Assembly (NCBI GenBank): GCA_028280565.1
Contig: JANQLQ010000272.1
Coordinates: 1 to 56,316, forward strand
DNA length: 56,316 nt
Reading direction: 5' to 3'
Source: Fulvivirga sp.
GTDB taxonomy: Bacteria; Bacteroidota; Bacteroidia; Cytophagales; Cyclobacteriaceae
In this document: positions 1 to 56,316 of the stretch, in pieces
Layout: each line of letters starts with the position of its first letter
Position numbering within the stretch: position 1 is the first letter of the stretch
Translations under genes and position numbers: made by a program
The notes under the pieces: model-generated
Database searches by the model: none
The model's input: the letters and a program-made list of their open reading frames with translations, nothing else
What the model was told of the DNA's origin: nothing

Positions 1-3000
1 CTGGACGATGTGCCCTTGAATGCCACATTGGAGGTTAGAAGCCCCGAGGAGTTCGTGGCCTTGCCATCCAACATACTTAAAGCAATGCAGTACGACCAGC
101 CCAAAGATGCCCATGTATTCCCCTTTCCGATAGGCCATCGATGGAGAGATGTGGTTTTCGAAACAGGATGTCTTTCGGTCGATAACCAGGACGAGGTGAT
201 GCCCCTGCTGGGAACCAATTTTAGAGAATATGACCAAAGCGCATGGTTTGTCTTCAAAACGGATGATTATAACGATGCTCTTCGTATCCAACTCAACGCC
301 TTGAGTGATTTTAAAGACATCAATAAAGTCGGTTATCGGCTGTACCGGGGAGATGCCCGCACTTTACCGATCAATAGCCTGGTACTGGAAGAAGAAGCCA
401 TTTTTGAACGTATCACACGCTCACGATTCCTGGTGGAGGTACCCTTTTCCGATAATGCTTGTAACCTGGAGGATGAGGCTTTCTATTCTATACAACTATT
501 CTTTTATAAAAACTATGAAAACAGGTTCATCCTTAGCATTCATGACCTGGGAACGGCTCCAACACAGGGTGCTGACCCGCTCAACCCTGTAACACTGGGA
601 GCTTTACCGAAATCCGATACTCCTCCCGTATTGAATGATTTTGGCGGTGTACTCGTTCCTGGGGGTACTCGCACGGCTGTCAGTAACTATTTTGCCTGTA
701 ACGCTTACATGATCGATCAGCCTGCTTGCCCGGTGCTTCCCGGCCTGGGGTACTACCTGGCGGCCAGCGACACCTTTGATCTCAACCAATGGTACTCATT
801 TTCATTTGATGAAGACGTGAACTTCTGGGTAAACAATAATGGCCGGGGATCCAAGTATTTCAGGTTATACCAAGGGGATGTACAACAGGCGTGTGTTGCA
901 GGGCAGACCATCGATCTCATTCATGAATCGACGGGAAGGTTTGGCGCTTTTCGTGGGGTTTGCGTATCGGCAGGAGAGTACAGCCTGCAAGTTTTGGGTA
1001 CCTCCTATGAAGAAGATGTCCTTTCCTCGGAATCAAACTTGGGCCGGGAAAATGATCTTGAATTTTATGTGATGACATTGCAGCAGTCGCACCAATTCAA
1101 CCTAAGCGCTGCGGATAGGATAGAAAAGATCAATTTTGACCAAACCACCGGTACGTGGTTCCCGCTCATGGATAGCCTGGATTACCTTGGTACGCCGGAT
1201 ACGCTGGGCTGTGCCCCCACAGTGCTTCCCGCGGGTCCATTGTGCGATGAAAGCGAGGTCATCCAAGGGGCTGTTTACAGGACTATAAACATCGATCGAC
1301 CCGGCGAGCTTTTCATTAGCAACACCTCGCCGTTCAGGCACCGGTTTTACAGGGGAGATGCTGCTGCCCTGGCAACTGGCTTTACCCCCGCTGATGAAAT
1401 TGTCTTTACGGACGACCTCACCAGTGGAAATTGCTTTACAACCCTGCTGCCCGGTACTTCTAATTTCTGCGTTACCCCCGGTATATACACGCTGGTGTCC
1501 CTGGGAGTTAGTTCCAATGTAGGTGCTGTAAGCGCCCCGGTGTTCACTTTCTTTGGCCAGCCCGGTGGCACTCCCCAATTTACAGACCCGGCCTCCCCCG
1601 AAGATCTTGGAGATATAACCGCAGCATTGATCGCTGGCGAAACGGTGCAGGGTTCCTCCACTTTCATCACTTGTGAAAGCAATCCGCTCGTCATAGACGG
1701 TGAGGCACCTTGCAGGCCTCGTCATGACAAATTATTCTTTCGGCAGTTCTTTCTCAACTCCCCTCAACTGGTCCAGGTAACGGGAAGTCCCCACGCCGGT
1801 GCTGCCACCTCCCCGTCCATTAGGCTATACCAGGGGAAGGTGAGTGAGGGGATCGAAACCCTCGTTCGACACGATCCTGCCCTGTCAAATGATGGTAGGA
1901 ATGGCTGCAAGCACGGTTCGTCCGGCCGCTCCCCGCAGTGGACGTCGAACCTGGACCTTTGTGATCCAAAGCCGCTACCGCCGGGGTGGTATACTGTCGT
2001 ATACTACGCCAGCGGCGGCAGTTATGACGGGATGACGGACGAATATTACATTCGTAGTGCGGCGCGTTTCAGCAATAACATAAGCATAAGAAGGGTAAGC
2101 CCCGGGGGCGCTTTGACCAGCACATTCAACAGGCCCCACCTTGCATCGGGTGAAGGTGAGCTTTCCTGGGAAAGAGACCAGCAGACCCCTGGGGCCTATC
2201 CTTTGTTTAGCAAAACCTACACGTTTGCCGAAGCTACGTTGAATGAATGCCTCCCCGATGCACCTGCTGTCAGCGGGTTCCAGGATTTTCCCGAGGGGTA
2301 CAACCGGGTGACGTACTACACTTTCAACATCAAGTACAATTCCTTTGCAAGGTTTTCCGGGTATAGAAAGGGAGAGGTCTATCCTTTTGATGTACGGCAG
2401 GATTCAACAAGCCTTAAGATCGGTGGTCCAAATCGTGTAGAGCCACTTTCTCCATGTGCCGGGGGCCACGAATACTGTAACCTGCTTCCGGGTGTTTATA
2501 CACTGGTGGTGTATTCCAGGGACGGGGATCGCAGGGTCCGTCCTTCTGCCTATATCGACAAAGTACTGGATTCGAGGTTTGACTTTGCCAGGCAAGCCTA
2601 TGACCTGGGGGAAATAGAAGGGAACGCCAAGCCGCAATTTATGAATATGGGCGACCTTTTTATCCCTCACCCTACCTATCCCGGGCGGGCCTGGACCAAT
2701 GATTTCTTTTCCTGTAAGACGGGAGCATCTTCCAGCGATCCTCGCTGGACCAATGGACTTGAGCCTCCGCTGGACTATTGCCATTCTGTTGCTGCCGTAG
2801 ATGAAGATCACTATCCCCCGGCAATAAACAAAGCCCACCGGACCCTCAGGAAAAACCTCTGGTATTCCTTCGTGGTAGACGGTCCGGGGATGGTAAGTGT
2901 CAGTGTTTTTAACATGACCAAAGGCAAGGGGGGGTTCAACCCCTACGATCCCAGCATCCAGGAATTAATAGAAAATTTCAACCCGTTCGAATTCGACAAG

Positions 3001-6000
3001 ATCATCGACGCACTTTTCCCGGGCCCTAGCTTTCAATATCCTTTTGCAGTGTATACCGATGAGAACGTCACCGGCGACTTATCCTATGAGCAGCTCATGG
3101 CCTTGTCCCAGGTGGATACCACTGAAAATCTCGAGGCAGGATTTATTGGGAACAATGCCGTTATCGGGGGCCTTATCCCACGTTGCCTCAACTCCGAAAG
3201 AACGGTTTCGTGGAATATTGACCCTTGTCCTGTCAAAAGGAAAAGGCGGTACTACGTGGTGGTAGAAAACTACGAAACCATGCTGCCGAACAGCCAGGTA
3301 GAGCTGGCAGTGACCTTTAGGCCCGTAGCTGCGACCCCCTCTGAAAATGATTTGATCGCCAACGCTTTTCATGTGAATAGCGATAGTGACCCGTTTATGA
3401 CAGAACGACTTACAGGAGGGATCTACGAGGGTACCCCTTCTACCTTTACATGTGCTACTCGTGATGAATACGATCAAAATGCATGCGGACAAACGACGAT
3501 CTGGTATAGGTTTGAATCCGATGTAGCGGGGAAAGTACGGCTCAACTACAGCATTGACACCTTGACCACGCGCGCCGCTGCCAATGAAATAACACTGTAT
3601 CGCGAAATAGAAGCCGGTAGCCCGGAAGGGTTACTCAACATCCCGCTGGAAGATATTCCCGGTAGCGATTGGGTAGAAGGATGCCTTACCCGTGGGGTAT
3701 ACTACTTTACCCTAACAGGGTGTTTCCCAACGGCTTTGCCTGTTACACCTCGCATTTCCCTGGTACCGGAAGCAGGAGACCTGTGCAGTAATCCTGCCCT
3801 GGCTGTAGTGGATGTTAAAAACCAGCGTATTGATATCCCCTTGGATATTAATTGTCATTCCTGGGGAGGGGATTTTGGCGAAGATAACTTCACGAATACA
3901 GCCTGTATCTTCGAAGATGGCTCTTCTTCCGGCCTACCGCTGGAGTTCAAAGATCCGTTAAAGGTGAAATCGTCCTGGTTCAAATTTTCCGTAGGAGATA
4001 TCGGCAAATCCAACCTGACTTTTGAATTCGGTGGTTTCAATAGCAGTGGCGACCAGTTTGTTGGATTAAGTGACCTGGCATTCCGGGTGTTCACCGGGTC
4101 GTGCGGCTCTATGACCAGTATTGGCTGCAGTAGCAAGCAAACAACAGGATTTACACTGGACTGTATGCCGGCAAATACCGAGTATTACGTGCAGGTGACG
4201 GCTCCCATCTTTGCCCAGGGGGTGGTAACGATGTCACTTACCGCTACGAATCCGTCTGATCCTACTTGTACTCCACCGGATTTCAACAAAGTGATTGCCG
4301 AATTTGACTCCGAAAACCAATGCCAGGAAATAGAGGTGTGCTTTAACAACTTATCTACACAAGGGGAGGAGATCTCCTACCTGTGGGATTTTGGAGATGG
4401 TTCACCGCTCTCCGAAGAAATAGCCCCTTGCCATATTTACCCGGGATCGCCAACGGCGGAAAGTTACGAGGTAAAACTAAAAGTTCGCAACCAGGCACTA
4501 AACAGGGAAGACAGTGTTACCAAAACGATCATAACCTACCCCTCCATTACACCGGTGATCGAATGGGCTCCACAGGCAGTGGCGGCATCCAAAACTGTCG
4601 AGGTAGGCACTCCTGTTGATTTTAGAGCCACGGTAGACCCCGTAACGGACCTGTCGGCGGTAGTGTTTGAATGGAATTTTGGGAATGATAAACTCTATTT
4701 TGATCCTACTGACTCTGCCATTGTCCTTAATAATCAGCAACATCCAAAAGGGATCATCTATGACCTGGCAGACTCAGGCCGGCAAGTGGTGAGACTTTCC
4801 ACGTTCAACCAGGGGTGTGAAACCTTCGCCAGTGATACACTTACCGTTGTGCTCCCGTCTTCCAGCCTTGAAATTATGGCGGTTGTAGATCCTGTCGATT
4901 GCTTTGGACAGTCTACCGGGAGTATCGACCTTACTGTCACAGGTGGCAAGGCGCCTTACCAGTTTGATTGGGGCTTTAGCCAGGACGAAGATCTTGATAG
5001 CCTGGTAGCAGGGACTTATCCCGTGACGGTAACTGATGCGATAGGTACGACTTTGGAAGAGACTTTTGTGGTTGACGAACCTGCCGAGATCGAGGTTACC
5101 GCCGAGATTATCCCGGTAAGCTGTCCCGAAAGCAGCGATGGAAGCATAGACCTTACCGTTAGTGGGGGTGTTGCGCCTTATGGCATAGCTTGGAGTAATG
5201 ATCAGACGTCTGAAGATTTGACAGGGCTTACTGCGGGTGATTACACGGTTTTGATCACGGACAGTAATGGATGTACCATAGAAGAAACCTACGCGGTTGG
5301 GCTTCCTATGGATCCACTGGTAGTTACTGTCGAGGTAGAGAATGCGTCATGTGGTGGAGATTGTACGGGAAAAGCCGCATTGATCATTGCCGGGGGCACT
5401 GGACCTTACCAGGTCACCTGGGATGACGATTCAACCGGCCTAATAAGGACAGGCCTATGCGAGGGGATATACACATTTACAGTACAAGATAGTGCCGGGT
5501 GTTCTTCCGGTGGAGAAGCAGTTATTGGGATAGAAGATCTGCCTGTAGTGACCCTCCCGGAGAAGATACATGCCTGTGAAGGAGACCAGGCCCTACTGGA
5601 CGCCGGCAGCCCGGGAGCCTATTATTTATGGTCTACAGGAGATACAACACGGCAAATTTTGGTTTCGGAGCCGGGAGTCTATGCTGTACAGGTGTCAAAC
5701 TCAGACAGTACGGCGTGTAGTGAAGCCATTAGCATAGCAGGATTTGACCAGGGAACGCGTGGAGATGGTAAGCCAGTATTACAGGAAAGGAGCGACCCGG
5801 AAAAGGCATTGGGTCAACCGGATGCCGCAGACATAGAGATTGACTATGTTTCCCTGGGCTTTGGGGGCAGCATAACCCTGCATTTTGACCTTCCCATAAG
5901 GGATCGGCCAGGTAACGATTTTAAGGTCTTCGAGACCAGTGAAGGAAATCCCACGTTCGAAGAATTCCCGGAAGAGGCAGATGTTTATGTTTCGGTGAAT

Positions 6001-7620
6001 GGCATTGACTTTGTACGAGTAGGAAGGGCTACGGTAGATCATTCGCCAGGGGATAATCAATTCGACCTGGCAGCCTTGGGGCTCGATTCTATCCACTACA
6101 TCAAAGTAACAGACCGGACAGACAAGGACAGCCCCCGCTTCGGGGGGCATCACGATGGTTTCGACCTGGACGGCATAGGCCTGCTCAATTGTATTGGCAT
6201 CCCCGGGTGTACCGTTACGGCTTCTACCGAGGTGTTCTTCCATAGCGAACCGGGATCGGTATTGCCCGAAATAAGCATGATCTGCCCGGGAGAGCAGCTT
6301 TCCCTTAATGCTGGAGGAGAAGGATTGAGCTACCTGTGGTCTACCGGTGAAACCACCAGCACGATTTCGGTAAGCAGTGGCGGGCAGTACACCGTCGACA
6401 TTTCAGATCCCTATGGATGTGGCACGCGATCAGACAAGATAGCGGTAGGTGAGGTGATGACCTGTGGGGGACCTGCATTTATTTCCGGTAAAGTAATAGT
6501 AGATAACCATTGGCAAACCGTGGAACTACCGAGGACGTACCAGTCTCCGGTCATTGTAGCTACTCCTGCATATACCGAGGATCAGCCGCCCGCAGTAACC
6601 CGGGTACGCCATGTTAGTGGAAGTACATTCGAGATACGGTTACAAAACCCACAAGAAGCTGCGCTCCCGCCTACCCTGGTATACTATGTGGTCGTTGAAG
6701 AAGGAGTTTACCAGCAAAACACACATGGCATTGCCATGGAGGCTGGAAAAATGTTGTCCACACGAACCGATAGGGTGAGTGACTGGAAAGGAGAATCGAT
6801 CCAACCTGCCAATCATTACCAGCACCTGGTGGTATTGGGCCAGGTGATGACTGCTGAAGATCACGACTGGTCAACATTTTGGTCTAGGGGGCATAACAGG
6901 GACACCCCCGCAGCGCTTGATGACTTGCGCATCAGCAAGCACGTAGGGGCGGACAATGACAAGAATCGCGAAAATGAGACACTAGGATATATCTTTCTTG
7001 AAGCAGGACAGTACAGCTGGGATAACCTAGCACTTACCACGGAAAGGGGAGACAGGACCATAGGAGGTATTGAAAATAACCCGGCGTATACCTACCCCTT
7101 GGATTGGAATGTAATAAATATTGACGCCCATACGGCGGTGACCAGCATAACCGGGATAGCGGACAATGACGGGGGATGGGGCGTGATCTACGATGGCGGT
7201 CTCTCTTCCGAATTCCTCGACCTGGCCATTGATGAAGACCAGCTAAAAGATACGGAACGTCAACACGACTTTGAGATGCTGGGCTACCTCGTATTTGGAA
7301 GCCATAAAGATACGTATAGCCAAATGTCAGCCGCGGCTCGCGTCCATGCCAACCGGGTGAACATCTACCCGAATGCATCTACTACCGGGAGATTTAACGT
7401 AGCCATTGTGCCATTCCAAGAACAAGAGGTTCCTGCTCCTGCTATGGAGATCTATGTGGAAGTATTTGAAACCACGGGTAAACCGCTGGGAGACTATCGT
7501 TTTCAAGGGTATGGAACCCATAAGGTTGATCTTTCCGGCCAACCCGGCGGCTATTATTTCTTGAGAATGAACATCGGCGGAGAAGTACAATATCATAAGG
7601 TCCTGGTCCAAAATAAATAA
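1..7620 (+). CDS. Giant mosaic secreted protein, T9SS cargo (5' end outside window)
   Basis: The frame is open to base 1 with no stop and no signal peptide, so the true start lies upstream; residue numbers here count from the GTG at base 10. Residues ~1-1240 hold about seven divergent beta-sandwich modules resembling pre-peptidase C-terminal domains, each with an 'LYxGD' strand, a cysteine, and an ending such as 'PGVYTLV'. A PKD domain ('WDFGDGSP') starts near residue 1458. Three SprB-like repeats follow (~1618-1850, each with 'SGGxAPYxxxW' and 'GxYTVxxTDxxGC' patterns), then Ig-like segments with 'YLWSTGxTT'. A beta-rich domain near 2150-2300 begins 'GPAFISGKV'. A T9SS type-A sorting domain starts near residue 2448 ('VNIYPNAS', with Ala in place of the usual second Pro) and runs to the last residue. 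By family knowledge this is a cell-surface or released adhesin-like protein; its ligand is unknown. It is the first visible gene of a four-gene operon. Confidence 0.9.
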   Translation: MDDVPLNATLEVRSPEEFVALPSNILKAMQYDQPKDAHVFPFPIGHRWRDVVFETGCLSVDNQDEVMPLLGTNFREYDQSAWFVFKTDDYNDALRIQLNALSDFKDINKVGYRLYRGDARTLPINSLVLEEEAIFERITRSRFLVEVPFSDNACNLEDEAFYSIQLFFYKNYENRFILSIHDLGTAPTQGADPLNPVTLGALPKSDTPPVLNDFGGVLVPGGTRTAVSNYFACNAYMIDQPACPVLPGLGYYLAASDTFDLNQWYSFSFDEDVNFWVNNNGRGSKYFRLYQGDVQQACVAGQTIDLIHESTGRFGAFRGVCVSAGEYSLQVLGTSYEEDVLSSESNLGRENDLEFYVMTLQQSHQFNLSAADRIEKINFDQTTGTWFPLMDSLDYLGTPDTLGCAPTVLPAGPLCDESEVIQGAVYRTINIDRPGELFISNTSPFRHRFYRGDAAALATGFTPADEIVFTDDLTSGNCFTTLLPGTSNFCVTPGIYTLVSLGVSSNVGAVSAPVFTFFGQPGGTPQFTDPASPEDLGDITAALIAGETVQGSSTFITCESNPLVIDGEAPCRPRHDKLFFRQFFLNSPQLVQVTGSPHAGAATSPSIRLYQGKVSEGIETLVRHDPALSNDGRNGCKHGSSGRSPQWTSNLDLCDPKPLPPGWYTVVYYASGGSYDGMTDEYYIRSAARFSNNISIRRVSPGGALTSTFNRPHLASGEGELSWERDQQTPGAYPLFSKTYTFAEATLNECLPDAPAVSGFQDFPEGYNRVTYYTFNIKYNSFARFSGYRKGEVYPFDVRQDSTSLKIGGPNRVEPLSPCAGGHEYCNLLPGVYTLVVYSRDGDRRVRPSAYIDKVLDSRFDFARQAYDLGEIEGNAKPQFMNMGDLFIPHPTYPGRAWTNDFFSCKTGASSSDPRWTNGLEPPLDYCHSVAAVDEDHYPPAINKAHRTLRKNLWYSFVVDGPGMVSVSVFNMTKGKGGFNPYDPSIQELIENFNPFEFDKIIDALFPGPSFQYPFAVYTDENVTGDLSYEQLMALSQVDTTENLEAGFIGNNAVIGGLIPRCLNSERTVSWNIDPCPVKRKRRYYVVVENYETMLPNSQVELAVTFRPVAATPSENDLIANAFHVNSDSDPFMTERLTGGIYEGTPSTFTCATRDEYDQNACGQTTIWYRFESDVAGKVRLNYSIDTLTTRAAANEITLYREIEAGSPEGLLNIPLEDIPGSDWVEGCLTRGVYYFTLTGCFPTALPVTPRISLVPEAGDLCSNPALAVVDVKNQRIDIPLDINCHSWGGDFGEDNFTNTACIFEDGSSSGLPLEFKDPLKVKSSWFKFSVGDIGKSNLTFEFGGFNSSGDQFVGLSDLAFRVFTGSCGSMTSIGCSSKQTTGFTLDCMPANTEYYVQVTAPIFAQGVVTMSLTATNPSDPTCTPPDFNKVIAEFDSENQCQEIEVCFNNLSTQGEEISYLWDFGDGSPLSEEIAPCHIYPGSPTAESYEVKLKVRNQALNREDSVTKTIITYPSITPVIEWAPQAVAASKTVEVGTPVDFRATVDPVTDLSAVVFEWNFGNDKLYFDPTDSAIVLNNQQHPKGIIYDLADSGRQVVRLSTFNQGCETFASDTLTVVLPSSSLEIMAVVDPVDCFGQSTGSIDLTVTGGKAPYQFDWGFSQDEDLDSLVAGTYPVTVTDAIGTTLEETFVVDEPAEIEVTAEIIPVSCPESSDGSIDLTVSGGVAPYGIAWSNDQTSEDLTGLTAGDYTVLITDSNGCTIEETYAVGLPMDPLVVTVEVENASCGGDCTGKAALIIAGGTGPYQVTWDDDSTGLIRTGLCEGIYTFTVQDSAGCSSGGEAVIGIEDLPVVTLPEKIHACEGDQALLDAGSPGAYYLWSTGDTTRQILVSEPGVYAVQVSNSDSTACSEAISIAGFDQGTRGDGKPVLQERSDPEKALGQPDAADIEIDYVSLGFGGSITLHFDLPIRDRPGNDFKVFETSEGNPTFEEFPEEADVYVSVNGIDFVRVGRATVDHSPGDNQFDLAALGLDSIHYIKVTDRTDKDSPRFGGHHDGFDLDGIGLLNCIGIPGCTVTASTEVFFHSEPGSVLPEISMICPGEQLSLNAGGEGLSYLWSTGETTSTISVSSGGQYTVDISDPYGCGTRSDKIAVGEVMTCGGPAFISGKVIVDNHWQTVELPRTYQSPVIVATPAYTEDQPPAVTRVRHVSGSTFEIRLQNPQEAALPPTLVYYVVVEEGVYQQNTHGIAMEAGKMLSTRTDRVSDWKGESIQPANHYQHLVVLGQVMTAEDHDWSTFWSRGHNRDTPAALDDLRISKHVGADNDKNRENETLGYIFLEAGQYSWDNLALTTERGDRTIGGIENNPAYTYPLDWNVINIDAHTAVTSITGIADNDGGWGVIYDGGLSSEFLDLAIDEDQLKDTERQHDFEMLGYLVFGSHKDTYSQMSAAARVHANRVNIYPNASTTGRFNVAIVPFQEQEVPAPAMEIYVEVFETTGKPLGDYRFQGYGTHKVDLSGQPGGYYFLRMNIGGEVQYHKVLVQNK

Positions 7621-7629
7621 CAAGCTATT

Positions 7630-10600
7630 ATGAAAACACCAGTTTGTACCTATACATTTTTGCTCACCCTGTCCTTGCTGGTGACCGACCGGTCCGGGGT
7701 GTATGCGCAGTTACGATCGGGGATCATTGATGTTTCCAATGACATTTTACAGGTGGACCCTTCTATTGCAGGGATAAGCCAGTTAGAGGATATCGAGCCG
7801 GTGGCCATCAATGACCTGGGGTGGATCGTAGGGCATTACCCTACACCGGGAGGTGAAAACCAGCTATTCGTCAGGATACCCGAAGAAGATAGCCTGTACA
7901 CTGCCCTTGGCGAAGCCAGGGTGATGCTGGTTACATCTGGCGTTGGGCTGACTGCTGCCGGTATTAGCAATAACAGGACCATCATTTATAATGTCACGGA
8001 TCCGGTAACATCCAATGTTACAGGGCTGTATCGCCTGTTTAATGAAGCCACCGGACGCTATGAAGCAGGGGTGGGAGCTGAGCACTTCCAGTTTAAAGAT
8101 ATCTCGGGGTCGTGGGTGGCGGCTGACGTATACATTGGGAGGCAAGGCGTGACCCTTCCTCCCAATGAGTTCTGTCCTTTTTTTGCAGATCTTGGCGCAT
8201 CCTTCAGCCCAGGAAACCTTGTCCGCGCGATGGTTTTTAATATAGAGGGTGGCGGCCCCGGATCTGCCTTGTCCATAGCCTTCCAGGAGGCTGAGTTATG
8301 TAACTTGAGTTCGAGGGCTTACGCGGTAAAGGCATCGGCATCGGGTGATCTGCGTTATGTTGTAGGCGAAAGCTTTGGCAGGGGGCGGGGAGATGAACGG
8401 TTTGCCAGTGCTCGCGCCATGGTCTACAGCCAGGAAGTTGGCAACGCTTTTAGGGTCACCGAAATGTTAGGGGGTACCCCGGGACAGATCAGGGCGGTAA
8501 ATACCATAGGTGAAATTGCCGGTACCTGGTTTACGCCAGTCAATAGCCAGGTGCCTAACTCGCAGAGAGGATTTAAAACCGCGATCGGGTGCCTGGATCC
8601 CCAGGGAGATCAATTGCCCTTTTCCGATATCTACCCGGATCGCTCTGTCCTTCCCAATGGTATCAATGACGATGGCCTTACCGTAGGGAACTACCTGTAT
8701 GGCGACCCGCCACAGTTGAGAACGTTCCTTTTTGAAGCACTCACCTGTTACGACACCTCTCCCCGGCCGGTAGGGGACAATGGACGTGTGGATACCCTGG
8801 ACCTGGCATTAACTTTTAAAGACCTGACCCAACTGGCCCGGCAGCGTGTAGGGATCAACGGATGGCAGCGGCTTAGCACTGCTAAAGATATCAACAACCA
8901 TAATCAAATTATTGGCCGTGGAATAGGACCCGACGGAAATATACGCGCCTATCTTTTTGGTTTTAATCCTTGTGAGCTGGCGGGGGTGAGAGGGCTTTAC
9001 CCGAAAGGCAACTTGGACCCGGTCAATCCCTCGAGCATGGCTTTTTACCAGGGGTTGCATGACCGTTTAAGCACCATTTGGCAAGACCCCGGGTATTTTA
9101 CAGGCCCAAAAGATTATGAACCGCTTACCGGCATTTTTCCTGACAATGACGCGCTGGAAGGGGAAGGCACCGAACAAGGCTGGTACGTGAATGAGACTGC
9201 GGCGTACGGCCCGGGAGGGACAGCCACTTTATTGACCAATATAAGTCCCGTCTACGCTAACCAGGCGAATCATGTGATCGAGACCAATTTTTTCCCGGTA
9301 CTTACGGAGAGTATTTACAAGGAAGCGTACCTCTCTTTCAAAGTATGGTCACACCAGGAAAAAGGGATATATGACCATGTCAAGATAGAAGTTAAAGATA
9401 TTGGGGAAAATAAATGGTCGCCCCTGGCCTATATCTCGGGATCCTATGATCCAAGTGCGGACTATTCGAACCTCAACGATGTGTTTTCGAATGACCCCGG
9501 CGCAGGCTGGGCCAATTACTTCATTGACCTGTCGCTCTACATCAATAGGGAGGTTCAGCTAAGGTTCAGCTTTGTCAGCGATGTGTGCGTGGCCGGTGAT
9601 GGTGTCCTGTTCAAGGATTTTGGTCTCTTTGGGATCTCGGAAGCGATCCAGCATGCAGAATTTGCCAGGTTCTTGGGTGAGGGAACGACTGCTAACCTGG
9701 TGGAAGAAGTGCCCTCGGCTGTCCGGGAATCGATCGAAGTGGGGCTGGGGGGCACGATTGTCGTTGGAGGAGGGGTAGCTACGGCCGGGCTCATTAATAC
9801 TGCGGTAGGCACAGGCACGGCGCCTGCTATAGGCCTCGCCCCGGGCGTGGGAATCGTAGTAGCCATCGTGGCTACAGGGGTTATTGTTTACTATGCCTAT
9901 AAGTCCCTTTCTGGGCCACAGCCAGCTTCATCTATCATCTTTAGCGCCAGCCCAACGGCTTTAGCAGCAGACCCTAACCTGGGGATCTACCTCGATCACA
10001 AAAAACAGGTCTTTTTCGATGGTTTTTGGATGACGGACCAAATGTCAAAAGAACCCGTAGAACGTACATTGATCTATGGTACGATCATCAATGGATTAGA
10101 ATCCGTGAGAAGTACGGCCATTGGGGCCAACGAGGATGACCCCGTATACCTCCCTTCTTTTACGGATGTCAATACCAAAGAGATCACGCTGGTATTCCCA
10201 ACAGAAACAGATCTTATCCTGGACCAGAACAATGTTCGTTTTTGGCTCAAGCGCCTATTCTCTGAAATGGCCCTGTTCACCGACGAGCTTCAAATTGTCC
10301 CTTATGTTCACAATACCTACACGGGGGAATACATTAAAATAACTACTCCCACGGAGATTGGGGCAGAAACGGATTTCTTTTATGCCTACGGTATGGCACA
10401 GGCTGCCCTCGATGTTGCGGATAATATATGGTCTGGCGCACAGGCAGCCCCTCGTGAAGATGAAAATACCATCCCCGCGACTGATATCACCATTCCCACT
10501 GCCGGGGATATCGTGCTGGACGATACCTGTAATGAAGACCCATCGGAAAACATTAAAGATAAGGGCGATAACACGCCGGAAACGGAGGCCGAGCCTAAAT

Positions 10601-12543
10601 TGCCGGGGCCGGGAGGACGTATCGAAGTAAGATTAAAGACACAACGCAATGCCTGCGGCGGATATTCGATATGGTTAGGCGCTGCGGGGTACTTTACCTT
10701 TAGCACGCTGACCAAGCATACGCCAAATTCTCCTTGCTATGCCATAGTTCCCTACAATGCTTCCGCGATCAAGGCGGGAAATTCAGTTCAGCCGCTTAAT
10801 ACCATCAATACCTGGGTATTGCCTTTTGCAGGCGCGGTTTCTTTCCAGTTGGGAACAAAGACCACCTCCCAGTCGGATCTTATCGAAAGCCCCGGGAATT
10901 TCCAGCACTTAGACGGCTCGCCATTTGAAATAAAACTGAAGGAGGGGTTTGAGCCTGTCCAGGCTTTTTATGAAAAAGGATTTGCCAATGGCTTTGACGA
11001 CATGGAAAAAATAGGGCTTAAGCCTAGGAAAAAAGAAATCACCATCACCGACCTGGACAATGTAAGGATCGATCATGTGACGTTTAGTAAGAGTGATTTA
11101 AGCCTTTCAAATGGAGCACCTTTCAAGCAAGTGCCGGCGAATGGCAGGTACCAGGTCAGGGTGTGTGCCAAAGACGCCGAGCAAAACCATTTTGAAAGTG
11201 ATATTAAAGTAGACCTTATCTCTTATCGCCTGAGCAGGATAGATCGGTTCACTGGGAATCAACGGGTGGTATTCGATGTGACTGAACTTAACCCATTTAA
11301 AAACGCTGCCATCTTTGTGCCCGGTGCGGCTGCTCGTGGTTTTATTCACCAAGGTGGGTCAGGGGAAATTTCAACGGATAGAATTTATGAGCATGAAGAC
11401 CTTGTTTTCCGAAATAGAACGATAACCGGCGGTACAGAGCGACATACTTTTTTCGACCGCTGGAAAAGTTTTGAAACTTACATCTATCATAGCCTAGGGT
11501 ACATGGAGACCGTTTCTCTCGGTGATGAGGTGTATGACATCATCGCGAGGCGTATCCTAGACCCGCCTCCCGGGGGCAACCTCTTTTTCTTTGACGAAGC
11601 CATAGGCATGAATAAGTCCGAAGACATTACACCAAGTGTACCCCTGTGGCGAGCAGACAAGGAATACTTCCGCCAGGTGCTGGACTTTTACGCTGTGGTG
11701 GCGGGTAACACTCCTCCCGGGGAGGATTATGACCTTAAATGCACGGTACAACGACAATCGAATAAGGGAAGGAAGACCGTAGCCATCTACGCGGAAAATG
11801 TGGGTATCTTGAGGATCCTACCCGCCATTAGAGAGCTGCTGGATGAAGACATAGGATCAAGGTATTCCAAACTGCGTATAATTCTTGGGTTTCTCGACCC
11901 TGTTTGGCCTAATACCCGCCCAGGCCTTGGAGATGTTAGCCTGTGGTTGAAAGACCATATTGATACGCTTTCCAAAAGACCGAATGTCACCGTATTCACA
12001 GCACAATCCGGATCACCCTCTCTTAGGAGTAGGATCTATGGGAGTGACGGCAATGAAGTACTTAACCTTACGGCCAGGTATGACCTAAGTTTCCTGGGAG
12101 ACCTCGGCCTCCTTAACCGAGAAAGCAATCCTCATATACTCCTGAAGTACATGTATGCATTGGGCGCTGCGGGAGACCTGGACATCGCCTACTGCGGTAA
12201 CGATGTCACTAACCCAGCTACGGGGCAGCTGGGATCATACCTGGGTATGCCCTGCTGGAGCACCCGGCACCCCGATCTCGAATCCATACCCTACGTCGGC
12301 TATGTAGGCCCAGGCTGTGGAGATATGAGAAATTATTTTAGAGATCCTATGGGGTTTCCCAGCCAGAGTTATGAGTTCAAGGCGCTTGATTTTACCGGGG
12401 TTTCCGTGGCAGATATTTTCCGGCTGATGGAAGAGGAAGAGCGGAACCGGTTGAGCAAGATCGCCCTTAAGGTCGAAAACATGCGATCAGCCGATCAGCA
12501 GGCATTGAAAACCATCATAACCGGTGAACAGCCTCAAAAATGA
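7630..12543 (+). CDS. Large secreted protein with N-terminal HAF-like repeats, function unknown
   Basis: 1637 aa, starting 9 nt after the preceding stop. A clear signal peptide is present (MKTP, hydrophobic core, cleavage near 'GVYAQ'). Residues ~50-450 hold several HAF-type repeats, for example 'AINDLGWIVGHY', 'GINDDGLTVGNY' and 'DINNHNQIIGRG', a motif class of bacterial extracellular proteins predicted to form short beta blades. Residues ~517-665 look like a jelly-roll or MAM-like sandwich. A Gly/Ala/Val-rich hydrophobic stretch at ~705-755 could be a membrane or fusion-peptide-like segment, which is unusual in the middle of an exported protein. The C-terminal ~900 residues are not recognised. 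There is no T9SS sorting domain at the C-terminus, unlike genes 1 and 3 of the operon, so it may stay in the periplasm or envelope, or travel with a partner. That last point is inference. Confidence 0.85.
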   Translation: MKTPVCTYTFLLTLSLLVTDRSGVYAQLRSGIIDVSNDILQVDPSIAGISQLEDIEPVAINDLGWIVGHYPTPGGENQLFVRIPEEDSLYTALGEARVMLVTSGVGLTAAGISNNRTIIYNVTDPVTSNVTGLYRLFNEATGRYEAGVGAEHFQFKDISGSWVAADVYIGRQGVTLPPNEFCPFFADLGASFSPGNLVRAMVFNIEGGGPGSALSIAFQEAELCNLSSRAYAVKASASGDLRYVVGESFGRGRGDERFASARAMVYSQEVGNAFRVTEMLGGTPGQIRAVNTIGEIAGTWFTPVNSQVPNSQRGFKTAIGCLDPQGDQLPFSDIYPDRSVLPNGINDDGLTVGNYLYGDPPQLRTFLFEALTCYDTSPRPVGDNGRVDTLDLALTFKDLTQLARQRVGINGWQRLSTAKDINNHNQIIGRGIGPDGNIRAYLFGFNPCELAGVRGLYPKGNLDPVNPSSMAFYQGLHDRLSTIWQDPGYFTGPKDYEPLTGIFPDNDALEGEGTEQGWYVNETAAYGPGGTATLLTNISPVYANQANHVIETNFFPVLTESIYKEAYLSFKVWSHQEKGIYDHVKIEVKDIGENKWSPLAYISGSYDPSADYSNLNDVFSNDPGAGWANYFIDLSLYINREVQLRFSFVSDVCVAGDGVLFKDFGLFGISEAIQHAEFARFLGEGTTANLVEEVPSAVRESIEVGLGGTIVVGGGVATAGLINTAVGTGTAPAIGLAPGVGIVVAIVATGVIVYYAYKSLSGPQPASSIIFSASPTALAADPNLGIYLDHKKQVFFDGFWMTDQMSKEPVERTLIYGTIINGLESVRSTAIGANEDDPVYLPSFTDVNTKEITLVFPTETDLILDQNNVRFWLKRLFSEMALFTDELQIVPYVHNTYTGEYIKITTPTEIGAETDFFYAYGMAQAALDVADNIWSGAQAAPREDENTIPATDITIPTAGDIVLDDTCNEDPSENIKDKGDNTPETEAEPKLPGPGGRIEVRLKTQRNACGGYSIWLGAAGYFTFSTLTKHTPNSPCYAIVPYNASAIKAGNSVQPLNTINTWVLPFAGAVSFQLGTKTTSQSDLIESPGNFQHLDGSPFEIKLKEGFEPVQAFYEKGFANGFDDMEKIGLKPRKKEITITDLDNVRIDHVTFSKSDLSLSNGAPFKQVPANGRYQVRVCAKDAEQNHFESDIKVDLISYRLSRIDRFTGNQRVVFDVTELNPFKNAAIFVPGAAARGFIHQGGSGEISTDRIYEHEDLVFRNRTITGGTERHTFFDRWKSFETYIYHSLGYMETVSLGDEVYDIIARRILDPPPGGNLFFFDEAIGMNKSEDITPSVPLWRADKEYFRQVLDFYAVVAGNTPPGEDYDLKCTVQRQSNKGRKTVAIYAENVGILRILPAIRELLDEDIGSRYSKLRIILGFLDPVWPNTRPGLGDVSLWLKDHIDTLSKRPNVTVFTAQSGSPSLRSRIYGSDGNEVLNLTARYDLSFLGDLGLLNRESNPHILLKYMYALGAAGDLDIAYCGNDVTNPATGQLGSYLGMPCWSTRHPDLESIPYVGYVGPGCGDMRNYFRDPMGFPSQSYEFKALDFTGVSVADIFRLMEEEERNRLSKIALKVENMRSADQQALKTIITGEQPQK

Positions 12544-12563
12544 GCCAACTTTTACCATAGACC

Positions 12564-15500
12564 ATGAAGAAGATAGCAATACTTAAAAGGTGTCGTCGCA
12601 TATCCATCCCCGGGTTTACTTATGCGGCTGTTTTGGCCATGTTGACCGTGGTCTTTCCCTGCACGGATACCAAGGGACAGGGCGCCGTGGACCCCAATAA
12701 CACCGACGGCGAAAGGGTAGGCCTTTTGCAAAAGTGTTGTGAAATGGATGTTAAATTCTTTAAAACGGATGGGGTTACCGAGATCCAACGTGCCAACACC
12801 AATGAATTCTTCACCATAAAAGCTAGCGTAGAAGGAGATAATTGCCGGGCTAAGTGGTTTTACCAGAATGATTGTGATGAAAGCTTTGAAAGAATTGAAG
12901 ATGAAGGAAGCGACCGTCCCGCATTTAAGCACCTGGCCGGGAAATGGGGCCCGGTGATCTATCGCTCGCGCGTAGAATGTAATGAAGACTATGATTGCGC
13001 CGATGGGGTAGTATTCCCAGTGCTGGACTGGGGCATATGGTTTTATGGTGACGAGGGCCGGCTAAAAAAATTTAGAAAGGGTGGTGATTTTGATGGGTAT
13101 TATGATCCTGCCAAACCCTCTGTCCTTTTTATCCATGGCTTGCGCCAGGGCGCTGCGTCCAATGATCTGCGCCAGGATTTTGTTTTCAGCAGGTTGGAAG
13201 GCAACCCGCAAACCGGACAAAATGAAATCGTGGATGAGAACCTCCCCGCATTATGGCGGAGCAAGGGATTCAACTTTGTGGTATTCAACTGGACGCAATT
13301 CGCAGATGAAAGTAGCCTGCGGTTGGTAGAAGATAAGATCTGGGAAGCGGACCGGGTGAGGTGGCGAGACCCGCTCGGCCGTACGATCTCTGAAAACTTC
13401 CCGTCCGGGAGGAACATAGGCGACTTGATCTATGAATCATTTCTTAATTGGAACCCGGGATCTTCGGTAAGGATCGTCGGTCATGGGGTAGGTGCCCAGC
13501 TGGCAGTGGAGCTGGCCAACCGGCTTTCGGCAGCCAACCGGACGGGAAAGATCCAACGGCTCGTCCTGCTCAACCCGTATTGGTCGCGGGAGTCTAAACC
13601 CTATGGCCTGGGGCCGGATGTAACCTTACCGGGCCAAGCCATCACCCGCACGGCGCGGCGGTCCTTGCGGGACATGACATCTCTTTATAAAAAGAACGTA
13701 CTGATAGAGACCTATCGTAACCTGTATTTCGGCAAGAATGAGAACTTGTTATACCATGGAGATGACAATGATTCCATAAAGGCGATAACAGCCTATGCGG
13801 ATCTAAAACCTGCCTGGCAGCAAAGGGTGCTCAATATACCCCCGGAACTTAACAACCTCTTGCAGGCCAATGATAAGCGATTGCACGAAGCTATCTATTT
13901 ATGGTACCTCCGGTCCATCGACTTTCCTATCTTACCTTCTTTAGTAGATTCCGAACGCCCGAAAGACGAAAACGGGAGGAGGTACCCTTTGGTAGAAGAA
14001 GGCTGTAACTGGCAAAATCGAGTAGCCATAGGGTTGACAGCAAGAACCGCATTCCAGGCCAGTTTAAACCTGCAAAGAAGCAAGAAGTTTTCAAGACAAA
14101 TTACAGGCTTTGGAACAATAGCTACGGAAGATGATTCACTGGTTTTGGAGCATTTTTGCTCATGTATTATAGACACTGCGAGAAATACCCGTAGCCGTGG
14201 GCTGGTCACCACCCATGACGTGGCCTTTCGCGAATATGCCAAATGCAACGACCGGGTACTGCTGGTAAGAAATGCGGCAGCAGGTACTGAAGGGCACACC
14301 GCTGCGTTGCTGACAACATCCCCGGACGCTTCCCGGACAGAAAGTACCCCTACTTATCTCCCCAACCCATACCTGGACTTGCCTGCTTTGTCGGCCCAGG
14401 AAGACTTGGGTTGCGGGGCTTCAAACGGCCTGGTGAGTATACATCCCGATTCGCGGAAAGCAAGATTGATGGTGGACAGGGAGATAGAACATGCCCCCGG
14501 GTTAGAGACCATCACCCGGGAATATGCTCATTTTGTCTTTAACGTCCTTCTCCCTAGGGGATTGTACGTCTACCCCATGCCCAGGTTTGAAGATGAGCGG
14601 TGGTACCAAACGTATAAGGACATGCTGGCCCATAAAAAGATCGAGGGGAATTGGAAAATTTTTAAGGACGATTGCTACGTGGTCAAAGATACCCTGGGCA
14701 ATATCCTTTTCAATGATTACCGGCTTCATGGTATCTACGATGAAGATGGAAGCGCGATCACCGGGGAAGAAGATGTGCTGAATGGTATCAATACGATCAT
14801 TAATCGGCAGACTTCCTCGCATGGATTTAACCCTTTCGGCAATGATGGTGACATCCGGCCCGATATCCGGGACAACCCGGGCATCCAACTGCTCCAAAAC
14901 GGGATACACGACCAATGGGAAGACCGGAACAGTTGGATCGTAGCTGGTGGTGAAATGGGGCCACAGGCAAATGTTACCGTGTACTGGCCTAACGGCACGG
15001 TGTCTGGAATTTATGTTGACAGCATAGCCCAGCAAAAAAGATTTTATCAATGTTTGGATATGGATTGGGAATCATTGTACCCGGATAATCCCGTGGACGA
15101 AACCAATCTCTATGCCGCTCGCGATGGAGGGGTAGAAGAAACTTCCCTTAACATAGGAGGTTACCCGGCATTGCATAAAAGGCCCGTGGATCCCGGCAGG
15201 CCTACCGTTGGGCAACGGAACTATTGGGAAGGGCCTGACCAGGGGGGATATTACAACTTTAAAGCCCAACAAGTACTGCAAGACCGGGCGCGGTTCAGCT
15301 GTTCTGAAGTGATCGGGGGCGGATCGGTATTTTTAAAAGCTACCTACACCATAACAGGACAGACCCCCGGTATCACAGACCTGGAGGAACAAATTGCCGC
15401 CGATATAGGTCTGCATCCGCACCATTTTGTACGCTATGCCAAGTTTGCCAGTGACTATGACATTATTGTCGGTATTCGTAATTCTAACCAGGCAGCAGCT

Positions 15501-18500
15501 CAATGGCTTGATGAGATGTACGCTGGGGGCAAATACAGGCCCAAACCTTTGAACATCAAGGCAAAAAGCTTACAAGCAAGAGCATATTCTGGTTTTTGTG
15601 CGGAAGGGGTATCGGATTGTGGTACCGGGCTGGCCCGGTTTTTAGGCCCCGGGAAGGCCATAACGAATGATGTGGATTGTACGGTGTGTGATCCGGGATG
15701 CGGGGAATTGGCAGGGCTCGCTGCTTTTGATCCCAGGACGGATCGAGGACGAAGGTTGATCGACCCTAACCGGGAGTTCAATTTAGCTCCCCAGTTTGAT
15801 TGCGAATCAAATACAGACTTTGAACTTCTCTATGCCAGGGGCCTTGGATCAAAAATGATGAAAGAGGGCCTTTACGTTTATCCCATACCCTACTTCGCCA
15901 ATAAATACCAACAAACTTTTGAGGTCAGCGATATAACCGATCTAACCGGCCAGGGGCTAGTGATAGGAAGTAAATATACCGACCAACTGGCAAAACCGGT
16001 CCATGTTCTATTGGCGGATGAAAGTGGCAATAGTCCATTGCAGATCACGGACAGGGATGCCCTTGGCGCCCCTATATTATTTGGATTTAACGGGGGAGGT
16101 CAATTCACCCTGGACCAGTTGGCCAACACGCCAACAGGAGTTTATGCACACGTTTACGAGCGGGACCCGTCGCAGCCCGGGGTACCGTTATCCTTTTTAT
16201 GGAAGAAGCCGTTACACGTCATTCCACCGGAACACACTACTCAAAACTCGGTTTACAAGGTGGATGACGATGAGTACCCCGTATGGTTGGATAACAATCA
16301 AATCTCACTTCCGGCAGGTCATCCCGCGAATCAATTTGTCAATTTTGATTATAACTTCCTGGACCCGGTGTTCGAGCCAGGCAATATAAAGGGTACCATT
16401 CCGCCCACTGCCAGCGACCCGGGCTGGAACCCGGAGGGGAGCTGGAATGCTCAAAGCTGGGTAGCTGTCTACTACGAAATACTACACCGCTATTTCGCAG
16501 ACCTGGATGACCCTTATGATGTGGATAACTGGAAAACGAATACGATCTATGCCCACTCTTGTTATACCATCAAAGATGCGCAGGGCAACCGGTATTTTAG
16601 TGATTATGATGGCCATGGCTATTACATAAGCCAATCGCACCCGCAGCCTTTGCAGCGAGGAAATAGATGGTACCCTTCCTGGGTCTTGCAAGATGAGAAT
16701 GTAGAGCCGATCGATATCGACCGGCTCGCTAATGACGATCGTGAATATGCCAGGGAATTGCTCAACCACTTCCTGATGAAGGATTTCCCATGGAAGGCAG
16801 CGTCCGATATCCCTGCTGATCAGCTGGAAGTTTACAATAACCTGAAGTCATACTACACCAATTCGGGGGTAGATGTCACGATCCCTCTTGGTCAGCTCCC
16901 CATCACCGGGGGTGTCGACCCTGACCTGGTCAAGACCAGGCCCTGGGATGTGGTGCAACACGGGCCACAAGACGAATGGTATGAAAGGAACAATTATGGG
17001 ATCGCGGAGGTGAATATGGGGCCACAGGGAAATTTCACACTGTGGGTACCCGAACTCCGTGACGATGGCCAAAAGGTGGTGCGCGTCTATTCTATGGACC
17101 CCGGGAGGTCTACCTACAACCAGGAGCGTTTGTATGAATGTCTCAACCTAAACTTCCAAAGCTATTTTCCTCAAGCCTTTTATGCGAGATCATTCCTGCA
17201 TCCATTGGGCACCAGTATCATGAAGACAGCTTTTGCATCCAGGGGTGGCTTCGATCGGTTTCCCTGTCATTACTGGAGTGATGGAGGGGGCGATGGTTGC
17301 CAGTTTACCTGGAATATAAGCGGGATCGTCGATGGAGCATCTTCCGAGCCGAACCAACAATTAAAGCAATACGACCTGGCCTTTCAAGCGCTACGGCTGG
17401 ACCCTTCTCTTCCGTTTGAAACGCTCCCGGACCCGGACATAGAGATAGATGACCCGATTTCCTGTGAAGTGCCCGTAAACGAATGCTATTCCTTGGAAGA
17501 ATTGAGGTCTTTATCGCGGGAGGAACTCTTTGACATCAATTTTGCCTTAGCGGACCTGTATGATAATGATGACGGTATTCCCCCCGGCAGTGACCAGCAA
17601 AAGCGACTGGCCTATACCCTGGATGAATTCCTGGGCCAGGAATTTGACCCATCGATGAACAATACGGCCAATACCGAGTGTATTCCAGGGTACTATTCCC
17701 GGTACGTGATCGGGGAAAATCCCGACCTGCCAGATGATGACCCGGACAAATACATGATCCTCATAACGCACCCTTATTCGGAAGAAGATGTAACAGTACG
17801 CATTGACGGTACCCCTGAAGAGGAGTTTATACGTGATAAAGCAGAAAACTATTTCTTCTTGTTAAGCGCCATGTGCTACGAGGAGGTAGATGACGGGTGG
17901 ATCTCCATGGCAGAATGGCACAAACTCGATTCTACACTATCAGGGCCCGGTTTTTCGATACGCATGACGAATAGAAACTTTGGTGGCCTGGGAAGGATAA
18001 CAGCAGGAGGCGAGTTCCTCGATGAAGCCTTACAGGCCGCTGACTATCTTGAGCTCAAAACCCCTGTGATCCAGGCAGCCGGGTATAGCATCTCGGGGAT
18101 CTACGGCCCCAATTTCCCGACCCCGGGCTATGACGGTAACAGTACGCTTACGCTTCGTCAAATGAAAGCCGGTCTATGGGATTTTGACGCAGATCCTTTT
18201 GACCAGCTTCAGAGGAAACCCTATTATAACCAAGCACCTTATGAAAGGGTGCGTTCGGAGGTCACCTTCGATGCCAACGGGCTGATCCTGGACGAGGAAG
18301 GACAACCCCTGGACTTCGGTGAGATTACCTCTTACTTGCAGGATTGCATGGGACGTCTTTATATTGCCCGGGCAGGCTACATCTATCATTCCGAATTACT
18401 TGGGGGAGCCGCGCTAGCTTCGGCCGGTGACATCAAAGTGGAAGAAGGCCAGCCTGTTTTTATAGATGTTCGTAGTGGTCATTACGAACCCCCTTGTGAA

Positions 18501-21500
18501 TTTCTTGATCTGCCCCTGTCACTTTTAGCGTCTAACGGGCATTCCTTCGAAGAAAAGTATCCGCGACCGCCACGAGGTATATGCCAATCCTGGTACTGTA
18601 ATACTATTTTACTGGAAGCGAACTTTGATGGTATCCCTGTTACTTTCGGACCGGGAGAAAACGACCCTGACACACTGGTCAGAAGGATGTTTATTCCGGG
18701 AGAAGTCGTAGTGACGGCCGGGGAAAGGCCGGCAGGTAGCCAGGTCAAACTGGCCATATTCGGGCCAGGTCAAAGGAGAGAGCCAAATGAACTTTTCTAT
18801 CAACCTGACCCCCTCAATACGACGAGGTACGTCCTGTCACCCGGTCAGGCCCTAAATGCCGGGGACTCTGTGCTTTACAATATGATAAATCTAAGTGTGA
18901 AAGTGATCTATGGAGGCACCAAGGATGGAACGGTGGAAATGAAAATCGAAAACTGCCCGGCTGATGAGGCCAATGAATGCTATACATTGGATGAATTGAG
19001 GTCTTTTTCAAGGGAAGAGCTTGCCGGGATCGACAGTGACCTGGGAGCGCTATATGATATCGATGACGGCATACCCCCTGGTGCCCGGCAAAAACGACTT
19101 GCTTATACATTGGAGGAATTTTTGGCACTGGAATTTGACCCTACAGGGTTCAACACCGCCAATACGGAATGTATATCCGGGTATTACTCGAGGTATTTCA
19201 TTGGCCGGAACCCGGACCTTCCTGCCGGGGATCCCAATAGGGAAATGATCCTGGTCACCCATCCTTATACGGAAGCGGATGCAACCCTGGCGGAAGAAGA
19301 TGGGGCAATGCAAGACAAGACACGGTACTATGGAGACATACTGAGGGCTATGTGCTATGAGAAAGTGGATGATGGGTGGATCTCGTTGGCCGAGTGGTAC
19401 AAGCTAGATCCCGATCAGCCTGTTGCTGAACTTTCTTTGCGGATGACTAATCATAACTTTAGCAATAAAGGGAGGATCACCCCTCAAGGGGAGTACCTTG
19501 TTACGAATACTGATGCTTATAATTTTCTTACCTCCCAAGCCCAGCAAATCGCCGAGGCGGGGTACGGGATCTCCGAGCTTTATGGGCCAAACTTCCCAAC
19601 TCCGGGTTATGAAGGGAATAGTTCTTACAGCCTTAGAGCGATGGTACCGCGTTACTGGGAGTTGGATGCTGACCCCAATTTCGCCAACGTAGTAGACTAT
19701 TATCAATCTCCTTCCAGGAGAGCGCCTTTCGAGGTGACTTTGGGTAATAATGGACTCATACGGGATGAAAACGGGGACATTGTAGATGTACCGATGGTCG
19801 ATTATGTCATGGACTGCATGGGTCGGTTGTACATCGCCAAGAGTTCAATATCTTTTCATTCGCAATATTTGGGAGGAGGAGCTGTTGCTTCGGCAGGAAG
19901 GGTCAGCGTCCGGGGGGGTAAACCCACCTTTATAGACTTATTCAGCGGCCACTACAAGCCACCTTCATGTGAGTTTTTAGAGCAGCCTATTGAACTGCTG
20001 GGGAATGCCGGCACACCGTTTGAAGAGGCCTATCTTACCGTGCGGGAAGGTGCAGAGGGAGAGGTATGCCAGGCCTGGTACTGCAATACCATTTCCACCC
20101 GGGCAAATTTTGACGGGGCTCCTAAGTCATTCGGCCCGAGAGACGACCCCAGGGCCCTGTACAGGAAAATGATGGTGCCCGGGAAGGTGAATGTGATCAA
20201 TGGAACTAGGCCGGCCGGTAGCCAGGTAATGCTTACCCTTCGGGGGGGAGGAAATGTCAATGAGTTGGTATACGAACCGGCTCCGGCGGACCCGGCAGCA
20301 TATACATTGGCGCCGGGGCAGGACTTTAACCATGGAGATACGGCTCTTTACAAAAACTTTGTATTCAAAGTGATCGATGGCGGGTCTGATCTTGGAATAG
20401 TAGAAGCCACGATCGAAAACTGCCCGGCAGAACCCGACCCAGGTTGTTATACACTTCGGCAGTTAAGGTCACTATCCAGGGACGAACTTTCACGGATCGA
20501 CAGTGACCTGGTAGAATTGTATGACAATGACGATGGTGTAGCTGTCGTTGATCAGCAAAAACGGTTAGCCTATACGCTGGAAGAGTTTTTGTTACAAGAG
20601 TTTGAACCTTCGAATTTTAATACCGCTAATACCGAATGTATACCCGGCTATTATTCGCGGTATGCCATTGGCGAAAACCCTGACCTCCCGGAAAGTGATC
20701 CCGATCGTTTGATCATACTTATTTCACATCCTTACACGGAAGAAGATGTGGCGGTGCGCAACGATGGACTTCCGGGGCAACGATTCGTCCAGGACAAAAC
20801 GGACAATTACTTTGCCCTACTGGAGGCGATGTGTTACGAACCCATGGATTCGGGGTGGGTGTCGCTGGCACAATGGTATAAACTTGATCCTGATCTGCCC
20901 GAGCCGGGATTTGCGTTCAGGATGACCAATAGTAATTTTTACGAGACCGGGAGGATCACTACGGCAGGCGAGTACCTGGCGCAAGGTACATATGCCGATA
21001 ATTACCTCGTACAGAAAACCCAGGCCATAGGATCTTTTGGTTATGATATTTCGAAAATTTTAGGACCCAACTTCCCAACCCCGGGATACGAGGCCAATGA
21101 CCAGTATACGTTAAAACAAATGTTGACAGGGTTCTGGACGCTGGATGCCGAGCTTATCGGGGATTCTCCCTACATTCAAGCCCCCTTCGATAGGGAATTA
21201 CTGGAAGTCACCTTCAGCGATGAAGGCCTAGTGCTAGATGAAAATGGGGAACCTGTCAATGTAGATAATGTATCTTATGCCCAAGATTGTATGGGGCGTT
21301 TTTACATCGCCAAAGATGAGCTATTCAGTCATTCTCAATTCACCGGGGGAGGCGCCTTGGCTTCAGCAGGACAGATAATTGTTGAAGAAGGTGAACCAAT
21401 TTTTGTTGATCTATTCAGTGGGCATTACGAACATGCCTGCGAATTTTTAGACGTTCCTTTGGCCCTGTTAGTATCCCAGGGATATACCTTTGAAGAAAAG

Positions 21501-23663
21501 TACCCGGAACCTCTCGAGGAGGTTTGCCAAGCATGGCACTGTAATACGATTTCAATTGAAGCCAGCTTTGATGGAACTCCTGGTAACTTTGGTCCCGGAA
21601 GCAGCCCCATTGCGCCTTACAGGAGAATGTTTGTGCCTGAAAGGGTAAGTGTTACCGGTGGAGTAAGACCTCCCGGCAGCCAAGTGAGGCTGACGACGTT
21701 TGGGTGGGAAATGGTATATGAATTGTTCTATGAGCCTGTCCCCGGAGACCCTACGGCATACAGCTTAGCGCCCGGGCAGTGGTTAAATGTTGGGGACACG
21801 GTTATTTTTTCTAGCCTTTCGCTGGTCGTGCTTAATGGTGGCACTGGGGCAGGCGCAGTGACGGTGGTAATCGAAAACTGCCCGACTGATCCCGGCCCAG
21901 GTTGTTATACGCTTGACCAACTCCGATCATTTTCCAGGGATCAACTTATGCAGGTCAACAGTAGCTTGGGAGAGCTCTATGATAATGATGACACCGAACC
22001 CATTAGTGCCGAACAAAAGCGATTGGCCTATACATTTGACGAATTCCTGGGGTTGACATTTGATCCCTCCGGGTTCAATACTGCCAACACCGAGTGTATA
22101 GAGGGATATTATTCCCGTTATGTAATAGGGCAGAACCTGGACCTGCCGCAAAGTGATCCTAACCATTTGATCATCCTCATTACCCAACCTTATACAGAAG
22201 AAGATGTGACCGTTAGAAATGACGGCTCGCCCGGAGAGCGATTCATAAAAAATAAAGAAAGCCACTTCCCTGGCCTGTTGGCAGCAATGTGCTACGACTA
22301 CGTAGAAGACGGGTGGATCTCGCTGGCGGACTGGTATAAACTTGATCCCAGCCTGCCGGCTAATGAGCTTTCTTTCAGGATAACCAGTGACAACTTTGGT
22401 AGTGAAGGCCGGATCACGACAGGAGCGGAATACCTCGACCCCATTTCGTATGCCGATGATTACCTTGAGCGAAACACATCAATGGTCACATCGGCGGGGT
22501 ATGAAATTGCCCGGATCCTGGGGCCTAATTTCCCCACACCCGGGTATGATGGGGACAGCCCCTATGCACTTTATGGAATGGATGAGACCTTTTGGAGACT
22601 GGATGTTGATTTTTTGGACAATGTGTATTACCGACAGGCGCCATACGACAGGGAATTGTTACAGGTGACATTTGATGCAAACGGGTTGATCCTGGATGAA
22701 AGGCAGGAGCCTGTCGATACTACTGTAATGCCCTATGCCCTAGATTGTATGGGGCGCTTGTATATAGCAAAGAATGACAAGGCTGTCCATTCTGAATTTA
22801 TCGGTGGCGCGGCTGTGGCTTCGGCAGGAGAGATAAAGGTAGTACAGGGTCGCCCGATTTTTATCGATGTATTCAGCGGGCACTATGAACCGCCATGTGA
22901 GGCATTGGATGAGCCTCTTTCACTTCTTGTATCCAATGGGGCATCTTTTGAAGAAAAGTATCCTGTGCCTACTAATGGTGTCTGCCAGATTTGGCATTGC
23001 AATACGATCGTTGTTGAAGCTGGTTTCGATGGTGTCCCGGGTGTTTTTTTACCGGAACCCATGGCTATTGAACCCAGTCGTAAATTAAGGAGGGCGTTTG
23101 TGCCGGGACAGGTGAATATTACAAACGGGACACGTGCAGATGGAAGCCAGGTGAAGCTGTCTATGCTGAGATATTCCGCATTTGACACCACTATAAACGA
23201 GCTTATATACACCCCCGCCGTAGGCGATCCACAGGGATATATGCTTGCATTGGGACAAGATTTCGGTGCCGGAGACCCGGTCTTGTTCCTAGAGCTTCGC
23301 TTGGAAGTGCTCAATGGGGGTACTTCTCTGGGCACCGTACAGCTAAGCGTTGAGAACTGCCCGGGTAGTAGTATTCCCGCAAACTCACCATCTAGTGTTG
23401 CCAATAACGAAGTGCGTATATTCCCTAACCCTGTGCCGGGTATGATGAGCATTGAATTCCCCTCACACCAGGTAGACGGCGTGGGGCAGGTAGAGGTTAC
23501 CCTTATGAATACCGAGGGTGAAATCGTCCTTGATCAAAGGTTTCAGAAACCGGGCCACGGACCGATCCAAATACCTACCACTCATCTTATACCGGGCCTG
23601 TATATGGCCAGGGTCTCATGGGGATCGAACCAGTTCATGCAAAAAATAATGGTAGTCAAATGA
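12564..23663 (+). CDS. 3699-aa T9SS cargo: lipase-like domain plus four ~490-aa tandem repeats
   Basis: A signal peptide (MKKIAILKR, hydrophobic core, cut near 'KGQGA') is followed by an alpha/beta-hydrolase-like domain at ~185-340. It has the oxyanion 'FIHG' and the strand 'VRIVGHGVGAQLA', but residue 308 is Gly where the catalytic Ser should be. Two diverged copies of another module follow, anchored by 'GLYVYPMP' (~666) and 'GLYVYPIP' (~1102). Four tandem repeats begin at residues 1639, 2137, 2627 and 3113, each opening with 'CYTLxxLRSxSRxEL' and 'DNDDG'. Each also contains 'DCMGRxYIA', 'HSxxxGGxAxASAG' and 'FIDxxSGHY', and ends at an 'ENCP' motif. A type-A T9SS sorting domain follows (~3615-3699, 'RIFPNPVPG', ending 'QKIMVVK'). 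It should therefore be exported across the outer membrane and anchored or released. Substrate or target is unknown. The 20-nt gap upstream and 7-nt gap downstream place it in the operon. Confidence 0.9.
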   Translation: MKKIAILKRCRRISIPGFTYAAVLAMLTVVFPCTDTKGQGAVDPNNTDGERVGLLQKCCEMDVKFFKTDGVTEIQRANTNEFFTIKASVEGDNCRAKWFYQNDCDESFERIEDEGSDRPAFKHLAGKWGPVIYRSRVECNEDYDCADGVVFPVLDWGIWFYGDEGRLKKFRKGGDFDGYYDPAKPSVLFIHGLRQGAASNDLRQDFVFSRLEGNPQTGQNEIVDENLPALWRSKGFNFVVFNWTQFADESSLRLVEDKIWEADRVRWRDPLGRTISENFPSGRNIGDLIYESFLNWNPGSSVRIVGHGVGAQLAVELANRLSAANRTGKIQRLVLLNPYWSRESKPYGLGPDVTLPGQAITRTARRSLRDMTSLYKKNVLIETYRNLYFGKNENLLYHGDDNDSIKAITAYADLKPAWQQRVLNIPPELNNLLQANDKRLHEAIYLWYLRSIDFPILPSLVDSERPKDENGRRYPLVEEGCNWQNRVAIGLTARTAFQASLNLQRSKKFSRQITGFGTIATEDDSLVLEHFCSCIIDTARNTRSRGLVTTHDVAFREYAKCNDRVLLVRNAAAGTEGHTAALLTTSPDASRTESTPTYLPNPYLDLPALSAQEDLGCGASNGLVSIHPDSRKARLMVDREIEHAPGLETITREYAHFVFNVLLPRGLYVYPMPRFEDERWYQTYKDMLAHKKIEGNWKIFKDDCYVVKDTLGNILFNDYRLHGIYDEDGSAITGEEDVLNGINTIINRQTSSHGFNPFGNDGDIRPDIRDNPGIQLLQNGIHDQWEDRNSWIVAGGEMGPQANVTVYWPNGTVSGIYVDSIAQQKRFYQCLDMDWESLYPDNPVDETNLYAARDGGVEETSLNIGGYPALHKRPVDPGRPTVGQRNYWEGPDQGGYYNFKAQQVLQDRARFSCSEVIGGGSVFLKATYTITGQTPGITDLEEQIAADIGLHPHHFVRYAKFASDYDIIVGIRNSNQAAAQWLDEMYAGGKYRPKPLNIKAKSLQARAYSGFCAEGVSDCGTGLARFLGPGKAITNDVDCTVCDPGCGELAGLAAFDPRTDRGRRLIDPNREFNLAPQFDCESNTDFELLYARGLGSKMMKEGLYVYPIPYFANKYQQTFEVSDITDLTGQGLVIGSKYTDQLAKPVHVLLADESGNSPLQITDRDALGAPILFGFNGGGQFTLDQLANTPTGVYAHVYERDPSQPGVPLSFLWKKPLHVIPPEHTTQNSVYKVDDDEYPVWLDNNQISLPAGHPANQFVNFDYNFLDPVFEPGNIKGTIPPTASDPGWNPEGSWNAQSWVAVYYEILHRYFADLDDPYDVDNWKTNTIYAHSCYTIKDAQGNRYFSDYDGHGYYISQSHPQPLQRGNRWYPSWVLQDENVEPIDIDRLANDDREYARELLNHFLMKDFPWKAASDIPADQLEVYNNLKSYYTNSGVDVTIPLGQLPITGGVDPDLVKTRPWDVVQHGPQDEWYERNNYGIAEVNMGPQGNFTLWVPELRDDGQKVVRVYSMDPGRSTYNQERLYECLNLNFQSYFPQAFYARSFLHPLGTSIMKTAFASRGGFDRFPCHYWSDGGGDGCQFTWNISGIVDGASSEPNQQLKQYDLAFQALRLDPSLPFETLPDPDIEIDDPISCEVPVNECYSLEELRSLSREELFDINFALADLYDNDDGIPPGSDQQKRLAYTLDEFLGQEFDPSMNNTANTECIPGYYSRYVIGENPDLPDDDPDKYMILITHPYSEEDVTVRIDGTPEEEFIRDKAENYFFLLSAMCYEEVDDGWISMAEWHKLDSTLSGPGFSIRMTNRNFGGLGRITAGGEFLDEALQAADYLELKTPVIQAAGYSISGIYGPNFPTPGYDGNSTLTLRQMKAGLWDFDADPFDQLQRKPYYNQAPYERVRSEVTFDANGLILDEEGQPLDFGEITSYLQDCMGRLYIARAGYIYHSELLGGAALASAGDIKVEEGQPVFIDVRSGHYEPPCEFLDLPLSLLASNGHSFEEKYPRPPRGICQSWYCNTILLEANFDGIPVTFGPGENDPDTLVRRMFIPGEVVVTAGERPAGSQVKLAIFGPGQRREPNELFYQPDPLNTTRYVLSPGQALNAGDSVLYNMINLSVKVIYGGTKDGTVEMKIENCPADEANECYTLDELRSFSREELAGIDSDLGALYDIDDGIPPGARQKRLAYTLEEFLALEFDPTGFNTANTECISGYYSRYFIGRNPDLPAGDPNREMILVTHPYTEADATLAEEDGAMQDKTRYYGDILRAMCYEKVDDGWISLAEWYKLDPDQPVAELSLRMTNHNFSNKGRITPQGEYLVTNTDAYNFLTSQAQQIAEAGYGISELYGPNFPTPGYEGNSSYSLRAMVPRYWELDADPNFANVVDYYQSPSRRAPFEVTLGNNGLIRDENGDIVDVPMVDYVMDCMGRLYIAKSSISFHSQYLGGGAVASAGRVSVRGGKPTFIDLFSGHYKPPSCEFLEQPIELLGNAGTPFEEAYLTVREGAEGEVCQAWYCNTISTRANFDGAPKSFGPRDDPRALYRKMMVPGKVNVINGTRPAGSQVMLTLRGGGNVNELVYEPAPADPAAYTLAPGQDFNHGDTALYKNFVFKVIDGGSDLGIVEATIENCPAEPDPGCYTLRQLRSLSRDELSRIDSDLVELYDNDDGVAVVDQQKRLAYTLEEFLLQEFEPSNFNTANTECIPGYYSRYAIGENPDLPESDPDRLIILISHPYTEEDVAVRNDGLPGQRFVQDKTDNYFALLEAMCYEPMDSGWVSLAQWYKLDPDLPEPGFAFRMTNSNFYETGRITTAGEYLAQGTYADNYLVQKTQAIGSFGYDISKILGPNFPTPGYEANDQYTLKQMLTGFWTLDAELIGDSPYIQAPFDRELLEVTFSDEGLVLDENGEPVNVDNVSYAQDCMGRFYIAKDELFSHSQFTGGGALASAGQIIVEEGEPIFVDLFSGHYEHACEFLDVPLALLVSQGYTFEEKYPEPLEEVCQAWHCNTISIEASFDGTPGNFGPGSSPIAPYRRMFVPERVSVTGGVRPPGSQVRLTTFGWEMVYELFYEPVPGDPTAYSLAPGQWLNVGDTVIFSSLSLVVLNGGTGAGAVTVVIENCPTDPGPGCYTLDQLRSFSRDQLMQVNSSLGELYDNDDTEPISAEQKRLAYTFDEFLGLTFDPSGFNTANTECIEGYYSRYVIGQNLDLPQSDPNHLIILITQPYTEEDVTVRNDGSPGERFIKNKESHFPGLLAAMCYDYVEDGWISLADWYKLDPSLPANELSFRITSDNFGSEGRITTGAEYLDPISYADDYLERNTSMVTSAGYEIARILGPNFPTPGYDGDSPYALYGMDETFWRLDVDFLDNVYYRQAPYDRELLQVTFDANGLILDERQEPVDTTVMPYALDCMGRLYIAKNDKAVHSEFIGGAAVASAGEIKVVQGRPIFIDVFSGHYEPPCEALDEPLSLLVSNGASFEEKYPVPTNGVCQIWHCNTIVVEAGFDGVPGVFLPEPMAIEPSRKLRRAFVPGQVNITNGTRADGSQVKLSMLRYSAFDTTINELIYTPAVGDPQGYMLALGQDFGAGDPVLFLELRLEVLNGGTSLGTVQLSVENCPGSSIPANSPSSVANNEVRIFPNPVPGMMSIEFPSHQVDGVGQVEVTLMNTEGEIVLDQRFQKPGHGPIQIPTTHLIPGLYMARVSWGSNQFMQKIMVVK

Positions 23664-23670
23664 TCGCACC

Positions 23671-24813
23671 ATGAAAAGCTGTTATGGCGTTTTGTTGATG
23701 GCGGCTATTTCCCTCGGGGGTGCTAAGCTTGGCGCCCAGGGATTTGTTAATCTTACGGATATCCTTCGATCGAGATTGGATGCTGTTTACAGGATAGATC
23801 CTCAACTGCACGCCATTTCTGACCAGGGGATTATTTTGGGAAGTTTAGGCTCCGTTCATGACCTGGGCAGCAGGCAGGTTTTCATACTAAGAAAGTCACG
23901 GCATGGGTATACACCTGTGCTGCTGGGCGAGTATCCCGGGTGTGAACCGGTGGATTTAGGCGCTAATGGGATGATCGTGATGAATGCTACACTTGATGGG
24001 ACCGCCCAGCAACAGGCGTGGACAATACCCTCACATGAAAGTACCGAACCGGCACCAGTATTTCGTAACGATGGAAAAAGTAGGGCAAATGCCATGCTTG
24101 GAAATAAAGTTGCCACCACTGTGATCATACCCCATTCGCGCCTGGAAAAGACTGATCAACCGGGCGCTGCCAATGCATACCGTCAACGCGTTCATAAGAT
24201 CCATAACCCCGAAGTAGTGACACAAGGGTACATCGTCGACCTTCATGATCGGCATGTAGAGAAAGCCGGTTTCCTTGTGGCTCATGTCTATAACCTTTCT
24301 GCCCAGGTAATGGACCTCAACAATAAAGGACACTATTGCGGACAGTCACAAGGTTTCAGCTCCGGGGAGAATATGCTTTCCGTTTACCCGTATTTTGCTG
24401 ACCAGGATTCGACTTACCGGCTGCTTGATGGCTACCAGGGAAATGCTTTGGCCATCAATGACCATGACCAGGTGGTTGGTACATGGATACACCCACTAAC
24501 GGGTAAGGAATATGGTTTTTTTTGGGATCGTGCTATAGCTAAAACATCGGAATTTGATTGGCATGACCTGTTGATAGCTATGCCTAGGGCGATCAATAAT
24601 TTAGGGATAGTTGTTGGAAAAAGAGGAGAGGAGGCATTTGTATGGCAGGGGGGGAAGTTTTATGCATTAGATTCGGTCATACAAGACCTGCCTGCAAAAT
24701 GGAAGGTTTTGGATATTTTAGATATAAACGATCAAAACAGGATCATAGGGATGGCGGAATTTAACAGTGAATCATGGTGGTTTACTTCTGTGCTAACATT
24801 AAGTACTAAGTAA
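23671..24813 (+). CDS. Secreted HAF-like repeat protein
   Basis: 380 aa with a signal peptide ending near 'KLGAQG', starting 7 nt after the preceding stop. Repeats of the pattern 'DxNxxGxxxGxxxx' occur throughout: 'DLNNKGHYCGQ', 'AINDHDQVVGTW', 'AINNLGIVVGKR', 'DINDQNRIIGM'. These match the repeat type in the N-terminal ~450 residues of the operon's second gene, so the two are probably related by duplication or domain sharing. There is no T9SS sorting domain and no enzyme motif. It is the last gene of the operon, followed by ~800 bp of repeat-containing non-coding DNA. The role is unknown; a beta-propeller-like binding protein is a reasonable inference. Confidence 0.85.
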   Translation: MKSCYGVLLMAAISLGGAKLGAQGFVNLTDILRSRLDAVYRIDPQLHAISDQGIILGSLGSVHDLGSRQVFILRKSRHGYTPVLLGEYPGCEPVDLGANGMIVMNATLDGTAQQQAWTIPSHESTEPAPVFRNDGKSRANAMLGNKVATTVIIPHSRLEKTDQPGAANAYRQRVHKIHNPEVVTQGYIVDLHDRHVEKAGFLVAHVYNLSAQVMDLNNKGHYCGQSQGFSSGENMLSVYPYFADQDSTYRLLDGYQGNALAINDHDQVVGTWIHPLTGKEYGFFWDRAIAKTSEFDWHDLLIAMPRAINNLGIVVGKRGEEAFVWQGGKFYALDSVIQDLPAKWKVLDILDINDQNRIIGMAEFNSESWWFTSVLTLSTK

Positions 24814-25611
24814 ACGTGAGTTTCGGATGTAATAAACTCAAAAACAAATACTTATTATCGTCACTGCGAGCCTTTTTTGCAGGCTAAGGGGTAGGAAAAG
24901 GCGTGGCAGTCCCCATGTTTGAGCGGATTGCCGTGGCTTTTCAACTCCAAAACTCCCCAAAACCCTCGCAAAGACGTTTATTTTCTTTTTTAGATATATT
25001 TTTACTACGCTCAACCCGAAATTCACGTGGAGTATGACCTATTCTAAGAAGGGTGTAGCTGGATCACATGAAAATTTCACCGGCGTTGAAGGTAAGATTT
25101 TGACCTGCTTGGTAACATTTTATCCTAAGTGGTCCATTTTTATAACAATATCATTCACAGACAGGTATCACTTTCTAATAGGGCATAAGGCGATTATACC
25201 CGTAAGCATTCTCAGCTAGGGAGGTTTTAAAGCAATGTGCCGCTTGCCCACAGGCCTCAAGTGTGCCGTGCTGTTCCTGGATGTCTCCCTTCCATACACC
25301 ACTTGATGTTCCAGTACTGATATTTTAAGATTCTTATAATCAATGAATTAGCTTTTAATATTTGAAGACCTATAAACAGATCTTAATTGTGGGTGGAAAT
25401 ACGGCCTTTGAAATGGGCGGTTTGGGCTCAAAATACGATGCTAAAGATGAGATTATCGCTTTAACAGCACCAAGGTAGGGATTTATAATTTTTTCAATGG
25501 TGTTGGATCATTTTTAAGGACTAAGTTCGTTGTGTTGATTACAGGCTACTTGCAACCCCAGCAAGACAAAACCAATGAAAATACTGGTTTTGAAGAAAAC
25601 ATCGTGTGCTT
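24814..25611. other. Gene-free spacer between secreted-protein operon and two-component system
   Basis: This ~800-bp stretch holds the 118-bp palindromic element described separately (24859-24976). Short coding-like fragments occur but carry no recognisable family: one on the plus strand near 25385-25476 (reads as 'IVGGNTAFEMGGLG' and then stops) and one on the minus strand near 25160-25320. They may be relics of decayed genes. No RNA gene was seen. Confidence 0.4.
24859..24976. repeat. MITE-like palindromic element, 118 bp
   Basis: The ends are near-perfect terminal inverted repeats: CGTCACTGCGAG at 24859-24870 and CTCGCAAAGACG at 24965-24976, which reads CGTCTTTGCGAG on the other strand. 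Inside lie a second imperfect pair, GTGGCAGTCC and GGATTGCCGTGGC. The form (CGTCATTGCGAG-type ends around a hairpin) is that of small non-autonomous elements scattered through many bacterial genomes. No transposase gene is present in the window. Confidence 0.65.
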
Positions 25612-27774
25612 ATGGATTTCAAATCGATCTGGCTCACTGCGATGTGGCAAGTTTTCTGTGTACAGGGTGTCATGTTTTCCCAGGTCTTGCAGGGACCTCA
25701 AAACAAGATTGACAGCCTCAAAGAATTACTAGCAAATAGACCTGTCGCCCCGCAAAACGTAGCAATTTACAATGAACTGGCAAAGGCCTACAATGCCATG
25801 CAAGCTGATGCGGCTAAGGTATTTGCGCAACAGGTAATTAGCTTAAGCCGAGCTTCTTCTGATGATCGAATGCTGTACAACGGTTATAACGAGCTCGCCA
25901 GTTATTACCTTGGCATAGGCGATTATTCCGGGCAAAAACCCTGGGAAATAGAAAAACTACGTATTGCGCAGGCCTTGGGTGCCGAGGCGCTCATGTTTAA
26001 AGCCTACCTGGATCTTGGCGCATGCTATGCATTTTTACGCAAATTAGACTCCACGGAATACTGCTTAAAAAAAGCCGAGGCCTTTTTAGCATCGAATGAC
26101 GATGATAGGATACTTGGGGACTATTACAAGGTATTAGGCCTATACCATAGTAACACAGGAAGTCTTGATAGGTCGCTGGAGCATAACCTGCAGGCAATAC
26201 GGCTATATGAAGCTGCAGGAGCTCACCGTATGCAGGCCATAATTTATAATAACATAGGTGTGCTATTCCTGAAAAGGACAGAATACACCAAAGCCATCCC
26301 CAATTTCAATCGATCATTAAAGATCAATAGGCAGATCAATCAACTCAAAATGATCTGCGTTAACCTCATGAATCTCAGTGCCGCTAACCTAGGGCTTGAC
26401 AATATCGACGAATCGATCCAATACTTGGAGGAGGCACTTATCTATGCAGGCATGCTGAAAAGCGACCTGGTAACGGGTGCTATTTACACGAACCTGGCCA
26501 TATCGTATTTCGAAAAGAAAGACACAGAATCACAGCTTTACTACAACAACCTCGCTATCCAGCTTTTTAAGAAGATCGAGGACTTCAATAAGTATGTCAT
26601 GGCGATGATCAGCCTTGCTGACCTCCATACCCGGGAAGGGAACTTGAAAGAATCACGCCAAGTGCTGGCCGATGCCCTGGAAACATGCCGGGAGATACAA
26701 GATGCCCGGGGGCTGCGCTTGATCTACCAACGAATGGTCCAACTAGATTCCCTGCAAGGAGATTTCAAGTCATCCCTGGCTAACTATATGGCGTACAACA
26801 AGATCACTGATAGTGTAGAGAATATTATCAACAAGGACAAGCTAAGAGAACTACAAACTAAGTATGAAGTTCTCGAAAAGGAAAAAGAAATTGAATTCTT
26901 GAATTCTGAAAACAAGACACATGAGCTAAGGATCACAAGGCAAAAATATCACAACCATATCTTATTAGGAGGGCTTTCCATTGCCTTACTGATCGGCGGA
27001 GGTATCCTATACCAATCAAAGATCAAGGAAAAGTTAAATACAGAACTTGCCGCAAAAAATAGTGAGATAGAATATAAAAATAAGATCCTTGTTGAAAATA
27101 GAAAACAACTGCAGGTAGCCCTTGATGAAAGAGAGATTCTCATTAAAGAGATCCACCATAGGGTGAAAAACAATCTACAGCTAGTCCTAAGCTTGTTGAA
27201 CCTGCAGGCCGACCAGGTCAATGACCCTAAGGTCAACCTTTTCCTTGAACGCAGTAATGCCCGGATCACTTCGATGGTACTGGTACATCAAATACTTTAC
27301 TCGACCGATAATCTGAACCAGGTCAATTTTAAGGAGTACTTACAACGGCTGGTAAATGCCATTTACCAGTCTTTTGGATTTGAGGATAAGAGGGTTACCT
27401 ACCATGTAAATTCAGACGATCACTACTTTACTATGGATTTTACTATTTTGTTGGGTGTAATTGTTAACGAGCTTGTTTTTAACGCCTTCAAACATGCCTT
27501 TCCGAGTAATAAACCGGGCCACCTGTTTTTAAATGTTTTGATGAAAAATGAAAACAGCTTAAAAATCGAGATAGGGGATGATGGCATAGGTGTGCCGGAG
27601 GACGTGCTTGAAAAAGATGTAACGTCCTACGGCCTGAAAATAGTGGACCTGTTGGTAAGACAATTAAAGGGTAAAATGAAGATTAATTCGAATGACGGTA
27701 CCCTAGTCACTATCTGTTTCAAAGAATTACCTAAAAGCTTTTCGAATGGACCGGGAAAGAATACTCATAGTTGA
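25612..27774 (+). CDS. TPR-containing sensor histidine kinase, HisKA_2 type
   Basis: 720 aa from the ATG at 25612; a GTG two codons earlier is possible. An N-terminal signal-like hydrophobic stretch leads into a periplasmic array of tetratricopeptide repeats (~50-400), for example 'IYNNIGVLFLKRTEY'. A coiled linker, one membrane helix near 446-468 ('ILLGGLSIALLIGGGILYQ') and a cytoplasmic kinase follow. The HisKA_2 dimerisation box 'EIHHRVKNNLQLVLSLLNLQ' places the phospho-acceptor histidine at H515/H516. The HATPase_c N box 'VNELVFNAFKHAF' and G box 'DDGIGVPE' are intact. It overlaps the response-regulator gene by 29 nt, so the two are translationally coupled and very likely partners. The signal sensed is unknown. 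Confidence 0.92.
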   Translation: MDFKSIWLTAMWQVFCVQGVMFSQVLQGPQNKIDSLKELLANRPVAPQNVAIYNELAKAYNAMQADAAKVFAQQVISLSRASSDDRMLYNGYNELASYYLGIGDYSGQKPWEIEKLRIAQALGAEALMFKAYLDLGACYAFLRKLDSTEYCLKKAEAFLASNDDDRILGDYYKVLGLYHSNTGSLDRSLEHNLQAIRLYEAAGAHRMQAIIYNNIGVLFLKRTEYTKAIPNFNRSLKINRQINQLKMICVNLMNLSAANLGLDNIDESIQYLEEALIYAGMLKSDLVTGAIYTNLAISYFEKKDTESQLYYNNLAIQLFKKIEDFNKYVMAMISLADLHTREGNLKESRQVLADALETCREIQDARGLRLIYQRMVQLDSLQGDFKSSLANYMAYNKITDSVENIINKDKLRELQTKYEVLEKEKEIEFLNSENKTHELRITRQKYHNHILLGGLSIALLIGGGILYQSKIKEKLNTELAAKNSEIEYKNKILVENRKQLQVALDEREILIKEIHHRVKNNLQLVLSLLNLQADQVNDPKVNLFLERSNARITSMVLVHQILYSTDNLNQVNFKEYLQRLVNAIYQSFGFEDKRVTYHVNSDDHYFTMDFTILLGVIVNELVFNAFKHAFPSNKPGHLFLNVLMKNENSLKIEIGDDGIGVPEDVLEKDVTSYGLKIVDLLVRQLKGKMKINSNDGTLVTICFKELPKSFSNGPGKNTHS

Positions 27775-28498
27775 AGATGAGCTCATTATTGCGGCGGATA
27801 TAGAACGGATCTTGAAGAAGCAGGATTGGGAAGTTGTCTCCATATCGAGCTGTGCCAAGGAGGCTTTGAACCAAATCGATTGCTTGGCCCCCGGCATGGT
27901 GCTGATCGACATCCATCTTAATGGCCAGAATGAAGGCATAGATGTGGGTAGGCATTTGTTGGAAAGAGATACGATCCCTTTTGTTTACATTACCTCGTTA
28001 GTGGATAAAGTAACACTGGAGGAGGCCAAACAAACTCGTCCTATGGGGTATATTGTGAAACCTTTTAAGCCAGACGATATCGTCACTACGATAGAGATAG
28101 CTTTTTCGAACCATCAACATCGCCAACTGGACCCAGGCAGGAATAATAGCCAGCCTACTAGCGAAATTCCTTACAAGCTCAGGAAAGTCACAGACTACAT
28201 TCATAGCCACCTTGGAGACAAATTTTCAATTGATAACTTAGCCGGCCTGACGGATTGGAAGCCTCACCATTTTATAAGGAATTTTAAAAGATACCTAGGG
28301 ATAACGCCTTATCAATACATCTTGCAATGTAAAATACAAAAAGCGAAAGCCTTATTGGCAGAAACGGACCTATTGGTATCTAATATTGGCTATGACTTGG
28401 GGTTTCAGAGCCATTCAAGTTTTACCACCACTTTTTACAAGCTTACTAATGAGACACCCGAGGTATTTCGGTTAAGAAGAAAGAGGGAACGGCTATAA
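27746..28498 (+). CDS. Response regulator with receiver and AraC-type DNA-binding domain
   Basis: 250 aa. The N-terminal receiver domain has the acidic pair in 'VEDE' (E10, D11), phospho-acceptor D55 in 'VLIDIHLNG', T83 and K105 in 'IVKPF', so it should be phosphorylatable. A linker leads to an AraC/XylS double helix-turn-helix (~150-250), with 'FSIDNLAGLTDWKPHHF' as the first helix-turn-helix and 'VSNIGYDLGFQSHSSFTTTF' as the second. The start overlaps the kinase gene, making a cognate pair. AraC output domains on receivers are common in Bacteroidota. Target genes cannot be read from the sequence; the upstream secreted-protein operon and the downstream PadR region are only positional candidates. 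Confidence 0.92.
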   Translation: MDRERILIVEDELIIAADIERILKKQDWEVVSISSCAKEALNQIDCLAPGMVLIDIHLNGQNEGIDVGRHLLERDTIPFVYITSLVDKVTLEEAKQTRPMGYIVKPFKPDDIVTTIEIAFSNHQHRQLDPGRNNSQPTSEIPYKLRKVTDYIHSHLGDKFSIDNLAGLTDWKPHHFIRNFKRYLGITPYQYILQCKIQKAKALLAETDLLVSNIGYDLGFQSHSSFTTTFYKLTNETPEVFRLRRKRERL

Positions 28499-28540
28499 AT
28501 GTATTAGTTTTCTTGGACCGGCTCATGGGAAGACAAATCG

Positions 28541-28860
28541 CCAACCCACCCTGGTCGGAGGTTAAGCGTAGCGGTCCTCCGACCTAAACCCCGGAAGAGC
28601 GTCCGCTCGATCTATCTCGTCAATGCCCTCTTTTCAAAAAGGATGGGATCATTCTTCCAACAACGAGTCTACCGCGAAAAAAAGTGGCCATAATGATTTA
28701 AACGGGAGGATGGATTTCGAATTAATGTAGCAGCCTCCCTGCTTTTAAGTGTACGATCAAAGGCCATTTACGAGCGGACGCTCTCTCCATTCATTGAGTC
28801 GTAGGACCGCTACGCTTAACCTACGACTAGGGAGGGGGTCCCCCGACTAGGGTGGGGTAG
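28541..28860. repeat. Inverted-repeat element with nested hairpins, ~320 bp
   Basis: Left-arm blocks recur inverted on the right, in mirrored order: CAACCCACCCTGGTCGG at 28542-28558 against CCGACTAGGGTGGGGTAG at 28843-28860; GTTAAGCGTAGCGGTCCT at 28561-28578 against AGGACCGCTACGCTTAAC at 28803-28820; and AGAGCGTCCGCTCG at 28596-28609 against CGAGCGGACGCTCT at 28771-28784. The GTCGGAGG...CCTCCGAC and GTCGTAGG...CCTACGAC units also fold on themselves. The core (28610-28770) encodes no recognisable protein. A non-autonomous mobile element is the simplest reading. Confidence 0.7.
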
Positions 28861-28879
28861 TTTTCGCTAGTGAGCTTGG

Positions 28880-28965
28880 TGTGCCTTAGTGCATTCGTGC
28901 CTTGGTGGTGAAGCTTCCCCCGGCCACCAAAGCACTAAAGCTCAAAGAATCACTAAGGGGTCTTT
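28880..28965. repeat. Dispersed palindromic repeat, copy 1
   Basis: GTGCCTTGGTGG is followed closely by CCACCAAAGCAC, an 11-of-12 inverted match, flanked by outer arms CCTTAGTG and CACTAAGG. A diverged copy with the same order of words ('cttagcatatttgcacctggttggcgaagcttccc' region, then 'aagctcaaagaatcac') is at 42925-43010. The matching middle and tail in two places show a dispersed family. Confidence 0.65.
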
Positions 28966-29228
28966 TTTACTATTCATCTAGCCTCATTCTTATATCGAAC
29001 TCACGCTATTAACCAAAAGATTTTTGTGATGTAATGCTATAATTGTTTTTTAACGAAAATTAAAAATTTAATGGTTATCAATGTTTTATGATGGGGAGGT
29101 GTAGACTGGAGACAAAGAGAATAAATAAAAAATAACGATAAGCCAAATTGTCACAAATCATGGCCGGGCTGTTGCCATCCTAAAATTCCGATTTGCTGGT
29201 CAGTCATCCTGTGAGCCTTGGATGGTGG

Positions 29229-29293
29229 AATACTTCAATTAGGAAAAAACCTTTTTATTGACTTTCTTTACAATACTTCAAATAGGAAAAAAC
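29229..29293 (+). promoter_or_regulatory. Pair of 22-nt direct repeats before PadR start, candidate operator
   Basis: The words at 29229-29250 and 29272-29293 share AATACTTCAA, then T or A, then TAGGAAAAAAC, with one mismatch in 22 positions and starts 43 nt apart (about four helical turns). The second copy ends one base before the PadR ATG and contains its AGGA ribosome-binding region. Autorepression by PadR-family proteins is well established. Assigning these words as its operator is inference from position and symmetry of spacing. Confidence 0.5.
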
Positions 29294-29294
29294 T

Positions 29295-29642
29295 ATGGGA
29301 AAGTATCAAATTGGTGAATTCGAAGAGATAGTAATGCTTACTGTAGCCATCTTGCATGGAAATGCCTACGGGATCAGCATAAAGCAACAAATAGAGGAAA
29401 CACAAGGTCGTAAAGTAAGTGTTGGAGCTTTACAATCATGCCTGCAGCGATTGGAAAAAAAGGGGTATCTAAAATCTAGGGAGGGAGAAGCTACCACGAT
29501 ACGCGGAGGCCGTCCTAAAAAGTATGTTGAAATAACCGCCGCTGGCAAGCAGGCACTTGCCACGACTCGCGAGATACGAAATAGGCTTTGGGAGGCAATA
29601 CCACGGGTAGTACTCGATATGAAGTTCACGGTCTACTCATGA
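29295..29642 (+). CDS. PadR-family transcriptional regulator
   Basis: 115 aa, the typical length of the short PadR class. It shows the winged-helix pattern 'FEEIVMLTVAILHGNAYGIS', 'GALQSCLQRLEKKGYL' and the wing 'RGGRPKKYVEITAAGKQAL', which is diagnostic for the family. Its TGA overlaps the ATG of the permease gene (ATGA at 29639-29642), so the pair is translationally coupled. PadR proteins commonly repress an adjacent transporter until a ligand binds. The two direct repeats just upstream may be its own binding sites. The effector cannot be inferred. Confidence 0.93.
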   Translation: MGKYQIGEFEEIVMLTVAILHGNAYGISIKQQIEETQGRKVSVGALQSCLQRLEKKGYLKSREGEATTIRGGRPKKYVEITAAGKQALATTREIRNRLWEAIPRVVLDMKFTVYS

Positions 29643-32224
29643 TCACTCCTCCAAAAATTCCTTCTCGATTCTTTCGATGGTTTTGCCGGCGCGACCTGCT
29701 AAAGTACCTGGAAGGTGATCTTACAGAACTATATCAAGATCTTATTCATACCAAAAGCAGAAGACGTGCCAACTGGTTGTTTCTTGTCGAAGTACTAAAA
29801 CTCTTTCGTCCCGGCATTGTACGGTCTATTGAATATACCCCAATTAAAACGTTTAATCTCATGTTCAAGCATCACATTTTCTTAGCCTTACGGAATTTCA
29901 AAAAGCACCGCGCTTCTTTTCTTATTAATTTAACCGGTCTTACAACAGGTTTTACCTGTGCACTCTTCATCTTATTGTGGGTAAGGGACGAATTAAGCGT
30001 GAATAAATTCCATGAGAACGATGATCACCTATACCGTGTCATGGAGATCCAAACCTATGCAAATGATCGACTGGCCACCAATGCCACCCCCGGGGTCTTG
30101 GCAGAGAACCTAAAAGTAGATTTCCCAGGGATTAAATATGCCTCAGGTACGTCTAGGATAAGGGAGTCCCAGCTTTCCTTTGACAACCAATCCTACAAGG
30201 AAATTGGGTTGCATGTAGATACAGATTTCTTAAAGATGTTCTCTTATCCACTGAAAATTGGCAATGTAGCGACGGTGCTGGCAGATAAATCCTCGATGTG
30301 TATCTCCGAAAGCCTGGCCACTACGCTGTTTGGGAACGTAGCATCGGCGATAGGTAAGACGATCCGCTACGAGGAAAATAGGGATTTTGTTGTGAGTGGG
30401 GTATTGGAAGATGTTCCTGCCAACTCTACCTTACAGTTTGATTACCTGTTACCTTATGAAGTGTACAAAGAGGAAAATCAATGGGTAACGGAATGGGGAA
30501 ATAATGGGCCACATACTTTTGTTATGCTGCACCCAGGGGTAGATCCAGGCGAAGTAACCTCGAAAATAGCCAACTATGTCAATGAAAAAAACGAGGATAG
30601 GAATACAGTCGAACTTTTCTTAAAAAAGTATTCGGAGCAATATCTATTCGGTAATTTCACCGATGGTTACCCGGATGGTGGACGCATCACGTATGTACGT
30701 CTCTTTATCCTTATCGCCGTCATATTGCTGGTGATCGCATGTATCAATTTTATGAACCTTTCCACTGCGGCTGCTTCTAAACGCGCTAAGGAAGTTGGTG
30801 TAAGAAAGGCTATAGGCGCCCAGCGTAAAATATTGATCTACCAGTACCTGGTCGAATCTTGGCTTATAGCATTGTTTGCCGCTCTTGTGGCCGTAATACT
30901 TGCTTTTTTGCTATTGCCACATTTTAATGAGGTCACAGGAAAATCTATGAGCTTGGGGTTATCCTGGGTAAATACCGGGTTGATCTTAGCAGTGGTTTTT
31001 ATTTGTGGATTACTTGCAGGCAGCTATCCTGCGGTTTACTTAACCCATTTCAATCCTACCGTGATCTTTAAAGGAGATATCAAAACCTCTCTTGGCGAGT
31101 TATGGGTGCGCAAAGGACTGGTGATATTCCAGTTTACAGTTACCATTGCCTTGATGATTGGTGTGATAATGGTTCATAAACAAATTCGCTATGCTTTTAA
31201 TAAGAACTTAGGTTACGATCGTGAAAATGTGGTTGTTTTTCGCCAGGATGGAAGTATTCCGAATAAACGTGAAGTATTTTTCAATAAACTTCGGTCAACT
31301 CCCGGGGTGGTGAGTGCGAGTAGCTCAAGCCACAATATGATACAACAGATGACATCTACCACAGGGCTGGAATGGGAAGGTAAGCCAACGGATGAAGAAG
31401 TCATCTTCGAGAATGTCCGGGTAGATGAGGATTTTCTTAAAACCCTGGATATGAAGCTTGTTTCAGGCCGGTGGTTTAGCAAAGAATTTGGCGCCGACAC
31501 CACTCGGGTTGTTATCAACGAATCCGCGCTCCAGGTGATGGGGTTTAATGCCGAGGAAGTTATCGGAAAGCGTGTACGACTTTGGGATCGGTATGATCTA
31601 CAGGTTATCGGGGTACTCCGGGATTTTCATTATGAATCTATCCATACCAAAGTAAGTCCTTCCTTCTTCTGGCCACAAGACAGGCGCCTGCGTTATGTGG
31701 TGGTTCGACTAGCGCCAGGTAGGCAATCCGAGACTTTAAGCGCCATACAACGACTATATTCATCCTTTAACCCAGGGTTCATCTTTGACTACGCCTTTTT
31801 GGATAGTAGCTATCAACAGCTTTATACTGCTGAACAGCAAGTGAGTAAATTATCCACCTATTTTTCAGCGGTGACGATCCTGGTCTCTTGCCTGGGACTC
31901 TTTGGGTTAGCAGCCTTCACTGTTCAAAGCAGGACCAAAGAGATTGGCATACGAAAAGTTTTGGGAGCCTCTTCGGGGCGTATTGTACTGGTGCTATCTG
32001 CCTCCTTCACCAAACTCGTCGGAATAGCTGTCCTGGTTTCCTTACCCATATCTTACTATGCAGTGGCTGCCTGGTTGGATTCATTTGCCTATAAAACAAG
32101 TATGAGCTTGTGGGTGTTTGGTGCAGCTGGCCTATTATCATTACTCATCGCCTGGGTTACTGTAAGTAGCCAGGCACTGAAAGCCGCTCACATCAACCCT
32201 TCTCAAACGTTGAAGCAGGAGTAA
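29639..32224 (+). CDS. ABC transporter permease, FtsX/MacB type with permease prefix domain
   Basis: 861 aa from the ATG at 29639 that overlaps the PadR stop; an earlier in-frame start inside padR is less likely. Residues ~1-70 form the 'permease prefix' seen in Bacteroidota proteins encoded beside PadR ('RFFRWFCRRDLLKYLEGDL'). Two MacB-like periplasmic halves alternate with membrane blocks: a first TM near 92-112, three TMs around 355-480 including 'EVGVRKAIGAQR', a second-half TM near 500, and three TMs near 740-845 including 'EIGIRKVLGASSG'. The duplicated 'R-K-x-(I/L)-G-A' coupling motif marks the FtsX cytoplasmic loop. No ATPase gene is adjacent, so an ATPase encoded elsewhere must serve it. 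Likely role: envelope stress, lipid or antibiotic export-type mechanotransmission. Confidence 0.92.
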   Translation: MITPPKIPSRFFRWFCRRDLLKYLEGDLTELYQDLIHTKSRRRANWLFLVEVLKLFRPGIVRSIEYTPIKTFNLMFKHHIFLALRNFKKHRASFLINLTGLTTGFTCALFILLWVRDELSVNKFHENDDHLYRVMEIQTYANDRLATNATPGVLAENLKVDFPGIKYASGTSRIRESQLSFDNQSYKEIGLHVDTDFLKMFSYPLKIGNVATVLADKSSMCISESLATTLFGNVASAIGKTIRYEENRDFVVSGVLEDVPANSTLQFDYLLPYEVYKEENQWVTEWGNNGPHTFVMLHPGVDPGEVTSKIANYVNEKNEDRNTVELFLKKYSEQYLFGNFTDGYPDGGRITYVRLFILIAVILLVIACINFMNLSTAAASKRAKEVGVRKAIGAQRKILIYQYLVESWLIALFAALVAVILAFLLLPHFNEVTGKSMSLGLSWVNTGLILAVVFICGLLAGSYPAVYLTHFNPTVIFKGDIKTSLGELWVRKGLVIFQFTVTIALMIGVIMVHKQIRYAFNKNLGYDRENVVVFRQDGSIPNKREVFFNKLRSTPGVVSASSSSHNMIQQMTSTTGLEWEGKPTDEEVIFENVRVDEDFLKTLDMKLVSGRWFSKEFGADTTRVVINESALQVMGFNAEEVIGKRVRLWDRYDLQVIGVLRDFHYESIHTKVSPSFFWPQDRRLRYVVVRLAPGRQSETLSAIQRLYSSFNPGFIFDYAFLDSSYQQLYTAEQQVSKLSTYFSAVTILVSCLGLFGLAAFTVQSRTKEIGIRKVLGASSGRIVLVLSASFTKLVGIAVLVSLPISYYAVAAWLDSFAYKTSMSLWVFGAAGLLSLLIAWVTVSSQALKAAHINPSQTLKQE

Positions 32225-32693
32225 CCTGTATTCTATTTAATAACCTCAACTCGATTTAAAATCATGGCAGTCTAGGCTTAGCATGAGGTTTAGCATACTT
32301 TCACAGTCTTTAAACTGGGGATTAACTTCCGTTCTACGACAAAGTAGATTCTCCCAAAGGGATCCCACGGGGCGGCTCTCGCCATTAGCCTTCCCACAGC
32401 CACCGACGCGGAATGACGTTCATTTTTTAATCGAGTCCAGGTTAATACTATATTTTATACTGCCTTTGAGTCGGATTTAGATTTTGTATCAAATGATATG
32501 AGCTATCTGGTAACGGGTAGCTTATTTTCAATGTATCAATGATCGATTGGGTTTAGCGCATAAACAGGAAGTGATGATGGCTGATGAATGCTATGATATC
32601 TCATTCTTAGTTTTAAACACAAACTCCATAGATTCGATTAATAATGTTCCGGGGTTGGTTCTGACCTTTGTTTTGAACAAAGACTAGGAAGAA
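32225..32693. other. Spacer between permease and cupin gene
   Basis: 469 bp with no convincing gene: the open stretches are short and have no recognisable protein features. An AGGAAG ribosome-binding-like sequence sits just before the cupin ATG at 32694. No strong terminator hairpin was found after the permease stop. Confidence 0.4.
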
Positions 32694-33269
32694 ATGCATA
32701 CAAAACTTAGAAGTAACCCTACGAGAAGAAAAGAAATATACGCATCGGGCTTACACAACTTGGCTAAGGCACTCATTGTTTTTGCTATTGTCAGTTTGTC
32801 CAGGGGAAGTATTCTTGCACAGGCTTCAAAAACCATGCAGACTAATAATGAGAGGAATGGGCAATTGGTAATTATGCCCTTTGGTGATGCACTTGACTGC
32901 AATTTCCACCCACTCCATGAAGATAAACCTAATGGGCCTCAACTGTATGTTTTAGAAGGCGATCCGGCCAGCGGACCTTCTTTGACCTTGTTCAGGTATG
33001 GACAAAACTACTCCGGGAGTGGTAGGCTGCACAATCATACGCATAATTATAGCCTCTGGCTTATTGAAGGGGCAATGAAACATTGGGATACAAGCGGCAG
33101 TGAGGAAACGGCGACCATCCTTACGCCAGGATCGTATTTATATCAACCCGCTGATGAGCTTCATGCTGCGAACTGCTTATCGAAGCGTTGTACGGCCTAC
33201 GTGATATTTGACGGACCTATTGAAACAAGCTTTCCTAAAAATAAAAACATGAACACAGAAGACAATTAA
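32694..33269 (+). CDS. Secreted cupin-domain protein
   Basis: 191 aa with an N-terminal hydrophobic segment ('LAKALIVFAIVSLSRGSILA') that looks like an uncleaved or late-starting signal sequence. The body is one cupin barrel. The first metal-binding motif has H113, H115 and H117 ('RLHNHTHNYSLWLIEGAM') with a Trp/Glu pair downstream. The second motif region is 'PADELHAANC', supplying a further His. The function could be a small-molecule oxygenase, isomerase or sugar-binding protein; the sequence does not decide. It precedes the NmrA-like gene by ~40 nt in the same direction, so co-transcription is likely. Confidence 0.8.
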   Translation: MHTKLRSNPTRRKEIYASGLHNLAKALIVFAIVSLSRGSILAQASKTMQTNNERNGQLVIMPFGDALDCNFHPLHEDKPNGPQLYVLEGDPASGPSLTLFRYGQNYSGSGRLHNHTHNYSLWLIEGAMKHWDTSGSEETATILTPGSYLYQPADELHAANCLSKRCTAYVIFDGPIETSFPKNKNMNTEDN

Positions 33270-33311
33270 CACCATCGTCTGCAAGAGTATACCATATAAA
33301 ATAAGGTAGAA

Positions 33312-34211
33312 ATGAAAATTATATTGACAGGTTCAATAGGACATATTGGGAAGCCTTTAACAGGGAAGTTGATCGAACAAGGACACGCGGTGACTGTGAT
33401 CAGTAGTAACCCGGAAAGGAGTAAAGAAATCTCGGCATTAGGAGCTACTCCTGCTATTGGTAAATTACAAGACACGGACTTTTTGGCCTCTACTTTTAAA
33501 GGGGCTGATTTGGTTTATACCATGGTTCCACCGGCTAATTATTTCGACCATGAGTTGGACTTACTTGGGTATTTTATAGAACTTGGGAATAGTTTTGTAG
33601 ATGCCTTAATGCGATCGGAAATTAAACGTGTCGTAAACCTCAGCAGTATTGGTGCACACTTGGAGAAGGGGAACGGAATTTTAGAAGGCACCTATCATGT
33701 AGAGAATAGACTGGATAGTCTACCTGGCGACGTGGCGGTCACTCATGTGAGACCGGTGGAGATTTACTATAATCTCTTTCAGTATATCGATATGGTCAAG
33801 AACCAGGGGGTTATGGCAAGCAACTTGGCAGAAGATGACCTGAACGCATGGGTTTCCATTGAGGATATTGTTGATCGTATCGTAGAAGAAATCAACATTC
33901 CTGCTACAGGACGAAAGGCCTTGTACGTTGCAGGTGAAGAGGTGACTTACAAAGAATTAGCGAGTACTTTAGGTTCAGCGATCGGAAAGCCTAACTTGAA
34001 ATGGGTACAAATTACAGACGATCAGCTGCGAGAAAGTTTGGTAAAGGTGGGAATGCAACCAAAAATAGCCGAGAAAATGACAGAAATGTATGCGGCCATC
34101 CGCAGTGGATTATTGTATGAACACTACAACCAGGATAAACCACAAACCTTTGGGAAAGTGAAATTGAGAGATTTTGCCGGGGACTTTGCAACTGCTTATC
34201 AAAAAGCTTAG
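33312..34211 (+). CDS. NmrA-like NAD(P)-binding oxidoreductase
   Basis: 299 aa, an atypical short-chain dehydrogenase. The dinucleotide-binding motif is at the extreme N-terminus ('ILTGSIGHIGKPL', GxxGxxG pattern), followed by beta-2 'AVTVISSNPERS', 'KGADLVYTMVPP' and 'VVNLSSIGAH'. The classic YxxxK is not clear, as is usual in the NmrA/QOR2-like branch, whose members act as redox sensors or quinone reductases. It ends 26 nt before an AraC-type regulator in the same orientation. The pairing with AraC suggests a small regulated detoxification unit; this is inference. Confidence 0.87.
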   Translation: MKIILTGSIGHIGKPLTGKLIEQGHAVTVISSNPERSKEISALGATPAIGKLQDTDFLASTFKGADLVYTMVPPANYFDHELDLLGYFIELGNSFVDALMRSEIKRVVNLSSIGAHLEKGNGILEGTYHVENRLDSLPGDVAVTHVRPVEIYYNLFQYIDMVKNQGVMASNLAEDDLNAWVSIEDIVDRIVEEINIPATGRKALYVAGEEVTYKELASTLGSAIGKPNLKWVQITDDQLRESLVKVGMQPKIAEKMTEMYAAIRSGLLYEHYNQDKPQTFGKVKLRDFAGDFATAYQKA

Positions 34212-34237
34212 CTCGCCATTAGTTATAACCTGGAAAC

Positions 34238-35176
34238 ATGCCTGTAGAACTGCACCATATAAAGACCATAAACCAGTACCATAAGATCCGTGGTTTAGGC
34301 AAACCTGTGCACCCCCTGGTCAGCATTGTAGATTATAGCCAGGTAAAAGTGCCCGAAGAAGATCGCTTTAAAAACTGGATCTTTGACTTTTACTTGGTGG
34401 CCCTAAAGCGAAATTTTGATCATGAATTCAAGATGAAGTATGGTCAGAATCAATACGATTATGATGAAGGGGTCATGTTTTTCCTAGCGCCAGGGCAACT
34501 TTTTGGTGTCCAGGGGGATGGGAAAGAACCATCTCAAAAATCAGGATGGATGTTGCTCGTCCACCCTGATTTTTTGTATGGAACATCACTAGCGAAAACG
34601 ATTAAAAACTACGATTTTTTCAAGTACTCTATTCATGAGGCACTTTTTTTATCTGAACGAGAGGAGCAGGCATTAAATACGATCATTGCAAACATAGAAC
34701 AGGAATATCAATCTGTTATCGATAAGCACAGTCAACAGATCATTGTCTCCCTCATGGATACACTGTTGGCCTACTCCAATCGTTTCTACGAACGCCAATT
34801 CATCACACGCAAACCCATGAATCATCGTATCCTGGAAAAGTTTGAGGAAATACTCGACGAGTATTTTAGAAGTGAAAACTTCATAGAGCATGGGATGCTA
34901 TCGGTAACGGATATTGCAGACCAGTTAAACTTAACTCCTAATTACTTAAGCTCCTTGCTGAAACATTTGACAGGTCAGTCCACCCAATATTATATCCATA
35001 ACAAGTTGATTGATGCTGCGAAAGAAAAACTTTCTACCACAGATCTATCGGTAAGCCAAATTGCATATCAATTAGGGTTTGACTATCCACAATCCTTCAG
35101 CAAATTGTTTAGATCAAAGACCAACCAGTCACCATTGGAATTCAGGAAATCACTTAACTTACGTTCAATCCGTTAA
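34238..35176 (+). CDS. AraC-family transcriptional regulator
   Basis: 312 aa. The N-terminal ~190 residues form an AraC-type ligand-binding region with beta-rich content ('YDYDEGVMFFLAPGQLFGVQ'). The C-terminal double helix-turn-helix is at ~215-308 ('SVTDIADQLNLTPNYLSSLLKHLTG' region and 'LSVSQIAYQLGFDYPQSFSK'), ending with the usual 'QSPLEFRK'. It lies 26 nt downstream of the NmrA-like gene and probably shares its transcript. Ligand unknown. Confidence 0.92.
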   Translation: MPVELHHIKTINQYHKIRGLGKPVHPLVSIVDYSQVKVPEEDRFKNWIFDFYLVALKRNFDHEFKMKYGQNQYDYDEGVMFFLAPGQLFGVQGDGKEPSQKSGWMLLVHPDFLYGTSLAKTIKNYDFFKYSIHEALFLSEREEQALNTIIANIEQEYQSVIDKHSQQIIVSLMDTLLAYSNRFYERQFITRKPMNHRILEKFEEILDEYFRSENFIEHGMLSVTDIADQLNLTPNYLSSLLKHLTGQSTQYYIHNKLIDAAKEKLSTTDLSVSQIAYQLGFDYPQSFSKLFRSKTNQSPLEFRKSLNLRSIR

Positions 35177-35286
35177 CTTTAGCATAGTTTCCGTTGACCG
35201 AATTAGGTGCCGCTGCTGATAGGAGTACATGTGCTCAATTTACATCCATGAGCGGTGCTATTGCCAATATCCTGGCTACTGCCTTT

Positions 35287-35886
35287 TTAGTCGATGTAAT
35301 ACCTAACCATAGGTCGGTGTTTGGATGTTGTATCCACGATCTCAAACCCTGCTCTTTCAAATGATTTGTACAAACCAATCCAAGCAAAGGCATCTGGTAA
35401 TTTTTCTTGTGTCGGGATAGTAGGATAGGCTTCGATGATTTTGATCCCTTTTTCTTTGGCATACTTTACAAGTCCTTTTAATAGCGCTACAGATACTCCT
35501 TGTTTCCTAAAATCTTTTGCCACAAAGGTGCAAGGAACTGACCATACTTTGTTATCGTCAATGGGTTTGTGAACTCTTGACTTTTGAAGTCGAATGAAAT
35601 CTTCTCGTGGGGAAAATGCACACCAAGCAATTGGAATTTCTTCATAAAACCCGAGAAGTCCTGTGGGTTGATTGTCCCAAACCAGTTGTTTCATTGCATT
35701 TTTATTCCCATCATGCACTTTTCCTTCCTCATAATCTGCTTTGTTTAATCTAAAGTGCATACACCAACAGTATCCACAGCCTCCTTTCCCACCAAACATT
35801 TCGACAAATTTGTTCCAGTTGTCTTTCGTCAAGGGTTCAAATCTTAACTCTTCAAGAAAACTATTCTCCATTTTCTGCTTTGTCAT
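35287..35886 (-). CDS. GNAT-family N-acetyltransferase
   Basis: 199 aa. It has the GNAT core: 'VPCTFVAKDFRKQGVSVALL' is motif A with the acetyl-CoA pyrophosphate loop (R-K-Q-G-V-S), followed by 'YAKEKGIKIIEAYP' and a C-terminal 'GLYKSFERAGFEIVD', the motif B arrangement. A Cys-rich stretch near the start ('GCGYCWCMHF') is typical of one GNAT subgroup of unknown substrate. ATG at 35886 is chosen; an internal Met five codons later is equally possible. It is convergent with the AraC gene upstream in coordinates. Confidence 0.88.
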   Translation of the reverse strand: MTKQKMENSFLEELRFEPLTKDNWNKFVEMFGGKGGCGYCWCMHFRLNKADYEEGKVHDGNKNAMKQLVWDNQPTGLLGFYEEIPIAWCAFSPREDFIRLQKSRVHKPIDDNKVWSVPCTFVAKDFRKQGVSVALLKGLVKYAKEKGIKIIEAYPTIPTQEKLPDAFAWIGLYKSFERAGFEIVDTTSKHRPMVRYYID

Positions 35887-35907
35887 ATCATTCTATACGT
35901 TCTCTTA

Positions 35908-35990
35908 AACCCGGATCATGCCTTTGGATTCTATTCCAAGCTCAAACTATTTCAAACTTTCATAACGAATCCTAAGGCATGATCCGGGTT
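35908..35990. repeat. 83-bp palindrome between two minus-strand genes
   Basis: Arm AACCCGGATCATGCCTTTGG... at 35908-35931 is matched inverted at 35967-35990 (...CCTAAGGCATGATCCGGGTT) with 23 of 24 positions paired around a 35-nt loop. It is too long and lacks a T-run for a simple terminator, and both neighbours point the same way. A dispersed REP- or MITE-like element is more likely, though it could stop or stabilise transcripts. Confidence 0.7.
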
Positions 35991-36006
35991 AAATCACTAA
36001 ATACCC

Positions 36007-36414
36007 TTAATAATCATATCCTGGAGGGGTGATTTTGTTATGTCGAAGAAATAGAACAGCCTGTCCTCGGTGATGGGTTACATGATCAAGTGTTGCATTG
36101 AAGCCATACATGAGATCATCCGATATTTCGCTCTTATCTACGGTTTGTCGCAGCATATCATAACTTTCACCTAAGTACTTTAAGATAGCCTGTTTATTAC
36201 CTGGCGTTGCAGGTTCTATCCAGTCCGTCTTTATGTTCTTGATAACGCTAGAATCCCACCACTGGATGCCATACGCTATGTGATTTAATAGATCGCCAAA
36301 TTCCCAACTTTCACGGATTAGCTTAGTGTTGAATGCGTTTTCGGGCATGGCATCAGCTACGGCAAGTGTGTAATTTCTTGACTTTTTGAGAATGCTTAAA
36401 AGTCTTTCTTTCAT
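36007..36414 (-). CDS. DinB-like four-helix protein
   Basis: 135 aa from the ATG at 36414; a longer start at 36459 is possible but adds 15 non-conserved residues. The pattern is that of the DinB/YfiT superfamily: 'LLNHIAYGIQWW' in helix 2 and 'TLDHVTHHRGQAVLFLRHNK' in helix 4, giving the three His typical of the divalent-metal site. The ending 'ITPPGYDY' is also characteristic. Members of the superfamily are metal-dependent thiol S-transferases or unknown; the substrate here is not decidable. The AraC gene upstream on the same strand ends ~78 nt before the start, so the two may be one transcript. Confidence 0.87.
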   Translation of the reverse strand: MKERLLSILKKSRNYTLAVADAMPENAFNTKLIRESWEFGDLLNHIAYGIQWWDSSVIKNIKTDWIEPATPGNKQAILKYLGESYDMLRQTVDKSEISDDLMYGFNATLDHVTHHRGQAVLFLRHNKITPPGYDY

Positions 36415-36492
36415 TTTTTTAAAAATTAAGTCCTGTTGTGAAAGTAGGCTTGCCAGCAAAGAGCGACTTAAGGAATCTTGCTCTTTTGGAGA

Positions 36493-37338
36493 TCATTGTG
36501 AGTTTCTGTACGCAGCGGGGGAGATTCCGAATTTTTTAGAAAAGGAGGTCGTAAAATGTTCAATGCTATTAAAACCTGATTGCAATGCAATATCAATAAT
36601 TAACCCTGTTGTTTCTTTTATTAATAATTCTGAATTTTTCAATCTTACGGTTGTCAGAAATTGGTAGGGTGAGTACGATGTTACTTTTTTAAAAATACGA
36701 CTGAAATGAAAGGGACTCACATGACAGTGCCGAGCCAATTGCAAAAGTGAAATATCATTTTGATAATTCTTTAGCATATAGTCCTTTACATCTTCGATGG
36801 TAGTTAAATGATATTTTTTAAGATTTTGAGGCAGATGAAAATCTTGTTGATAATGGTCAACCTTACTGAATATATTCTCAATTATTTCAAGAACGATACT
36901 GTCCATCCTTAATTTTTCCGTTTCTTTTCTCCATATATTCGATAGTACATTTTTGTGAAGTACTTCTGCTTCTGGGTTTGTCTTTACAAGTGATGAATGG
37001 ATATCATTGTTAAACAGAAATTTTAACGAAGAGTACGACGCTACAATTTCATTATAAAAATTATTGGTGAAGTCAAAAATGGTGCATTGGTCAGGTATGG
37101 CATGTGCGTGGGTAACAGTTCTCTCATATCCTGGTTTTGTCACCAGGACACAACCCGTGTAGGAATCATGTGAATTTCTAAAAGTGTTAAAAAGAAAATT
37201 CCCTTTCCTAACAAAGCTAATACTGAATGATTCGCTGTATTCTGGTTTGGAAGTACGGCAGTCAATACATTTGCATTTGAAATCAAGGATTCGGTAAAAG
37301 TCTGATTTGTATAGTGTATGTATGTCGGCTTCAATCAT
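36493..37338 (-). CDS. AraC-family transcriptional regulator
   Basis: 281 aa. The N-terminal cupin-like region contains a Cys cluster ('KCKCIDCR') near residues 22-28 and 'RTVTHAHAIP' near 73-82, which may bind a metal or redox ligand. The C-terminal AraC double helix-turn-helix is at ~180-280 ('ISLLQLARHCHVSPFHFSRI' and 'IIDIALQSGFNSIEHFTTSF', ending 'FGISPAAYR'). It is upstream of the DinB-like gene on the same strand and divergent from alkA; the ~196-bp gap (37339-37534) must hold both promoters. Ligand and targets are unknown. Confidence 0.92.
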   Translation of the reverse strand: MIEADIHTLYKSDFYRILDFKCKCIDCRTSKPEYSESFSISFVRKGNFLFNTFRNSHDSYTGCVLVTKPGYERTVTHAHAIPDQCTIFDFTNNFYNEIVASYSSLKFLFNNDIHSSLVKTNPEAEVLHKNVLSNIWRKETEKLRMDSIVLEIIENIFSKVDHYQQDFHLPQNLKKYHLTTIEDVKDYMLKNYQNDISLLQLARHCHVSPFHFSRIFKKVTSYSPYQFLTTVRLKNSELLIKETTGLIIDIALQSGFNSIEHFTTSFSKKFGISPAAYRNSQ

Positions 37339-37534
37339 TTTCTATAGGTTCTGTTCCCCCATTAAAATCAATCATAAAACTTTAATATTCCTCCTACAAA
37401 CAGCCAGCCGGGCTTGAGGGCTGTACCTAAAGTCTAGATAAGATGTTAAATATCAAAACTTCCGTTTGTATTTTTATTGATGTCCGAAAAGCGCCAGTGG
37501 TTACGTTTTGCACTTATTAGTTTAGCTCGGTGAC

Positions 37535-39010
37535 ATGGGGAATCAAACCAAGTTTACTTCTGAAATTGCATACGAGATATTCAAGAATCGGGATCGAAGG
37601 TTCGATGGATTGATCTTTGTCGGCATAACCAGCACGGGGATCTATTGCAGACCCATATGTCCTGCCCCCCAAGCTAAGTTTTCTAACTGTAAGTTTTATC
37701 CATCCGCCGTGCTGGCTGAGCAGGCTGGCTTTAGGCCCTGCCTGCGCTGTAAACCTGAACGTTCCCCGTATTCATACAATGCTGAGGACATATCAAACCT
37801 AGTGCATCGAGCTACCCAAAAGATCGAGTACGCGATTACCCAGGATTGGACACTAGAAGATCTTGCTTTAGACTTAGAGGTAAGTACTCGGCATTTAAGA
37901 CGTAGCTTTGTTGAAGACCTGGGTGTAACTCCAATCAAATACTTACAAAGCATTCGTTTACTCCGGGCCAAACAATTACTGGGTGATTCGGATCTTTCCG
38001 TTACCCAGGTTGCTTTTGCAAGTGGATTTAAAAGTTTAAGAAGGTTCAATGAGGCATTTAAGCAACAATACAACCTTACTCCCTCTGGTACCAGGCGGCA
38101 ATCGAAGACCCAGGAAAGGGAGTTGAAGCACAAAACGATCCACTTGAAATGTGGATTTCGAGTTCCCTATGATTGGGATTATATCATTAGCTATTTCCAT
38201 GGGAGAAGTGCTCACGCCGCAGAAATGGTAAGTGACGGTGTTTATTATCGAACGGTCCAAATAGGAGAGTACAAAGGGTGGTTTTCAGTATCACTCAGTG
38301 AAAAGGATCTACATCTTTCAATTCATATAAGCTATAGCCTACACCCAATTGTTTCAGAGGTTATTGCAAAAATTAAGCGCCAGTTTGATGTTCATGCTGA
38401 TCCGTTGAGGATTAACGCCCAGCTGGAGAAGGATCCAATCTTAAAGCAAAGTGTTTCTGACAATACTGGCTTGAGGTCTCCCGGTTCTTTTGATCCATTC
38501 GAGATGCTTGTTAGGGTCATTTTAGGTCAAAGGATCAGTGTGAAAGCGGCTACAACGCTCATGAATAGGTATGTTTCAACTTTTGGAGAGGTTTTCGAAA
38601 CGCCTATTCCAGGTTTGGAAAGGATATCACCCTTACCAGGGGTAGTTGCTAAAACAGATGCGAGTAAAATCGCTTCTCTTGGAATGCCTTACAAGCGGGC
38701 AGAGACGATCATATCGGTTGCTAAAGCTTTCGAACAAGGAAGGCTGGACTTTACACCAGGCGCCAATATCGAAGAGCTGAAGCTGGAATTGGAAAAGATC
38801 CCGGGAATTGGTCCGTGGACCATAGAATATATGCTGATGCGTGGAATTTCTTGGCCAGATGCATTTCCTACCTCGGATTTAGGCGTACAAAAAGCTTTGG
38901 GCACGAAAAGTAAAAAGGAAATTACCTCCATCAGTAACCCTTGGCAGCCTTACAGGTCTTATGCAACGCATCACCTTTGGAAAATGCTGTCATCGACAAA
39001 AAGAGAATGA
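37535..39010 (+). CDS. alkA: Ada-sensor/AlkA fusion: DNA-3-methyladenine glycosylase II
   Basis: 491 aa in four parts. (1) An Ada-type zinc domain with Cys at 38, 42, 69 and 72 in the exact E. coli Ada numbering ('GIYCRPICPA', 'CLRCKPE'), the residues that take a methyl group from phosphotriesters. (2) An AraC helix-turn-helix pair (~105-190, 'WTLEDLALDLEVSTRHLRRS'). (3) An AlkA N-terminal beta domain (~200-310). (4) A helix-hairpin-helix GPD glycosylase (~320-491) with 'LEKIPGIGPWTIEYMLMRG' and catalytic Asp at D448 in 'TSDLGVQKAL'. The protein should sense methylation damage, activate transcription and excise 3-methyladenine. The O6-alkyltransferase activity of Ada is supplied by the next gene, whose start overlaps this stop (ATGA at 39007-39010). 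Confidence 0.95.
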   Translation: MGNQTKFTSEIAYEIFKNRDRRFDGLIFVGITSTGIYCRPICPAPQAKFSNCKFYPSAVLAEQAGFRPCLRCKPERSPYSYNAEDISNLVHRATQKIEYAITQDWTLEDLALDLEVSTRHLRRSFVEDLGVTPIKYLQSIRLLRAKQLLGDSDLSVTQVAFASGFKSLRRFNEAFKQQYNLTPSGTRRQSKTQERELKHKTIHLKCGFRVPYDWDYIISYFHGRSAHAAEMVSDGVYYRTVQIGEYKGWFSVSLSEKDLHLSIHISYSLHPIVSEVIAKIKRQFDVHADPLRINAQLEKDPILKQSVSDNTGLRSPGSFDPFEMLVRVILGQRISVKAATTLMNRYVSTFGEVFETPIPGLERISPLPGVVAKTDASKIASLGMPYKRAETIISVAKAFEQGRLDFTPGANIEELKLELEKIPGIGPWTIEYMLMRGISWPDAFPTSDLGVQKALGTKSKKEITSISNPWQPYRSYATHHLWKMLSSTKRE

Positions 39011-39537
39011 AAAAAACTAAGATCCATACAAAAATTGATTCACCCGTAGGAAAGCTGCTGTTAATTTCAGAGGGTGATTTTCTGACAGGACTCTACTTTC
39101 ATAAAGAGAGTAACGACTTTGGTTTTCTTCCCCAAGGTGAGGGTGTCAAAGAAAATGACTCACCAATCTTTCGTGAGACTACCCAGCAACTACAACATTA
39201 TTTCGAAGGTCATCTAAAAGTATTTGATATCCCGGTGAAGTTCAATGGAACTGGTTTTCAAAAAAGAGTATGGAATGAACTTTTTACTATACCTTATGGA
39301 AAGACAGTATCTTATTTGGATATAGCAAAACGAATTGGTAGTCCTGGGGCTGTTCGTGCAGTTGGGTTAACTAATGGAAAAAATCCGATATCCATAATTT
39401 ATCCATGTCATCGCGTCATTGGCAGCAATGGAAAGTTGACTGGATATGGAGGAGGCCTGGACAAAAAGGAATGGCTGCTGCGGCATGAGGGGGCCTGGCC
39501 ACAAGGTAGTCATCAAATAGGCTTATTTGATGACTAA
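39007..39537 (+). CDS. ogt: Methylated-DNA--protein-cysteine methyltransferase
   Basis: 176 aa from the ATG overlapping the alkA stop by 4 nt, so the two are translationally coupled. It shows the full signature: 'GTGFQKRVWNELFTIPYGKT' helix-turn-helix entry, arginine finger region 'GAVRAVGLTNGKNP', and active-site 'IYPCHRVIG' with acceptor C134. A single-domain Ogt/MGMT transfers the alkyl group of O6-methylguanine to this cysteine irreversibly. Together with the upstream gene it reconstitutes the adaptive response in two polypeptides. Confidence 0.95.
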   Translation: MKKTKIHTKIDSPVGKLLLISEGDFLTGLYFHKESNDFGFLPQGEGVKENDSPIFRETTQQLQHYFEGHLKVFDIPVKFNGTGFQKRVWNELFTIPYGKTVSYLDIAKRIGSPGAVRAVGLTNGKNPISIIYPCHRVIGSNGKLTGYGGGLDKKEWLLRHEGAWPQGSHQIGLFDD

Positions 39538-39670
39538 ATAGGGCACCCTTGAAAATTGGATATGATAGGAAAACGTTTACTTTTAGCAAGTAAGCTATAC
39601 TCTTAAGATGTTTCGGGTAATGGGAACCTGGAAATGAGCAGTTTAAGCGGAATTATGAGGTCCTTCTTAA

Positions 39671-39740
39671 AGTTAGCAGTTGGCAAAGGGCAAAGGGCAA
39701 TCTTCTTTTTTTGCCTACTGCCCTTTGCCTACTGCCGACT
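39671..39740. repeat. Palindrome with two 30-nt arms
   Basis: Arms at 39671-39700 (AGTTAGCAGTTGGCAAAGGG...) and 39711-39740 (TTGCCTACTGCCCTTTGCCT...) pair at 24 of 30 positions around a 10-nt loop. Each arm is itself made of repeats of GGCAAAGGGCA or TGCCTACTGCC. A T-run in the loop could help termination, but arrangement and length suggest a dispersed element. Confidence 0.65.
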
Positions 39741-39976
39741 GATCGAGAACCTTCCAATCTCTCAAACCTACTCATCCTACTATTCAGTCCATAGTATGGA
39801 GTCGTGAGTATTGAGTGGTAGATTTAAAGAGGCCGTGTAGGACATAGAACGTAAATTTTACCATAAAATAAAAACCCATTGCGCTGCCAGCCCCGGCATT
39901 TTGGAGATGAAAAAGGGTCCGTTTAGCTGGGAAGTATGCCTGTGGATAGGGTGCACCCAACACCACTCCCTAAACT

Positions 39977-40040
39977 GGTCCGTGTTTGCAACGCGGACCC
40001 ATGAATAACACAGGACACGAACGCCAGCATTTGCAATGCG
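39977..40040. repeat. Two related small hairpins with TTTGCAA core
   Basis: GGTCCGTGTTTGCAACGCGGACC at 39977-39999 folds GGTCCG against CGGACC. GCATTTGCAATGC at 40028-40040 folds similarly. The shared core TTTGCAA followed by YGCGG suggests one ancestral repeat copied twice. Confidence 0.45.
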
Positions 40041-40187
40041 GGTACCTAACGAACACCTAAATCAAGACAGAAAGCGCCCTAACTACAGCACCAAAAATAA
40101 ACTTACCCCAACAACTACTCAAGACTAAAGACCCACGAATCAATACTTTAAACTGGTTATCAATGACTTAAACCTGGCTAAGTAGTA

Positions 40188-42437
40188 CTAGTTTTTAAGT
40201 ATCGTAAATCTTTCTTGGCTTTGCTCGGTATATACATGGATGATATAAATACCGGGCTTAAAGTAAGACATGTCAATTTTTTTTTGCTTGATCCCGTCAT
40301 TGACTTGAATTGAATTCATCAGTGCTCCTTCTATCGAATAGAGGTTGATACGTTCAAGTCTTGTCCTTGGATTGATATCTATTATTAATTTCCCAGTAAC
40401 TGGATTGGGATATAGGCTCAACTTCTCAAATTCATCTTGTGTTGTTCCTATTGGCGCCGACATATTAGTTCGTGTGAGCTGCCGGGTATTAGGGTTTGAA
40501 ATTTCATCTACGGTCCATTTTGGCCCATTCCATGCAACGTTCACAGTCGGTAAGAACTGTAGCCCATTGGCTAGTTTATCATATAGGTATAAGCCGGTGT
40601 TTTTATGCTTAATCCATAGGTAGCCATCATCCAGGATTTCCATTAGAAATTTATGTGAGGAGTATTGCTGTAGCTGGTTTGCGTCGAGGTTGATCATTGT
40701 AATCGCATGATTCTTGTACCAGAGATATTTGCCGGATGAAATATGTTTAAGGGCATAGCTTCCATCATTTAAAATCGTAAGATGAAATTTATGCGAATCC
40801 CAGTTTTGCACTTGACTTGGAGTGAGATTATACATGCTCACCACATTATTCTGATATCGGAGGTAGTGGTTTGAAGATTTATTTTGTAGCCCTATTATGA
40901 TGGCTTCGTCGTTAAATTGCTGAGGATCAAACTCCAAGGCACCGATGTCCGGTGCAGACCCTTTAAAACTTAATCCAACGTCTATCCCATAATCGACAAC
41001 AAAACTGTAGGGTGCTGAGGGATAATAGTAGGGGGTTGCCTGGTCACCGGATAGATTTAGACCCGGATCACGTTCATAATTACCACTTGGAACATCGTGG
41101 ATATTTTGATACACATTTTTCTCTGCCACGAAGTTCTTCACAGTGGTACCGGTTTTAAAATATCCTGGCTTTGAAGCAGGGGCTACTACAATGTTATTTT
41201 TCACTTCCCAATTGGACGAAGTAGTGGTTCGGTAGGTGTCTATGAAATAGTTGTTATAGCTATCGTCTAAATAGACCGTGTTGTTGTAAACGTTTAAATT
41301 ATTAAGGTACCCGTCTTGCTTAAAAATGAAGCCACGATCAGCACTTTCTACAATGTTATGATGTATGTTCACCGGGCCGTCGCATCTAACACCAAAATCG
41401 CTGTAAATACGACCCCCTGTTGAAGTGGTACTTAGAAAAATATTATGATCTATTTCTAAATAACTCCTGGACCCCTCTATGGCATATGCCGAGGTAGAAG
41501 TATTATCATGAATATGTATAGAATATTTATAGCCCCTGTTTTGAGGGTTTTGTTGTCCACCCTCCTTGGGAACGGAGACAGGCCCCCTGAAGCTGTTATT
41601 GTAGATTTCGGCGCCAAATTCATGAAAATGAGCGATCTCAATGTCGAAATACCCTCCGTGTATATCGAAGGTATTGTCATAGATCTTGACATTTTCATGC
41701 CCTCTCCCGCGATATCCATATCCTTTTGATTTATCCGTTTTAAAGTAGTTCCTGCTTATCTCAGAATGTGACAAATAGCGTGTAGTCAGTCCCCCCAGTT
41801 TGGAGGCATCGCATATTTTAGTAGATGCTGAGTTGTAAAAACTGCTATTTTTTACTGATGAATTTGTACAAAGATTCAAGATAGCCCCAGAGAAGCTGAA
41901 GTTTCTAACGGCCACTTTGTCTATGGTGACGTTATCACTCCTATTTGCGAAAATGGCGCCGTGGGCTTTATTAATACCGCCTTCAAATTCTACCTGTGAA
42001 ATGGTCACATTTGATTCTTGCAGCACTTTTATGAGATATCCATCGGGGATGTAATTCACATTTGTATCGGGAAACTCGCAGGAGTTTCCACTATAGCTCC
42101 AATTTGCAGGAGCTTTGATCGTTGTTTTATTGCTGCCTGCGTGTGCATATCCTAAGATTCTAACACCTGATTTTGGATATGAAACACTTGTTTCTTGGTA
42201 AATGCCGGGAGACAAAATGATCGTATGACTCCCTCCAGGGACTCTTTCACAGGCATATGCGAGTGTTTTCCAAGCAGCCCCGGAAGATTTACCGTCCCTG
42301 GAAGACGTGTCAATGCCCGTGGTAGACACATAGTAGTTGGTGGCTTGGACTGACAAAAATTGAAAGAACAACCCTCCGCATAGGATTGATTTAATGTATC
42401 CAGTATGAATGTGAGGGAAATTGAATGTTGGTAACAT
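40188..42437 (-). CDS. Secreted parallel beta-helix protein with T9SS sorting domain
   Basis: 749 aa. A signal peptide (hydrophobic 'SILCGGLFFQFLSVQA') is followed by a right-handed parallel beta-helix at ~25-500 with repeated short-strand words ('NITIxxxxx', 'VNIHHNIVESADRGF', 'LNVYNNTVYLDDS'). Near 510-650 three repeats of a beta-trefoil-like unit follow, of the kind in ricin- or fascin-like carbohydrate binders ('LKHISSGKYLWYKNHAI', 'IKHKNTGLYLY'). A T9SS sorting domain ends it ('LSLYPNPVTGKLIID' to 'ERFTILKN'). The architecture suggests a polysaccharide lyase or glycan-binding protein secreted by T9SS. No catalytic residues can be assigned by eye. It stands alone between repeat-rich spacers. 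Confidence 0.9.
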   Translation of the reverse strand: MLPTFNFPHIHTGYIKSILCGGLFFQFLSVQATNYYVSTTGIDTSSRDGKSSGAAWKTLAYACERVPGGSHTIILSPGIYQETSVSYPKSGVRILGYAHAGSNKTTIKAPANWSYSGNSCEFPDTNVNYIPDGYLIKVLQESNVTISQVEFEGGINKAHGAIFANRSDNVTIDKVAVRNFSFSGAILNLCTNSSVKNSSFYNSASTKICDASKLGGLTTRYLSHSEISRNYFKTDKSKGYGYRGRGHENVKIYDNTFDIHGGYFDIEIAHFHEFGAEIYNNSFRGPVSVPKEGGQQNPQNRGYKYSIHIHDNTSTSAYAIEGSRSYLEIDHNIFLSTTSTGGRIYSDFGVRCDGPVNIHHNIVESADRGFIFKQDGYLNNLNVYNNTVYLDDSYNNYFIDTYRTTTSSNWEVKNNIVVAPASKPGYFKTGTTVKNFVAEKNVYQNIHDVPSGNYERDPGLNLSGDQATPYYYPSAPYSFVVDYGIDVGLSFKGSAPDIGALEFDPQQFNDEAIIIGLQNKSSNHYLRYQNNVVSMYNLTPSQVQNWDSHKFHLTILNDGSYALKHISSGKYLWYKNHAITMINLDANQLQQYSSHKFLMEILDDGYLWIKHKNTGLYLYDKLANGLQFLPTVNVAWNGPKWTVDEISNPNTRQLTRTNMSAPIGTTQDEFEKLSLYPNPVTGKLIIDINPRTRLERINLYSIEGALMNSIQVNDGIKQKKIDMSYFKPGIYIIHVYTEQSQERFTILKN

Positions 42438-42605
42438 AGCTAGATGAAGTTAAGAAGTAGTTTTTAATACTTAAGATTATTAAAAACCCTTAAGACTTAA
42501 GACTACAAACAGGTAGAAAAAGAGTCCTTTTAATTCTCAAAGTTCACTGTTAAACTAAGTGTAATTGGACGGTTAGCTATTTTTCCCAGTCTCGTTCTTA
42601 AAATG

Positions 42606-42631
42606 CCCTTGAAAATTAAATTTGATAAGAA
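42606..42631 (+). repeat. 26-nt direct repeat, partner at 39546-39571
   Basis: CCCTTGAAAATT followed by a variable dinucleotide and ATNTGATARGAA. 22 of 26 positions agree with 39546-39571 in the same orientation. The two copies bracket the beta-helix gene at ~3 kb spacing. Confidence 0.45.
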
Positions 42632-42924
42632 AGTATACCTGCCCCTCCGCTACCTGCTTAGTGAGTTAGCTTACGCCTCTTTTGAGCTAGTTTGATATTC
42701 TCACCCAGCTGATCAAGATCTTTTAGAGTTTTGGAAATAATACTTGTTTTTTAGGCTTTATTTAATACTGTATTCGGTATAAATATAATCGAAATGTACA
42801 TAATCAAGTCTTTTTAGGATGATGTCGGTACAGCCCTTCTCCGGCATATCTCTCTATAAAACTGGACTCGATAACGATTTGTCACTTTGATGTTATTCAA
42901 GATAGTTTTGGCGAGTCAGCTTGG

Positions 42925-43010
42925 AGAACCTTAGCATATTTGCACCTGGTTGGCGAAGCTTCCCAAGCCATCGAGGCATCAAAGCTCAAAGAATCACAAA
43001 GGGATCTTCT
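42925..43010. repeat. Dispersed palindromic repeat, copy 2
   Basis: Shares word order with 28880-28965: CTTAG, a TTGGTGG-like word, GCGAAGCTTCCC, then AAGCTCAAAGAATCAC and AAGGGATC. The hairpin arms are more decayed than in copy 1. Confidence 0.55.
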
Positions 43011-43218
43011 TTACCATTGAATCTAGCCCTGTTTTACATGATGGTGTTCTATATTATTGTCGAGATCAATGAGTGTTGCATCTCCCTTCAAGTCATAACA
43101 GATCGATCTCTTTGTGGTGTTTGTGGTGATAAATGCCGTCACATTCTCCGTTGATTACCACACCAGGCACTTACCCTATAATTGGGGAGGAGAAATTGAT
43201 TGACGAACCTACATCACT

Positions 43219-43902
43219 TCAAAAAAGATGATTTATGAAAATGCCGTGATTATGCTCACTTCGTTTGTTAGCACCATAAAAATCATTGTTTAACCCTATA
43301 CCAAAACTCGTTTTACCTACTGATACTCCAATCCTTACATAGAGTAAACTCCTTTCATGAATTCCATCATCTAGATTTTGATTGTAAATGCCTTGTAACC
43401 TGGAGTAGAGCCTTAGACTTTTTAACAACATTGGTTTGTATTCAATAACACCTACTGTTTCAAAATTAATAGTGGGTGCTATCTGAAAAACAGGATTGAA
43501 TAAAACCAACCATGTGGGGTTTGCAGAAAAAAACTGAAGACCTGCGAAAGGGACTGCACCTTTGGCATAATGAATTTGCAATCCCGTTGTAGCGTACATT
43601 TTTGGCACAAATCTGTATGTCAATGCATTAGAAATGACAATTTCATTATTGCCCCTTCCATTTTCGTATGGAACCAAAGCTGAACCGACGCCAAAATATC
43701 CAAACCTACTATTTTTTTCAAATGGAAGATTTAAGATGGTCAGATAATATATTTCTTCGTTGCCAAACATGATCTCAACAGGTATTGGTGACTTGTTGGG
43801 TAAGGGAATCTCTTGTCCATTGACGTTGATAATTGGAGAGGACAGTACCAGTACCGCCAATCTGAGTGCTTTAAAAACCTGGTGTTTCCTTAATCTGATC
43901 AC
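43219..43902 (-). CDS. Predicted outer-membrane beta-barrel protein
   Basis: 227 aa. An N-terminal basic-hydrophobic signal ('RLAVLVLSSPIINVNGQE') leads into alternating amphipathic strands of ~10 residues rich in Tyr, Phe and Gly turns ('RFGYFGVGSALVPYENGRG', 'VGKTSFGIGLNNDFYG'). It ends in Phe ('GIFINHLF'), the usual C-terminal signature for barrel insertion. No named family is recognised. It stands alone, ~220 bp from the cupin-AraC gene. A small porin-like or structural barrel is the likely class; other secreted beta proteins cannot be excluded. Confidence 0.75.
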   Translation of the reverse strand: MIRLRKHQVFKALRLAVLVLSSPIINVNGQEIPLPNKSPIPVEIMFGNEEIYYLTILNLPFEKNSRFGYFGVGSALVPYENGRGNNEIVISNALTYRFVPKMYATTGLQIHYAKGAVPFAGLQFFSANPTWLVLFNPVFQIAPTINFETVGVIEYKPMLLKSLRLYSRLQGIYNQNLDDGIHERSLLYVRIGVSVGKTSFGIGLNNDFYGANKRSEHNHGIFINHLF

Positions 43903-44125
43903 CGTTTACTTACTTCTTTTTGATAAAGCCACTTTTTAAGAATACTTTGTCGTAATAGGTGACCTAATATAAAAACTCAGACACTGCATATACTGAATTT
44001 AATAGAGAATAAATAGTAACCTGATAACAGGGTGTTAGTCTATGGATTTATAGTGTAAATCGGCCAACTAAGTGATATAGAAATACCGTTGAATTATTGT
44101 TAGAGGTTTGAGATTGGAGATTATG

Positions 44126-44992
44126 CTAAGTGCGGTATTCTGAGGAGAACTGTTTTGGTGTTTTACTAGTAATCTGCTTGAACTGCCTATTGAAATGTGT
44201 TATATTTTTGTATCCGACGGCTTTTGAGATTTCAAGAACAGTTTGGTCGTTTGCAATTAAGAGGCGGCTCGCTTTACCTATTCGAATCTCGTTTAAGAAC
44301 CTACTGAACGTCTTCAGGGTTCTTGATTTAAAATATCTGCAAAAAGATGACTTAGTGAGATGAAGCATTTCGGCGATCACCTGGACACTCATTTCTTTGT
44401 GATAATTCAACATAACATAGTCATGTACCTTACGCATTCTTTCTTCATCTAATTCACTCCTTCCTATATGGAAACCCTCGGAAGACAGTGGCAATAGGCT
44501 TTTGGATTCAGCCAATATATCCAGGATTTCAAGTAATAAAAGAATACGCTGAAATCCTTTCGCGTGATAAAGCGTTTCGATTTTTTTTGCTACGATCGAA
44601 TGTGTTCTGCCTGTTATTAAAAGTCCTTTGTTACTCCTTATTAACAGTTTTTTTATGTTATCCATTTCTGGTAAAGGAAAAAGTGATGCGGCTATTTTTT
44701 CAATCAAAAAATGAATAACATACAGATCTGCTATTTTCGAATTGTCATTCTTATAAAAGTCATCATCATTTTTCCATACATGGGGGAGGTTTGATCCTAC
44801 CAGGGCCATATCTCCATCATAGAAATTTCCGATGTGGCTTCCCACCAATCGTGTCCCGTAACCTTTCTTTACATAAATCAACTGATGTTCGGGATGGTAG
44901 TGCCAAGGCATATCAATATGGGGTATAATCTCTCTTTTTACGGCAAAAGAAGCATTTACATAGTCGGGTACTTTTTCCAGGATAGGTTTCAT
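44126..44992 (-). CDS. AraC-family regulator with N-terminal cupin
   Basis: 288 aa. The sugar-responsive type of AraC regulator: an N-terminal cupin (~15-95) with 'MPWHYHPEHQLIYVKKGYG' and 'GDMALVGSNLPHVW', and a C-terminal double helix-turn-helix (~185-285) with 'MSVQVIAEMLHLTKSSFCRY' and 'VLEISKAVGYKNITHFNRQF', ending 'KTPKQFSSEYR'. Such cupin-AraC proteins often sense sugars and control carbohydrate use. A relic of a PEP-mutase-like gene lies just upstream. Confidence 0.93.
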   Translation of the reverse strand: MKPILEKVPDYVNASFAVKREIIPHIDMPWHYHPEHQLIYVKKGYGTRLVGSHIGNFYDGDMALVGSNLPHVWKNDDDFYKNDNSKIADLYVIHFLIEKIAASLFPLPEMDNIKKLLIRSNKGLLITGRTHSIVAKKIETLYHAKGFQRILLLLEILDILAESKSLLPLSSEGFHIGRSELDEERMRKVHDYVMLNYHKEMSVQVIAEMLHLTKSSFCRYFKSRTLKTFSRFLNEIRIGKASRLLIANDQTVLEISKAVGYKNITHFNRQFKQITSKTPKQFSSEYRT

Positions 44993-45047
44993 AGTAATTC
45001 CGTTCTTGTCTATCGATGTCTATGATATTCCCATTCATATGGTAGCA

Positions 45048-45332
45048 TCAAAAGTAACCTATCTCGACCACCATCAAAGCATGTTTGACAATAGTTACGG
45101 GATCCTCTGAAAAGCCGGCTTCAATGTCAACACTTACAGGTAAATCGACTGCTTTCACAATTTTTTCAGAGATGCCTACCAGGGTATTAAAGTCTATGTT
45201 CTCACCATCATAGAATACTCCTACGACTATAACGAGAAGGTTAAGCAGCCGGAGAGTAGGCTTCTCATTTGGGATGAATTGGCAGGGGACTATGAAATAA
45301 TTGATCAACCTCTTCGCCGAGGGAGGGCTCAA
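45048..45332 (-). pseudogene. Relic of a PEP mutase/isocitrate lyase-family gene
   Basis: The 94-codon minus-strand frame carries, in its last ~55 residues, 'FYDGENIDFNTLVGISEKIV' and 'VDLPVSVDIEAGFSEDP', which match the 'GYPDGE...I..AVDLPVSVDIEAGYG' core of the PEP mutase/2-methylisocitrate lyase family. The preceding residues do not fit the family, and the barrel after this core is missing (a stop follows at 'VVEIGYF'). Full-length members are ~250-290 aa. This is an internal fragment left by deletion or frameshift. Confidence 0.6.
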
Positions 45333-46390
45333 TTATTTATAAGGTTGCTTGCTTAATGTTGTGTGAGCAATGAACTCTTGGTTACAATGCTCACACACCT
45401 TAGACATCCTGGTACTTGTACTCATATTTTTTGTATCAGTTTATATCCAAGAGCCTACGAGTGTACCTGTATGTATCATAATTTATCCCCTGATTTGTAC
45501 CTCGAACTTAAGATACCTAGCGAGGCATGAGTTGAGCTACAAATTCTAGCAAAATATGGCGGTTCAGCGAAGACCTAAAAGCAAAAAACGACCTATAAAG
45601 GCCGTAAATGATGTTTTGTTGTTTTACGTTGTTGGTTTTTGCGGGGTTACTTCCCGATATTTAATAATAAAGCATTGATTTTCAGTTGACTATAGCACAA
45701 TAAACAATTTAGATTTTTGCATGAATGATTTACTCACTTTTCCTAATGGTTTTTCTTCTGCTTGCATGTGATTTATTATGCTTTGTTTGAGTGTATTCAT
45801 CACAAGGGATTTTAATTGATGACACATAGGATTTTTCGAATTAATATGTACGGATAGTGCATAAAACAGCAGTTTTGCCATCCCAAAATCACCATCGTTT
45901 GTTGGAATACGCTATGTGAACTTGGTACTATGAAATAATAGTGCATTTGGCTGTGTTTTGGATGGGTTGTAATTTAAATTGAGATACTGAAAACGACTGG
46001 CTATATTCATGATAACGACATTGTCAGATTGCCCATCCACCTTGAAGTTAGAAGATAACCATAGATCATTTTGGTTGAACATTATACCTGTTTCGGTGGA
46101 ATACTAGCCCAAAAGATGACAAATTATATACATGAATAGAAGTAGTGAAATTCCATTAATTCATATTTTATAAATCATAATTTTTACTGTATAAATCACA
46201 ATATATAATATTTTTTTAATGCCTCACTTGCAAAGTGTACTATTGGTTCAATATATTGATTTTCATTTACTTATGAAATTATTAGTTTGTGAACCTTCAA
46301 TTGAACTTTTTGTTTTTATGATTTAAATTATATTAGTATTGATCTTTTCATGTAAATGTACCATCTTTAAACACTAATCTTTATTGACAG
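45333..46390. other. AT-rich spacer, no confident gene
   Basis: About 1.06 kb. It contains a 9-bp perfect hairpin (GTGTGAGCA at 45361-45369, TGCTCACAC at 45388-45396) without a following T-run. Two small minus-strand open frames of 63 and ~56 codons (45690-45881; ~45918-46085) have protein-like composition but match nothing recognised. They may be gene debris. The last 250 bp is very AT-rich and probably holds the promoter of the following gene. Confidence 0.4.
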
Positions 46391-46765
46391 ATGACAAATC
46401 ATACCCCCAACACGCTTACACTCATAGGAAGCTGGGAATCGGAAATGGGTTTTTTTTTAGAGGTAGAGGCAGTAATGCATCACAGTTTTAAAGGGTGGTT
46501 TCAGTGCTTGAAAAAGGGCCCGTTCAATCCCTTTCGTAAGGAAATTGATGGGTTGATACACTTGAACAGAGATGCCACGGCTAATCTTGTTTTCTTTTGT
46601 GATGCGAGTATATTACTTGGTCCTGCACATAACTATGCCTTTAGCTGTGAAGTAATGCAGTTAACTGGTAAGCATTATATGCAGTTGCATTGGCTTGAAT
46701 ATTCAACTGGATGTCAGAAAAAGAACATATCGGAAGGGGAAAGTATATTAAGTAAAGTGTTATAA
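46391..46765 (+). CDS. Short beta-rich protein with weak avidin-like features
   Basis: 124 aa, no signal peptide. The order of short motifs recalls the avidin/streptavidin barrel: 'LTLIGSWESEMG' near the start (compare 'LTGxWxNxLG'), 'SFKGWFQ' (compare 'xxGTYxS'), 'EIDGLI', 'YAFSCEV', and 'MQLHWLEYSTG' near the end (compare 'xxTQWLLTSG'). Length also fits. However, most biotin-contact residues of streptavidin, including the Trp of strand 6 and the Asp near the end, have no clear counterpart. It may share the fold without binding biotin, or the likeness may be chance. It is the first gene of the AT-rich block that leads to the polyketide synthase. Confidence 0.6.
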   Translation: MTNHTPNTLTLIGSWESEMGFFLEVEAVMHHSFKGWFQCLKKGPFNPFRKEIDGLIHLNRDATANLVFFCDASILLGPAHNYAFSCEVMQLTGKHYMQLHWLEYSTGCQKKNISEGESILSKVL

Positions 46766-47017
46766 AACTATAACCTGATAATCTTATAAAAACTAATTTT
46801 AATGATGAAATACTTTAATAATTAGTTTATATCATCTTTGCTCGCTTTACGGAAACACTTTGTTAATGTATCGATTCAGAAGATTTTTATAAATCTGATT
46901 ATCGTTTTTATTTTTAATTTTATAGCCCGGTTAAAATTATGGATTAGTATCTATGAAAAATCATCATGTTAGTTTTTTTCATGGATGAACACTTAGAAAT
47001 GGAAAATAAGAGCTTTG

Positions 47018-47878
47018 ATGGATTTGAAATTGATAGGGGAGTTAAGGGAATTTATTATTCCTTTAACCAAAAAGGAGAAGGAACAACTTGAGGCGAATAT
47101 TCTTGCGAATGGATGTAGAGATCCGCTGACGGTTTGGGAAAAAAAGTATGAGTTAGTCTTGATTGATGGTCATCACAGGTATGACATTTGTACCAAGCAC
47201 AAAATCAACTTTAAGATCACCAAACTTAATTTCAAAAACATAGAGGAGGTTAAGCTTTGGATGATCAACAATCAATTGGGTAGAAGAAACCTGACCCAAG
47301 ACCAAATGAGTTACTATCGTGGCTTGAAATACCTAAAAAACAAAAAGATAAAAGGAGGGTATGAATACGTTGAATCGAAGGGTAAAAATGAGCCGTCTAC
47401 CAGTGAAATGCTAAGTAGGGAATTTAAGGTAAGTGAGAGTACAGTTAAACGGGATGCAAAGTATGCGATGGGTATGCAAGTTATTGGGCGTTCAAACCCG
47501 GTTCTCAAAATAAAAATATTGGCAGGTGAGGTGAAGGTAAAAAAATCTGATATTCAACTACTCTCATCTCATGCCGATGATAAAAGAACAACCATAAAAA
47601 ACGAGGCAGATATTTATAACAAAGCCCAGGTAATACGAAAAAGAGCTTTGGATGAGGTTGAAGAGCGGCTGGACAAACTGCATGACGAGAGGGTTTCAAA
47701 AGCCAAAGAGGCGCTACAGGAAAAGGAACCCTTATTTTTGGATAAGGATGACCGGCTGATCAAACTTAAGGGGAGGATTATGTCGGCTATTAATACCGCT
47801 ATCAAGGAAAAGGATGTGAGCGCCATAGAGCAGTTAAAAGAACTTATTGGGTTACTTGAGCAGGAATTGTTCGGGTAG
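47018..47878 (+). CDS. ParB/Srx-domain DNA-binding protein, orphan
   Basis: 286 aa from the ATG at 47018 (a TTG one codon earlier is possible). The N-terminal ~95 residues are a ParB-type nucleotide-binding fold: 'LTKKEKEQLEANILANGCRD' and 'ELVLIDGHHRYDICTKH', where the 'G-H-H-R-Y' box is the CTP/phosphate-binding signature. A helix-turn-helix stretch follows ('SEMLSREFKVSESTVKRDAKYA', ~125-150) and a long charged coiled coil reaches the C-terminus. No parA partner and no parS-like site was seen, so this is not a partition locus. Orphan ParB-like proteins also act as regulators or plasmid/phage adaptors. Here it sits upstream of the polyketide synthase. Confidence 0.8.
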   Translation: MDLKLIGELREFIIPLTKKEKEQLEANILANGCRDPLTVWEKKYELVLIDGHHRYDICTKHKINFKITKLNFKNIEEVKLWMINNQLGRRNLTQDQMSYYRGLKYLKNKKIKGGYEYVESKGKNEPSTSEMLSREFKVSESTVKRDAKYAMGMQVIGRSNPVLKIKILAGEVKVKKSDIQLLSSHADDKRTTIKNEADIYNKAQVIRKRALDEVEERLDKLHDERVSKAKEALQEKEPLFLDKDDRLIKLKGRIMSAINTAIKEKDVSAIEQLKELIGLLEQELFG

Positions 47879-48576
47879 CAGACGGACTGGGGAGAAATTG
47901 CATGAATAGCCTGACAAGAAGAAGGTTATTCATTCATGAAGTGAACGAAGATGTTGTATGGTGACACAATGTAGTGTTGTTCTGGTTTTTACTAAAGATC
48001 AACCCTTAAAACAGGTTTCTGGTAGGATTAATTCGAAAGCTCAAAATGAACTTTTGAATTAATCCTACCAGGAAAATTGAGAAATGGATTCCTTGGTCTG
48101 TAATCTTAGGTCAGATAGTTGATGTATTTTACTGGCTGGCTTTTTTTTAATCAAACAGTTGTGGGTTTAGCGTGTTTGCTATGTGGCGGTTTTTATAGGG
48201 AAATTTTTAGGATTATGAAATATTAACAAATTTTGATAATAATGAAAAATTTGGTTTCTTCATATTATTGATTTAGCAATTTTGTAGTGCTTTCTAAAAC
48301 TAAAAAACAGTTATAGGGGGTTTTTAGTTCGTAACTATTTACTTACACGTAGCCGAGTATATTCACCTAAGACGTAATCAATGAATTCTTCTCCGGTGAT
48401 TTAAAGGTATAGTTTATATTATTTACTGATTAAACCGAATGTTTGACTAGCCCTAACGCAATGGATGACTCCTTGTTCTTTAATCACGGAGGTCCAAAAT
48501 GAAGTCGTAGTAAGATATTGGTTGCAGTCAAATTCGGTCATTGTTATTTTGAATTTAACTCGAAAATTCAAGGCTA
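47879..48576. other. AT-rich spacer with a strong stem-loop
   Basis: 698 bp. An imperfect stem (TGAATAGCCT at 47903-47912, AGGTTATTCA at 47922-47931) closely follows the ParB-like stop and could serve as a terminator, although no T-run follows. A much stronger inverted repeat lies at 48019-48071. The rest is AT-rich without a recognisable gene and likely contains the promoter for the 181-aa gene and the synthase. Confidence 0.45.
48019..48071. repeat. Inverted repeat, 21-nt arms
   Basis: CTGGTAGGATTAATTCGAAA(G) at 48019-48039 pairs with 48051-48071 ((C)TTTTGAATTAATCCTACCAG) at 20 of 21 positions around an 11-nt loop. No T-run follows. It may be a transcript-stabilising hairpin, an operator, or a single copy of a dispersed palindrome. 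Confidence 0.7.
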
Positions 48577-49122
48577 ATGTCGCGAAATGAAAACATTGAT
48601 AACAAGTACAGAGCCGGGGGTTTTCAGTCTATACAAGCTTGTAAACAGATTTATTATAAAGCTTTCGTAAAACAGCTCGTTAACTGGAATCATCTTTATC
48701 AAAGGAAAGTAATCAATATTATTAGATTTTCACTCACCATGAGTGACTTCAATCAAGGGCCTGCTGAAAGTATTTACTGGAAACTATTCCAGAGACGTAA
48801 ACCTTTTAGAACCACTTTTTCTTTAAAAGGAAATGTAGTCGTACAAAAAATAAACGATCACGGTACTTGTGGATACCAGTTTTACCTCTTTGAACCCAGG
48901 TCAGGCAAGGATTTTGTTCGCATGCTGTGTTTGGTTAATCCAAGGAATAAAAAAGTATTATCAGGCTTGGAAGAAGGTCCCTGGTGCAAAGAATCATTTT
49001 ATATTATAGGAAAAGGAATGCCTTTTCAGGTTTATGATCAATTGTATCATATCTCTGCTGGTCCCAAAAATTCAACTGAAGAATTTTACCGGATATCAGC
49101 TCAAAATTATAGTTGTTCTTAA
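48577..49122 (+). CDS. Protein of unknown function upstream of polyketide synthase
   Basis: 181 aa, no recognised family, no signal peptide and no membrane segment. It is moderately basic with many aromatic residues, and its C-terminal half ('GYQFYLFEPRSGKDFVRML', 'GPWCKESFYIIGKGMPFQVY') alternates like a beta domain. Codon use is AT-rich like the synthase, and its stop lies 73 nt before the synthase GTG in the same direction, so it is probably part of the same transcript. It may be cluster-specific; no function is proposed. Confidence 0.7.
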   Translation: MSRNENIDNKYRAGGFQSIQACKQIYYKAFVKQLVNWNHLYQRKVINIIRFSLTMSDFNQGPAESIYWKLFQRRKPFRTTFSLKGNVVVQKINDHGTCGYQFYLFEPRSGKDFVRMLCLVNPRNKKVLSGLEEGPWCKESFYIIGKGMPFQVYDQLYHISAGPKNSTEEFYRISAQNYSCS

Positions 49123-49195
49123 CTCAAAGATATTGTATTACATATTGCAAATGGATTTCGTCTAATTTCCATTTTCCAAAATCTATATAACAAGA

Positions 49196-52100
49196 GTGAA
49201 CTATTCAATTCGTCCTTTAAAAGAAGTTGACATTCAAGATTTAAATCAAATGAGCAGCGCTGTCAGTACGGCTCATGTGTGGTCTTTTAAAGAAATTCAA
49301 AACATGAAGGAAAGTAATTTTCAAGATATGTATGTTTTGGAATTGGATGGTCAAATACATGGTTTTTCCCAAGTAGAGCAAATCAACCCTCAAATTACTT
49401 CCCTTGATAGTAAGACTGATAATTCCAGGAAAAATGTTGAACTGCAATCTGTAGTAATAGTTCATATTCTTAAAGGCAACAATAAACTTGACTTGTCAAA
49501 GGAGTTGATAAATTTCATAGCAAAAGTCTTCATAGAAAGGGATGTTTATTTTTCTATTTTATTGCCTATTGACGAATTACTAAGTTACAGTTTGAATCAG
49601 TTTTCACCAGGGTCCAATGGTCTTTATGAACATCCGTTTATTCGCGAAATTATCTCATCACTACCTCAAGATAATGATATAAAAATTCTGGGTATTTTAG
49701 AAAATAGCAATTCCGACTCGAAAAGAATGTGGAGTAAGGGCGTCCTCGTAGTGGGGGGCTTATTTGATGATTCGATGAATCCATCAAATAAACCCGAAAC
49801 TTCACACTGCTTATCCTTAGCGAAAGATTTGGAAAATACATTTTGCTCAAGAAAATATTCACTTGGTATGCCTCAAATGCTATATGGAGGGATATATGAA
49901 AACTGGATGCTTAAAGAATTTGGAGATATACATTGGTCAATGATAGCCGATGGACTGAAGGTAAATACAAATGATTTGATTGATAGTGATGGAAATAGAC
50001 TTTATGCCAGTTTTGTGCGTATGAGTTGGAGTTCTAATGCAGGTCTTTTTGTCTTTGATGAGAATGATGAAATTCATATAAGATCTATTTTGTCTCGCTA
50101 CGGAAATAAAATGTTCTTTAGCAATCATGAGCTTAAAAGCGATAACAAGAACATCCAGGCCTCATTAATGTCTGTTTTTTCCGTTAGAAGTTTAGAAGAT
50201 AATAAGACGTTGAAAAAGGGTGTTCCATTGGTGACTGTTAACAAGAATTTGAGAACACATTCTAAATTGCCGGAGTTTGCCAAAGAATATATTAAAATTA
50301 AATCAGAGTTGCTAAGTGATGAAGAAAAGCTCAACTTAAGTTTGAAATTATTTGGAGCTGATTTTAAGCTATATTCAGCCCCTCTGTTTACCTGCAATTA
50401 TGAAATTGATCCATATGATGATATCAACGGTGTTGGGTTGCTATATTTTGCTTCATTTCCAAAAATAAGTGATAAATGTGAACGTCTATATGTCAACAAA
50501 TTCATAAAAAAAACTCAAAATGCCGATGAGTGGGCTGAAAATAGCACTTGCTTAGCTCGTGACATATTTTATTTTGGTAATGCCAACCTGGAAGATATAT
50601 TAGAATACCAACTGGAAACTTTCAGCTTTAAGGAACCAAATAAAATTAAGTTAACCTCATCCCTGTACCGCAAGTCAGATAAACAGTTAATAGCCAAAGT
50701 ATTTACAATAAAGGAATTGAAGGAATCGATAATTTTATCGTTCATCAAAGACAATTACAATCAAACGCAAGGCATATTAAGTGAAGTTTCTTCATTTCAA
50801 CAATCCAGGGATAACGATGAATCTTTTATAAACGAAGAGCCATTGTCAAAAATTGGAGTAGATAATAACTTAAGTAGTTTATCAAAAGGGGGATTAAACA
50901 AGGTTTTAACCACCTTTTTTTTAAAAATGTTTGATTTAGATAATATTGACGAGAACACTGATTTGAATTCCTTAGGGATAGAGTCTATTGTTTTTATAGA
51001 GCTAAGTGAACATCTGAAAAGTTCGTACAGAATAAATAGTAATCCTAGTCGGTTTTTTGGATTATCTAATATTGACGAAATTTCGTCATATCTTTTGGCT
51101 AATAATAATATTACAGGTGAGGAATCTAGGGAGCCCTCGGAAAAAAATCTACATGAAGACGAAGATAGCCATTTAGTAGGTGGTGATATTGCTATAATTG
51201 GTAAAGCGCTTAGAATTCCAGGTGCTAATACTGAAGAAGAGTTTTGGCATACGTTAGCCAATGGCAAGTCTGCAATAAGTCAATTACCTAAAAAGAGATT
51301 CCTGTGGCCGGATTGGGTTGATCTTGGGACGATGCATCATGGCCTGAATAAAGGAGGCTTTATAGACGATATAGATTGTTTTGACGCGGCTTTTTTCAAA
51401 ATTTCACCACGAGAGGCCAGGTTAATTGACCCTCAGCAGCGGATATTACTGGAACTAACGTGGCATCTCCTGGAAGATGCAGGGTATAAACCTTCTGAGT
51501 TTAAAAAATCAAATACAGGAGTGTATATTGGAGCAAGTGGCAGCGACTACGAACTGTTGCTCAATTCTCAGGACGATCAAAATAGATTAACAGGAACTGG
51601 CACTTCTTTGGCTCTAATGGCCAATAGATTGTCCTTTTTTTATGATTTAGAAGGGCCCAGTCTTCTAGTGGACACAGCTTGCTCGTCCTCCCTAGTTGCT
51701 ATACATGAAGCAGTCACTGCATTGAAAAGCAAACGTTGCAAGCAGGCGATTGTCGGAGGAATTAATATCATTTGTCATCCATTTAAGAGTTTGTCATACT
51801 ACCAATCAAATATGTTAAGTAGAGATGGTAAATGTAAAACTTTTGATCATGATGCTAATGGATATGTCAGGGGAGAAGGGGCGGTAATGATATTGTTAAA
51901 ACCACTTAAAGATGCAATATCAGATGGCGACTATATACATGGTGTAATTAAAGCCACAGGTGTTAATCATGGAGGCCAATCAATTGGGCTCACGGTACCA
52001 AATTCTTCACGACAATCTGCTTTGATAGAAGATGTTTATAGGCGAGCTCGAATTGACGTCAATAATGTTAGTTACATTGAGGCACATGGAACCGGTACAA

Positions 52101-55100
52101 GCCTGGGAGATCCAATTGAAGTAACAGGACTGTCCCTTGCTTTTGAAAAGCTTAGAGATGGTAGCCATAAGGATATTAGGAACAATTGGTGTGGACTTGG
52201 GGCCGTCAAGTCAAATATTGGACATTTAGAAGCTGCTTCAGGTATCGTTGGTTTGATGAAAGTTCTTCTTGCCATTAAACACCGACAAATCCCCCCAACT
52301 ATTAATTTCAATAAGCTTAACGAACATATAGAGTTAAAAGGAACACCGTTTTATATTAATGATAAACTTAATGAGTGGTTGCCTGCACAAAGAGGGAAGC
52401 CATTAATGGCAGGAGTAAGTAGTTTTGGTATCGGTGGAACCAATTCACACGTCGTTGTTGAGGAGTATAAAAACAACCCTGGAAATTACCAGGTTAGTGA
52501 TTCGCCCGCGTTGATCGTACTTTCCGCCAGGGATAAGGAAGCTTTGAATAAAGTTGCAACTAGTCTACTCGACTATTTGATTAATAGAAAAGATGCAGCT
52601 TTAGCAAACATAGCCTATTCACTACAAGTGGGAAGAGAGTCCATGCAGGAAAGAATTGTTATAATAGTTCATAACCTTAAAGAATTAAGAGAACATTTAA
52701 AATACTTTATTAATGGGGAGAGCTCTAATTTTCTTTCAAATAACATAAAGAAGAGCAATGAAGGGGTAAGTAATTCGAATTTTGCTTTTAAGAACACCTG
52801 TTCGGAAACGAGTCAAATTGAGCAAATGGCCATTCTCTGGCTTAAAGGCGAGGAGGTCGACTGGCAAGTCTTATATCCGGAAGGCAAACCAATTAAAATC
52901 AAATTGCCAAATTATCCATTTAGCAAAGCCAGGCATTGGATTTCTGAAGACTTGAATGCCGATGATACATTAAAAACGAAAGAGAGCTTAGAGTATGTTG
53001 CTCCTAAGATTTCTCTATCTGATGTTGAATCTACTTCGAATTCGGAAATTCAAACGAATACCACGATAAAGTTATCACCGGCAAATAGATTCGATATTAG
53101 GACTACGAACGCTGCCGGAAAAGATAAAAACTATTCAACATTGGTCAATAATATGGAACGAGTAAGGCAGTACGATTTAAATCAAGTATTTCAAAAGTTG
53201 TTAATGTTATTAGCAGAATCTTTATACATTGATGAAGAACAAATTGATTCAGAAGAAAAGTTTGTAGACCTTGGATTAGATTCAATTATTGGTGTTGAGC
53301 TGGTCAAGAAAATAAATGAACACTTTTCTATTGAACTAGCCGCCACGGATCTCTATAGCTATTCTACACTGACCATTCTAGCTGAGCATGTGTGTGATCA
53401 ACTTCCGCTTGTCGAGAAGGCGCCAGACGATGAAGGTCAGTCATTTAAGAGCGAGTTATCCAATTGTTCGAACCTCCAGTTTAATGCCGTAAAAACTAAA
53501 GAAAAACCGGAAAGCAATCAATTCATATACCAGGAAACGGATATTGCAATTATTGGTTTATCATGTAGAATGCCGGGTTCGTCTGATTCTGAAGCATTCT
53601 GGGAAAATATTAAGGAGGGTAGAAATGCAATCAGGGAAGTTTCCGAAGACAGATGGGAACGTTCTATCTATTTTGACACTGATCCAAAGGCAAAGGGTAA
53701 ATCGTATAGCAAATGGATGGGCACATTGGAGGATACTGAAATGTTCGATCCTTTGTTTTTTAATATTTCTCCTAAAGAAGCAGAATTGATGGACCCACAG
53801 CAAAGGATTTTCCTGGAAGAAAGCTGGAAGGCAATTGAGGATGCGGGATATAATTCTAATCAGCTTTCTTCACGAAAATGTGGTGTTTTTATCGGCGTGG
53901 CGCACAGCGACTATGGTCATGATATACTAAAAAATAAATCGGAACTTGACTCTTATGCGCTCACCGGAAATAATGACTCAATATTAAGTGCACGAATTTC
54001 TTATATTTTAGATCTTAAAGGACCATGTGTTTCAGTTAATACGGCCTGTTCAAGTTCTTTAGTAGCTATTTCCCTAGCATGTGATAGTTTGTTGATGGAA
54101 AATAGTGAAATAGCCCTGGCTGGTGGTGTTTGTGTTTTGACGACCCCGGATATGCATGTTATGACTAGCAAAGCAGGTATGTTAAGTAAAGATGGTCTAT
54201 GTCATACGTTTGATCAACAAGCCAATGGTTTTGTCCCTGCTGAAGGTGTTGGAGTTCTGGTACTAAAAAAACTGAAGGATGCAGAAAAAGATGGTGATCA
54301 GATATATGGTATCGTAAAAGGGTGGGGAGTTAACCAGGATGGTGCTACAAATGGTATAACAGCACCCAATGAAAGGGCTCAATTAGAATTAGAAAAGCAC
54401 GTTTATAGTAAGTTTAATATTAACCCTGGGACCATTGGCTATGTAGAAGCACACGGTACGGGCACTAAACTTGGGGATCCCATTGAAGTGAAAGCCTTAA
54501 AGTCTTCGTTTAGACATTTCACTGAAAAAAGCAATTACTGCAGTTTAGGTAGTGTAAAAGCCAATATTGGCCACACCCTGGCGTCGGCGGGTGTTGCAGG
54601 CGTAATAAAATTGATTTTTAGTCTAAAAAATCGCCAAATACCGCCCCTGTGTAATTACCATCAGCTTAATGAACACATTGATTTAAAGAATAGTCCCTTT
54701 TATATTAATACAGAATTACTTGATTGGGAAAATGAAACGGAAGGTTTGCGAAGAGGTGCTGTAAGTAGTTTCGGGTTCAGTGGAACCAACGCCCATGTTG
54801 TGCTAGAAGAATATATTGACAACCGGGAGGAGAAGCATAGTTGGGAAAGCCCTGTTGTAGTTCCGATCTCTGCACGAAATACAGAAAGACTAAAAACACT
54901 GGTATCAAATCTGCATAAGTATCTTGTTAAACACCCTAAGGTCAACTATGCTGATGTAGCCTATGTATTACAAGTAGGTAGAGAACCTATGGAAGAGCGC
55001 CTGGCTTTTGTAGCTTCGGATGGCAAAGACTTATTGTCCAAGTTGAATTCTTTTTTGTTGGGTGAAAGGGACGATTTGTTCACAGGAAATGCAAGAGACA

Positions 55101-56316
55101 GTAAGTCAAATTTTCATCTAACAGGGAAAGCAGGAGAGGCTTATCTTAAAAGTGCTATTCAAAATAAAGAAATGGGCAGTTTAGCACAACTTTGGGTAAA
55201 TGGAATTGATATAGATTGGAGTTTAATTTACGATGAGCAAAAGCCAAATAAAATTAGTTTACCTACTTATCCATTTGTGAAGGAAGCTTATTGGTTTGAC
55301 AAAGAAGAATATGAAACAGAGGTCTATAAAAAAGAAAGGATACATCCATTACTTCATATCAATAATTCAAATTTAAATAGGGTAACTTATTCAAGTTCCT
55401 TTACGGGTGAAGAAACCTTCTTAAAAGACCATGTTGTAAAAAAAGAAAGAGTTCTTCCGGGTGTCGCATATATCGAATTGCTTCATGAAGCTGGAGAAAG
55501 AGGTACTGGGCAAAAAGTATTTGGTTTAAGAAATATGTTTTGGCTCAATCCAATAAAGATTGGCCGATCGAAGGAAGAAATTAATGTTAATCTTTCTGCT
55601 AAACAGGGAGATATTGATTTCGAGGTGACTGACAATCGCAATACAGAGTTTTGTAAGGGAACTATTATTTTTGATAAACAAGAAACCCCTCCAGCTTATG
55701 ATTTGAGCGATTTAAGATCGCAATACCATCGTTCTGTTCCAGGAGATGAAATTTATGAGTCTTTTGGAAAGGTGGGTTTGGAACTTGGACATAGCTACCA
55801 GGGCGTTGAAAGGCTTTATCTGAATGATACTTCCGCACTATCCAAAATATGTCTCGATCCGATTGAAGGGTTTAAGTATTCACCTGGAATTATCGACAGT
55901 GCATTGCAGGCATATATGGGTTTAAACTTATCTACAGGTAAGAAGGATTTGTCCTTACCTTACTACGTTAAAGAAATTTTACTCTACAAAGATCTATCTC
56001 AGATATCCGAATTTTGGGGATATGCTAGGAAGAGTAAAAACAATAAAGAGAATAGCAAGGTAGTAAGTTATGACATAGATCTTTTGAATGAGAATGGGGA
56101 AGTCCTGTTAAGTTTTAAGGATTTTGTCACACTGCCGATTAATGCAGGCAATTCGGCAAGTCCAGCTGGGTTGATGACCTCTTCCCTTCAATTTTATGAT
56201 CGGGCGTGGCAACCTCGCGAGGGTTTAATTTCGGGGTCTTCTGGGGGTCGCCAGGTTGTCCTTTTGGCAGGGGGTTCGTTGAGTTTGTCAGGCCGTTTGG
56301 GCGAAGAATTAGCCTT
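49196..56316 (+). CDS. trans-AT polyketide synthase with LnmK-like loading module (3' end outside window)
   Basis: The frame is open from 49166 to the right edge. GTG 49196 is preferred because 'YSIRPLKEVDIQDL' matches a GNAT start; ATG 49250 is the alternative. Order by residue from GTG: degenerate GNAT-like (~1-200); double hot-dog like LnmK/Pnap_2097 (~220-500, 'LGMPQMLYGGIYENWMLKEF', 'CNYEIDPYDDINGVGLLYF', 'ARDIFYFGN'); ACP1 with S597 in 'LGIESIVF'; KS1 (~664-1095; C829 in 'DTACSSSL', H964 in 'EAHGTGT', H1010); linker with 'LPNYPFSKARHW' and no acyltransferase; ACP2 with S1363 in 'LGLDSIIG'; KS2 (~1449-1880; C1618, H1753, H1793); linker 'LPTYPF'; DH (~2050-2320; H2079, D2234); beginning of a ketoreductase. 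Extender units must come from a separate acyltransferase. The loading module probably attaches and trims an acyl starter on ACP1. Product unknown. Confidence 0.93.
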   Translation, partial: MNYSIRPLKEVDIQDLNQMSSAVSTAHVWSFKEIQNMKESNFQDMYVLELDGQIHGFSQVEQINPQITSLDSKTDNSRKNVELQSVVIVHILKGNNKLDLSKELINFIAKVFIERDVYFSILLPIDELLSYSLNQFSPGSNGLYEHPFIREIISSLPQDNDIKILGILENSNSDSKRMWSKGVLVVGGLFDDSMNPSNKPETSHCLSLAKDLENTFCSRKYSLGMPQMLYGGIYENWMLKEFGDIHWSMIADGLKVNTNDLIDSDGNRLYASFVRMSWSSNAGLFVFDENDEIHIRSILSRYGNKMFFSNHELKSDNKNIQASLMSVFSVRSLEDNKTLKKGVPLVTVNKNLRTHSKLPEFAKEYIKIKSELLSDEEKLNLSLKLFGADFKLYSAPLFTCNYEIDPYDDINGVGLLYFASFPKISDKCERLYVNKFIKKTQNADEWAENSTCLARDIFYFGNANLEDILEYQLETFSFKEPNKIKLTSSLYRKSDKQLIAKVFTIKELKESIILSFIKDNYNQTQGILSEVSSFQQSRDNDESFINEEPLSKIGVDNNLSSLSKGGLNKVLTTFFLKMFDLDNIDENTDLNSLGIESIVFIELSEHLKSSYRINSNPSRFFGLSNIDEISSYLLANNNITGEESREPSEKNLHEDEDSHLVGGDIAIIGKALRIPGANTEEEFWHTLANGKSAISQLPKKRFLWPDWVDLGTMHHGLNKGGFIDDIDCFDAAFFKISPREARLIDPQQRILLELTWHLLEDAGYKPSEFKKSNTGVYIGASGSDYELLLNSQDDQNRLTGTGTSLALMANRLSFFYDLEGPSLLVDTACSSSLVAIHEAVTALKSKRCKQAIVGGINIICHPFKSLSYYQSNMLSRDGKCKTFDHDANGYVRGEGAVMILLKPLKDAISDGDYIHGVIKATGVNHGGQSIGLTVPNSSRQSALIEDVYRRARIDVNNVSYIEAHGTGTSLGDPIEVTGLSLAFEKLRDGSHKDIRNNWCGLGAVKSNIGHLEAASGIVGLMKVLLAIKHRQIPPTINFNKLNEHIELKGTPFYINDKLNEWLPAQRGKPLMAGVSSFGIGGTNSHVVVEEYKNNPGNYQVSDSPALIVLSARDKEALNKVATSLLDYLINRKDAALANIAYSLQVGRESMQERIVIIVHNLKELREHLKYFINGESSNFLSNNIKKSNEGVSNSNFAFKNTCSETSQIEQMAILWLKGEEVDWQVLYPEGKPIKIKLPNYPFSKARHWISEDLNADDTLKTKESLEYVAPKISLSDVESTSNSEIQTNTTIKLSPANRFDIRTTNAAGKDKNYSTLVNNMERVRQYDLNQVFQKLLMLLAESLYIDEEQIDSEEKFVDLGLDSIIGVELVKKINEHFSIELAATDLYSYSTLTILAEHVCDQLPLVEKAPDDEGQSFKSELSNCSNLQFNAVKTKEKPESNQFIYQETDIAIIGLSCRMPGSSDSEAFWENIKEGRNAIREVSEDRWERSIYFDTDPKAKGKSYSKWMGTLEDTEMFDPLFFNISPKEAELMDPQQRIFLEESWKAIEDAGYNSNQLSSRKCGVFIGVAHSDYGHDILKNKSELDSYALTGNNDSILSARISYILDLKGPCVSVNTACSSSLVAISLACDSLLMENSEIALAGGVCVLTTPDMHVMTSKAGMLSKDGLCHTFDQQANGFVPAEGVGVLVLKKLKDAEKDGDQIYGIVKGWGVNQDGATNGITAPNERAQLELEKHVYSKFNINPGTIGYVEAHGTGTKLGDPIEVKALKSSFRHFTEKSNYCSLGSVKANIGHTLASAGVAGVIKLIFSLKNRQIPPLCNYHQLNEHIDLKNSPFYINTELLDWENETEGLRRGAVSSFGFSGTNAHVVLEEYIDNREEKHSWESPVVVPISARNTERLKTLVSNLHKYLVKHPKVNYADVAYVLQVGREPMEERLAFVASDGKDLLSKLNSFLLGERDDLFTGNARDSKSNFHLTGKAGEAYLKSAIQNKEMGSLAQLWVNGIDIDWSLIYDEQKPNKISLPTYPFVKEAYWFDKEEYETEVYKKERIHPLLHINNSNLNRVTYSSSFTGEETFLKDHVVKKERVLPGVAYIELLHEAGERGTGQKVFGLRNMFWLNPIKIGRSKEEINVNLSAKQGDIDFEVTDNRNTEFCKGTIIFDKQETPPAYDLSDLRSQYHRSVPGDEIYESFGKVGLELGHSYQGVERLYLNDTSALSKICLDPIEGFKYSPGIIDSALQAYMGLNLSTGKKDLSLPYYVKEILLYKDLSQISEFWGYARKSKNNKENSKVVSYDIDLLNENGEVLLSFKDFVTLPINAGNSASPAGLMTSSLQFYDRAWQPREGLISGSSGGRQVVLLAGGSLSLSGRLGEELA

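Follow-up and report, generated by a model that had tools for sequence, protein, structure and literature searches.

The polyketide synthase (PKS) gene at the end of the window (the whole stretch of DNA analysed, i.e., one whole contig of 56,316 nt from a 9.05 Mb genome) probably encodes a trans-AT PKS loading protein in which an LnmK-type domain loads and decarboxylates the starter, and in which the N-terminal domain is a decayed GNAT that is probably dead (a probability of about 0.7, judged from sequence). The whole looks like a variant type of loading module, i.e., an LnmK-type domain with a decayed GNAT in front. An unusual starter unit had been suggested by a sequence-only reading of this DNA; acetyl and propionyl are ordinary starters, and what is out of the ordinary is the enzyme predicted to produce them.

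The PKS ORF begins with a GTG start at 49196, downstream of an in-frame stop at 49163, and runs without a stop as far as the contig end. It encodes an N-terminal domain of about 190 residues, an LnmK-type domain, ACP, KS, a RhiE-like linker, ACP, KS, a linker and DH, in that order:

49199-49765, + strand: degenerate loading-type (CurA/GphF-like) GNAT domain, aa 2-190, assigned on moderate evidence (Foldseek of the single-sequence model, global profile alignment, 5-6 of 29 invariant residues)
49856-50707, + strand: LnmK-type bifunctional acyltransferase/decarboxylase by homology, double hot-dog, aa 221-504 (TIGR04098, Foldseek to 4hzn)
50003-50005, + strand: codon of Tyr270, in the column of LnmK Tyr62 (profile alignment)
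50933-51094, + strand: loading ACP (PP-binding), aa 580-633, motif GIESIV (PF00550, E 3.2e-6)
51188-52510, + strand: first ketosynthase, KS1, boundaries approximate (motifs DTACSS, EAHGTGT and SNIGH; PF02801 at 51938-52309; tblastn to other KSs)
52517-52717, + strand: RhiE-like KS linker after KS1 (PF22336)
53192-53392, + strand: ACP of module 1 (PF00550)
53537-54658, + strand: second ketosynthase, KS2 (PF00109/PF02801)
54866-55060, + strand: RhiE-like KS linker after KS2 (PF22336)
55343-56146, + strand: dehydratase domain of module 2 (PF21089, PF14765); the PKS runs on past the contig end

The GTG start, the domain scans and the presence of the quoted sequence words bear out the sequence-only reading that the ORF from 49196 on is a starter module with GNAT-like, LnmK and ACP parts. 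Of the span given there, 49196-50990, the start stands, but the end cuts through the ACP.

As in trans-AT loading modules, the ACP is followed by a KS, and a PF22336 linker follows both KSs; the Pfam scan found no cis-AT (PF00698) in the PKS ORF, which is incomplete at the contig end. KS1 carries DTACSS, EAHGTGT and SNIGH, and it is therefore a condensing KS rather than a KSQ. KS1 and KS2 are the only PF02801 matches on the contig, with none in the 49 kb before the ORF, and thus no KS-bearing gene was found upstream of it. Since the LnmK-type domain is fused in front of the first ACP and KS1, and the contig showed no further KS upstream, the simplest reading is that the starter is made on this first ACP. 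Malonyl-CoA or methylmalonyl-CoA would provide the acyl group, which the LnmK-type domain would pass to the neighbouring ACP; the removal of CO2 by the same domain would give acetyl-ACP or propionyl-ACP, respectively, and KS1 would accept either as the starter. A methylmalonyl-CoA mutase is encoded in the genome, so that supply does not decide between the two substrates. The remainder of the synthase was not found in the assembly, which holds just two other PF02801 matches, one in a 431-aa and one in a 419-aa ORF. Immediately 5′ of the PKS gene lies a 181-aa orphan ORF (48577-49122) with no Pfam or NCBIfam match, and an orphan protein at 47015-47878, without a Pfam match, is ParB-like by eye (LIDGHHRYD). 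Three ORFs at the other end of the window (1-23663) are giant; the first carries SprB/PKD repeats, and the third lay outside the scan. The G+C content there is about 50%, whereas the region around the PKS (44-56 kb) has 35-38%.

The LnmK-type part is an LnmK family member in sequence and fold, as the sequence-only reading had held. It scores 162.1 bits with TIGR04098 (cut-off 100), covering positions 2-270 of the 270 in the model, and 133.2 bits with TIGR04099 (cut-off 125); the LnmK family model is listed by NCBI as type ‘domain’, the name thus being assigned by homology, and TIGR04098 also matches one E. coli protein below the cut-off. An AlphaFold2 model built with 21 sequences has a pLDDT of about 90 across most of the domain. 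In a Foldseek search with this model, ranks 1-7 were all LnmK entries (best 4hzn, E 1.1e-19), with a TMt to LnmK of 0.73-0.74, indicating the double hot-dog fold. The sequence identity to LnmK itself is 16-18%; phmmer detects LnmK over the second half only, and a profile of 23 sequences reaches LnmK in the PDB at E 6.7e-14.

Alignment of the catalytic tyrosine, which the sequence-only reading had proposed as a check, places Tyr270 in the column of the LnmK tyrosine (Phe in 4hzp, counted as residue 62 in 6x7l), in a segment that is weak taken alone (i-Evalue 39). This column holds Tyr in 36/38 aligned rows, the window included, Cys in one relative (L035) and Leu in a PKS of Streptomyces globosus. 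The title of a 2020 study refers to substrate-assisted catalysis, and the role of Tyr62 has reportedly been revised. Because of this revision, and because the LnmK domain of the S. globosus PKS has Leu at this position, the kept Tyr proves little. The core of the LnmK-type domain is intact, and catalysis by it is predicted.

The N-terminal domain reads as coding. Its frame is stop-free throughout, which none of 200,000 Markov simulations was over 193 codons, and when the six frames were scored by the codon usage of the PKS further downstream, only that of the extension came out positive. A start at Met194, as in the relatives that lack a GNAT, is disfavoured because the frame before Met194 reads as coding. 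The first 190 residues matched no Pfam or NCBIfam family, and a PDB sequence search with the N-terminus alone gave nothing useful. By tblastn, the N-terminus had no match in 72,556 plasmid records; in 295 genomes of the family it had 40 with E up to 1, its own included (the best other at E 0.0037), and in 10 genomes with LnmK-headed PKSs it had 5 with E up to 1 (best 0.043).

The fold comparison points to the starter GNATs. The single-sequence model has a low-confidence pLDDT of 45, and models of this kind can give meaningless Foldseek matches. However, in a search of 350,542 PDB chains, ranks 1-2 were the GNATL of CurA (2ree/2ref), rank 4 was SxtA (7uci) and rank 5 was GphF (6mfc), with E from 3.9e-5 to 9.5e-4 for these matches; rank 3 was the acetyltransferase SbzI. 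The low-confidence model is still counted here because starter GNATs, out of all GNATs, agree at the top.

Starter GNATs for comparison were obtained via the KS1 matches, in PKSs of Nostoc UHCC 0926 and Eleftheria terrae, where the GNAT sits between an upstream region and a loading ACP-KS; the Nostoc GNAT matches CurA, 7uci and GphF in the PDB. Global alignment of the N-terminal domain to a profile of six starter GNATs gave z 4.9-5.8 over three gap settings, with 0/6000 shuffles as high at each, and none of 1108 overlapping other segments of the window reached its score. A seven-row profile gave z 4.6-4.9 (0/4000 shuffles as high). In a rotation test, 6/189 rotations scored as high as the true order, the best being a one-residue shift. 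Local methods (HMM, BLASTP and hhalign) against starter GNATs were all weak, hhalign giving a probability of 0.4 on a percent scale; the local HMM score was beaten by 1/2000 shuffles. A second local HMM (gn.hmm), for which 11 of 30 added loci had been dropped for stops and at least one (L130) was taken from the wrong strand, is flawed, and no conclusion rests on its result (beaten by 3/5000 shuffles). A free-end alignment test of the domain gave no signal, with 1643/3000 shuffles and 4361/5665 real segments as high. The fold of the low-confidence model and the global profile alignment are thus moderate evidence that the N-terminal domain is a degenerate loading-type GNAT. A four-row starter-GNAT profile matched 116/395 genomes of the phylum at an E-value threshold of 0.01, the ORFs concerned being about 500-650 aa long in most cases; two similar plasmid matches are annotated as carbon-nitrogen hydrolase, and the genome of the window gave no match.

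The N-terminus is related to the loading GNATs but departs from their residue pattern. Four MAFFT alignments were made with a set of seven starter GNATs, among them 7uci, and in these it keeps 5-6 of the 29 residues invariant across the set; the description as a degenerate starter GNAT agrees with the fold ranks and the global profile alignment, and the GNAT motif is not intact. The sequence-only reading that the usual acetyl-CoA loop is lacking also holds in the alignments made, where five residues are missing from the loop that follows strand 4 and Ser101 stands in place of its invariant glycine. The columns compared as catalytic are those of Trp249, Thr355, His389 and Arg404 in CurA. The His and Arg columns hold Pro157 and Asn172 in all four alignments, the Thr column is a gap in two and Ser132 in two, and the Trp column is Ser24 in all four, although in the hhalign alignment it is Trp29 that falls on the conserved Trp. 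There is no Thr between residues 75 and 190, and between residues 91 and 190 His146 is the sole His. The C-terminal half of the GNAT aligns unsurely, so that shifted registers with Ser120 or His146 in catalytic roles are possible. The degeneracy is plain in these alignments, and the domain is probably catalytically dead.

The sequence-only reading had treated the module as a single oddity, which it is not. A contig scan gave 120 LnmK relatives, and the analysis went on with the best 80. In 14 of these best 80 a PKS begins with LnmK, all from Bacteroidota (L013-L024, L026 and L038, from Aquimarina, Flavobacterium, Bizionia, Cyclobacteriaceae, Saprospiraceae and others) and each beginning 3-40 residues past the upstream stop; one Streptomyces PKS has the same arrangement. 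No GNAT was found in any of the 14, nor seen in any of the best 80 of 120. At least 150 residues precede LnmK in five of these 80, which look by eye like Arg-rich shadow frames; the starter-GNAT HMM found nothing significant in these five stretches, and the one scanned with Pfam showed no family. Among the relatives seen, a GNAT retained before LnmK is thus peculiar to the window. A tree was built from the window, two plasmid loci and 35 of the 80 kept loci; in it, the PKS-type LnmK domains of Bacteroidota, that of the window included, form one clade of 15 (support 98/95). TIGR04098 matched in 3/196 genomes of the same family and in 3/395 genomes of the phylum, one of the latter below the cut-off, the window's own genome being included in both counts.

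The surroundings of LnmK in the relatives add to this. In L008-L011, an ESI-type ACP motif and then a KS follow LnmK, as would fit a loading role. In L010, a gene encoding KS-KR-ACP-TE and a sulfotransferase gene precede that of LnmK, which looks as if it comes after the end of an assembly line and so also fits the start of a new one; a PF00698 acyltransferase is encoded close by. A motif scan found no KS upstream of the 14 loci; however, it missed a KS shown by domain scan in the L010/L016 region and is thus not counted as evidence. A sulfotransferase adjoins one LnmK-headed PKS and Cupin_8 proteins adjoin two (L010:11302-12420, L010:4098-5204, L008:17728-18798). Ten more relatives of Bacteroidota/Chlorobiota type (L025, L028-L034, L036, L037) are 363-403 aa long with 87-126 residues before LnmK; this extra part is an ACP by domain scan in L033 (the same locus as L012) and by motif in L025, and is ACP-like by eye in others. 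L039-L092 are mostly from Pseudomonadota and, by ORF length, stand-alone LnmK. A discrete LnmK on an Azospirillum argentinense plasmid (L115:8031-8918) is flanked by large genes annotated as SDR family oxidoreductase, and one or more of these match a PKS KS; genes nearby include one for a phosphopantetheine-binding protein and one related to enoyl-CoA hydratase.

In the plasmid-borne PKS of S. globosus (L114:7995-14069), LnmK occupies aa 5-264 (TIGR04098, 208 bits) and a KS begins at about aa 413. LnmK thus heads a PKS as in the window, but there is no GNAT, and Leu takes the place of the tyrosine. The cluster looks kirromycin-like and is labelled so because of its neighbours facT, ccrA and a PPTase. 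The passages available from two papers on kirromycin and aurodox (PMC5818483 and PMC9361827) do not mention an LnmK domain; those from PMC9361827 mention two additional predicted dehydratase domains. No description of an LnmK-type loading module was found in the literature searched, which was mostly open-access and taken without supplements.

LnmK of leinamycin (4hzn-4hzp, 6x7l-6x7p) shares with the window the TIGR04098 family, the double hot-dog fold and the Tyr62 column, but it comes from a separate gene that belongs to a beta-alkylation set, whereas the domain of the window is fused before an ACP-KS and behind a GNAT. The characterised LnmK is described as part of beta-alkylation in passages of PMC9396626, which favours an alternative in which the LnmK-ACP of the window is an in-cis donor for beta-branching, providing acyl-ACP for an HMGS cassette rather than a chain starter. 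Five relatives (L017, L019, L020, L026 and L038, from Flavobacterium, Aquimarina and a Cyclobacteriaceae MAG) have 3-4 successive ACP motifs between KS1 and KS2 in a motif scan; such motifs can mark beta-branching and are suggestive of it on the first extension. However, the LnmK domain stands at the N-terminus and is followed by an ACP of its own that immediately precedes KS1, no further ketosynthase was found 5′ on the contig, and no HMGS-type family appeared among the scanned ORFs (the ORF at 12564-23663 lay outside the scan, and the cluster is incomplete). A donor role is thus considered unlikely.

Starter GNATs are described as decarboxylative primers in passages of PMC10127204 and PMC8302727, and GNAT decarboxylation in CurA and GphF in those of PMC10127204. 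The loading modules of CurA and GphF share with the window the GNAT fold, and there too the starter GNAT precedes a loading ACP and KS; in the window, the conserved residues are mostly lost and a second decarboxylase family lies between GNAT and ACP. In addition, L121 and L122 have a region before the GNAT, whereas the window has none. The GNAT could still decarboxylate malonyl-ACP with LnmK only loading, or both could act in tandem. This would fit with the open, coding-like frame of the domain, with a possible re-use of His146 and Ser120, and with Trp29 if it is the conserved Trp. The few invariant positions kept, the shortened loop, the lack of the domain in 14/14 PKS-type relatives and the molecule name of LnmK in the PDB, bifunctional methylmalonyl-CoA:ACP acyltransferase/decarboxylase, which implies that LnmK is bifunctional alone, all speak against this, and about one chance in ten is given to the GNAT still decarboxylating in either way. 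Less probable again is that both N-terminal domains are inert, with a discrete trans-AT charging the ACP and another enzyme decarboxylating; the acyltransferase gene in the related cluster L010 would fit, but KS1 has the condensing Cys motif rather than that of a KSQ, and the LnmK core is strongly conserved. A parallel to the fusion in the window may be seen in MadA (YiiD), the E. coli malonyl-ACP decarboxylase, which likewise has a GNAT and a hot-dog in one chain, but with a single hot-dog of Pfam_09500, a role in fatty acid synthesis and no ACP/KS fusion; the decarboxylase of MadA is in the hot-dog part, and the GNAT is not required for it, according to passages of PMC8666670.

The preferred reading is thus that the intact LnmK-type domain probably does the same job as the worn-out GNAT, as judged from their sequences. 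The N-terminal domain would descend from the type of GNAT-like decarboxylase used for priming in many trans-AT synthases, either as a former decarboxylase of this synthase or as a later acquisition, and may be retained as a scaffold, an ACP-docking piece or a relic. Because all 14 PKS-type relatives lack a GNAT, a single gain in the lineage of the window followed by decay would be the shortest history; repeated GNAT loss is a possible alternative. It looks as if one starter machine has been caught replacing another, a worn-out starter domain standing beside an intact domain of a different fold.

Passages of PMC8302727 give two on-line decarboxylation routes, i.e., KSQ in cis-AT and GNAT-like domains in trans-AT synthases. 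The balance tips slightly towards LnmK-type domains being a third self-contained decarboxylative route of PKS priming, one without a separate starter acyltransferase that extends from Bacteroidota into Streptomyces, with the window as an intermediate of the switch in which the decayed GNAT still stands before its replacement. The prediction of polyketide structures from genomes hinges on reading the loading module. If LnmK-type domains do load, the starts would become predictable for the PKS of the window, the 14 Bacteroidota loci and the kirromycin-like Streptomyces PKS, and the fusion of an ACP with its own bifunctional acyltransferase/decarboxylase would give engineers a compact part for priming. 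In addition, the window offers a testable case of domain replacement within an assembly line.
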